Virus record (IMG/VR): IMGVR_UViG_3300023179_007410
Coordinates: 1 to 39,664 of that record
Origin: a virus
Direction: 5' to 3' (one strand)
DNA length: 39,664 bases
Numbering within the stretch: the first letter of the stretch is position 1; every line of letters begins with the position of its first letter. Under the pieces are notes generated by a model that had not been told where the DNA came from, did no database searches, and saw nothing but the letters and a program-made list of their open reading frames with translations. Of this stretch, positions 1 to 39,664 are shown piece after piece. Both the position numbers and the translations under genes were made by a program.

Positions 1-1278
1 GCGAGAGCTTTGCCTTTCTTAGGAAGAGCCAATTTATATGCTGGGACAGCAATTGGATCATATATGGCTGGAAATTATTTAGGAGAAAAAACAGGTCTTA
101 CAAATTATTTAAGTTCTAAAATTTCCAATCAAATATTGAAATCTCAAGGAATTGATCCAGATCAATTTCAAATTCTTCCTGATGGTTCTATTAGGATTCC
201 TCCTTCAGGACTTGCATCGCCAACAATGTCTTCTAGTCCAAGTCGTCAATCATTATTAACTCCACAAATATCTGCTCAAAAAAAATATACTGGTATAGGA
301 GATTTATATAATCAAGTTGGTCTTGCGCGTAATCCATTATCATTAAATCCTCAAATTCCAAGTTATTTAAATAGATTTGCACCATTTTATGGTTCTGGAT
401 CAAATTATTTTAATACTCAAGGAAATTCTGGTTTCCAACAGTATATGAAATATTTAGGGATTGGTACAGGAACATCTCTGAGCACATTATCTTCATTTAA
501 CTATCCAAGAACTCCTACAACTATTAGTCCATATGCATTTGCTAGTTCGACATTTGGTGGTGGAGCAATAAGTTCTGGAATGGGTATGGCTTCTGCAGCT
601 TCTACCTATTTTTCAGCTGGTAGTAGATTAGGTATCGCTCCAAGTTGGGCAAGTAGAGCTACTGGAGGACCAATATATGGAGGTACATCTTATAAAGATG
701 ATGTTCCTGCTATGTTAATGGGTGGAGAATATGTTATACGTAAAGATGTTGTAGATAGAATGGGAGAACCTTTCTTTAATAAATTAAATAGAGGACAAAT
801 ATCTGGATTTGCCGAAGGTGGTCCAGTAGGAACAGGTTTGCCAAGCATTGGCGCTTTATCAGATCAAAATGGACAAGATAATTCTAAAGCCCAATTTGTA
901 GAAGCTTTAACTAAATTATTAAAATCTCTTGATCAACTAAACAGAAGCGTAGAAGATCAAACTAAAGAAATAAAAGATAAAAGCGATTTACAAGAAACAT
1001 CTACCCAAGATACTACTCAAGGCGGGGGAGTTACAAATAATATTAATATTAGCGTAAATGTTGATCAAAATGGTCAAACATCTAATGATAAGAAAGATGA
1101 AAATCAAGATTCTCAAGGTAATGATATGAATGACCAAGAGAAATTTAAGAAGACGATGGAAAGATCTAGAGTCCTTGCAGAATTATTAAGACAACAAATT
1201 CTTAAAGTAATCGTAGAAGAACAAAGACCAGGTGGAGTATTATATCAAGGATCTAAGGGTAGAGATCTTGGCCGTTAA
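1..1278 (+). CDS. Tape measure protein, C-terminal part (5' end outside window)
   Basis: The reading frame is open to the left edge, so this is the 3' end of a longer gene and the TTG at base 10 is not a credible start. The diagnostic segment is around residues 218-250 counted from base 10, with ATGGPIYGG, then DDVPAML, then GGEYVIRKDVVDRMG. This Gly-rich box followed by a 'GEYVI' box is typical of the C-terminal end of long phage tape-measure proteins. A Gln/Asn-rich, probably coiled-coil segment follows (about residues 290-330), with a charged C-terminus. The tape measure sets tail length inside the tube and is injected ahead of DNA in siphophages. It lies next to the lambda-like tail-tip genes, but on the opposite strand. 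Its stop codon overlaps that of the convergent neighbour (TTAA at 1275-1278). Confidence 0.8.
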   Translation, partial: ARALPFLGRANLYAGTAIGSYMAGNYLGEKTGLTNYLSSKISNQILKSQGIDPDQFQILPDGSIRIPPSGLASPTMSSSPSRQSLLTPQISAQKKYTGIGDLYNQVGLARNPLSLNPQIPSYLNRFAPFYGSGSNYFNTQGNSGFQQYMKYLGIGTGTSLSTLSSFNYPRTPTTISPYAFASSTFGGGAISSGMGMASAASTYFSAGSRLGIAPSWASRATGGPIYGGTSYKDDVPAMLMGGEYVIRKDVVDRMGEPFFNKLNRGQISGFAEGGPVGTGLPSIGALSDQNGQDNSKAQFVEALTKLLKSLDQLNRSVEDQTKEIKDKSDLQETSTQDTTQGGGVTNNINISVNVDQNGQTSNDKKDENQDSQGNDMNDQEKFKKTMERSRVLAELLRQQILKVIVEEQRPGGVLYQGSKGRDLGR

Positions 1279-4200
1279 CAATTCTCGTCATTTTCAAATG
1301 TAAATGTTTGAGAAATTGAATCACCAGAATTATCTATCACAACAAATCTAACTGCAAACGTTTTACCATCTTTAATCCATTGTGAATAATCTTTAAGAAT
1401 TCTTTGATATGCGTTTGCTCTATTAGAAAAATCAAAATCAGGAATAGATAAATATATTGGATAAGATTTAACTATCTCTTCAAATGTATACGTATCAATA
1501 ACATCTGATCCCATCCATTGTATTGAATTTATATCATCAATTTGTTTAATATATATACTAATTTTATAAATTCCTACATTGTGTTCTGGATAACATAATA
1601 ATCCTAAATTTAAAGTATTTACAGGATTTGTTGGTTTTTTATAATACATATTAATATTTGATGTTGTATAATCAAACGCAGAATATCTCCAGCTTCTTGA
1701 TCCAAAAATATAGCTGTCTGTACTGCAAATCTTACCATAAGGATAATTATTTCCAATTTGATCTCCTACATATCTGCTAATAACAAAAAATTGTTTAAAT
1801 TGAGATCTTAAATTAATTGTATCATTTAAATCTACGCAACAAGTTTTTACGCAATCTGACTTATTATTAAGGAGTGTGAATGGACAAATTTTTAGTAAAG
1901 TAAATTCTGGATTATTTATATTATTAGCTAATAAATAAAAATCACCAAAGAATGGAACATCAGCTGGATCTTCAATTATTTTAAATTTCGTTGGATAAAC
2001 TAGAAAAGATATCATCTTTTTAGAATCTATGATATTCTTAACGTCTACTTTTTCTCCATTCAATATAGGATCAGTATCTATCCCACAAGAAGACACGAAT
2101 TTAGCTATAAAATAATGATGATTCGTGCCATTTATTTCTTTTATTCCTTTTTCTAAAATTGTATCTGTGCCTGATATACCTTGTATAATAAAATCTTGAG
2201 CATCTGGAATATCTAAAACAAATTCAACAATTGCATAAGCATCTTCTTTTTGTATGCCAACACTTAATAATTTTACCATATAAATATTTTTTGCGGCAAA
2301 ATATTTTAAATCATTTTTGACATATTTAAAATCTATAGCTTCTGGAGACTCTTGATCTCCTATATTACCTGGATCATAAGCTCCAAGATAACTTGGGCTA
2401 TCGTTAATTCCATTTGATGGCACATCTTCTGGCTCTAGACCAAAATCAAAACTAGTTGAACTATACTTATAGCTATCTAAACATCTATATGTAGTTTTAT
2501 ACTTATTTTCATTTGGAAATGTTCCATTTATTTCTGCTTGTGCTCTTGGAAAATAATCAAAAAATTGTGGACCAGAAGCTACACCATCTCGCTCAAAATC
2601 GAGCATTCTAGCTCCTTCTTTATTTAGATAATTATTCCTATAAGTTTCATTAGGCCAAGCTATAAAAGGATAACTTTCAGGAGTAAAGAAATATACAAGG
2701 CCTTGATAACTGGCAGCAATCGTAGATGTATAATTTTTATTATCTTTAATGAATTTATTTAAAGTAATATATTTATCAATTAAATCTGTTGTATTCAAAT
2801 AAGTAAATACTGCATCATTTGTATATCCTACATTTTGTAAATATAGATCTAAAGCAGAAGCTTCTAAACTATTTAAATAATATAATTTAACAGAAAATAT
2901 ATTATCATTTAATAATAAACTATCTGAACTTAATCTGCAGGTTATTTTATAATGCAAATTATTTTGATCATCCATAGATTCTATTTTATAGTTTGGATTA
3001 ACATTTAGAAAATCTATATCTTTAAGATTTCTTAAAAAGATAAATTTATCATAATAATCTGTTTGTTTATCTGTATTAATATTCTCTCTATATTTTGTTG
3101 GAAAGAGTATTACAGAATCTATACCTGCATGTATTGGTAATGAATTTTTAATTTCAAAAACAATTTTATTGTTATCTTCTCGGTAGTAATTTTTAAATAT
3201 TTTTAGGACTTTGCTTTGAGGAATTCTATTATGATTTATTTTTAATACTTTATATCCATCTAAATTCGTATATCTTTGAGAATCATAAGTATTTATATTT
3301 CCTCCTGCAGATGAATTGCCTTCAGTATCAACTGCTTCTACTACAACATAATAATTATTATAATGTCCTGCCTGAGCGATTTGAACATAAGGTGTTGGAG
3401 ATGAATTACCAGAACCAGTTAAATTTATTAGTTGATTAACAAAATCTCCTGTATTTTGAACTTCTGGATTAAAAACTAAAGTATTATTTGGAGCTATACC
3501 TTCTGTATATGTTGTATTTTTGCTAATATAACCATTAGCATTTAAACCATAATCAAATAAGAAATATCTATTGTCTGAACTAATTATTTCTGGAACTTTT
3601 TCTGTAGATGATATATCATCTCCTGCTGAAGTTAAATTTATTTTTTCTATTTTTAAATCTGGTGCAGAAAAACTTATTTGAGGAGTTAAGCATGGTAAAG
3701 TTGTATTATATATATCATTAGATTTATTTCTTAAAACCGTATTATCAGTTAAAATTCCACTTACTTCATTAATTGCTGGAATTACTCTAACATTAAAATT
3801 AATTGCGCTATCTTTAAAATATTTTGAAAAATCATATTCTATATTTTCTGGTGAAAATTTTTGAATATTTTCTATAGTATCTGAAGTTAAATCTTGTTGC
3901 CAAGCAATATATGAATAAGGCGTACTAACAGTAATATCATTTTTATTATTGATAGAAATATTAGACATTCCTCCAGAATAATTTATGTTATCTTCTAGTA
4001 AAATTTGTTCTGTATAATAATTTAAATTTTGTAATTTGACTTCTCTTATAGGATATTGTGAAGGTATTATTCCTGAGAAGAATACCCCAGTAGATTCGTA
4101 ACCAAAAATATTTTTACAAAAAACAGTTAAGTAATGAATCCCTGTTGTCTTAGGGATATGATAAAAATACTCTTCATTTGTTGAATAAGGAACTTCCTTT

Positions 4201-4388
4201 AATAAGAATTGATTTGGATTTGTATTAGGTTCAGTATTAAACGCATAAGTACTTAAATATACTCTATATGATTCTATATTTTCAGTATTTTCTATTGGTT
4301 TAATATTAATTTGAAAACCTTTACTATTTTTAGTTATATCAACTACATCTATTGTCGCGTTTGGTAATTTAGATGGATAATTATTCAT
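1275..4388 (-). CDS. Large tail protein with fibronectin-like segments, downstream of gpJ homologue
   Basis: This 1037-aa protein has no signal peptide or membrane segment and I do not recognise a specific family. It is Asn/Tyr/Ser-rich and predicted mainly beta. The N-terminal about 100 residues (ending ...HYLTVFCKNIFGYES) look like a fibronectin type III or Ig-type sandwich, and a second such stretch (YYVVVEAVDTEGNSS) lies around residue 350. The C-terminal third has several Cys residues, including a TCCVDL box. It starts on an ATG sharing one base with the stop of the gpJ-like gene (TAATG at 4388-4390), so it is translationally coupled as the last gene of the tail-tip operon. That position suggests a tail-tip accessory or receptor-contact protein. 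Its 3' end meets the tape-measure gene tail to tail. Confidence 0.6.
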   Translation of the reverse strand: MNNYPSKLPNATIDVVDITKNSKGFQINIKPIENTENIESYRVYLSTYAFNTEPNTNPNQFLLKEVPYSTNEEYFYHIPKTTGIHYLTVFCKNIFGYESTGVFFSGIIPSQYPIREVKLQNLNYYTEQILLEDNINYSGGMSNISINNKNDITVSTPYSYIAWQQDLTSDTIENIQKFSPENIEYDFSKYFKDSAINFNVRVIPAINEVSGILTDNTVLRNKSNDIYNTTLPCLTPQISFSAPDLKIEKINLTSAGDDISSTEKVPEIISSDNRYFLFDYGLNANGYISKNTTYTEGIAPNNTLVFNPEVQNTGDFVNQLINLTGSGNSSPTPYVQIAQAGHYNNYYVVVEAVDTEGNSSAGGNINTYDSQRYTNLDGYKVLKINHNRIPQSKVLKIFKNYYREDNNKIVFEIKNSLPIHAGIDSVILFPTKYRENINTDKQTDYYDKFIFLRNLKDIDFLNVNPNYKIESMDDQNNLHYKITCRLSSDSLLLNDNIFSVKLYYLNSLEASALDLYLQNVGYTNDAVFTYLNTTDLIDKYITLNKFIKDNKNYTSTIAASYQGLVYFFTPESYPFIAWPNETYRNNYLNKEGARMLDFERDGVASGPQFFDYFPRAQAEINGTFPNENKYKTTYRCLDSYKYSSTSFDFGLEPEDVPSNGINDSPSYLGAYDPGNIGDQESPEAIDFKYVKNDLKYFAAKNIYMVKLLSVGIQKEDAYAIVEFVLDIPDAQDFIIQGISGTDTILEKGIKEINGTNHHYFIAKFVSSCGIDTDPILNGEKVDVKNIIDSKKMISFLVYPTKFKIIEDPADVPFFGDFYLLANNINNPEFTLLKICPFTLLNNKSDCVKTCCVDLNDTINLRSQFKQFFVISRYVGDQIGNNYPYGKICSTDSYIFGSRSWRYSAFDYTTSNINMYYKKPTNPVNTLNLGLLCYPEHNVGIYKISIYIKQIDDINSIQWMGSDVIDTYTFEEIVKSYPIYLSIPDFDFSNRANAYQRILKDYSQWIKDGKTFAVRFVVIDNSGDSISQTFTFENDENC

Positions 4389-7300
4389 TATATATCATCT
4401 CCTAATGCGTATTTATTTTCATCATATTGTAACGCAGTAATTTTATATCTATATTCTTCTTGCTCTTCAATATCTAATACTCTAAATTTTTGAGTTTTAT
4501 CCATATAAGGCTCTAAAGCTGCTCCTGGATAAATATCGGTAGTATTTTTTCCAGATATACTTGGACTTTTTGTATAATCATATTTATTTGGGTCAAGCTC
4601 AATTGTCCAAACCGTATTTTGCAATAACGTATGTTCTTTATCGTCTAAACTGGCTCCACCAAAACTTAATTTTGTATAACCATAATAATTATTTCCAGTT
4701 TCTAAAGTGGCATAAATACCAAAACTATTTGTAGAATCAGAAGCGCCATCTATATTATAATTAACAGTTTGAATTTGTTTTCTTCTAATTAATGAAGTAT
4801 TAATTCCTGATTGTAAACCTTCAGTATTTATAAATTCTATATTATTGATTATTTGACCATTAAATACGTTGACTTGTTGAGTCTCTTGAAGATCTGTCAA
4901 ATAATTTCCTGTTGGTGTTCCCAACTCTATATTTCCTGCAGGAGTTAAAATATTGAATTTACATCCACTAATTACTGGAAGATATCCAGAAATATCTTCA
5001 TATTTAACATCTAAAATTGCATAATTTTTATTAAGTTCATATGTTCTTCCACCGAGTATTTTATTTTGTCTATTTTGATCTTGAACTAATATAATATCTC
5101 CTGGCTTCAAATACATTGCTGGAAGACTTGTTTCAAAACTAATTAATTCTGATTCTGAATTTTCTGATAATAAAGTCCATTTGCCTAATCTTTCAGCTTG
5201 ACCTTCGCTAGTTGAACCAAATGCACTTACTTCCGTTTCTCTAATTCCATATTTGATTATACCTTCTCTATTTTCCACATATTTTACAGCAGGTTTAAAG
5301 AAATTATCTTTATCATTATATCTAACTAATGCAATATTTCTTCTAACTCTTCTACTTGTATTACTATATGTAAATTCTCCATCTTTTACATTGCTATTAT
5401 TAAATATATATATTGGATCTTTTGGTCTATCTTGAGAAGTCATAATAAGTCCAGCACTATAATAAACTAGACCTCTAAATATACTTGCCATATCATTAAC
5501 TACTTTATAAGCGTCTTCTCTAGTAGCAATTAAAAGATTGCAAGTGAATCTTGGTTCTAGACCACCTTTACCGTCATTAACTAATTCATCACAATATTTA
5601 CTAATTTCATATAATGTCCATTTATCTGTATATCTTGGATCAACATATTTACCTAATCCGTATCTTCTATTTGTTAGAATATCATAAAAACACCATGCAG
5701 GATTATCTGTCCATGCTAATTTAAATGAACCATCCCAAATTCCATCATATGTTTTAGACCAAGGATTATAATTTGTTGGAACTTTAACTTTCAATAATCT
5801 AGCATCATAAGAACGCTGTGGAATACTTGTGAAAAATCTTGCATCAAATGTTGTCATAATACCAGCTGTATGTGGTATAGCTAACAGCTCGTTATAGACT
5901 TCAGTTACTGAATCTATTCCAGCTCTTAAAACTATATTACTATCAATTGGTTCGATATAAGTCGGTTCAATTTCTATTTCCCATCCAATAGTTTTTTCAT
6001 TAGATATAGCGTTTAAACCTGTCCATTCAAAAGTTTCAATATATGGCCCTGCATTTAATCTTCCTGTAACAATTAATGGCAAAGATGTTTTCCCTCCACT
6101 TCCTACTACTATAGGAGTAGTAACTAATCCATCTGATCCACTTCCTTTATCTATTCTTTTTAAACTGATATTAAAAGTTACGCTTTGTCTATCGATTCTA
6201 CCTCCAACGCTGTTTTCTGCTGCTTGATCTGCTGAATCCCAAATTGTTAAATCAACAATTTGTTTAAATAAACTAATTACTTTAATATGTAATCTAAGAC
6301 CATATAAATCTTTAGTCAAAACATTAATAGATTTTTTATATGTTTTTTCTGTTCCATCTTGAAACTTTCTTTTACCAAATAATTTTATTCCTGCAGTTTT
6401 TGTACTAGTTAATCTTCTTGGTAATTTTGCTGCATCTGTTAAAACATTTCCATTTTGATCCCTAATTTCTAAATAATTAACGTATATGCCGTTGCCTGCT
6501 TTTTTAGAGTAAAACTCCTCTTCTAAATTAATATTTTTTAATTCATTTAAGTTAGCATGTCTTGGAGAAGAATCTGCGTTATCAAATTTTAATTTAATAA
6601 AATCAAAATTTACACTGCCAGGATTTGGATATGTATCATCTGCAAGAGCAGTTTCATTCCAATATATTGATCTTATAAAAGAATTTTGTCCTGGATATCT
6701 TATTATATCAACTCCATTTTTATATCCTATATCTCCTTTTTGATAACCTGGTCTTGGTTTTATTTCATAATCAACAATACCTTCTATAGGGCCTTCTCCT
6801 AATATATCTAAAAGAGATATATTGGTAAGAGATGTAATTCCTATATCTTTTGATTCAGAAAGGTTATTTCTATATTGATATAGATAATTATTATAAGTAA
6901 CACTATTACCTACTTGAGATATAACTCCTCCTGTACAATTTCCAGGTATAGTATTACTAGTTAAAGCTGTTGCCGCCCAATAAGTATAATTTCCTTTTCG
7001 CGGTCTAGAAGAGCCTCCTCTATTATGCACAAAAATATCTTCAATGATATAAGTATGATATTTTTCTACTTCTATATTATAAACTTCTTCAAAATGACTT
7101 TGTTTTATATCTAAAATTTTAATTTTTTTATTATCAGAAGATATTAAATATTCTCCTATTTTAAAATCTTCTAAAAATCTAAATTCATTATTTTCGTCTA
7201 AAAATGGATGACTTAATGTTGTTTCTAAAATAATTCCATTTTCAAGGGTCACTTTGTATATAGGTTGAGGCTCTTTATTATGATCAAAAATTTCAATAAT

Positions 7301-10300
7301 TTTACTTATTTTTATATTTTTTTCTTCATCAAATGCGTATACTTCATCTCCAACTTTTAATTCGTTAATATTTATTTTACCTTTAGGTGTATTTACTCTC
7401 ATACTTTTAGTAAAACATGTCCCAGTATAAGAACAATTATATACATCTCCAGCTCTAGGAGTATAGGTTCCTAAAAATAAAGTAAAAAGATTAGTAACTC
7501 TATTAAAAGCACAAGTATCTACAATTTTAATAAAGAAATTATATACCCCATTTGCTGCAGGAATTCCGTTAGGATATTTTTTTAATCCAGTTTTTGGAAG
7601 AGTTTGATTTGCAAATATTGAACCATTTTCTATAGCATTTACATATGAAGGTCCTGGATAATATTGAGTAGAAGTTTTATTTTTTGTTATTGTTACAACG
7701 CTATACCCAGGTGCAGTTTGAGTCCCTAAAGGTCCTTCAGTAAAAACAATTTGATGTTCAAGATCTGGTCCAGGATTAAATGATATAGCTGGCATATTTT
7801 CTGCTGGATTTGCACTCCAACTAGATTTAATACATGACGAAGCAGTAACTGCAACTTCTTGAGTATAAGGAGTAGATACCGCACCTTTACTAATACTATT
7901 TTCTGGAGCGTAACAAGAATTACCAAACGCGTCTATTTGAGATGATGAAGCAGGAGCAATATCGTAAGATCCCTCTATATTTACTGGATAATTATCTTGT
8001 GTATTAATATCAATTATATAAACCCAGAAATTAGTTTCTGCATCTAAAGAATCTCTTGGAGTAAATTTTATATCTCCGATAGTTTCTCCATTAGGAGCTA
8101 TAATATATGAAGATACCGACGCGATGCTTCCTATAGATATTCCAGAAGTTTTTGTTTCAAGATCAACAGTTACAGATGTATTATTTGGAATATCAACTAT
8201 GCGATACGTTCCATTTTGCAAATTACTACTTGATCTTTTGGCTGGAACACAAAGGTGTGTACCACTTTGTTTTTGTCCTTTTGTGCTAATTCTTCCTGCA
8301 TTACCACCTGCAATTGCATTAGCTTCTGTATCGTAAATATTAAAAGTATTTCTTGTTATATTTCCAGCATAATATACTGTATTAGCAGTAATTGATGTTG
8401 GAAGTTTTCCATTTGTTGTAAATTTTATAGCTTGTCCTTTAGAAAATCCATGTGAACTTAAAGTTACAACTGCAGGAGATGCTAAAGATATTACAACTTG
8501 TCTTATAGAAGAATTTGGAATTCCAGTAAAATCCCAACCACTGCTAAACCATACATCTAAATATGAATTTAATATATAATTATGCGTTTGCGTAAGCGTA
8601 AAAGTAAGATATCTACTATTTGCAGTATATGAATATGCTCCGTTAAAAGACGCAGGAAAATCATTAGCTTTAATATGTGTGTATTCACTTTTATTAATTT
8701 TTTTAAAATAAACTACACTATTTGCAGAATTATTAAGAGATGTAGGATTTTTTGACTGCAATCTCATTGTTATTTTATTATTTTTTAATGCAGAATAACT
8801 ATTTTGTAATATTTTAATTTCAGAAGGAAATGTTCCACCAGAAGGTTGATTATTCTCTTCATATGGATTAAAATTAAAACTTACAATTCCTGTTGCGCTA
8901 CCTCTTGCATTTGATATTCCTACTAATGAGGTAAAAGTTCCTGCATGTTTTGGAGTGCCTGTAATCTTTCCATTTGAACTATCAAAAGCTAAACCTTCTG
9001 GCAAATTACTAATTCCTAAAATTTTTCCTTTAGAATTTGATATTGTTGAGTTAAAAGAGCTACCCACTGTTCCATTTAAAACAGTGCTTACGGCTATAGT
9101 TGGAAAAGATTCTGCAGGATTTAAATTTCCTTTTACAACATTTAAATTAAAAATTATTTTATTTCCTGCGTCAGCATCTTTTTTTGATCTAATTTCAAAT
9201 GTCCATGTCTCCGTTTTTATTTCTGCCTCAATTTGAGTAGTAATAGTTCCAGATAAAGTTTTAGTATCGCTATTCCAAGTTAAACCTAAATTTTTTAAAA
9301 CATCTAATTGATTTCCATTCATTATAACATCATAAGCAGATTGTGGATAATTTGTTGCAAACTGATAATTAAAAGAATTTCCTCTGAATACTGTTGCTGT
9401 TGCTGGACTTGTGACATATATTGGATCTCTTCCTTCTGAATCAAGACTTTTAATAGTCAAACTTTTTTTACTCGTATAAGTTGTGTTTGTGCCAGTTAAA
9501 GACGAAATAATTAATCCTGTATAATATCCAACATAATTAGATTTATTTTTTAATAAATAATTTGTTGTATCATTTGGTTGAAGATAATCAAAAGTGTATA
9601 AATCTACTGTACCAGAAGCAGTTAAAGGTCCAGGAATTTGTATTTTAACTGCAGTCGGTGTTGATTCAATTATGGTATAAATTCCATTTTTTATTTGATT
9701 TCCAGTTTTAAACTTACAAAATATTTTATCATATAATTTAAATGTAGAATTAGTTACTGTGATTGTTACAGTTTCTATAGTTTGAGTATAATTTTGATTT
9801 GCAAAATATGAAGAAAATCTTAATTTATCTATAGAATCTGAATCTGCAAATTTACCAAAATCTGTATAATTTATAGCTGACGGAATTTGATCTGTCGTAA
9901 TTTCAAAAAGAAATGATTCATTTATTTTAGTTGTTGCCATTCCTTGACTGGTTATTGCTGGAGGAGTCAAAGATGCTCTAGGAGTATTATAAGCTATCAT
10001 TCCATCGACAAAACTCCAAATAAACCAAAATCCGCGATCTTTATCTATACCTCTAATTGATATAGGATTTCTTAATGAAGACGGCAACCCTGTACTATCA
10101 GATCTAGATGTAAAAATAGGGTTATATGCATCTAACAAATCAGATACATTTGCTAACATATCTGTTGTAGGATTACCATCACTATCATATGGTTGACCTA
10201 CGTCATTATATGTATAAACTCCATCAAATGAATATCCATTTTTGCCTCTATATGCAACGCCCTCAATATATTTATTTGGATCACAATCTTTACATTTTTT

Positions 10301-10306
10301 AGCCAT
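4388..10306 (-). CDS. gpJ-like central tail tip / host-specificity protein with fibre-like N-terminus and embedded Hint domain
   Basis: At 1972 residues from the ATG at 10306 this is much longer than lambda gpJ (about 1130). Three parts are visible. Residues 1-963 are fibre-like, including putative-Ig (He_PIG type) modules such as LPEGLAFDSSNGKITGTP near residue 450. Residues 964-1095 form a Hint domain (separate entry). From about residue 1165 the gpJ core begins with LLDILGEGPIEGIVDYEI, a hallmark of the family, followed by its usual hub domains and Trp-rich region (AWTDNPAWCFYDILTNRRYG). gpJ homologues form the trimeric hub or tip that contacts the receptor. A GTG at 10315 would add three residues but lies too close to the AGGAGG motif. 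The ATG lies 11 bases after it and directly follows the gpI stop. The N-terminal fibre extension before the hub is unusual. Confidence 0.85.
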   Translation of the reverse strand: MAKKCKDCDPNKYIEGVAYRGKNGYSFDGVYTYNDVGQPYDSDGNPTTDMLANVSDLLDAYNPIFTSRSDSTGLPSSLRNPISIRGIDKDRGFWFIWSFVDGMIAYNTPRASLTPPAITSQGMATTKINESFLFEITTDQIPSAINYTDFGKFADSDSIDKLRFSSYFANQNYTQTIETVTITVTNSTFKLYDKIFCKFKTGNQIKNGIYTIIESTPTAVKIQIPGPLTASGTVDLYTFDYLQPNDTTNYLLKNKSNYVGYYTGLIISSLTGTNTTYTSKKSLTIKSLDSEGRDPIYVTSPATATVFRGNSFNYQFATNYPQSAYDVIMNGNQLDVLKNLGLTWNSDTKTLSGTITTQIEAEIKTETWTFEIRSKKDADAGNKIIFNLNVVKGNLNPAESFPTIAVSTVLNGTVGSSFNSTISNSKGKILGISNLPEGLAFDSSNGKITGTPKHAGTFTSLVGISNARGSATGIVSFNFNPYEENNQPSGGTFPSEIKILQNSYSALKNNKITMRLQSKNPTSLNNSANSVVYFKKINKSEYTHIKANDFPASFNGAYSYTANSRYLTFTLTQTHNYILNSYLDVWFSSGWDFTGIPNSSIRQVVISLASPAVVTLSSHGFSKGQAIKFTTNGKLPTSITANTVYYAGNITRNTFNIYDTEANAIAGGNAGRISTKGQKQSGTHLCVPAKRSSSNLQNGTYRIVDIPNNTSVTVDLETKTSGISIGSIASVSSYIIAPNGETIGDIKFTPRDSLDAETNFWVYIIDINTQDNYPVNIEGSYDIAPASSSQIDAFGNSCYAPENSISKGAVSTPYTQEVAVTASSCIKSSWSANPAENMPAISFNPGPDLEHQIVFTEGPLGTQTAPGYSVVTITKNKTSTQYYPGPSYVNAIENGSIFANQTLPKTGLKKYPNGIPAANGVYNFFIKIVDTCAFNRVTNLFTLFLGTYTPRAGDVYNCSYTGTCFTKSMRVNTPKGKININELKVGDEVYAFDEEKNIKISKIIEIFDHNKEPQPIYKVTLENGIILETTLSHPFLDENNEFRFLEDFKIGEYLISSDNKKIKILDIKQSHFEEVYNIEVEKYHTYIIEDIFVHNRGGSSRPRKGNYTYWAATALTSNTIPGNCTGGVISQVGNSVTYNNYLYQYRNNLSESKDIGITSLTNISLLDILGEGPIEGIVDYEIKPRPGYQKGDIGYKNGVDIIRYPGQNSFIRSIYWNETALADDTYPNPGSVNFDFIKLKFDNADSSPRHANLNELKNINLEEEFYSKKAGNGIYVNYLEIRDQNGNVLTDAAKLPRRLTSTKTAGIKLFGKRKFQDGTEKTYKKSINVLTKDLYGLRLHIKVISLFKQIVDLTIWDSADQAAENSVGGRIDRQSVTFNISLKRIDKGSGSDGLVTTPIVVGSGGKTSLPLIVTGRLNAGPYIETFEWTGLNAISNEKTIGWEIEIEPTYIEPIDSNIVLRAGIDSVTEVYNELLAIPHTAGIMTTFDARFFTSIPQRSYDARLLKVKVPTNYNPWSKTYDGIWDGSFKLAWTDNPAWCFYDILTNRRYGLGKYVDPRYTDKWTLYEISKYCDELVNDGKGGLEPRFTCNLLIATREDAYKVVNDMASIFRGLVYYSAGLIMTSQDRPKDPIYIFNNSNVKDGEFTYSNTSRRVRRNIALVRYNDKDNFFKPAVKYVENREGIIKYGIRETEVSAFGSTSEGQAERLGKWTLLSENSESELISFETSLPAMYLKPGDIILVQDQNRQNKILGGRTYELNKNYAILDVKYEDISGYLPVISGCKFNILTPAGNIELGTPTGNYLTDLQETQQVNVFNGQIINNIEFINTEGLQSGINTSLIRRKQIQTVNYNIDGASDSTNSFGIYATLETGNNYYGYTKLSFGGASLDDKEHTLLQNTVWTIELDPNKYDYTKSPSISGKNTTDIYPGAALEPYMDKTQKFRVLDIEEQEEYRYKITALQYDENKYALGDDI
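7022..7417 (-). other. Hint (bacterial intein-like) domain inside the gpJ homologue
   Basis: This 132-residue domain runs from Cys964 (CFTKSMRVNTPKGK) to Asn1095 (ending YHTYIIEDIFVHN). The intein blocks are recognisable: block A with the leading Cys, followed by the 'LKVGDEVYAFD' box; block B with TLSH (Thr1030, His1033); and blocks F/G with HTYI and the terminal His-Asn pair. The next residue is Arg1096, not Cys, Ser or Thr, so a classical transesterification to a downstream nucleophile is not available. Length, lack of a homing endonuclease and the non-nucleophilic +1 residue fit the A-type bacterial intein-like (BIL) class, which is known for protein cleavage and low-level splicing. Activity here is inferred. 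Confidence 0.85.
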
Positions 10307-10307
10307 A

Positions 10308-11615
10308 TTATCCACCGCCTCCTTGCAATGAAGATTGAGATAAAGAGTTTCCTTGGAAATCTTGAATGTCTATAGCATTTCCATAATGATTAAAATAATA
10401 ACTTTTTGTAGGATAATTTTCTGGCCCTGCATCTGTTGGTGGTTTTCCATCTGATCCATATTTATTTTCTCTAGATTGTATTCTATATAATTGATCATAA
10501 GAACTAAAAACTTGATGACTACCTATAATTAATCTTCCATATCCAACTGGAATTGGTCCGCCTTCACCAACAGTATTAACTGGTCCATTAAATGTATAAG
10601 ATGGTTCTCCACCAGTTTCTGGGGCAGCTTCAAAATCTGCGCTAGGATTTGCAATTGCTTGTGGACTAACCATTGGTGGCGGTTTCATTAACAACATTGA
10701 TACGCCCAAAGCTAAAAGACCTAATATTGCTGGTGCTAATGCGGCAATTGATAAACCTAAAACTCCTACTCCAAATGGAATAAGTAATATTGCTAAAAAT
10801 ATCGCAAAAATACCTTTAACACTACTCATACCTCCTTTTCCTCCACCACCTCCTTTTCCTCCACCACCATTATGGACAAGCATATCATTTGCTATATATG
10901 TATGGTTTTTTTGAACATGAAAATTATATGTTTTTTCGCAACCATCTTCTTCTATATTTTCTATGGGTAATAAATCACCGCTTTCATGTATTAAAACATC
11001 TCCAATTTTAAAATCACCTAATGGAGCAAATCTATTATATTCATTTAAAAACCAATGATTTTTTGTTGCCCTAATAATTTTATTTCCCCAAAGTGTTACT
11101 TTAATTATCTCAGTTTCATTATGAGAGAAAGTATCTTCAACGATATCAATATGTTTATTTTTATCTTTATCAAATGATATAATTTTTTCTCCTGTTTGTA
11201 TATCTTCTATATTTTTATATCCTTCTGGTGTTAAAATTTTTGTTCCAGCTGGAAAACAACTACTTCCTCCACCGCCTCCACCACCAGCACCTTCTAAAAT
11301 TGGTACAACATCAATGCTTTTTAAATTATTTCCAAAATCCATGCAAAATTCAGAATTATTAAGCATTTCAAAATGTTCTTTTTTTACGTCTTTATTTTGT
11401 TCTGGTAGATTTTGAGGTTTTGGCACCCATATAGGCCTATTATTAACTAGTATTTCATACTTGAGATTATTTTCTGCATGACGAATTAATGTTTTTGTTA
11501 ATTTTTGACTATTAGCTTCTATTGCTCTAAAAGCTTCGGCAACGCTATGGACATGAAAGTTCCAATCTGATCCAACTTCTTCTCCTAAAGATCCATGTAG
11601 TTTAATATTGACCAT
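10308..11615 (-). CDS. gpI-like tail assembly protein with embedded Hint domain
   Basis: Residues 1-65 match the beta-grasp start of lambda gpI-type tail assembly proteins (IKLHGSLGEEVG, then SVAEAFRAIEAN and ILVNNRPI). The C-terminal signature PIPVGYGRLIIGS is at residues 355-366. Between them lie a run of glycines, a 130-residue Hint domain (Cys120-Asn249), a second Gly/Lys-rich linker and a hydrophobic segment of about 45 residues (267-311) that could be two membrane passes. Without the Hint domain it would be about 305 residues, compared with about 220 for lambda gpI. gpI acts in tail-tip assembly and is thought to work with gpK and gpJ. The gene starts on an ATG 6 bases after gpK, and its stop almost abuts the gpJ start. 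Confidence 0.83.
   Translation of the reverse strand: MVNIKLHGSLGEEVGSDWNFHVHSVAEAFRAIEANSQKLTKTLIRHAENNLKYEILVNNRPIWVPKPQNLPEQNKDVKKEHFEMLNNSEFCMDFGNNLKSIDVVPILEGAGGGGGGGSSCFPAGTKILTPEGYKNIEDIQTGEKIISFDKDKNKHIDIVEDTFSHNETEIIKVTLWGNKIIRATKNHWFLNEYNRFAPLGDFKIGDVLIHESGDLLPIENIEEDGCEKTYNFHVQKNHTYIANDMLVHNGGGGKGGGGGKGGMSSVKGIFAIFLAILLIPFGVGVLGLSIAALAPAILGLLALGVSMLLMKPPPMVSPQAIANPSADFEAAPETGGEPSYTFNGPVNTVGEGGPIPVGYGRLIIGSHQVFSSYDQLYRIQSRENKYGSDGKPPTDAGPENYPTKSYYFNHYGNAIDIQDFQGNSLSQSSLQGGGG
10869..11258 (-). other. Hint (bacterial intein-like) domain inside the gpI homologue
   Basis: This 130-residue domain begins at Cys120 (CFPAGTKILTPEGYKNIEDI) and ends at His248-Asn249 (KNHTYIANDMLVHN). Block A with the initial Cys, a TKNH block B (Thr184, His187), the HTY box and the terminal His-Asn are all present. 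The +1 residue is Gly250. It is flanked by poly-glycine on both sides: seven or more Gly then Ser-Ser before, and GGGGKGGGGGK after. There is no endonuclease insert. It is clearly related to, but far diverged from, the Hint domain in the neighbouring gpJ gene. A-type BIL behaviour (cleavage or inefficient splicing) is inferred from the +1 Gly. Confidence 0.87.
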
Positions 11616-11621
11616 ATGCCT

Positions 11622-12365
11622 TTAACCTCTATACCTTAATACATAACTAGTATGTTTTTTATAGAAATTATCGTATATATTTACACAAGAAAAAGAATTT
11701 AAAGGTTGATGCAATATCATGTTATCTCCTAGATATGCTGCTGCATGAGTAGGATAATCTTCGCATACGGCTGGAAATATCATCATAATTCCATCATCTT
11801 TTTCAAGTTTAACATTTTTATCTAATTTAACAAAACCATTCTCTAAAAAATGTTTTTCATATAATGCTCCTATTTCTTTAATATCTTTAGGATAAGCAGT
11901 ATATTTTGGAAAATTTAAAAATACATTTCTTTCTCTTTGAGCATAGTCTTTCATAAGAGTAAAACAATCAGAAATCCCAAGAATAAATGGTCTTCCTATA
12001 TAATGATTTTTTTCAGTATTAGGTATATAAAAATTAAAATAATCTTTATTTAAATTGTAAAGAATATAATGAATATTATATTTATTGCTATTCTCTTTGT
12101 CTATTTCACTAAAATTAATATTATCATTTGTATGAGAATGATAACAAGCTATAATTTGGCCAAGATAACTGCAATTTAAATATTCTTGTGGTGATATACT
12201 AAAAGAATTAACTTTATTTTTTGCTGTATTTTTACAAGCAAAAATTTCAAATTTTAAAGTCTGTTTGTCGACATATATAAATCCACAAGATTCATATGGA
12301 GCAAATTTTTTTGCTTCAAATTTAATTTTTTCTTTTAATTGCAAATTAAATTCAAAATTATTCAT
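11622..12365 (-). CDS. gpK-like tail tip peptidase: JAMM/MPN + NlpC/P60
   Basis: This two-domain protein of 247 residues compares with about 200 for lambda gpK. The N-terminal half is a JAMM/MPN metalloprotease with Glu25 and the complete zinc motif H-x-H-x7-S-x2-D (His76, His78, Ser86, Asp89). The C-terminal half is an NlpC/P60 cysteine peptidase with the catalytic Cys134 in SDCFTL and His207 in PTHAAAYLGDNMILHQ. In related phages the first domain is linked to tail-protein maturation and the second to peptidoglycan cleavage during DNA entry. The ATG overlaps the stop of the gpL-like gene by one base (TAATG at 12363-12367), so the two are coupled. Both active sites look intact. Confidence 0.9.
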   Translation of the reverse strand: MNNFEFNLQLKEKIKFEAKKFAPYESCGFIYVDKQTLKFEIFACKNTAKNKVNSFSISPQEYLNCSYLGQIIACYHSHTNDNINFSEIDKENSNKYNIHYILYNLNKDYFNFYIPNTEKNHYIGRPFILGISDCFTLMKDYAQRERNVFLNFPKYTAYPKDIKEIGALYEKHFLENGFVKLDKNVKLEKDDGIMMIFPAVCEDYPTHAAAYLGDNMILHQPLNSFSCVNIYDNFYKKHTSYVLRYRG

Positions 12366-14734
12366 TATGATTCTGGTCCTTGTTGTGATCTGTACTTGCC
12401 TTCAACCGAAGGGAAACCGCCAAATGGCAATATACCAATTAATTGATTTCCTTTGCCATCTTTTGGAGAAGAAATTGTATCTACAAATAATATATCATTT
12501 ATTCCTACATCTTTTCCGTAAGTTTCAGAATAGCCAGAGAAGATATATGATCCACTAATTTTAATTGATGAAAAATTTGGATTGTTTTTCCAACGTAATT
12601 TACATCCTTTTAAAGTCTTAGAACACGTATCAGATTTCCAATAGTTTGTATTTGGAGGTGCATTTATAGAATTTGCTATATGATTTTTTATAGAAACAAA
12701 ATAATATTTTATATCATTCTTTTCTATATAAATAAAATTTCCAGAATCATAACTTGCTCCATCTAACCATGTGCCTTTATCTATCCAATTGTTGCTATTT
12801 ATTTCATTAGAAAATGTAGTATCTGATTCATCTGCTACAGGTGGCGCACTTTGTAAGCCTATAGATATTTGACTATCTAATAAATTTAAATTGTTTGTTG
12901 AAGATATTCCATCTGAATATTGCGCTACACCTTGTATTCCTCCATAAACACCAGAATGACAAATTGTCAATCTATCTCCTCTTTCATATAAACATCCTTC
13001 GCCTCTATAAACAAACGGACAATTTTTAGATAAAAGAATTCTTGAAGGAAGTTTTACTCCTTCGACATCAAGAAGAGACGCAAGTTCATAAACAACATTA
13101 ACAGAATCTTCTTGGACTTTTCTATCGATATAATATATATCTGGAGTTAATTCAACTTCTTGAGATGCAGTTGATTGATATGCGATTTGATCAAATTTAT
13201 CTTTAGCTAAATTTGCTGCTATAGAAAAAATTTGAGTTACTCCTGTGGGAGTAGAATCTTCTATGAGATAATCCGTTGCAAGTAAAAATCCAGTTTGCAA
13301 ACCTAAAGGATAATTATTGTTGCCTGTATTTGTGACAATGAATTTGCATCCTGTATTAGATATTTCTTTCAAATATTGATTAAAAATAAATCCAGAAGCT
13401 GCTTGAGCATTAAATAATAATTTAGGTGAATAATTAAAAGATAATGGAAAAGATATATTATATTCACCCGAAGTATTTAATCCAAAATCATTGACAATTT
13501 TTAATGCAACAAGATTTGTTGATTCATTTGAATATGGATTAATTCCAGTATAAGCACCAGTCGTTAAAGTCAGAGAATTTATAGTTAAATTGCCGCTAAT
13601 AGGTGAAGAAAAATTAATATTTAAACCAGATTGAGTTTGATTTGTTATAGAGTAAATAGTATTTTGAGCATATGACTCAGTATTACTTTTAATAGAAGCA
13701 AATGAAATAAGTTGATTAGGATTTTCTGAAAAAATAGGATTAGAAATATCATGAGTATCAATTAAACTAATTTCATCCCAAACTGAACTAACTTCATAGA
13801 CAGCTAATTTTAATTTATTAGAAGTATTTATTTTAGTAAATTCTTTTGATTTATCCGAAATGATTCCTCCAAATGTTGTGTTAGATCCAGATATCGCAAA
13901 AATATCTGCAGCAAATGTTTCTGGAACATTAGAAGAATTATTTATAGATTCGTCTACATATAAATTAAAAAAATCAAAAGATTCTGTATTATAATTTTGA
14001 ATTTGCTCTATAGTATCTAAAGTTCTTGTTTTATCATCCGTTCTTAAACAAGAAAATATTTTTAAAAAATTATTTTGATTTGCGACAGGATAATAAATCA
14101 ACCACTTGGAAAATGATGTAGGAATTCTTTTAGATGATCTTACAGTTAATGAATCTCCATCTCTTGACGCCCAAGGTGCTGTATCATATTCATTAAAAGG
14201 ATTTACATTTCCTTCAAAATTATCAGAACTTAAATATCTTACAAATGTTTTTCTTCTACTTACTTTAGAGCCAACAATATCTTTTAGATCATTTATTTGC
14301 ATCCTAATATATTTATAAAATGAATTAAATTCATCATCTAAAAATTGGCTTGAAAATTTAACTTTTGGCGTTGGAATTGTTCCATTTGATGTTATATCAA
14401 ATTGCTCTCCATATATTGGAAATGGAAAATAATATTCCCCTTTCCATTTAATTATACCGCGATTAATATTAAATAAATTAAAATCATTATGTATTCTAAG
14501 TACGCCATTTTTAATAGGTCCTTCTGTTGCAGGATAATTAATAGATTCTGGACGAATTTGATTTAAATTAATTTCATATAAAAAAATTGGAGTAGTTGGT
14601 TCAATTTCATGTATATGCGTATTGATTGATTTTTGAGCTTCTAATGCTTGCGAAAAATATTCGCTAGGCAAAGGCTTTTGAAGAGACGAAGGAGCCGGAA
14701 TTGTATTAGCTGAAGATAAGGAACCAATTGGCAT
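12365..14734 (-). CDS. gpL-like tail tip protein with Fe-S cysteine pattern and large insertions
   Basis: The N-terminal region (IFLYEINLNQI, residues 50-60) and the C-terminal LPFGGFPSVEG are characteristic of lambda gpL homologues. Lambda gpL binds a [4Fe-4S] cluster through Cys pairs spaced C-x8-C and C-x6-C. Here the same spacings occur at Cys572/Cys581 and Cys704/Cys711, with an extra Cys592. The protein is 789 residues instead of about 230. Long additions sit before the first Cys pair, and about 122 residues separate the pairs. That insertion contains a small Trp/Tyr-rich module resembling a CBM5/12-type fold (residues about 646-703). It lies between the gpM-like and gpK-like genes as in lambda. 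Confidence 0.85.
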   Translation of the reverse strand: MPIGSLSSANTIPAPSSLQKPLPSEYFSQALEAQKSINTHIHEIEPTTPIFLYEINLNQIRPESINYPATEGPIKNGVLRIHNDFNLFNINRGIIKWKGEYYFPFPIYGEQFDITSNGTIPTPKVKFSSQFLDDEFNSFYKYIRMQINDLKDIVGSKVSRRKTFVRYLSSDNFEGNVNPFNEYDTAPWASRDGDSLTVRSSKRIPTSFSKWLIYYPVANQNNFLKIFSCLRTDDKTRTLDTIEQIQNYNTESFDFFNLYVDESINNSSNVPETFAADIFAISGSNTTFGGIISDKSKEFTKINTSNKLKLAVYEVSSVWDEISLIDTHDISNPIFSENPNQLISFASIKSNTESYAQNTIYSITNQTQSGLNINFSSPISGNLTINSLTLTTGAYTGINPYSNESTNLVALKIVNDFGLNTSGEYNISFPLSFNYSPKLLFNAQAASGFIFNQYLKEISNTGCKFIVTNTGNNNYPLGLQTGFLLATDYLIEDSTPTGVTQIFSIAANLAKDKFDQIAYQSTASQEVELTPDIYYIDRKVQEDSVNVVYELASLLDVEGVKLPSRILLSKNCPFVYRGEGCLYERGDRLTICHSGVYGGIQGVAQYSDGISSTNNLNLLDSQISIGLQSAPPVADESDTTFSNEINSNNWIDKGTWLDGASYDSGNFIYIEKNDIKYYFVSIKNHIANSINAPPNTNYWKSDTCSKTLKGCKLRWKNNPNFSSIKISGSYIFSGYSETYGKDVGINDILFVDTISSPKDGKGNQLIGILPFGGFPSVEGKYRSQQGPES

Positions 14735-14739
14735 ATTTT

Positions 14740-15294
14740 TTAAGCAGAGACCTCTTCAAATTTAGCGCGTATCCCATAGTTTTCTTTAAAAGCAAAGTTT
14801 GTTTCCCATTCTCTGCAAACAAATCTTGTTCTGTAACTTGATTCTGCATATATTCCTGGTGGACTATAAGCAAAAGATTTTGTTGCAGATTTTTCTTTTA
14901 AGAAATGGGTTATAGCTCTTGCTTCATGCTCTGTCCTTTGATCAAAATTTAATTGGAATGTTTTTAAATCTGGATTAATAGATTTTGGTACTCTTTGCTC
15001 ATATCCATTACCAAATCTAATAGTCGTTACAAATGGTTTATGTTGAACTGTTGAAGTATATGATGGAACCCATATAAAAAATGGTATTTTTTGTCCATTT
15101 TGTAATTGTGTTACGCCTCCCCAATACTCTGTTCCATTAGTAGTGTCTGGCTCATCTACTCCTGGGCCTACTTTAGCATGATCTTTTAAACAGTACCAAA
15201 AAAGCCCATGATATTTAATAATATCATTCTTTTTGAAGCTATTACCAATTGATAGATTTGCCCAATTATCTATAGTATCATTTATAGAAGCCAT
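14740..15294 (-). CDS. gpM-like minor tail (tail tip) protein with N-terminal CBM-like module
   Basis: Residues 88-184 match the Phage_min_tail (lambda gpM) family: the box TIRFGNGYEQRVP, then LNFDQRTEHEARAITHFL, then YSPPG and RFVCREWE in the conserved order. Residues 15-60 form an additional module (NDIIKYHGLFWYCLKDH ... EYWGG) that looks like a small CBM5/12-type or chitin-binding-like domain, absent from lambda gpM (about 109 residues). This is the first gene of the minus-strand tip operon. A purine-rich ribosome binding site (AAAGGAATAAGG) precedes the ATG. The gap to the next gene is only 5 bases. Confidence 0.88.
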   Translation of the reverse strand: MASINDTIDNWANLSIGNSFKKNDIIKYHGLFWYCLKDHAKVGPGVDEPDTTNGTEYWGGVTQLQNGQKIPFFIWVPSYTSTVQHKPFVTTIRFGNGYEQRVPKSINPDLKTFQLNFDQRTEHEARAITHFLKEKSATKSFAYSPPGIYAESSYRTRFVCREWETNFAFKENYGIRAKFEEVSA

Positions 15295-15316
15295 AAACCT
15301 TATTCCTTTTATATAT

Positions 15317-15336
15317 TTACACCTAATGGGGTGTAA
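15317..15336. promoter_or_regulatory. Palindromic divergent leader between the two tail operons
   Basis: The 63-base gap between the divergent tail operons contains a perfect 7-bp inverted repeat, TTACACC ... GGTGTAA, with a 6-base centre. Read outward in each direction, GGTGTAA is followed after a short A/T stretch by an AAAGG-rich ribosome binding site and an ATG. It may be a pair of late promoters, an operator, or a 5' hairpin. TGTAATTTA is repeated at the start of the next plus-strand leader (16165). The function is inferred. Confidence 0.4.
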
Positions 15337-15357
15337 TTTACATGAAAGGCAAAAGGA

Positions 15358-16164
15358 ATGTTATCTAGGTATACAAGAGAATTTAATAGGATATTTATAG
15401 ATAATAACCCTGTAACAGGGGCTCAATCTATAGTAGCTAGTTACGATGCTCCTATAGAATATATTAAATATTTAGGCTCAAATACAACAAATTTAAATAC
15501 TACTGCGGCTGGATTATATGTTGGGGCATTAAATTTAGATTGTTTATTCATTAATTATGATCCTTTTATAAAATATACAGGTGATATTGGCTCTAATATA
15601 AAAATCCAATACGATAATAATACATTTATTATGAATAGTGGCTATTTAGCAGAATATACTTTTAGTTGTGCTATAGGTACAATCCCAACGTTATCTACTA
15701 AATGGAATATATATAATGATTTTGGAAGTGGAATATCTCAAAATACTCCATTTTCAATGGATGAATATAAATTAAATATCATTAATCCTGGTGATATAGA
15801 AGTAGATTTTAATGAATTAGGCACAGAAAAAATTAATGAAATAAAAGTAAATATAAAATCTAATAGATTACCAATATATGAGGTTGGACAAATTAAGCCT
15901 GTAGATGTTAAATTACAGTATCCATTAAATGTAACAACTACATTTGGCATTTCTTTGCATGATTATAAACTCAAGAATGTGTTTGATTATCCTAAAAATA
16001 AACACGTTTACGATTTTAATCTTAATTTAAAAAAGCATAATACTTCTACTATTGTCAATAGCTTTAATATCAAAGATGCAATATTGACTCGTGAAGATTA
16101 TAATGCTGATACAGATGGTAGCGCTTTAGTACAATTAACTTATGAAAGTAGAATAACAAGATAG
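15358..16164 (+). CDS. Tail protein, first of three related beta-rich proteins
   Basis: This 268-aa beta-rich protein has no recognised motif, signal peptide or membrane segment. By alternating hydrophobic pattern and size it resembles tail-tube or tube-adaptor proteins. It appears to be distantly paralogous to the next two genes. Each seems to have two sandwich halves, and the first two begin MLSRYTRE and MSRIYYDQ. The ATG at 15358 directly abuts an AAAAGGA motif, giving poor spacing, and no better in-frame start exists nearby. An out-of-frame 8-codon reading frame (15342-15368) overlaps this start. It ends with TAG. Position as first gene of the plus-strand tail operon supports a structural role. 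Confidence 0.6.
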   Translation: MLSRYTREFNRIFIDNNPVTGAQSIVASYDAPIEYIKYLGSNTTNLNTTAAGLYVGALNLDCLFINYDPFIKYTGDIGSNIKIQYDNNTFIMNSGYLAEYTFSCAIGTIPTLSTKWNIYNDFGSGISQNTPFSMDEYKLNIINPGDIEVDFNELGTEKINEIKVNIKSNRLPIYEVGQIKPVDVKLQYPLNVTTTFGISLHDYKLKNVFDYPKNKHVYDFNLNLKKHNTSTIVNSFNIKDAILTREDYNADTDGSALVQLTYESRITR

Positions 16165-16197
16165 TGTAATTTATGAAAGGAAAAAGGTAAAAAGGTT
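16165..16197 (+). promoter_or_regulatory. Repeated tail-gene leader with purine-rich ribosome binding site
   Basis: This 33-base gap begins TGTAATTTATGAAAGG and continues AAAAAGGTAAAAAGG before the ATG at 16198. It repeats, with two gaps, the leader upstream of the preceding gene (15332-15357). Both copies contain an ATG-AAA-GGN-AAA-AGG micro-reading-frame start (here MKGKR then TAA, 16173-16190). It is either a duplicated translation leader or a late promoter plus ribosome binding site. Confidence 0.4.
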
Positions 16198-16986
16198 ATG
16201 TCTAGAATATATTATGATCAATGCGAAGTCAAGATTAACAATACTGGAATCTTAGCTACAACTGCTAGTTTAAATACTGATATTACTCTTGGTCCAGTTT
16301 ATACGCTTGGAAAAAGAAAACCATTTAAAAGACAAATAACTACAGGTCCCAAAAATTCTACTTTTCAATTTTCTTATCTTATTAATCCAACTGGTGATCC
16401 TGGATTTAACATAACAAAGGAAATAAGGAATTTTGTATCAGCTCCATCTGCTTATAATGGAGTTACAATAGCTCTCGCAGGTGTGACAGGATATAATTGT
16501 TATTTGAATAATTATAATTTTAAAATTGAACCTAATAATGTTGTTGTTGCTCAAGCTTCTTATGTTACTTACCATAAGATAAGTGGAAGTCTTAGCACTA
16601 AAACTAATCCTAATACAGCTTCTGCTGATAGCATTGCTCATAGTAGTAAAAGTGCTGTTGTTTCTGGAAAAGCTTTAAATGGAGATACTTATAATTTAAG
16701 CTATACTTTTGCTGTTAATCTTAATCCAATTTATACTTTAGGAAACGAAGATCCAATTGAAGTAAAACCTATAAGGGCACAAGAAACAGTAAATATGACT
16801 GAAAATTTATTTACTAAATTAGTTTATACTGGAGAAAATCTGCCAATAAAAATAAATATATCAGGACTTTTAGATACAAATAATTTCACTATAGAAATGC
16901 CAGATGCTTATATCAATAATTCTACTTTAGAATCAAATCTTGACGATATTGTTAGAACAACAAAAACGATAACTCAATACTACTAA
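16198..16986 (+). CDS. Tail protein, second of three related beta-rich proteins
   Basis: This 262-aa protein is predicted all-beta, with a central Ser/Thr/Ala-rich linker near residues 135-155 separating two similar halves. It shows tube-like features such as the start CEVKINNTGILATTASLN and repeated ITG/ISG turns. The layout resembles that of the proteins before and after it, which suggests duplication. No enzymatic motif is visible. A strong AAGGTAAAAAGG ribosome binding site precedes the ATG. The stop is followed after one base by the next ATG, so the genes are likely co-translated. A tail-tube or tip-collar role is inferred from fold pattern and neighbours only. Confidence 0.6.
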   Translation: MSRIYYDQCEVKINNTGILATTASLNTDITLGPVYTLGKRKPFKRQITTGPKNSTFQFSYLINPTGDPGFNITKEIRNFVSAPSAYNGVTIALAGVTGYNCYLNNYNFKIEPNNVVVAQASYVTYHKISGSLSTKTNPNTASADSIAHSSKSAVVSGKALNGDTYNLSYTFAVNLNPIYTLGNEDPIEVKPIRAQETVNMTENLFTKLVYTGENLPIKINISGLLDTNNFTIEMPDAYINNSTLESNLDDIVRTTKTITQYY

Positions 16987-16987
16987 A

Positions 16988-17956
16988 ATGTTTTATTCTT
17001 CTAAAAATCTTCTAATTAAAATTGATGATGTGCCTATTACGGCGACAGAAGCTCAATTAAATTATGAAGCTCAAATTACTCCATACATAGAAGTTGATCA
17101 AAGACATGCAGATTCAATTACCCCAGATAATTTAATTCAAGGTAGTCTTAATTTTACATATTATTATAGCGGTCAAGATCCTTTAAAAAAATATACATAT
17201 CAAGATAGTGGATTACTTTTTGATTTTGGTGGAATAAAACAAACTGGTTATTTAAGAAGTTTAAATGTAAGATTTAATCCTCATAATCCAGTTTTATGCT
17301 CGGCAGATGTTATATTTTTTAGATCTCCTGTAGGAGAATTTACTCCTGTTTATGATTCGAATAATGATGGAGGAGATTTTGTACATTTAAATAATATAAG
17401 TATATTTAATTTTAATAACGAATATGTAACTGGCTCTTATCTAAATGCAAGCATAGTATATACTACTGATATTAGACCTGAAGTACATGTAGATAAAATA
17501 GAAGAAGAAAGAGGAGTTTTTGGAATAAGAGAGACTGCTGTCACGATTAATTGCAATAATTTAAATCCATTGATAAGAGTATCTGGAGAAAGAGTAGCTG
17601 TTGCATTTGGGTTAAGACCTTTAAGTTCTAATACCTTAACTGAAACTTATAGTTGTACAGGGTTTTTAACGAAGAAAAGTTATGGCGCAAGATCAGAAGA
17701 AAATTTAATAACAGAAATAACAATTCGTCAATTTAATCAATTAGAAGAAGCTGTTATAGAAGATTTTTATCCTATATCCGGTAGATATAATGATGAATTA
17801 TTCATCAAAGGTAAAAATTTTCAAGGTGTGGCTGGTGTTTTTTTTGAAGATGCTGAAGCTAAAGATTTTCAAATTATAAATAACACTGGACTTAAAGTCA
17901 AGATACCTAGATTAAAAAAACTTGATAATAGAATAAAACTTTTAACATTGGCATAA
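16988..17956 (+). CDS. Tail protein with C-terminal IPT/TIG domain, third of three related proteins
   Basis: The first about 245 residues form a tandem beta-sandwich resembling the two preceding proteins (for example TGYLRSLNVRFNPHNPV). The last about 70 residues are an IPT/TIG immunoglobulin-like domain: the box IEDFYPISGRYNDELFIKGKNF, then GVAGVFFEDAEA, then the usual NTGLKVKIPR ending. IPT/TIG domains are common in phage tail and adhesin proteins. The gene is tightly spaced (one base) on both sides. Its C-terminal domain continues the theme of the following IPT/TIG-rich protein, so the two may form one extended surface structure. Confidence 0.65.
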   Translation: MFYSSKNLLIKIDDVPITATEAQLNYEAQITPYIEVDQRHADSITPDNLIQGSLNFTYYYSGQDPLKKYTYQDSGLLFDFGGIKQTGYLRSLNVRFNPHNPVLCSADVIFFRSPVGEFTPVYDSNNDGGDFVHLNNISIFNFNNEYVTGSYLNASIVYTTDIRPEVHVDKIEEERGVFGIRETAVTINCNNLNPLIRVSGERVAVAFGLRPLSSNTLTETYSCTGFLTKKSYGARSEENLITEITIRQFNQLEEAVIEDFYPISGRYNDELFIKGKNFQGVAGVFFEDAEAKDFQIINNTGLKVKIPRLKKLDNRIKLLTLA

Positions 17957-17957
17957 T

Positions 17958-19625
17958 ATGGGTCTTGTCATTTCATCTGGAATATTTAGATTTATCCCGC
18001 CAAATCCTTTTATTGGCGGAATATCTAGTGCTACAGGACATATCAATGAGTCTATACAACTTTTTGGTAGTGATTTAGACTATATTGATCAAGTTTCTTT
18101 AGCTGATACATTATGTGAATTTAATCTTATAGACTTAAATACTTTGAACGTAATAATTCCTGCAAATGCAGAATCAGGATTAATGATTGCTACATCTGAA
18201 GAGTTTACAGTTAGTGGTCAACCAATAGAATTTTATCCAATTCCTAATATTGAATTTTTTGATCCAAAAAATTCTGCTTCTGGAGAATGGATTTATTTTA
18301 ATGGTAAAGCTATGAGTAGTGCTACAGGATGTTATTTTTACGCACAACCTTTATTAGATGATATAGAGTATATATTTACTGGAGATAATAGACTTTTTAA
18401 TATAAATAATTCAGAAACTAACAGAAAAAATTCTGTTTTAGTTTACCTTCAAAATATAAATATAAATAATTCTACTGGTAACTATAAAATAAAAAATATA
18501 TCTGATTATACAAATACTAGCGGTAGAGGATTAGAAATACAAATTGATCCTATGCAAAATAGATATTATGAAGAGCATATATTTTCTTTCCCAATTATAA
18601 CTAATGATAATTTTCAAACATTTTTTAAACAAATATCTACGGGATATAACTCTTATCAAATAGATTTACCTTTACCATTTACAAATACAGATTACTCTGT
18701 TTTTTATACTTATCCAATTACTGGTTCTGATATGTATTATCCATATATATCTGGAAAAACTATAAATAATTTTTATATTAATTTTGATAAAATACTAAAT
18801 GAAACTGGAAACATTAATTTTTGGGCAATTTCAAATTCTGGTGTTAATTTTGATAATGGATCATATCAATCTACAGGAATATCTATACCAACTGGAATAA
18901 GTTCTACAGGAATAAGATTGATAACTAACAAAAACTATCCACCATTTTTAATTGGAGGAGTAGAGTATTCTGGAGCAGGAACTGCTTACAAAGTTAATAT
19001 ATCTAACTTAAATAAAGATAATTTTAAAATCAATATCCCAGAAAATACAGGAAATTATAATCTTAAATTCAATTATTGTACAGTTTTAAATAATCAAATT
19101 GATTACGATTTATTTCGTTATATTGGTCAATCTGGATCTTATAAAAAAATATATTTATACAGCGGTGATGCAAATACATTTTTAGAAAAAATTCCTGGTT
19201 TAGATTATCAAATATTAAATAAAAATTTATCAAAGGTTCGAGTTCCTTATACAGAATTTTATATTAATGGACAAATAGGTTTAATTGGTCCAAAAGATAT
19301 TAATGTAGAAACAGATAACACATTCTTTGAAAGTCCTCTGCCTACAAGTGTTTCTCCACCTTTTGGAACAAGAGGTACAAAATTAATTATTTCTGGCAAA
19401 AGTTTTAAAAAAGTAATTTTAAATGATGGAACGGGTGATTACAATTATATATCTGTAAAATTTAGATATGCAGACGATATTTATATGCAAAATAATAATA
19501 ATTTTTCTACAGATTTTCTTCTGATAGACACTAATACTTTAAGTGGATTAGTACCATTGCAAAATTTTCCATCTGGAAAATATGCAATTCAAATGATGGC
19601 TGAAGATGGGAGTCTATTCGAATGA
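17958..19625 (+). CDS. Tail fibre-like protein with IPT/TIG domains
   Basis: This 555-aa protein starts within an IPT/TIG-type domain (residues about 10-75, with GHINESIQLFGSDLDYIDQV) and contains at least two more such repeats, including FGTRGTKLIISGKSFKKV near residue 470. The centre is Asn/Tyr/Ser-rich beta structure with repeated STG/ISGSG turns. No signal peptide or catalytic motif is seen. The last codons overlap the next gene (ATGA at 19622-19625), so translation is coupled. It is probably a tail-surface or fibre component that polymerises or stacks with its neighbours. The exact family is unknown. Confidence 0.6.
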   Translation: MGLVISSGIFRFIPPNPFIGGISSATGHINESIQLFGSDLDYIDQVSLADTLCEFNLIDLNTLNVIIPANAESGLMIATSEEFTVSGQPIEFYPIPNIEFFDPKNSASGEWIYFNGKAMSSATGCYFYAQPLLDDIEYIFTGDNRLFNINNSETNRKNSVLVYLQNININNSTGNYKIKNISDYTNTSGRGLEIQIDPMQNRYYEEHIFSFPIITNDNFQTFFKQISTGYNSYQIDLPLPFTNTDYSVFYTYPITGSDMYYPYISGKTINNFYINFDKILNETGNINFWAISNSGVNFDNGSYQSTGISIPTGISSTGIRLITNKNYPPFLIGGVEYSGAGTAYKVNISNLNKDNFKINIPENTGNYNLKFNYCTVLNNQIDYDLFRYIGQSGSYKKIYLYSGDANTFLEKIPGLDYQILNKNLSKVRVPYTEFYINGQIGLIGPKDINVETDNTFFESPLPTSVSPPFGTRGTKLIISGKSFKKVILNDGTGDYNYISVKFRYADDIYMQNNNNFSTDFLLIDTNTLSGLVPLQNFPSGKYAIQMMAEDGSLFE

Positions 19626-22600
19626 GTACTTTTTTTGAATTAAAACAAGCAGAGCCATTAATTCTTTCTTCGAATTTATTAGGAATCACTGGAGAAAAAG
19701 TAATTATTTCTGGAGAAAGTTTTAAGAAAAATATTCTTCAAGTTTCTGGTCAAGATATCTATAATAATAATTCATTTTTTAATGTTTATGGTTTAGATAA
19801 ACAAGATGCTTCAGGAATAAATAATGCAATATATGAAGATGCTATTGAATTTACAATACCAACTGGAATTTCTGCATCTAAATATAATTTATATCTTTTT
19901 AATGATTATGGAAAATCTTCTAATTTTGCTAATCTTCATGTAATAGGAAATCCAACAATTTCTGGAATAGATGCAATTTCTGGATTCCCATTTCAATACA
20001 TAAGAGTAAGTGGTACTAATTTTTATCCTTCTCCTAGTCTTAAATTATTCAACGATAATGGAGTTCAAGTTTCTCCTACTTATCAAGATAGTGGATTTTA
20101 TAGAGTATCAAATGTAGAAATAGTAGAATTTGGAACAGGATATAATGTAGATGAAGTTATATATTTTTCTGGTATTAAAACTTTTGATTCTAATTCTGCA
20201 GCAAGATTTGGCATTACTACAACTGGTATACAAGGATCTTTAGCAAGTATTGATATACTATATTCCGGAGTTATTACAGTTCCAGAATTATCTACTGGTA
20301 TAGAATTAAAAGGTATAAATGGTCGTGGAGCAAAAGTAAATATTGAATATGAAAAATATTTAAGCACAGGACAAATAGAATTTTTAGAATTCCAAATGCC
20401 TTTAAATATCCGAGGAAATTTATCTGGTATAGTAGAAAATATAAGATATAAATCTGTTGAGCAGAATATCTTTACGGGACTTAGAGTTATCGGTATTCCA
20501 TATTTAGATAATTTCAATCCAAAAAGTGGCATAGTTGATACTACATCAATTTTGCTTTCTGGAGATAATTTAAGTTTTGTAGATAAAGTATATTTAGATA
20601 ATGTAGATATTTCTTTTACAAAAATTGATAATACTGGAATCGCTTTTACTATTCCTAATTATTCATCATCAAATAAAATATTCATTTCTGGTAAATATGG
20701 TTCTACAGAAAGTTTAAGTTTACTTAACATTTTATATCCGTCTGTTATTGCAAGCGGATTTAATCCTAATGATATATTATTAGGCACAGGAGCAAACATT
20801 TATATATCTGGTAAATATTTACAAAGAATAAAATATATAAATATTGGTCAGCAAAATCTTTTAAGGAATAAAATATCTATTACTAATACAGGAACAATCG
20901 CGGCATTTTCATTGCCAGATAATTATACAACAACAGAACTAAGTATATTTTCTGAAGATTTTCCAAATTCTGGCACATTAATTTCTTCTCCAACTACAAA
21001 TAATCAGCTTATAGCTTCAACAAAATTAAATGTTTCTAATGTAAATATCAAATATCCATCTGATATTCAAGCTGCAAAATATCTAGATGAAATAGAGATA
21101 TATACTCCTAGTGGTACTTCTGGTGATTATGGAAATCTTTCAAATTCAGAAGTATACTTTTTATCTGTTACAGGTTTACCAAATATTACTGATGCATATT
21201 CGATTAGCGGTATTAAACAAGTCAATACTCCTACTGGATTAAGGATAAGAATTCCTCGTGAAGTAAAAAATCCTCAAACTAGAATTAAAATAAAAAGAAA
21301 TAAGTTTAATGATGAATATATTTTACCTTCTGATAAAAGCATAGATATTTTACCTACTATACATGCTGTCACTCCTTCTAATACTCTTTATAATAGTTTA
21401 GGATATATTACTATTTCGGGAATTAATGCTTCTAGTGTTAATCAAATTTACTTTAGTGGTTATACTGGAACAAGAAATATTTTAGGCTCTAAAGATTTAA
21501 CATATTTTCCATTAGAAATTGTTGATAAAAATATTATACAAATTACTGGAGGAGATAATACTACTGGTTATACAGTAATTGAAGCTAAACTTGGTGGAGA
21601 CATAACAGGGAGTGGAGAGTTATTTTTATTTAATAATTATTATGATACTGGTATAGGATATGAAAATGCCATAATAACTCAAAATCGCAAAATCAAAGTA
21701 AATAATATAAGTGGTTATCGCCCTCCAAATTCTGATATATTTACAAGTCCAGGAATTATAAATAGCCCATTAGACCAAGCATTTTTTTATCAAATACAAA
21801 CAAATTCAAGAGCTACTAAATTTGAATTTTCTCCAACTACAATATCTGGAGTAGGAGATGCAGAATTTCCACCTGGAATTAGTTCTGTATTAAATTCTTC
21901 AAATCAAATTTATGGAGTTCCTACAAGTGGTGGAAATTATTATATAAAAATTAGAGCTTTAGATGGAGATAAACCAAACGAAGGCATGATTTTACAAGCT
22001 AATTTTGGTACATCAGGAAGATCATTAGCTGGGCCAGGAATAGTTTATAGAGGAGATTGGGATCCAAGCGTTGGATATGTTGGAGATAATCTCAGAAGAG
22101 ATGTGGTAAAATATTCAAATGGAGCAAATTATTGGTATGCTGCAACCACAAATATTAATTCAACTCCAGGACCAACAAATCCAAATTGGATTGCATTTTC
22201 AAATGAATTTAGTGCAACCGCTACTCAAATATTATTAGCAGAACAATCAAATATTTTTTCTTTAGTTAATATCGGAAGACTAGGCGTTCCTAGCGGAATA
22301 ATTAAAAGTGTTAATGATATAGATTCTAATTTGGGAAGTGGATTCTTTTTAGGATATGATAATTCTTATAATCCAGGAAAACCAAAGTTTAGAGTTGGAA
22401 ATCAAGATAATTATATAAAATTTAATGGTCTTGGATTAGATATTGTTGGCCCATTATCTGGTATTCTCACTACATCAAGAGATATTACTAATGCAAATAA
22501 TATAGTTGATTCAAATTATTCTGTTGCTTTAGGAATTAACAATCGTATCTCATCAGATTGTGATAATGTATTTATTTTCGGAACAAGTAATCTAACAACA

Positions 22601-23287
22601 GGAGCTCGAAGATCTTCTATTGTCGCTGGAATAAATAATATAATAACTGGATTCTCAACGTTTGTTTCCGAAGATTCAAATATAGTTGGTGGTCAAGGAA
22701 ATAAAGTCATAGGATCTTTTTGTAATATTGGAGGAGGTAAAGCAAATGTTGTAGACGCTTTATCTACTGGACTTGCTGGAATAGGTAATCAAATATTTTA
22801 TACATCTTTTACTGGTCAAAATGAGACGGTTATTGATTATCCTCTATCTTTATATACAAATCAGCTTGCTATTTTACATAATATTAGAAAAACTGGTGAA
22901 CAAGATTTTTACGATATTAAATTCGATAATCTTACGTCTACAAGTTACGATGTTCAATTTGCAAATATTTTAGATGCTGAAGATCTTACTATGGATTTAT
23001 TTAGTTGGGTTAGTATTTTATCTGAAAATTTATATTCTGGAGCTTTTTCAGAAGGAAATAAAGCTTGTCAATTTAAAACATTTAAAACAGGTATAGCTTC
23101 TGGAACAAAAGATTTTAGAGTTAATTTTAATACTCCATTTACTGATACAGATAATATTATTGTTCTAAACTCTATACAATCTAAAGATTTTTATAAAAAT
23201 GAAATAACTGGAGTTAATCGTTCTGGTTTCAATATAATATTCTCAGAAAATTTACAAGAAAATATTGTGTGCCATTTTTTTGCATGA
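19622..23287 (+). CDS. Large tail fibre protein, N-terminal part (IPT/TIG repeats, YadA-like head), ends at in-frame TGA
   Basis: This 1221-residue reading frame carries several IPT/TIG-type repeats in its first about 650 residues (LLGITGEKVIISGESFKK, SGIVDTTSILLSGDNL, and others). A He_PIG-like module follows near residue 740. A CBM5/12-like module lies at 22045-22206 (GDWDPSVGY ... PNWIAFS). From about residue 960 there are YadA-head-like repeats of the pattern GG-x-N-x-I-x-G (for example NIVGGQGNKVIGSFCNIGGG). The frame stops at TGA (23285-23287), but coding sequence continues in the same frame into the next ORF, which has the same repeat types. The two are probably one 1808-codon fibre gene. 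The start overlaps the previous stop. Confidence 0.7.
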   Translation: MSTFFELKQAEPLILSSNLLGITGEKVIISGESFKKNILQVSGQDIYNNNSFFNVYGLDKQDASGINNAIYEDAIEFTIPTGISASKYNLYLFNDYGKSSNFANLHVIGNPTISGIDAISGFPFQYIRVSGTNFYPSPSLKLFNDNGVQVSPTYQDSGFYRVSNVEIVEFGTGYNVDEVIYFSGIKTFDSNSAARFGITTTGIQGSLASIDILYSGVITVPELSTGIELKGINGRGAKVNIEYEKYLSTGQIEFLEFQMPLNIRGNLSGIVENIRYKSVEQNIFTGLRVIGIPYLDNFNPKSGIVDTTSILLSGDNLSFVDKVYLDNVDISFTKIDNTGIAFTIPNYSSSNKIFISGKYGSTESLSLLNILYPSVIASGFNPNDILLGTGANIYISGKYLQRIKYINIGQQNLLRNKISITNTGTIAAFSLPDNYTTTELSIFSEDFPNSGTLISSPTTNNQLIASTKLNVSNVNIKYPSDIQAAKYLDEIEIYTPSGTSGDYGNLSNSEVYFLSVTGLPNITDAYSISGIKQVNTPTGLRIRIPREVKNPQTRIKIKRNKFNDEYILPSDKSIDILPTIHAVTPSNTLYNSLGYITISGINASSVNQIYFSGYTGTRNILGSKDLTYFPLEIVDKNIIQITGGDNTTGYTVIEAKLGGDITGSGELFLFNNYYDTGIGYENAIITQNRKIKVNNISGYRPPNSDIFTSPGIINSPLDQAFFYQIQTNSRATKFEFSPTTISGVGDAEFPPGISSVLNSSNQIYGVPTSGGNYYIKIRALDGDKPNEGMILQANFGTSGRSLAGPGIVYRGDWDPSVGYVGDNLRRDVVKYSNGANYWYAATTNINSTPGPTNPNWIAFSNEFSATATQILLAEQSNIFSLVNIGRLGVPSGIIKSVNDIDSNLGSGFFLGYDNSYNPGKPKFRVGNQDNYIKFNGLGLDIVGPLSGILTTSRDITNANNIVDSNYSVALGINNRISSDCDNVFIFGTSNLTTGARRSSIVAGINNIITGFSTFVSEDSNIVGGQGNKVIGSFCNIGGGKANVVDALSTGLAGIGNQIFYTSFTGQNETVIDYPLSLYTNQLAILHNIRKTGEQDFYDIKFDNLTSTSYDVQFANILDAEDLTMDLFSWVSILSENLYSGAFSEGNKACQFKTFKTGIASGTKDFRVNFNTPFTDTDNIIVLNSIQSKDFYKNEITGVNRSGFNIIFSENLQENIVCHFFA
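22045..22206 (+). other. CBM5/12-like module in the fibre
   Basis: A segment of about 54 residues has the spacing YRGDW-x-PSVGY, then DVVKYSNGANYWYAA, then TPGPTNPNWIAFS. This is the usual order of a small carbohydrate-binding (CBM5/12 or chitin-binding-like) fold: W, 'Y-x-x-GD', 'V-x-Y-x-G-x-x-Y', 'P-x-x-x-x-x-W'. Related-looking modules occur in the gpM-like and gpL-like proteins. Sugar binding is inferred. Confidence 0.5.
23285..23287 (+). other. In-frame TGA interrupting the terminal fibre gene
   Basis: The codon TGA lies between HFFA and NQGYFTG, and the 26 codons from there to the next ATG at 23366 are open in the same frame. The residues just before it (FNIIFSENLQENIVCHFFA) fit a module repeated downstream (for example FSIRLSKNLSTGEALKINYLA). 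This indicates that the stop interrupts a continuous protein. TGA is a genuine stop elsewhere in the window. Confidence 0.7.
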
Positions 23288-23365
23288 AATCAAGGATATT
23301 TCACTGGTACTAATGAAAATAGCGGAAAGATACTTGAAATTGGTACTATAAAGCCTTTTGCTAAT

Positions 23366-25048
23366 ATGGTATTTGGCACCGGAGTTAATTTTGATATTCC
23401 TATGGATCGTTCAACAATTACGTTTCAAAATGTATATAGACCAGATAGTGATATACTTTATATTGCTAAATCTAGAGAAACTGCACAAAATATATTAAAA
23501 ATAAAATTAAATGATAGTGTTGATCCTATTAACGAATATATTTTACTTGATGCTATAAGCTATACAGGTAGAATTTTGCAAAATAATTTACAAATTTATA
23601 CAACGGGTCTTGCTTCTGGAGCTAATTCTTACACTATTAATTTGTTATCTGGAGGAATGACAAACTATATTCCAATTATTGATGAAATTATTTCTGGAGA
23701 TAATTTTTATCCTTATTCTACATCAGATCATACATCATCTAGTTTTAAGATAAACTTTGGAGATAGTCTAAAAGAAGATATTTCTTTTAACATCGGAGTT
23801 TATAGATCTGGAAAATATCCATTTGATTCTGGAAATCATTTTGCTTCTTCTCAAATAATATCAGGCACTAATAGAGTATTTGATATACCATTTATATCAG
23901 GATTCACTAGTAAACCAAAAATATTATTTAATCTAGAAAATATAAATAGCAATAATTACTATATTACAAATCTTGATGATATTACAAAAACAGGATTTTC
24001 AATAAGATTATCTAAAAACTTAAGTACAGGCGAAGCTTTAAAAATAAATTATTTAGCTGTAGAAGGAACTGGATACCAAAGCTATAATGCAGTCAATAAA
24101 TTTTTAGGATATGAGACTTTTGAATTATCTAATGATATTATAATTAATACTCAAAATTCAGCTAGCAATGAAGTGAAAGTCTTTGGTAGAGCTACTTCTA
24201 ATAATAATTTATATTATCATATACTTACTCACTCAGATCGTTCTAGATTTGATATAAAAATTTCAGATAAAATTAAAGGGCAAGAATTATTAGATCTAAA
24301 CTATGATTATATTATAACAGATTTAACAAGAGATTTAGCTCTTACTAGAAATCTTCTTGGAGAAAGTGTATATGGTAGATTAGCAGGTTTTGGATTTGAT
24401 GACGTTGGAAGCTCTACTATTGGTGGTGGAACAGGAAATTATATTAGAGGTCTTGTATCAGTCATAGGAGGCGGTGTAAAAAATACTATTTTTGGAGATT
24501 ATAATGTTATTCCTGGTGGACGTTCTAATGTTATTGCTGATTACGTTAGTGATGTAGAAGCTCCTAAAACTGCTTTCTGCGCTGTTCTTGCTGGTAATTT
24601 AAATACAATTACTGGAAGTGTGCAAAATGCAGTTATTGTAGGAGGTGAAAGAAATTATATTTTAAATACAGATCGTTCTGTTACAAATGAAAGCCTTGGT
24701 TCTGCAATTCTCGGCGGTAAATCAAATATTATTTCTGGTTCATATTCTGCTATTGTTGGAGGTAGTGATAATACAATTAGAGGCTCATATAGTTATGGAA
24801 TGGGTCGAGGAATTACTATATCAAATAGTGGAGCTTTAGTTCTTTCTGATGGATCACTCGATTCTAAACGAAGCCTTGGTGATAATAGCTTAACTATGCA
24901 TTTTTCTAGTGGTATTTATATAACTGGTAATTCTGTTGGTAAATCTCCTATTATTTTAGATCCTGATGCTTTACCAACAAGTAGTTTAGGCTTACCAAGA
25001 GGCGCTATTTATAGCGCTAATGGTGTTTTAAAAGTGCATTTATTATAA
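23366..25048 (+). CDS. Large tail fibre protein, C-terminal part (YadA-like head repeats)
   Basis: This 560-residue frame has an ATG at 23366 without a convincing ribosome binding site. The coding frame extends 26 codons upstream to the TGA that ends the preceding fibre ORF, so independent initiation is doubtful. It contains repeated beta modules (SGFTSKPKILFNLENI and FSIRLSKNLSTGEALKINYLA types). From about residue 340 there are YadA/Hep-Hag-like repeats (STIGGGTGNYIRG, SVIGGGVKNTIFG, AILGGKSNIISG, AIVGGSDNTIRG). Such repeats form trimeric left-handed beta-rolls in adhesins and phage fibres. The end (LGLPRGAIYSANGVLKVHLL) resembles fibre tips. It terminates overlapping the convergent minus-strand gene. 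Confidence 0.7.
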   Translation: MVFGTGVNFDIPMDRSTITFQNVYRPDSDILYIAKSRETAQNILKIKLNDSVDPINEYILLDAISYTGRILQNNLQIYTTGLASGANSYTINLLSGGMTNYIPIIDEIISGDNFYPYSTSDHTSSSFKINFGDSLKEDISFNIGVYRSGKYPFDSGNHFASSQIISGTNRVFDIPFISGFTSKPKILFNLENINSNNYYITNLDDITKTGFSIRLSKNLSTGEALKINYLAVEGTGYQSYNAVNKFLGYETFELSNDIIINTQNSASNEVKVFGRATSNNNLYYHILTHSDRSRFDIKISDKIKGQELLDLNYDYIITDLTRDLALTRNLLGESVYGRLAGFGFDDVGSSTIGGGTGNYIRGLVSVIGGGVKNTIFGDYNVIPGGRSNVIADYVSDVEAPKTAFCAVLAGNLNTITGSVQNAVIVGGERNYILNTDRSVTNESLGSAILGGKSNIISGSYSAIVGGSDNTIRGSYSYGMGRGITISNSGALVLSDGSLDSKRSLGDNSLTMHFSSGIYITGNSVGKSPIILDPDALPTSSLGLPRGAIYSANGVLKVHLL

Positions 25049-25831
25049 TTTCTTAAGTCTTTCTATCAATTCAAATACTTTACTCTTTGGTACATCTTTA
25101 ATTGAATTAAGGCTCTCTGCACCATCAAACTTTTCTTTTATTAATTTTTTCTTCAATACTTCAAAAGTAATACCTTTTTCTTGCATGATTTTTTCCAACA
25201 ATATAGTTGGATTCATTGGGTTTTCTTTTTCAGCATCTTCTTTTGCTACAAGTCCTAACTTTGCATCACCAAGTTCTTCTTGGGAAACAATATTAATTTT
25301 AAGAAAATTTCTTACACAACGTACAAAAGCTCTATTCTCTGCGATTGCAGCTAAGAAATAGCGTGCGAAATCTTTTGTATTTACTAACGATGCATCTGCA
25401 AGAGCTTCAAATACAACTGGACGATTTTCTGTTTCATAATTTGGGACCCAAGTAATTTTGCAAGCTGTGGCAAAATAATTATCTGTTGCTGTAACTACAT
25501 TATATTCAACGCTAGTGAATCCTCTAATTTGAGCTAGTTCTTTAATTCCACCTAACAATATTAAAAGGTCTTTATCTTCTAATTTTGAAACATCTGTTTC
25601 TTGAGTCCTTTGTCTGTTTGGAACAAGATATTGAGTTTTAACCATTGCTCGCCAATTAATAGAGCCATCATCATTAAACACGTAATTAATATTATCATTT
25701 TCTAGCAATCCATAGTTATTTCTTACGAAAAGCTTTGGAGGAACCACTTTTGGTTCTGGTAAAACTACATTTTCAATAACCGAACTAATTTTATTAAGCT
25801 CAGAACTATTAATTGATATTGATTCTTCCAT
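25043..25831 (-). CDS. Candidate single-strand annealing protein (Rad52/Sak-like)
   Basis: This 262-aa soluble protein has a central core of about 130 residues: GGIKELAQIRGFTSVEY, then a beta segment, then FEALADASLVNTKD, then the helix FLAAIAENRAFVRCVRNFL. The order (substrate-like strands, a 'G/ADAS-x-x-NT' turn, then an Ala/Arg-rich helix with an ENRA motif) resembles phage annealing proteins of the Rad52/Sak superfamily. A Lys-rich helical tail of about 65 residues (210-262) could be a protein- or DNA-binding addition. The position at the end of the recombination/replication module with RecA and RecB-like nuclease supports the call, but no sequence match was made. It starts 6 bases after a -10 box and has no ribosome binding site. 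Confidence 0.45.
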   Translation of the reverse strand: MEESISINSSELNKISSVIENVVLPEPKVVPPKLFVRNNYGLLENDNINYVFNDDGSINWRAMVKTQYLVPNRQRTQETDVSKLEDKDLLILLGGIKELAQIRGFTSVEYNVVTATDNYFATACKITWVPNYETENRPVVFEALADASLVNTKDFARYFLAAIAENRAFVRCVRNFLKINIVSQEELGDAKLGLVAKEDAEKENPMNPTILLEKIMQEKGITFEVLKKKLIKEKFDGAESLNSIKDVPKSKVFELIERLKKL

Positions 25832-25837
25832 TTTCTA

Positions 25838-25866
25838 ATGGTACTATATATTTAATCTTTTGTCAA
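25838..25866 (-). promoter_or_regulatory. Sigma70-like promoter (TTGACA - 17 - TACCAT), leaderless type
   Basis: TTGACA at 25866-25861 (inside the last codons of the preceding gene) is followed after 17 bases by TACCAT at 25843-25838. The ATG begins 6 bases later. The sequence AGATTAAATATATAGTA between the boxes closely resembles that of the promoter before the PHP gene. The -10 match is only moderate (4 of 6). Confidence 0.5.
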
Positions 25867-27027
25867 CTCAAATATATATAAATATTTTGATTCTTCCCAA
25901 AATTCTGGTTTATCTATTACTTTAATAGGTTTTCCCTCATAAGGAATATCTGCTTGATATGCTGATTTTGAATTATACATTTTACCATTACTAATAGTAA
26001 TTTTATTACATTTATAATATATATTACTTAAATCTTTATCTTTTAGGTCTTGTACATCATCTTTAGTTGATCTGTTTAATTTTAAAATTTGTCCATAATC
26101 CATATAATCTAATTTAATCTTTTTGACAAATTCTTCATCTTTATAAGTAGATAATACAAAAGACTTTCCAATTTTCCTCATAATTTTAACAAAATCTAAA
26201 TCATGATCTTCATCTAATTCATAAATAATTTGCGAAATATTATCTTTATATTTGGTTAGTATCTCTGGTTTAATTGATTTTTTGGTATATATTGAACAGT
26301 TATTTCTTTTTAATTGTTCAGCTAAAACTTCCTCATCAAATTCGTAATCCATACGCATAATCAAAGAATTAACATTTAATTTTGATATATCTGCTATAAC
26401 TGCATTTGGTACGGATTCTATTAAATTTCTTCCATAATCTTTGCCTATATTTAAGGTCTTTATATTTATTTTGCCTAAATTAAGTTGTTCTAAAATTGCA
26501 TTAGCAACATTTATTGGATCAATTTCATTAATAGTTTTTGGATTTTCTTGTGCAGAATAACTAGGTTTTCTATTTGTTTTATCTATTTCTAAAATTTTTA
26601 CATTATTTGATTTACTAAAATATGGACCGGCATTTTCTGGACGACTATTAGAATATAAAGCGGTAATTGGTTTATCGTAATTACTTGCTATATGAACACC
26701 AAAACTATCTGCTCCAAAATGAAGTATGCCTCTTTTTATTATATATGCTGCTTGATTAATTGTGGTTTTGCCTTGAAGATGATAGCAGTTATTTAAAGGC
26801 TTTTCATCTTTGCCCCCAATTTGAACAATATGAATATTTTCTTTTTTTAAGAATGGTGAAATTTGGTCTATTACTTCTTGCCAAAGATCGTAACTTTTTG
26901 CATCATATTTACTACAAGGCTGAAAAGATATATATTTATCAAATGGTAATGGACAATATTTTTCATAGATAAAAGGCTTATCTATTTTAAGACCACAATT
27001 TAAAGCGTATGTTTCAACTAGATGCAT
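25852..27027 (-). CDS. GT9-type glycosyltransferase C-terminal half plus unknown domain
   Basis: Residues 1-175 match the C-terminal Rossmann half of ADP-heptose-type (GT9) glycosyltransferases: IHIVQIGGKDEKP, then LQGKTTINQAAYIIKR, then the sugar-nucleotide site box GADSFGVHIAS and ITALYS. The N-terminal half of the same fold is at the end of the preceding gene (28933-27014), which overlaps this one by 14 bases in another frame. The beginning MHLVETYALNCGL fits the 'H-x-V-E' linker between the two halves. The last about 190 residues form an unknown alpha/beta domain. It is therefore either a separately translated half-enzyme or the continuation of a frameshifted GT4-GT9 fusion. No target for the sugar is evident. 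Confidence 0.7.
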   Translation of the reverse strand: MHLVETYALNCGLKIDKPFIYEKYCPLPFDKYISFQPCSKYDAKSYDLWQEVIDQISPFLKKENIHIVQIGGKDEKPLNNCYHLQGKTTINQAAYIIKRGILHFGADSFGVHIASNYDKPITALYSNSRPENAGPYFSKSNNVKILEIDKTNRKPSYSAQENPKTINEIDPINVANAILEQLNLGKINIKTLNIGKDYGRNLIESVPNAVIADISKLNVNSLIMRMDYEFDEEVLAEQLKRNNCSIYTKKSIKPEILTKYKDNISQIIYELDEDHDLDFVKIMRKIGKSFVLSTYKDEEFVKKIKLDYMDYGQILKLNRSTKDDVQDLKDKDLSNIYYKCNKITISNGKMYNSKSAYQADIPYEGKPIKVIDKPEFWEESKYLYIFELTKD

Positions 27028-28933
27028 ATTTATAATCCTTATAAGCTATATTTGTTTTACCATTATGAAGATATGTTAATACTCTTTGAGTCTGAGTATA
27101 AGGTAAAAATGCAATATCAAAATATCCTTTATGTGGACCAATACCTTCCAACCAAACTAAACTATCCATTTGAGATATATATTGTATTACTTTATGTATG
27201 TATGGGTTTCCTTCTAAAACTTCGAAATATTCTGGTTTAGTTGCAACATATAGATTATGATTAGGATATTGTTCTTTAATAGACTTAAACAAACTTGTTG
27301 AAAGATATACATCTCCAATGCTTTCTGGCATAACATATAATAGTCTTTTACCCTCGTCATCTTTATCTAAAATATCATTAAAACTTACTGATTTATTTTT
27401 ATTATTATCTTGTAATGCAACTTGTCTGAAATAATTTTCTATATCAATTCTTTTAACTCCTTTTTTAATTTCTTGCATCCAATATTTATGTCCATCATCA
27501 TTTTCGTCTACATCTTTAGCGTTAAGAATATTATGATACAAATACTTTAACCATTCTGCATCGTCTTTTATATCTTCAACAGTATGATACGGATTTTTTT
27601 CTTCTAATTTGAAAGATAAATTTTTATCAACTTCTGGACAAGAATCAATAAAGTCTTCTATAATTTTCCCAATAGTTTCAACTGAATAATTTTCTATTGT
27701 CCATTTTCTAGCCTTTTTACCTAGAGCATCTCTATCCTCTTTAGACATTAGATATACTTTTTTAAGATTTTCAGCGATAGATTTTGGATCTGTAGAAGCT
27801 TTAATAAACTCTGTGCTATGCTCTCTATATTCAAACCAATTTAACGCTAAACTCGCAGCTTCTTCTTTGCACATTTCTTCTCCGCAAGAATAATTGGTAA
27901 CGAGAGTAATTAATTCTGTAAGTTTTGCTTCTTGAATTGGTATCTCTTGTCCACCACTGGTAAAAGGATGGCAGTATACATCCATTAAATTATATACTTG
28001 ATTTAATTCTTCTTCTGTTACCCCAATTCCGACATTAGTTGTTATTAAAGTTTTTTCTGATCCACAAACGTTACAGTTTTGATCTTGCCCTGTAAAATTT
28101 TTAACTTGATAAGTTCCACAAGATTTACATATATAAGTTGTATAAATATCTTCTTCTGGAATATTATATTCTTTTGCTAACTTTATTATATTCCACCCTT
28201 CGCCAAAATGAGTATGAAGCAATAAGCCAGAATTTTTTATATTATTTTCTTTTTTCCAGATTGCATATCCTTCTAAAAGATTTGGTACGCTTTTTCTTAA
28301 TTGGTTTCTAAAAACAAATCCAATTATAAATTTATCTTTGTCAATATTAAATTTAGATCTTAATTTTGATCTTTCGTCATCTGAAAGTCTATGAAAATTG
28401 TCTGTATCTAATGCTCCATGAACAGTTTTTACATGTTTATGTCCTAATTTATGTAAAGCTTTTGTAGCAAAATCGCTCCATATCCAATAATTTTTAACTT
28501 TTGGTGCACATTTAACTGCAGAATCAAGTATAGGTAAAGAATCCAAAGTAGTCCATATCACAGAATTTACTTTATTAAACCAAGGTTTATCTATAGCGAA
28601 ATCTACTCCCCAAATATCTTGGACAGCTATATAAACATCTGGCTTTTCTTCTTTGATAATATCGTCTAATAGATATGCTCCATAACTTGCCATTCTTGCA
28701 AGATGTGGATCTTTATTTAATTTTTCTACTTCTTGTTGAGTATTTGGCAGTGAACCACAACTTTTCCAAGGAGTTCGCTCTAATTGATTATTACCTTTTT
28801 GCATGCCGCAACAATAATGTACTATATCATACTTATTTGTATTATATAAATACTTTAATATTGCTTTGGAATTTCTACCAAATCCAGTTTTTGCTAATGC
28901 AAAATCAGACTGAAAAACGATCTTTTTACGCAT
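27014..28933 (-). CDS. Glycosyltransferase family 4-like protein with zinc ribbon, fused to GT9 N-terminal half
   Basis: In this 639-residue protein, residues 1-430 form a GT4-like two-domain glycosyltransferase, with the donor-site loop HPFTSGGQEIPIQEA at 322-336 carrying the Glu residues expected of GT4. A zinc ribbon is inserted at Cys269, Cys272, Cys287 and Cys290 (CKSC ... CNVC), which is not standard for GT4. After a helical linker, residues 529-639 begin a GT9 domain (RLLYVMPESIGDVYLSTSLF) that is cut off in the middle of its fold. The rest is encoded by the next, overlapping gene in the +1 frame. The gene follows the SSB-like gene by 6 bases. Whether it modifies DNA, virion proteins or host surface is unknown. 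Confidence 0.75.
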   Translation of the reverse strand: MRKKIVFQSDFALAKTGFGRNSKAILKYLYNTNKYDIVHYCCGMQKGNNQLERTPWKSCGSLPNTQQEVEKLNKDPHLARMASYGAYLLDDIIKEEKPDVYIAVQDIWGVDFAIDKPWFNKVNSVIWTTLDSLPILDSAVKCAPKVKNYWIWSDFATKALHKLGHKHVKTVHGALDTDNFHRLSDDERSKLRSKFNIDKDKFIIGFVFRNQLRKSVPNLLEGYAIWKKENNIKNSGLLLHTHFGEGWNIIKLAKEYNIPEEDIYTTYICKSCGTYQVKNFTGQDQNCNVCGSEKTLITTNVGIGVTEEELNQVYNLMDVYCHPFTSGGQEIPIQEAKLTELITLVTNYSCGEEMCKEEAASLALNWFEYREHSTEFIKASTDPKSIAENLKKVYLMSKEDRDALGKKARKWTIENYSVETIGKIIEDFIDSCPEVDKNLSFKLEEKNPYHTVEDIKDDAEWLKYLYHNILNAKDVDENDDGHKYWMQEIKKGVKRIDIENYFRQVALQDNNKNKSVSFNDILDKDDEGKRLLYVMPESIGDVYLSTSLFKSIKEQYPNHNLYVATKPEYFEVLEGNPYIHKVIQYISQMDSLVWLEGIGPHKGYFDIAFLPYTQTQRVLTYLHNGKTNIAYKDYKYASS

Positions 28934-28939
28934 TATTTT

Positions 28940-29524
28940 TTACCAAAGATCGTCTTCTTGTTCGGATAAATTACCTTCTTCTGTCAAATCTTCTACTTCG
29001 TCTTTCTGCTTTCTACTTTCGACAGCCTTAGTTTTTGCATTTTTTAACTTTTTAATCTCTTCGCTTCTTTCTGTTGAAAAGATATGACTCAATCCAAATT
29101 TAATATACTCTGCTACAAGTCTAGCTTCTGCAAAAGTAAAACCAATAAGAAAACTTGTTGCTGGTTGAGCTGTTTGTAACTTAGAGTTTTTTATTACATT
29201 AAGGCTATATCCAATCTGTTTGTCTTCCCTAATATATGGCGAGAACTTAATTCCAAGTTTTTGATTTTCAGAGTTATGAAAGAAATCTGCAGTTCTGTTA
29301 TGATCTAGTGCATCTAAAATACCACAAACTTCAATTTTAGATAATTTGACTACCACTTTCTTCTCTGGATTTTGAGCATTTTCAGAAAAACTACCAATCT
29401 TTTTTTGGTCATTCCATGATGCTTGTTTAATTAAATTTAAATAAAAATTACCATCTAAATTATTAAAAGAAAAGCTGCAAGCTGTTCCTGTATTACGTGG
29501 GGTTGGCTTATAAATTTGTATCAT
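28940..29524 (-). CDS. Candidate single-stranded DNA-binding protein (acidic C-terminal tail)
   Basis: In this 194-residue protein the N-terminal 130 residues are a beta-rich domain (FSFNNLDGNFYLNLIKQASW, then VVVKLSKIEVCGILDALDHN, then LGIKFSPYI), reminiscent of the PC4/Whirly class of ssDNA-binding folds ('KLS-x-x-E' strand-turn and F-H box). Residues 165-194 are a charged linker ending in the acidic, aromatic-terminated tail SEQEDDLW, which parallels the acidic tips SSB proteins use to recruit replication partners. It is adjacent to the DNA polymerase gene. Function is inferred, and no OB-fold signature was identified. The ATG lies 7 bases after a good -10 box with no ribosome binding site. 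Confidence 0.5.
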   Translation of the reverse strand: MIQIYKPTPRNTGTACSFSFNNLDGNFYLNLIKQASWNDQKKIGSFSENAQNPEKKVVVKLSKIEVCGILDALDHNRTADFFHNSENQKLGIKFSPYIREDKQIGYSLNVIKNSKLQTAQPATSFLIGFTFAEARLVAEYIKFGLSHIFSTERSEEIKKLKNAKTKAVESRKQKDEVEDLTEEGNLSEQEDDLW

Positions 29525-29531
29525 ATATTAT

Positions 29532-29560
29532 ATATTATCAGGTATTAAATAATAAATCAA
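29532..29560 (-). promoter_or_regulatory. Sigma70-like promoter (TTGATT - 17 - TAATAT), leaderless type
   Basis: TTGATT at 29560-29555 begins just after the polymerase stop codon, and TAATAT lies at 29537-29532 with exactly 17 bases between. The ATG of the SSB-like gene starts 7 bases after the -10 box, so transcription would begin at or next to the ATG. The promoter nearly fills the 37-base intergenic gap. Confidence 0.55.
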
Positions 29561-29561
29561 G

Positions 29562-32102
29562 TTATTTTTCTTTAATTTCTCCAAGTTTCATAAATATTTT
29601 ATGATCTTGAACAGCTATAAGATCAGCAAATACAGAGTCTTCGCTCTTTTTTCTACCTTTAACTATAACAATATTATTTTCATCTGGCAAATGATTATTC
29701 ATTTCTTTACATTCTTCTATCTTATCATTAAATACTAATGCATTAATTGTAGAGGTTTCATCTTGAACATTGAGTCTTAAATATCTTGTTTTTTTACTAT
29801 TATTAGCTACGCCTAAATATTGATCTTTAATAACTCCAATAAATAATACTGGCAAACCTTCTGGTGCATCATTTACTTCTCTTATATTAAGAAGATCTGG
29901 TTTTTGATCAGAGAAAATATCTTTTAAAGTAGTATTATATGTATATCCTAAAAGTTTATTTTCATAATACCAATTTGCAAATCTTTCATTTTTACTATTT
30001 TGTTCGTAAATTTTCTTATATGGAGTATATGCTTTTCTAATAGTTTCTAATCTACTTTCTTTTATAATAAATTTACCTTTTTCATCTTTGGTCGTATTTA
30101 AGAATTTAATTATTTTAAATAAATCATAATCAAATTTTTCACCATATATTGTTGCATATTTTTGCTCATTTTGATTAAGAATATTCCAAAGTTGAGCTTC
30201 TAGAACCACTTTACTTCTTGATTGCTTAAAGTTTTCTAATGCGCCAGCTTGTATCAATGGAGATAAAACTCTGATAGATAACTTTGCTTGTTGTGCAGAT
30301 TTAAATACATCAAATTTTGTTGCATATTTATTTCTAAAATTATTTAACCTTTCAATTGATTTATCAGATATGCCCTTGATGGATAGCAAACCAAATCTAA
30401 TATTTTTATCTTCTACGCTAAAATCCATATCAGATCTAACTATATGAGGCGGTAATAATTTAATATCGAATAGATCCATTTCTTTATGAATTTTAGAAAT
30501 TTCTGTAATAGGATCTGGTTCAAACCTAGTCATCTTTAAAAGAGATAAAAAGAATTCTTTTGGATATTTAAATTTTAAATAAATTGTGATCGCTGCTAAA
30601 GCCGCGTAGCTTTGACTATGACTTGCATTAAATGAATAATTTGCAGAATCTTCCAAAATCTTCCATAAGATTTCTCCTACTTCTTTTGGTAAATTATTTT
30701 TTACGCATTTCTTTTCGATCTTTTCTTTCCAAGCTTTAATTTCTTCGACTTTTTTCTTTCCTACAATTCTTCTTAAGATTTCTGCTTCGTCTAATGTAAA
30801 TCCAATTTTATGAGCCATTTGCATAAGCTGTTCTTGATAAAGAGCTACTCCACCAGTTCTTTTCAAGATATCATCAAAGAATGGATGAATAGATTGAAAC
30901 TCTCCTGTCTCTACATATTTTGCATATTGATCTACAAATTGTAACGCTCCAGGTCTTGCAAGAGCTAATACTGCGCTTAATTCTTCAGAATTTCTAGGTC
31001 TAACTTTTCTGCATACTTTGAAATTAGTATCTGCTTCAATTTGAAAAAGACCATGTGGACTTCTAAGGTCTTGTAATTGTTGATAAATAAAATTATCTTC
31101 AATATCAATATCTTCAATATTTTTATTGATCATACTGCATACATCATAAACAACCGAAACGCTTCTTAAACCTAAAAGATCAAGTTTAACATTAAATTGA
31201 CTTATATCGTTCATGTCAAATGCACTAACTGGTTCTTTATCTGATGACAATTCTAATGGACACGCTTCTGATAAAGGACTATGAGATATCTGTACTCCTG
31301 ATGGATGCACGCCTTTATTTTTAATAAGATTGCGAAGTTTTAATGCTATATTATATATTTCTGTATTTTCATCACACCATTGTTTAAACTTTTCTACTTC
31401 TTCATAAGCATCTGAAATATCTTTGACTTGGCCGAAGATTTTAGGAATAAGAGAACTGACTCCTGTCATTTCAGTTTCGCTTTTTTCATCAACAATCTTA
31501 CCACACTCTTTAATTAAGAGTTTTCCACTCAAAGTATTAAATGTAAGAATTTTACTTATTCGATTAGGAAAGATCTCATTAAGAAAATCTATAACTTTAT
31601 GTCTATTATAATAACAAATATCTAAATCTACGTCACACATTAAACTGCCGTCCAAATAGGTTATCCCATTAACAACCTGCTTTTTAGCTCGAATCTTAGA
31701 TATAAATCTTTCAAAATAAAGGTTATGTTTAATTGGGTCAATTTTAGTCACTCCAATAAGATAAAGGATAAGACTACCTGCTGCGCTTCCACGACCTAAA
31801 CCCGTAGGAATTTTATTCTCTTTACAATAATCAATAACTAACCAAACCAAAATAATATAATCAATAAAGCCCAAATCTTCAATGATCTCAAATTCGTGAT
31901 CTAATCTTTTCTTATACTCCTTATTTGATGGCAGATTAGAATACGCTAATTTCTTTAAAAACTCTGTATTAGACGCATCTTCTGATAAGCCAAGATTATT
32001 TTTATGTTTTGATTTTACTTTAAATTCAGGCAATCTTACGCCATACAAAGGTAAATCAATTTTATCAAATGATCCAATAAAATCAGAAGTCTTGGTTATC
32101 AT
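29562..32102 (-). CDS. DNA polymerase III alpha subunit, polymerase core (no PHP domain)
   Basis: This 846-residue C-family replicative polymerase starts where the PHP domain normally ends. The nucleotide-binding box GLGRGSAAGS is at residues 101-110. The catalytic Asp cluster CDVDLDI (Asp157/159/161) and the third Asp in KLDLLGL are present, followed by ARPGAL, YQEQLM and the SHSQSYAALAAITIYLK box. A helix-hairpin-helix region (FGLLSIKGIS) and a C-terminal OB fold (about residues 735-840) complete it. Bacterial DnaE is about 1100-1200 residues. The missing N-terminal PHP domain is encoded separately at 33765-33004, with an exonuclease gene and an 82-aa gene between. The start overlaps the 82-aa gene by 20 bases and has AAGAGA upstream. 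Confidence 0.92.
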   Translation of the reverse strand: MITKTSDFIGSFDKIDLPLYGVRLPEFKVKSKHKNNLGLSEDASNTEFLKKLAYSNLPSNKEYKKRLDHEFEIIEDLGFIDYIILVWLVIDYCKENKIPTGLGRGSAAGSLILYLIGVTKIDPIKHNLYFERFISKIRAKKQVVNGITYLDGSLMCDVDLDICYYNRHKVIDFLNEIFPNRISKILTFNTLSGKLLIKECGKIVDEKSETEMTGVSSLIPKIFGQVKDISDAYEEVEKFKQWCDENTEIYNIALKLRNLIKNKGVHPSGVQISHSPLSEACPLELSSDKEPVSAFDMNDISQFNVKLDLLGLRSVSVVYDVCSMINKNIEDIDIEDNFIYQQLQDLRSPHGLFQIEADTNFKVCRKVRPRNSEELSAVLALARPGALQFVDQYAKYVETGEFQSIHPFFDDILKRTGGVALYQEQLMQMAHKIGFTLDEAEILRRIVGKKKVEEIKAWKEKIEKKCVKNNLPKEVGEILWKILEDSANYSFNASHSQSYAALAAITIYLKFKYPKEFFLSLLKMTRFEPDPITEISKIHKEMDLFDIKLLPPHIVRSDMDFSVEDKNIRFGLLSIKGISDKSIERLNNFRNKYATKFDVFKSAQQAKLSIRVLSPLIQAGALENFKQSRSKVVLEAQLWNILNQNEQKYATIYGEKFDYDLFKIIKFLNTTKDEKGKFIIKESRLETIRKAYTPYKKIYEQNSKNERFANWYYENKLLGYTYNTTLKDIFSDQKPDLLNIREVNDAPEGLPVLFIGVIKDQYLGVANNSKKTRYLRLNVQDETSTINALVFNDKIEECKEMNNHLPDENNIVIVKGRKKSEDSVFADLIAVQDHKIFMKLGEIKEK

Positions 32103-32331
32103 TTCTCTTTTTGCGTTTTTTCTTAGATTTATTAATTGATTTATCTAAATTTTCTTGAAATTCTGTTAAACCTTCTTTTAAAGCTGCGAAAGATTTTTCT
32201 TCATTATTTAGAGAATAGAAAACATCTGCTTTACTATTTGTTTTTCCATGCTGTAAAGTTATTAAAAGATAATCAATATTTTCTTTTTCGAACTTTTGAA
32301 GTATATCGTATATAAAATCCATTGATGCCAT
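32083..32331 (-). CDS. 82-aa Lys-tailed small protein, upstream of polymerase core
   Basis: This small protein has a short helix, a strand pair (DYLLITLQHG ... ADVFYSLNN), a helix (AALKEGLTEFQENLDKSI) and a C-terminal basic tail (KSKKKRKKRN). I do not recognise its family. A second 82-aa protein with the same layout and basic tail is encoded at 38096-37848 next to the helicase gene, and the two look like distant paralogues. It overlaps the polymerase start by 20 bases, suggesting co-translation and a link to the replisome, for example as a DNA- or polymerase-binding accessory. It begins 9 bases after the -10 box of a good promoter and has no ribosome binding site. Confidence 0.6.
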   Translation of the reverse strand: MASMDFIYDILQKFEKENIDYLLITLQHGKTNSKADVFYSLNNEEKSFAALKEGLTEFQENLDKSINKSKKKRKKRNDNQDF

Positions 32332-32340
32332 AATAAGAGT

Positions 32341-32369
32341 ATTATATCTGTTGTTTAGTTAAAATGCAA
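32341..32369 (-). promoter_or_regulatory. Sigma70-like promoter (TTGCAT - 17 - TATAAT), leaderless type
   Basis: A consensus TATAAT (32346-32341) lies 17 bases downstream of TTGCAT (32369-32364), which starts immediately after the exonuclease stop codon. The ATG of the 82-aa gene is 9 bases after the -10 box, leaving at most a few untranslated bases. It would drive the small protein and polymerase core. Confidence 0.6.
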
Positions 32370-33011
32370 TCAAATATTGACCATATATTTAATCTTATTC
32401 CAAACTTTAAAATTTAATTCAAGATCTGATAATGCATTATGTAAAGAATCATAATCATGATCAATATCTAAATCTTTACCAGCAGCAGTAAGATTAGTTC
32501 TAATATTTTTCATTTTTGTATGATACAATTTATACATATATTCAGATAATGTTTCCTTTTTTGGATCAAAAGGAATTCCACTTTTTATTCCTTTATATAA
32601 TAAATTTGTATCTATACTTTTATCTAAAAAGTTTATTGGTTTCTCTTTCATGAATTTGTAATATTCATTTAAAATATACAAATCAAACCCCAAAATATTA
32701 TGTCCTACTATATAATCTGCTTTATCTACCCAATCTTTAAGGGTAGGAAAAAATGACTCTGGAGTTATACCATTCTTTTCTATATTCTTTGGGTCATATC
32801 TGGTTATTTTTGCGGCATCTTTACTAATTTTCAAATGTGTTTTCCACTTTATATATGCATTTTTTGAATCTAAAACTCTATCTCCTTGACATTTAATCAT
32901 TGCGATTTGCCAAGGTAAATTATGACAAAAATTTAAACATAAATTAAATGTCTCACAATCTACAAAAAGAAATGTCTTATTCTTATCGAATCTTAATAAA
33001 TGTTCATCCAT
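32370..33011 (-). CDS. DnaQ-like DEDDh 3'-5' exonuclease (proofreading)
   Basis: The DEDDh motifs are present: Exo I FLFVDCETF (Asp and Glu), Exo II VGHNILGFDLYIL (Asp), and Exo III with His and Asp in LHNALSDLE. This would be the 3'-5' proofreading subunit for the phage's C-family polymerase. It sits between the PHP-domain gene and the polymerase core. I chose the ATG at 33011 (213 residues) over an upstream ATG at 33047. It has GGAAGGA 8 bases upstream, overlaps the PHP gene stop (ATGGATGA), and the first 12 residues of the longer version lie in PHP-gene sequence. The stop is TGA. Confidence 0.88.
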   Translation of the reverse strand: MDEHLLRFDKNKTFLFVDCETFNLCLNFCHNLPWQIAMIKCQGDRVLDSKNAYIKWKTHLKISKDAAKITRYDPKNIEKNGITPESFFPTLKDWVDKADYIVGHNILGFDLYILNEYYKFMKEKPINFLDKSIDTNLLYKGIKSGIPFDPKKETLSEYMYKLYHTKMKNIRTNLTAAGKDLDIDHDYDSLHNALSDLELNFKVWNKIKYMVNI

Positions 33012-33765
33012 GATTTTGTTCCTTCCAACTTTCAAAACAGAATTCATTACTTGACATATGTTCCATTTCTGGTTTATTTAAAGTTGTTCTATTACTAATA
33101 CATTTAAAGGTTAAAAAGCTTTTGAAATCTTGCCTAGATTTATAATATATGCTCTTGGTTTTTATTATATTTAAATTATTTGTTTCTGCATATTTAATCA
33201 TTTTATTTTTAATGAGATCATCAAATACCAAAGAATTATTTTCTACAAAAACTGATGGTTTATAATTTTCTATAAAAGGCAAGCATTGATATCCTTTTAA
33301 TGTATTATTAAATATAAAATTATCATAAAACGGGATTGCAATTTTTATAGAATCATTAAAATTTTCTTTTAAAATATTCATATCTAATCTTGGAGTATAA
33401 TAAAATCCTTCAATATTAGCTTTCGTCCATAAATTAATTAAGGTTTGATAACCTTTATTTCCGTTAGCGAATACAATTAACTTATGATGCTTTTTTAATT
33501 CTTCTTCATTTTTGTTTAATATATTTTCACAAAATATAAATTTTATGCCAAATATCAAATCAATATCATATGCCTTTAAATTTTTATAGGCTTGTAAAAA
33601 TCCGCTAAAACAATCTTCTACTAAAAATACTTTTTTAAGCTTATTCTCTTTTGCGATCTGCACAATTGAATCTGGCTCATTGGTCTCTGTATTCTCTTGC
33701 TCTAAAGTAAGAATACTTTTGCCTATGGAAAAATGACTCTTGAATAATGGAAGTACATTATACAT
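33004..33765 (-). CDS. Stand-alone PHP domain of DNA polymerase III alpha
   Basis: This 253-residue protein aligns by pattern with the N-terminal PHP region of DnaE. It begins LFKSHFSIGKSI where DnaE has an 'H-x-H-S-x-x-S-L-x-D-G' box, continues with IAKENKLKKVFLVED and FGIKFIF, and ends TKSIYYKSRQDFKSFLTFKC ... SSNEFCFES, corresponding to the 'NDVHYL-x-x-ED' and 'FYLKS' end of the PHP domain. Several metal-binding His residues of active PHP domains are replaced, so it is probably structural. The polymerase core is a separate gene 900 bases downstream. The ATG lies 6 bases after a strong -10 box and no ribosome binding site is present. Confidence 0.8.
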   Translation of the reverse strand: MYNVLPLFKSHFSIGKSILTLEQENTETNEPDSIVQIAKENKLKKVFLVEDCFSGFLQAYKNLKAYDIDLIFGIKFIFCENILNKNEEELKKHHKLIVFANGNKGYQTLINLWTKANIEGFYYTPRLDMNILKENFNDSIKIAIPFYDNFIFNNTLKGYQCLPFIENYKPSVFVENNSLVFDDLIKNKMIKYAETNNLNIIKTKSIYYKSRQDFKSFLTFKCISNRTTLNKPEMEHMSSNEFCFESWKEQNHG

Positions 33766-33771
33766 ATTTAT

Positions 33772-33800
33772 GTTATACTATAATTTAAAATTTGTGTCAA
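33772..33800 (-). promoter_or_regulatory. Sigma70-like promoter (TTGACA - 17 - TATAAC), leaderless type
   Basis: A consensus TTGACA (33800-33795) overlaps the TGA stop of the RecB-like nuclease gene, and TATAAC follows at 33777-33772 after exactly 17 bases. The PHP gene ATG begins 6 bases later. This is the best promoter match in the window. The short spacing implies a leaderless transcript. Confidence 0.65.
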
Positions 33801-34789
33801 GCTAAATCCTTAAAATCATCCTTGGCTTCTGGAGCCATTTCATTTAATATATCGTCTGCAGTTTGATTTATGGATATATTATTAAATCTTGGACAACCAT
33901 TATATTTTCTTTTTTCTATTTTGAATCCTTTTATATCTTTAAAGTTTCCATCAAAATTTGATTCAATAATTTCATTTTTATCATTTAATTTAACATAATA
34001 TTCAAAAGAATCTTTATAAGGGCATTTCCAATTTCCTACCCCACACATCCACTTATTTTTAACATTATCTGCTGCAAAATTTGATTCTGCACTATGAATA
34101 TCAAAATTATTAATATGTGCATTTACATATTCTAAATAATGCTCAAATCCTTTTATTTGATTGTCATCAAACTCAAGTTCTTGTATTGGTTGTTTAGGAA
34201 ATCTTAAAAAAAGAAACTTTACTATAGGTTTTAATTTAGGCCAAAGCTTTTTACTTGCAAGACTATACATCATGGCTTGGATATTAGCTTCAAGGTCATC
34301 ACCCCTAAATTTGGCTTTAGAGCTTTTATAATCAACTATTATCATTTTATCTTTCGTTTTAATAGGCTTATCAATAAACCCTTTAACATGATATTTCGGA
34401 TTATCGCTTTTTATTTCAAAAGCATACTCTGGAGCAACAATTTTACCATCTTCACCATAAAAATCATGTTTTAACCCTACAAGTATCATTTCGTCAAGAA
34501 TTTCAAAATTAGAGATATCTAATGGTGCTTGATTGATTAATTTAATAACTAATCTTTCTATAGCTTTACTACCTTTAATAGAGTTCTTTTTTATGATTAA
34601 ATTAAAATGTTTTTTATGCTTCTTATTTAAAAGAAGTTCAAATATTTTATGACATACTGTTCCTCTTAAAGCTCCATCATTTTGTGTTTGTGGAATTTTT
34701 GTATGATAATTATTCCAATAAACCCATGAACATGTTTCAAGAGTCTTAATTCTAGACGCCGATAATATTTTTAAAGATTTGTTTTCCAT
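33797..34789 (-). CDS. RecB/Cas4-like PD-(D/E)XK nuclease with Fe-S cysteines
   Basis: This 330-residue protein has the nuclease motifs in order: RGTVCHKIFE (Arg42, His47), KGFIDKP (Asp140), IVDYKSSKAKF (Asp153, Lys155) and the EANIQAMMYSLA helix (Gln171). Four cysteines, one N-terminal (Cys20 in LETCSWVYW) and three C-terminal (Cys249, Cys256, Cys299), match the [4Fe-4S] arrangement of Cas4/AddB-type nucleases. It is likely a 5'-3' or end-resecting exonuclease acting with RecA and the annealing protein. Its start overlaps the primase gene by 19 bases, so it is co-translated. Confidence 0.85.
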   Translation of the reverse strand: MENKSLKILSASRIKTLETCSWVYWNNYHTKIPQTQNDGALRGTVCHKIFELLLNKKHKKHFNLIIKKNSIKGSKAIERLVIKLINQAPLDISNFEILDEMILVGLKHDFYGEDGKIVAPEYAFEIKSDNPKYHVKGFIDKPIKTKDKMIIVDYKSSKAKFRGDDLEANIQAMMYSLASKKLWPKLKPIVKFLFLRFPKQPIQELEFDDNQIKGFEHYLEYVNAHINNFDIHSAESNFAADNVKNKWMCGVGNWKCPYKDSFEYYVKLNDKNEIIESNFDGNFKDIKGFKIEKRKYNGCPRFNNISINQTADDILNEMAPEAKDDFKDLA

Positions 34790-35679
34790 TGTAAAATTTC
34801 TTCTTTGCTCATTTCTCCAAAGTCTTTTTTTGGTGGTAATGCAATTACTATTTGATGTTTATCAAAATGTTTTAATAATTTTTCTTTAGTTTTTACAGAC
34901 GCTATATTACCAGCATTGTTTTTTTGTGAATCGTTATTGAATGATATATAAATTTTATTAGGATTCAATATCAATAATGTATTTAAAATACTAGTATTTA
35001 AATTGATCCCAAAAGTAACAATAGTATTTTTTATTCCAGCTTCCCAAAGACTTAACATATCTCCAATACTTTCTATTAAAATAACTTGTTTAGCTTCTGA
35101 TAATATTTTTGAATTAACCTGTAATGGATATTTCCAATTAATTTTATCTCCAACTAATTTCCATTTAGGACACATTTTTTCGTCTCTGTTTAAAATATCT
35201 CTTCCAGCCACACCAATTAAATTACGTTCTTTATTAAAAATTGGAAACACATATCTACCTTTCATTCTGCCTTCTTTTAAAATCCCACCTTCAAAAATGC
35301 TCATAGTCTCATCACTAATTTTTCTTTTATACCAGAACGAATTATCTTTCACTAATTTAGTTAATACATCTGGAGAATAACATTTAACGTGTTTAATTTG
35401 AGGCTTTTTATAAACTGAATATGTTTCTGTATTTGGGGCTTTTTGAGTTATCCATTCTTTTGCTTCGATATTGTCTTGAAGATTCAATGTTATTCTTACA
35501 AGATCTTGTAAATTTCCTGTTATATTTTCTTTATAATCTACCCATTTACCACTATCTTTATAAATCACTAATACATTTTCATTATCAGAATCTCTATATA
35601 ATGGCTTTGTACGATATTCTTTAGAATATTCTTTTAAATTATAACCAAGATTAGATAATATTTCTTTTATATTTTCCAT
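34771..35679 (-). CDS. DnaG-like primase (TOPRIM), lacking zinc finger
   Basis: The 302-residue protein shows a primase RNA-polymerase-domain entry (ISDETMSIFEGGILK, then GRYVFPIFNKERNLIGVAGR) followed by a TOPRIM fold with VILIESIGDMLSLWEAG (Glu203, Gly206-Asp207) and IYISFNNDSQKNN (248-252). The usual second TOPRIM motif 'D-x-D' reads N-N-D. The N-terminal 65 residues resemble a zinc-finger position (WVDYKENITGNLQDLV) but have no Cys or His ligands. It is shorter than bacterial DnaG and has no C-terminal helicase-binding domain. It would prime lagging-strand synthesis with the DnaB-like helicase encoded upstream. It overlaps ThyX by 13 bases. Confidence 0.82.
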   Translation of the reverse strand: MENIKEILSNLGYNLKEYSKEYRTKPLYRDSDNENVLVIYKDSGKWVDYKENITGNLQDLVRITLNLQDNIEAKEWITQKAPNTETYSVYKKPQIKHVKCYSPDVLTKLVKDNSFWYKRKISDETMSIFEGGILKEGRMKGRYVFPIFNKERNLIGVAGRDILNRDEKMCPKWKLVGDKINWKYPLQVNSKILSEAKQVILIESIGDMLSLWEAGIKNTIVTFGINLNTSILNTLLILNPNKIYISFNNDSQKNNAGNIASVKTKEKLLKHFDKHQIVIALPPKKDFGEMSKEEILQWKTNL

Positions 35680-36323
35680 TGTAATGCTTCGCTGATAATT
35701 GGAAACTCTTTCATAAAGATTTTTTTACATCTATCAGCGATTATTCTATGTTCTTTTTGAGTGTTCTGTTCTGTTCTTAAATCAATATAATGAATCCAAC
35801 TTCTTAAAGATCCTTTCATGTACATTGTTGTTTCTGTTGTTAAAGGTAGAATCATTCTTGCTACTTCTTTTGCAATTCCATTTTCGATCATAGTATCATA
35901 ACAATGCTGAGATAAAGAAATAGATTCTGCAATTAAGTTCGTTACATTTTCATATGCTGGACTTGTTACAGGCATAAGATTTTCTCCAACTTGACGATTT
36001 TTATCTCCTTGTAATCTAAGTTCAATATCTTCGAATTCTGTGGCTAAACTATATCTTTGACTAAATTCTTGAAATGAAAATGAGCGATGTCTTAAGATTT
36101 GTGCTGCAACAGCTCTGCTTGTTTTAATTTCTAAAACCATATCAACCATTTCAAATGGAGACCAGTGTTTATGTTTGATCAAAAATCCTAATAACTTTGG
36201 TGCAGTTTCTGTATTCATTTGATTTGATGGATTGCTTACTCTAGCGCAATAAGCTACCAAATCTTCTGCATTTTTTATCCCATCAATATAAGGTTGTGTT
36301 ACAGATATTAATTTGACATTCAT
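35667..36323 (-). CDS. thyX: Flavin-dependent thymidylate synthase
   Basis: The enzyme methylates dUMP to dTMP using FAD and methylene-tetrahydrofolate. The 218-residue length is typical. The diagnostic ThyX motif RHRSFSFQEFSQRY is at residues 78-91, preceded by HWSPFEMV (His53 region), with the substrate-binding C-terminal part LRSWIHYIDLRTE and KEHR. It overlaps the DnaB gene by 4 bases (ATGA at 36323-36320) and has GGAGAG 5 bases upstream. Its place inside the replication operon fits a phage boosting its own dTTP supply, which matters for a genome this AT-rich. Confidence 0.95.
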   Translation of the reverse strand: MNVKLISVTQPYIDGIKNAEDLVAYCARVSNPSNQMNTETAPKLLGFLIKHKHWSPFEMVDMVLEIKTSRAVAAQILRHRSFSFQEFSQRYSLATEFEDIELRLQGDKNRQVGENLMPVTSPAYENVTNLIAESISLSQHCYDTMIENGIAKEVARMILPLTTETTMYMKGSLRSWIHYIDLRTEQNTQKEHRIIADRCKKIFMKEFPIISEALQWKI

Positions 36324-37810
36324 ATCAACTCTCCATCTTCATTTGATCCACCTTGATCAAAATCAAGTCTTTCATTTTCTGCATCAACAATCTCTCTTAG
36401 AGTTCCTCTTTCCTCTACATTAAAATTACCAACATCAAAATTGATATAATTATTAAAATATTTAAATTCATTTTCTCCAACTCGTCTACGAACTAAATCA
36501 TGATGCCCTGTTCCTTCTCTTCCTTGGAATCGAGTTTTAATTGCAATTAATTTATGTGTTCCAAATTGATCACCATCAACTTGAATTTCGTCTTGAGTCT
36601 TTCTTCTAAAAATTCCTACAAATGAAGCAAACCATTGCATACGGTCTGATAACGCAATAGCTGAACTATCATCCGTTACTTGCTGTGCATTTCTATTGAA
36701 ATTCTCTCCTGTCCTATTCAATTGCATAGCTGTAATTACGGGGCATTTAATTTCTTCTGAAATTCTTTTTATCTTATCAATTTTTGCGCCAATCGCTTGA
36801 TGCTCTGCCCAATTTTGACTTACTTTTTCTCCAGTTAATTTAATATAATCATAAGCAATAAGAGCTTGATTGCCTCTGCCAACTTTTGTATAATACCATC
36901 TACGAATAATTGAAGCAACTTCATCAACATTTTTATTCGCTACATGATAATGATAATGAGTCATGCCCTTTACTTTTGGCCAAGCATCTCTTACTTTTTG
37001 GATCATTTCTGGATTTTTTCTCCAATTACCAGTTTCAATAAACCAAAGTGGAACACCAGATATACTTGCCACAAGTCTCATTTGAGTATCAAGTGTGCTC
37101 ATTTCTGTATCAAGAATCAATGCTTTTGTATTTTTATTATGCATATTTGCTGTTTTATAGCAAATATCATTGAGCCACGTACTTTTACCTTGGCCAGGTC
37201 TACTTACTATCGCGTAAATATTCCCTTGTTTTAAGCCTCCATATAGATTATTAAAATTGTTATATGGCGTTCTTAATCCAGTCTCTTCCCTTGGATTATT
37301 TCCAATTTCTTCGATAATATTTTCCATTTCTTCGAAAAGATTAACTGGTTCGCCTTCAAGATAATATTGACTGACCTTATCATTATAAATTTCATCTACT
37401 TTAGAAACAATGGCATCAATTCCATCTTCTGCATTTTCTTTTACATATTTTTTAACATTTTCTGCGGTTTCAAACAGTTCTCTTCTTACTTTAATTTTAC
37501 TTAATTCTTTGCAAGCATTTAATGTGCCTTGAGAATTAATTTGAGTCATAGCTAAAGCATCAATATATGAAAATATATCAATTTCATCTTTAAAAGATAT
37601 TCCAAGATTTTTAATTTTTTGAGCCAATAAGATTTTATCTATCTTATTATTCTTATTTAACTCATCTTTTATACATGAAAATATAGTACTATGTACATCA
37701 TTATAAAAATCTTTTTCAGATATGAATCTTGATATATCAAAAAATATTTCTGGATTTCTAATTAGACCGCCTAAAACATGGCGTTCTACTTGTACTGAAT
37801 ATATGGGCAT
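36320..37810 (-). CDS. dnaB: DnaB-like replicative helicase
   Basis: This 496-residue hexameric 5'-3' helicase starts VERHVLGGLIRNPEIFFDI, as the DnaB N-terminal domain does. The RecA-type motor domain has Walker A SRPGQGKST (203-211), the EMS-containing motif 1a (LDTEMSTLDTQMR), Walker B LIAYDYIKL (Asp321), the glutamine switch ITAMQLNR and the arginine-finger region KTRFQGREGTG. No intein interrupts it. It would unwind the fork and recruit the primase encoded two genes downstream. The ATG is 8 bases after a -10 box with no ribosome binding site. The stop TGA overlaps the thyX start. Confidence 0.93.
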   Translation of the reverse strand: MPIYSVQVERHVLGGLIRNPEIFFDISRFISEKDFYNDVHSTIFSCIKDELNKNNKIDKILLAQKIKNLGISFKDEIDIFSYIDALAMTQINSQGTLNACKELSKIKVRRELFETAENVKKYVKENAEDGIDAIVSKVDEIYNDKVSQYYLEGEPVNLFEEMENIIEEIGNNPREETGLRTPYNNFNNLYGGLKQGNIYAIVSRPGQGKSTWLNDICYKTANMHNKNTKALILDTEMSTLDTQMRLVASISGVPLWFIETGNWRKNPEMIQKVRDAWPKVKGMTHYHYHVANKNVDEVASIIRRWYYTKVGRGNQALIAYDYIKLTGEKVSQNWAEHQAIGAKIDKIKRISEEIKCPVITAMQLNRTGENFNRNAQQVTDDSSAIALSDRMQWFASFVGIFRRKTQDEIQVDGDQFGTHKLIAIKTRFQGREGTGHHDLVRRRVGENEFKYFNNYINFDVGNFNVEERGTLREIVDAENERLDFDQGGSNEDGELI

Positions 37811-37818
37811 ACTATAAT

Positions 37819-37847
37819 ATTGTAGTATGTATTTAATTTTTAGTCAA
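37819..37847 (-). promoter_or_regulatory. Sigma70-like promoter (TTGACT - 17 - TACAAT), leaderless type
   Basis: TTGACT (37847-37842) starts directly after the TAG stop of the 82-aa gene, and TACAAT lies at 37824-37819 after 17 bases. The helicase ATG starts 8 bases later. It would drive the helicase-thyX-primase-nuclease set. Confidence 0.6.
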
Positions 37848-38096
37848 CTATTCTTTTTTCTTGCGTTTCTTTTTACCGATATCAGCAATATTTTGTATTG
37901 TACATTCAATATTTAATGAATTCATGGCTTCTGCCCAATAATTTACATATTGCTGTAAAGCCATAGCATTTAATTGATTATCAAATTTTGTCATTACTTG
38001 AGGATCACCTTCTGCATTAAAATTAAATAAAATAAATCCGCCAAACGAATTCTCATTTAATGCTTCAAGCAACGACTTCGGAAAATCTTTCTGCAC
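37848..38096 (-). CDS. 82-aa Lys-tailed small protein, upstream of helicase
   Basis: This small protein has strand-rich FGGFILFNFNAEGDPQVMTKF, a helix (AMALQQYVNYWAEAMNSL) and a C-terminal basic tail (GKKKRKKKE). I do not recognise the family. Length, order of secondary structure and basic tail match the other 82-aa protein next to the polymerase (32331-32083), so the two may be paralogues. Its gene lies between the nuclease gene and the helicase gene with a 13-base upstream gap. A replication-accessory role is inferred from position and charge only. It ends with TAG. Confidence 0.6.
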   Translation of the reverse strand: MQKDFPKSLLEALNENSFGGFILFNFNAEGDPQVMTKFDNQLNAMALQQYVNYWAEAMNSLNIECTIQNIADIGKKKRKKKE

Positions 38097-38109
38097 ATAA
38101 AATTTTACA

Positions 38110-38529
38110 CTAAAATATGTTAATATCGAAATTTTGCGAGAAGAAATTAGGCGATAAATTTTTTAAATCTTTTTCGTATAATTCAATAAATTTAAAATTA
38201 TTTTTTTGTAACCATTCTGCTTTTTTACAATCTCTTTTTATGCTTTGAAGATAATTCATTCTTGAATTTGCATGAAAAAATTCATTAAAGCTTTCGTGTT
38301 GTTCTCCATTTACTTCGACAGCAATTCGTTTTGTTGCATTTAACAAATCAACTTTCATTAAAGATCCATAAACAGGAAACTCTTCATAAACAATATGACT
38401 TTTCCAATATTGTTCAAAAAATTTTTTTACATTAAATTGTATTTTGCTACGACTTGGCTTATCCCAATTAATCAAATATCTTGAGACGTTCTTATTTACA
38501 AGTTTACCATTTAAACTGTATAGCCTCAT
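38110..38529 (-). CDS. PD-(D/E)XK-like (DUF559/Vsr type) nuclease
   Basis: In this 139-residue protein the core VDLLNATKRIAVEVNGEQH (Asp61, Glu72, Gln77/His78) followed by a charged helix (SRMNYLQSIKRDCKKAEWLQ) and the strand FKFIELYEKDL matches the restriction-endonuclease-like fold of DUF559, Vsr and related proteins. The 'E-V-N-G-x-x-H' form is common there. The role may be in recombination, DNA repair, or as a stand-alone homing-like nuclease. It overlaps the RecA-like gene by 4 bases (ATGA), so it is co-translated with it, which favours a recombination role. Short homologues inside phage recombination operons support this, but specificity is unknown. Confidence 0.65.
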   Translation of the reverse strand: MRLYSLNGKLVNKNVSRYLINWDKPSRSKIQFNVKKFFEQYWKSHIVYEEFPVYGSLMKVDLLNATKRIAVEVNGEQHESFNEFFHANSRMNYLQSIKRDCKKAEWLQKNNFKFIELYEKDLKNLSPNFFSQNFDINIF

Positions 38530-39509
38530 GCAGGAATAAGCTTTTTATATTTATCAAAAAGATAATCTGTAATTTTAGGATTTTCTTCTAGATATTTTCT
38601 AAAGTTATCCATGCCTTGATGCTGTTTGCTTAATTCTAAATCTGCATCTTTAAGCTCTTTGATAAGATCATCGCTAACAGTAATCCATGCTCCTTTAGCA
38701 GTGACAAATTGCCAAGCTATAAGTTGATCAATAATCTCGTATTCTCTCCAAATAGATGTACCATTTTTACGTCCATGTTTAATTGGGTATTCTACTTTAT
38801 GATTTGTAGTCTCATTTGTGGACTTTTTAATTGTTAATTTAGCTGTATGACCTATGATTTTATTTTTTAATGGATCATATTTTTCATTTGGCTTTTCAAG
38901 AATTAGATCTTTATTAAATCTTGGTTCAAATTCTAATATCCAATTCGCAAAATGTAGTAATGCATTTCCTCCTGTTGCTGTTGTTTGTCTAATATCTTTA
39001 TTCGCAGCATAAGGATCAAGTTTAATATCTGATCTTACTTGACTAATAAATATTGCCATATGACCTCTTTTAGCAAGAGCTATAGACATTTTTTTCATTA
39101 AAACAGAAGATATGACTGCGCCTCCTGCGACCTTTGTGGCATCTGAAAGAGTTTTCCCTGCATCATTTTTAGGCATCATTCCGTCTACAGAATCTAAAAT
39201 AAATAAATATCTTTTATTATCTGGATTATTTTTGACAAGTTCGAGCATTAGTTCCGAAACTGTTTCAAAAATATTTGATTCAAAAACGAAGCAGTTTCCA
39301 TCTTTCCATTCATCTGGATTTGTTACAAAATTAACTCCTGATCTTTCTTGTATTTCTTTAGAGAGTCTTCCTTCAGCTTTAATTAAAACGCCCCTTGAAT
39401 TAGGTATAGATTTAAGAAAGTTTTTCATCACTTCTAATGCTTCACTTGTTTTTCCACCTTCATTCATTCCTAAAAATCTATGAAGTCCAGGGCAAAATCC
39501 TCCACCCAT
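38526..39509 (-). CDS. RecA-like recombinase (main reading frame)
   Basis: In this 327-residue frame, Walker A is GMNEGGKT (residues 14-21), Walker B is YLFILDSVDG, loop 1/2 elements include FISQVRSD, and the DNA-binding loop L2 region reads TATGGNALLHFANWILEF. It is shorter than bacterial RecA and closest in appearance to phage RecA-like/UvsX-like proteins. The ATG at 39509 is inside the protein core: the frame continues upstream in the same register with a typical RecA start (KVSSGSLNLDF then VMGGG), 23 codons with no usable start codon, then an in-frame TAA. Initiation at 39509 would lose the first core strand. See the upstream entry. Role: homologous recombination and strand exchange in phage replication. 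Confidence 0.85.
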   Translation of the reverse strand: MGGGFCPGLHRFLGMNEGGKTSEALEVMKNFLKSIPNSRGVLIKAEGRLSKEIQERSGVNFVTNPDEWKDGNCFVFESNIFETVSELMLELVKNNPDNKRYLFILDSVDGMMPKNDAGKTLSDATKVAGGAVISSVLMKKMSIALAKRGHMAIFISQVRSDIKLDPYAANKDIRQTTATGGNALLHFANWILEFEPRFNKDLILEKPNEKYDPLKNKIIGHTAKLTIKKSTNETTNHKVEYPIKHGRKNGTSIWREYEIIDQLIAWQFVTAKGAWITVSDDLIKELKDADLELSKQHQGMDNFRKYLEENPKITDYLFDKYKKLIPA

Positions 39510-39578
39510 AACAAAATCTAAATTTAAACTACCAGAAGATACTTTATAGTGAACCTCTTCTTCAAAATTATAATGATC

Positions 39579-39662
39579 TTATTTATTATCCTTTAAAAAA
39601 GCTTTTAACCTATCATTTGCTAGGTTTTCTTGTGGTTGCTCTTCTGTTACTGTTATTGATTC
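39579..39662 (-). pseudogene. 5' part of the RecA-like gene, separated by an in-frame TAA
   Basis: Twenty-seven codons in the same frame as the RecA-like gene end at the TAA at 39579-39581 (EEQPQENLANDRLKAFLKDNK), and the frame runs beyond the right edge. Downstream, 39578-39510 encodes DHYNFEEEVHYKVSSGSLNL and so on, open but without an ATG, GTG or TTG. Protein pattern across the stop is continuous (FLKDNK-x-DHYNFEEE), as expected for an N-terminal helix leading into the RecA core. It may be a nonsense mutation, a sequencing or assembly error, or readthrough. Confidence 0.6.
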
Positions 39663-39664
39663 AC

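Follow-up and report, generated by a model that had tools for sequence, protein, structure and literature searches.

Two consecutive genes of a phage tail-tip operon, gpI and gpJ, encode Hint domains of 130 and 132 residues, respectively, that retain the catalytic residues of A-type bacterial intein-like (BIL) domains without the second nucleophile of standard splicing, and a self-processing tail tip, as the original prediction had proposed, is the best reading of this sequence pattern. Both domains look active, judging by their active-site residues, and it is probable that both precursors process themselves as A-type BILs placed in the linkers of interacting tail-tip proteins, with cleavage as the dominant outcome. 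From these features we infer the activity of the domains and the products, timing and benefit of their processing.

The Tail-Tip Operon

The window, that is, the whole stretch of DNA analysed, is a complete IMG/VR record of 39,664 bases whose lower part contains a minus-strand, lambda-type tail-tip operon with genes for Phage_min_tail (gpM-type), gpL, gpK, gpI and gpJ. Neither an alignment of gpI against bacterial genomes, intended to find a host or prophage of the window's clade, nor a megablast comparison of isolate phages with the remainder of the window returned a relative. The lambda/T1 gpI-gpK module, in which TAPI is ubiquitin-like (Ub-like) and TAPK combines JAB and NlpC domains, has the same genes in the same order (Iyer 2006, PMC1779556). 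In the window, gpK (positions 11622..12365, minus strand) has a JAB isopeptidase-like domain (Prok-JAB, E=5e-7) and an NlpC/P60 domain (NLPC_P60, E=5e-5); its JAMM motif, HSH-x7-S-x-x-D, is intact, and gpK may partner the gpI Ub-like domain.

The gpI precursor of 435 amino acids (tail tip plug, or tail assembly protein I; 10308..11615, minus strand) matches phrog_32 and phrog_4946 and has 23 full-length relatives. The match to the phrog_32 tail assembly protein (E=3.5e-26) falls into two stretches flanking the Hint, which separates a Ub-like N-terminal domain from a hydrophobic plug part. The Ub-like (beta-grasp) domain occupies residues 1-106 (11298..11615, minus strand), as indicated by phrog_4946 over residues 2-114 and by the strands and helices of an AlphaFold2 (AF2) model; such a domain at the N-terminus of TAPI has been described (PMC1779556). 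Alignments place a Gly-rich flank, GAGGGGGGGSS, at residues 109-119 (11259..11291, minus strand), the Hint at residues 120-249 (10869..11258, minus strand; C120, T184, H187, H248 and N249) and a second Gly-rich flank, GGGGKGGGGGKGG, at residues 250-262 (10830..10868, minus strand), in which Gly at +1 and Lys at +5 are invariant across the clade. Hydrophobic helices and the plug make up residues 267-435 (10311..10817, minus strand), on the basis of a phrog_32 match over residues 267-372 and of the plug of lambda gpI (PMC11101478, PMC10721106), which closes the tip lumen (PMC10721106).

The gpJ precursor (TipJ hub/central fibre; 4388..10306, minus strand) matches phrog_2589 (E=4e-128) and the lambda_TipJ family NF049904 (E=8e-71). 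Its start is the ATG at 10306 and not the listed GTG at 10315, and relatives keep the start M(A/P)KKCKDCDPNK. Upstream of the Hint lies an N-terminal region of ~960 amino acids (7418..10306, minus strand) with a putative Ig domain, detected as a He_PIG match, that is absent from isolate gpJ proteins. The Hint itself (7022..7417, minus strand) is followed directly by the TipJ part (4388..7021, minus strand; core 4994-6838), recognized by PF13550 (E=4e-17), NF049904 and alignment.

Fold and Active Site of the Hint Domains

The presence of Hint domains in both genes, at 10869..11258 and 7022..7417, was confirmed by profile searches, with Pfam PT-HINT matching gpI at E=1.9e-15 and gpJ at E=8.8e-9, both above the gathering score. 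The NCBIfam models TIGR01445 and TIGR01443, for intein N- and C-terminal regions, also exceeded their cut-offs in both proteins, and when a profile of eleven tail-tip Hints was run against the PDB, the best-scoring chain was 2LWY, the Clostridium thermocellum (C. thermocellum) A-type BIL (E=6e-23). These Pfam, NCBIfam and PDB profile matches rule out a chance motif, and a single-assembly artefact is ruled out by a clade spanning 25 contigs. Over both Hints, AF2 gave block-mean pLDDT values of ~73-96 and strands in a Hint-like order, in whole-protein models that are otherwise poor (mean pLDDT 57 and 65). When these folds were compared with the PDB by Foldseek, every one of the top 50 matches was a BIL, an intein or a Hedgehog autoprocessing domain. 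For gpI, 2LWY ranked first (TM-score on target 0.85, 33% identity), followed by BIL2 of Tetrahymena BUBL1; for gpJ, mini-inteins and BILs were mixed, with 2LWY at rank 8 (TM-score on target 0.88).

All of the predicted active-site features were located, namely the leading Cys, a T-x-x-H block B (TKNH in gpI, TLSH in gpJ) and a terminal VHN. The residue after His-Asn is Gly in gpI and Arg in gpJ, as had been noted, and thus the second nucleophile of standard splicing is missing. Together with the 2LWY-like fold, this agrees with the earlier assignment to the A-type BIL kind, and the domains would be expected to autocleave and to splice weakly. Glycine-rich flanks had been proposed on all sides; this holds for the poly-Gly flanks of gpI, but the gpJ N-flank (GDVYNCSYTGT before Cys1) is not Gly-rich and the gpJ C-flank (RGGSSRPRKG) is only mildly so.

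A-type BILs (2LWY; Amitai 2003, Dassa 2004 and Aranko 2013, via PMC4031507 and PMC7664689) resemble the gpI and gpJ domains in having the Hint fold, Cys1, T-x-x-H and a His-Asn end, with no +1 nucleophile and no endonuclease domain. BILs are reported from the variable parts of bacterial proteins that are not conserved (PMC7765530), whereas here they interrupt conserved structural proteins of a phage tail tip, at a Gly motif that is itself conserved. Class 1 inteins (gp41-1, DnaB, DnaE, RecA) share the fold and the first and third reaction steps; unlike them, the tail-tip Hints lack a +1 Cys/Ser/Thr and an endonuclease and lie outside replication genes. Mini-inteins have no homing endonuclease, and only full-length inteins carry one. 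A mobile full-length intein was rejected, since only the Hint of 130-132 amino acids is present, with no homing endonuclease. Although the best Pfam match of both domains is the PT-HINT of polymorphic toxins, which frees the C-terminal part after His-Asn, a polymorphic-toxin or pretoxin Hint was also rejected: no toxin domain lies downstream, where the TipJ core or the gpI plug follows instead.

Insertion Sites

At the position of the gpI Hint, isolate phages have only a short linker, IVPRVAGAKSGGVFQ in lambda (A95-G101) and APVIIGSKSGGLFQ in KS9, and the Gly-rich N-flank of the window's gpI aligns with lambda AGAKSGG (95-101). In the lambda virion, order in gpI begins at residue 101 (PMC11101478), the final Gly of this homologous linker. 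In 2006, the TAPK JAB domain was predicted to cut TAPI at the end of its Ub-like domain (Iyer 2006, PMC1779556); the predicted point is the Gly linker where the window's gpI has its Hint. The lambda-like isolates examined have no Hint, whereas the gpI linker of the window has an autoprocessing domain of its own, with the JAB domain retained.

In gpJ, the residues that follow the Hint are similar to the N-terminus of lambda gpJ (MGKGSSKGHTPR). Hint-less isolate gpJ proteins carry an unbroken arm motif at the insertion site (PKRISGAKGGGG in KS9, FKVFGSGGGGK in NF), and when the flanks of a Hint-bearing gpJ, that of L379, are joined across the Hint, RRVPYIVGAKGG and KGGGKGGGTTHTPVEAEN recreate the Hint-less arm motif. 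The consensus of the gpJ arm around the Hint is M...(V/I)PxIxG(A/S/G)KGG^Hint^(K/G)GGGK... Comparison of arm and linker sequences with and without the Hint indicates that the linker of gpI and the arm of gpJ have a common motif and that both bear Hints.

Distribution and Origin

Within the window's clade, gpJ occurs in three arrangements. It carries the Hint in the window and in L001, L003-L008, L016-L019, L021 and L023; it is fused without a Hint, via a different short linker, in L009, L010, L013-L015 and L022; and in L011 it is divided, precisely at the Hint site, into two genes, the first half ending GDVYSCRYT and being followed by two in-frame stop codons, then AAGG and another ATG. In more distant loci (L049, L052, L055 and L110-L113), gpI has no Hint and the gpJ Hint lies 14-28 residues past the start. 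Three further loci (L114-L116) have two gpJ Hints in tandem with GGGGKGG as the sole spacer, and matching empty sites are found in L053, L054 and L195.

Searching IMG/VR with the Hint alignment gave matches to 330 stretches. Among the newly found loci retained, the TipJ core lies behind the Hint in 50 of 53 Hint open reading frames (ORFs), the other three being short with the same arm; the 53 include several near-copies and represent 24 distinct arms. In bacterial genomes, two tail-tip Hints were found, both in Leptolyngbya prophages (L263 and L265). Isolate and deposited phages (50,697 records) were searched by tblastn with gpI, the L055 gpJ start, the window's gpJ Hint and core and the L379 gpJ start, and no tail-tip Hint was among the matches listed. 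The Hint matches listed there fall in helicase, portal, thymidylate synthase or hypothetical genes, including a hypothetical protein of a Proteus phage without annotated tail context and two Ruminococcus phage matches whose neighbours are all hypothetical. In the sequences compared, the gpJ Hint is one case of a gpJ-arm Hint that is widespread in uncultured phages and not specific to this phage, the twin gpI and gpJ arrangement is confined to the window's clade, and the only clade-specific features are the Hint copy in gpI and the domain of ~960 residues ahead of the gpJ Hint.

In a quick tree, one supported group (SH-aLRT 96), nested within the gpJ-arm Hints, unites the Hints of gpI and those of window-clade gpJ with marine gpJ-arm Hints. 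Given this placement, the gpI copy most likely derived from a gpJ-arm Hint, and the lineage was probably first resident in the gpJ N-terminal arm and later copied into gpI in the window's clade. A quick tree of the gpJ core implies that the gpJ Hint was gained or lost at least six times.

Conservation and Selection

The Hint is present in 23/23 full-length gpI relatives from IMG/VR. Across 41 distinct gpI and gpJ Hints, with a mean pairwise identity of 49% (range 30-100%), C1, T65, H68, H129 and N130 are invariant (41/41). The +1 residue in this set is Gly in 27, Lys in eight, Arg in five and Met in one, and in the 53 further ORFs it is Lys in 39 and Gly in 14; Cys, Ser or Thr occurs in 0/41 and 0/53, respectively. 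For the gpI Hint, dN/dS is 0.04-0.26 (eight pairs), close to that of the flanking domains, and for the gpJ Hint it is 0.08-0.38 (eight pairs). By these sequence measures, selection maintains the active site of the tail-tip Hints and not a splicing nucleophile. Canonical class-1 splicing is ruled out by sequence, as +1 is never Cys, Ser or Thr in any homologue.

Cleavage or Ligation

If cleavage dominates, Cys1 would attack the preceding peptide bond to form a thioester, and cyclization of the terminal Asn after His-Asn would release the Hint from its host protein. With Gly or Arg at +1 in place of Cys, Ser or Thr, transesterification would not occur and mainly separate chains would result. gpI would yield a Ub-like fragment and a plug fragment with GGGGKGGGGG at its N-terminus, and gpJ would yield an N-terminal fragment with the Ig domain and a lambda-like gpJ whose first residues are RGGSSRPRKG. 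Minor re-ligation via aminolysis may occur, as in A-type BILs, for which cleavage products predominate with some splicing by aminolysis (PMC4031507). Cleavage is favoured because the +1 nucleophile is missing in all homologues even though one substitution at this position is reported to convert BILs into efficient splicers (PMC7664689). It is likewise favoured by the naturally split gpJ gene of L011, by the N-terminus of lambda gpJ, which coincides with that expected of a C-cleaved gpJ, and by lambda gpI being ordered only behind the homologous site. Separation of the gpJ halves would not be essential, since L009, L010, L013, L014, L015 and L022 have a fused, Hint-less gpJ.

Alternatively, the Hints may splice, excising themselves and ligating their flanks by aminolysis, with the free Gly, Lys or Arg N-terminus attacking the N-terminal thioester; they would then restore the gpI linker and the gpJ arm and be near-neutral passengers in a permissive Gly-rich site. 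We regard this as rather unlikely overall, although several observations point toward it. The C. thermocellum A-type BIL and its trans-splicing variant reportedly ligate even though a nucleophilic side chain is missing (PMC4031507, PMC7664689), and gpJ proteins that lack a Hint conserve the motif at the insertion site, which joined flanks would recreate as the canonical arm. The N-arms are conserved both with and without the Hint; between Hint-bearing and Hint-less members of the L055/L111/L114 clade, the short gpJ N-arm is 84% conserved and the gpJ core 75-78%, and ligation is favoured in this clade because a discarded arm is hard to square with such conservation. Passenger status would also fit the repeated gain or loss of the gpJ Hint. 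Against it, the +1 residue that would give efficiency is never found, no full-length gpI of the window's clade has lost its Hint, A-type BILs in the literature chiefly cleave, and the split gene of L011 functions without ligation.

Inactive Hint folds, retained purely as structural spacers, are very improbable: although Hint activity is deduced from sequence, the few positions that never vary in the 41 diverse sequences include exactly the catalytic ones, and dN/dS is well below 1.

A further explanation draws on Tetrahymena BUBL1 BIL2 (6Y75, 6TMM), which resembles the gpI Hint in adjoining a Ub-like domain and reportedly forms a Lys isopeptide bond with that flanking domain (PMC8616854). By this analogy, the gpI Hint would link the Ub-like domain through its C-terminal Gly to a lysine, for example the invariant Lys at +5 or one in gpJ, to give an isopeptide-linked tip, with the gpK JAB domain as the matching isopeptidase. 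The ingredients are present: a Ub-like domain with a C-terminal Gly immediately precedes the gpI Hint, GGGGK after it is invariant, and the JAMM motif of gpK is intact in 25/25 clade members. Yet lysines are frequent in the arms even at gpJ Hints without a Ub-like domain, and JAB domains are frequent in Hint-less lambda-like phages. BUBL1 is moreover a eukaryotic polyubiquitin-like locus, where isopeptide formation was shown, with Ub-like domains on both sides of the BIL, whereas gpI has one on the N-side only and a plug domain after the Hint. Such conjugation is highly doubtful, and there is only a slight chance that gpI is a viral stand-alone device in which a BIL moves a Ub-like domain via its C-terminal Gly to a tail-tip lysine, in the GGGGK arm or in gpJ, with no E1 or E2, and in which, jointly, gpK could take the tag off again so that reversible covalent tagging would control tail-tip assembly. 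The suggestion that gpI and gpJ pieces might be cross-linked is speculative, with one precedent in BUBL1 BIL2, which reportedly joins a Ub-like domain to lysine.

Implications

The domain type is known, and our survey of the open-access literature found no description of Hint or BIL domains in gpI or gpJ. What looks new is the setting: conserved tail-tip proteins, a fixed Gly motif, twin gpI and gpJ copies and, in one group, tandem copies. The tail-tip set supplies many natural A-type BILs with Gly or Lys at +1, tandem pairs included, that can inform the conditions under which such domains cleave or ligate. If the Hints are active, the roles of the Ub-like domain in gpI and of the JAB domain in gpK would become testable, as would the reason for the conserved Gly-rich N-terminal arm of gpJ, and many uncultured phages would assemble their tail tip from self-processing precursors.

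Hint domains in the tail-tip proteins

A motif of the type P-x-(I/V)-x-G-(A/S)-K-x-G-G is common to the gpI linker behind the Ub-like domain and to the N-terminal arm of gpJ. It is found in gpI of the window (11259-11291), in the gpJ arms of L379 and L348 and in isolates L257, L259 and L261, and Hint domains are inserted at both motif places. An identical DNA word, GGTGGTGGAGG, flanks the gpI Hint on both sides (window 10830-10868 and 11259-11291), and this repeat could aid recombinational gain or loss of the domain.

Numerous unrelated uncultured phages (loci L337-L389; for example, L379:1375-6375 and L371:6950-10234) also carry a Hint in the gpJ N-terminal arm, and among the tabulated ORFs the residue following the terminal His-Asn is K or G without exception. 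Three further loci have tandem Hints at the gpJ N-terminus (L114:2377-5616, L115:7452-12494 and L116:2647-5019), with GGGGKGG as the sole spacer between the two. In one relative (L011:7900-7960), gpJ is encoded by two ORFs that break exactly at the Hint position, with two in-frame stops followed by AAGG and a new ATG at 7941. This split gene is a natural mimic of the predicted cleaved gpJ product.

Gene context in the window

The listed GTG start of the window gpJ (4388-10315), at 10315, is probably wrong, because relatives begin at an ATG equivalent to window 10306 (MAKKCKDCDPNK). The neighboring gpK (11622-12365), with an intact JAMM motif, is present in 25 of the 25 window-clade members; in L055 and L113, gpL adjoins gpI and gpK is absent between them. 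Elsewhere, the stretches 19622-25048 (plus strand) and 25852-28933 (minus strand) encode large proteins on the plus strand, one of which carries an H-type lectin domain, together with two adjoining glycosyltransferase genes; these are possible receptor-binding and surface-modification genes.

Hint domains in cellular genomes

Tandem BIL domains, two to four per protein (four in L280), occur in uncharacterised bacterial and archaeal proteins (L266, L267, L270, L280, L284 and others), where they lie close to the N-terminus and are joined by KG or KGGG linkers. A gpJ-arm Hint is encoded in two Leptolyngbya genomes (L263:2067-4760 and L265:6944-9646), at loci that are probably prophage or phage-derived. 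One of these genomes is that of a cultured strain, PCC 7375, and the Leptolyngbya gpJ-arm Hint may offer a candidate laboratory model.
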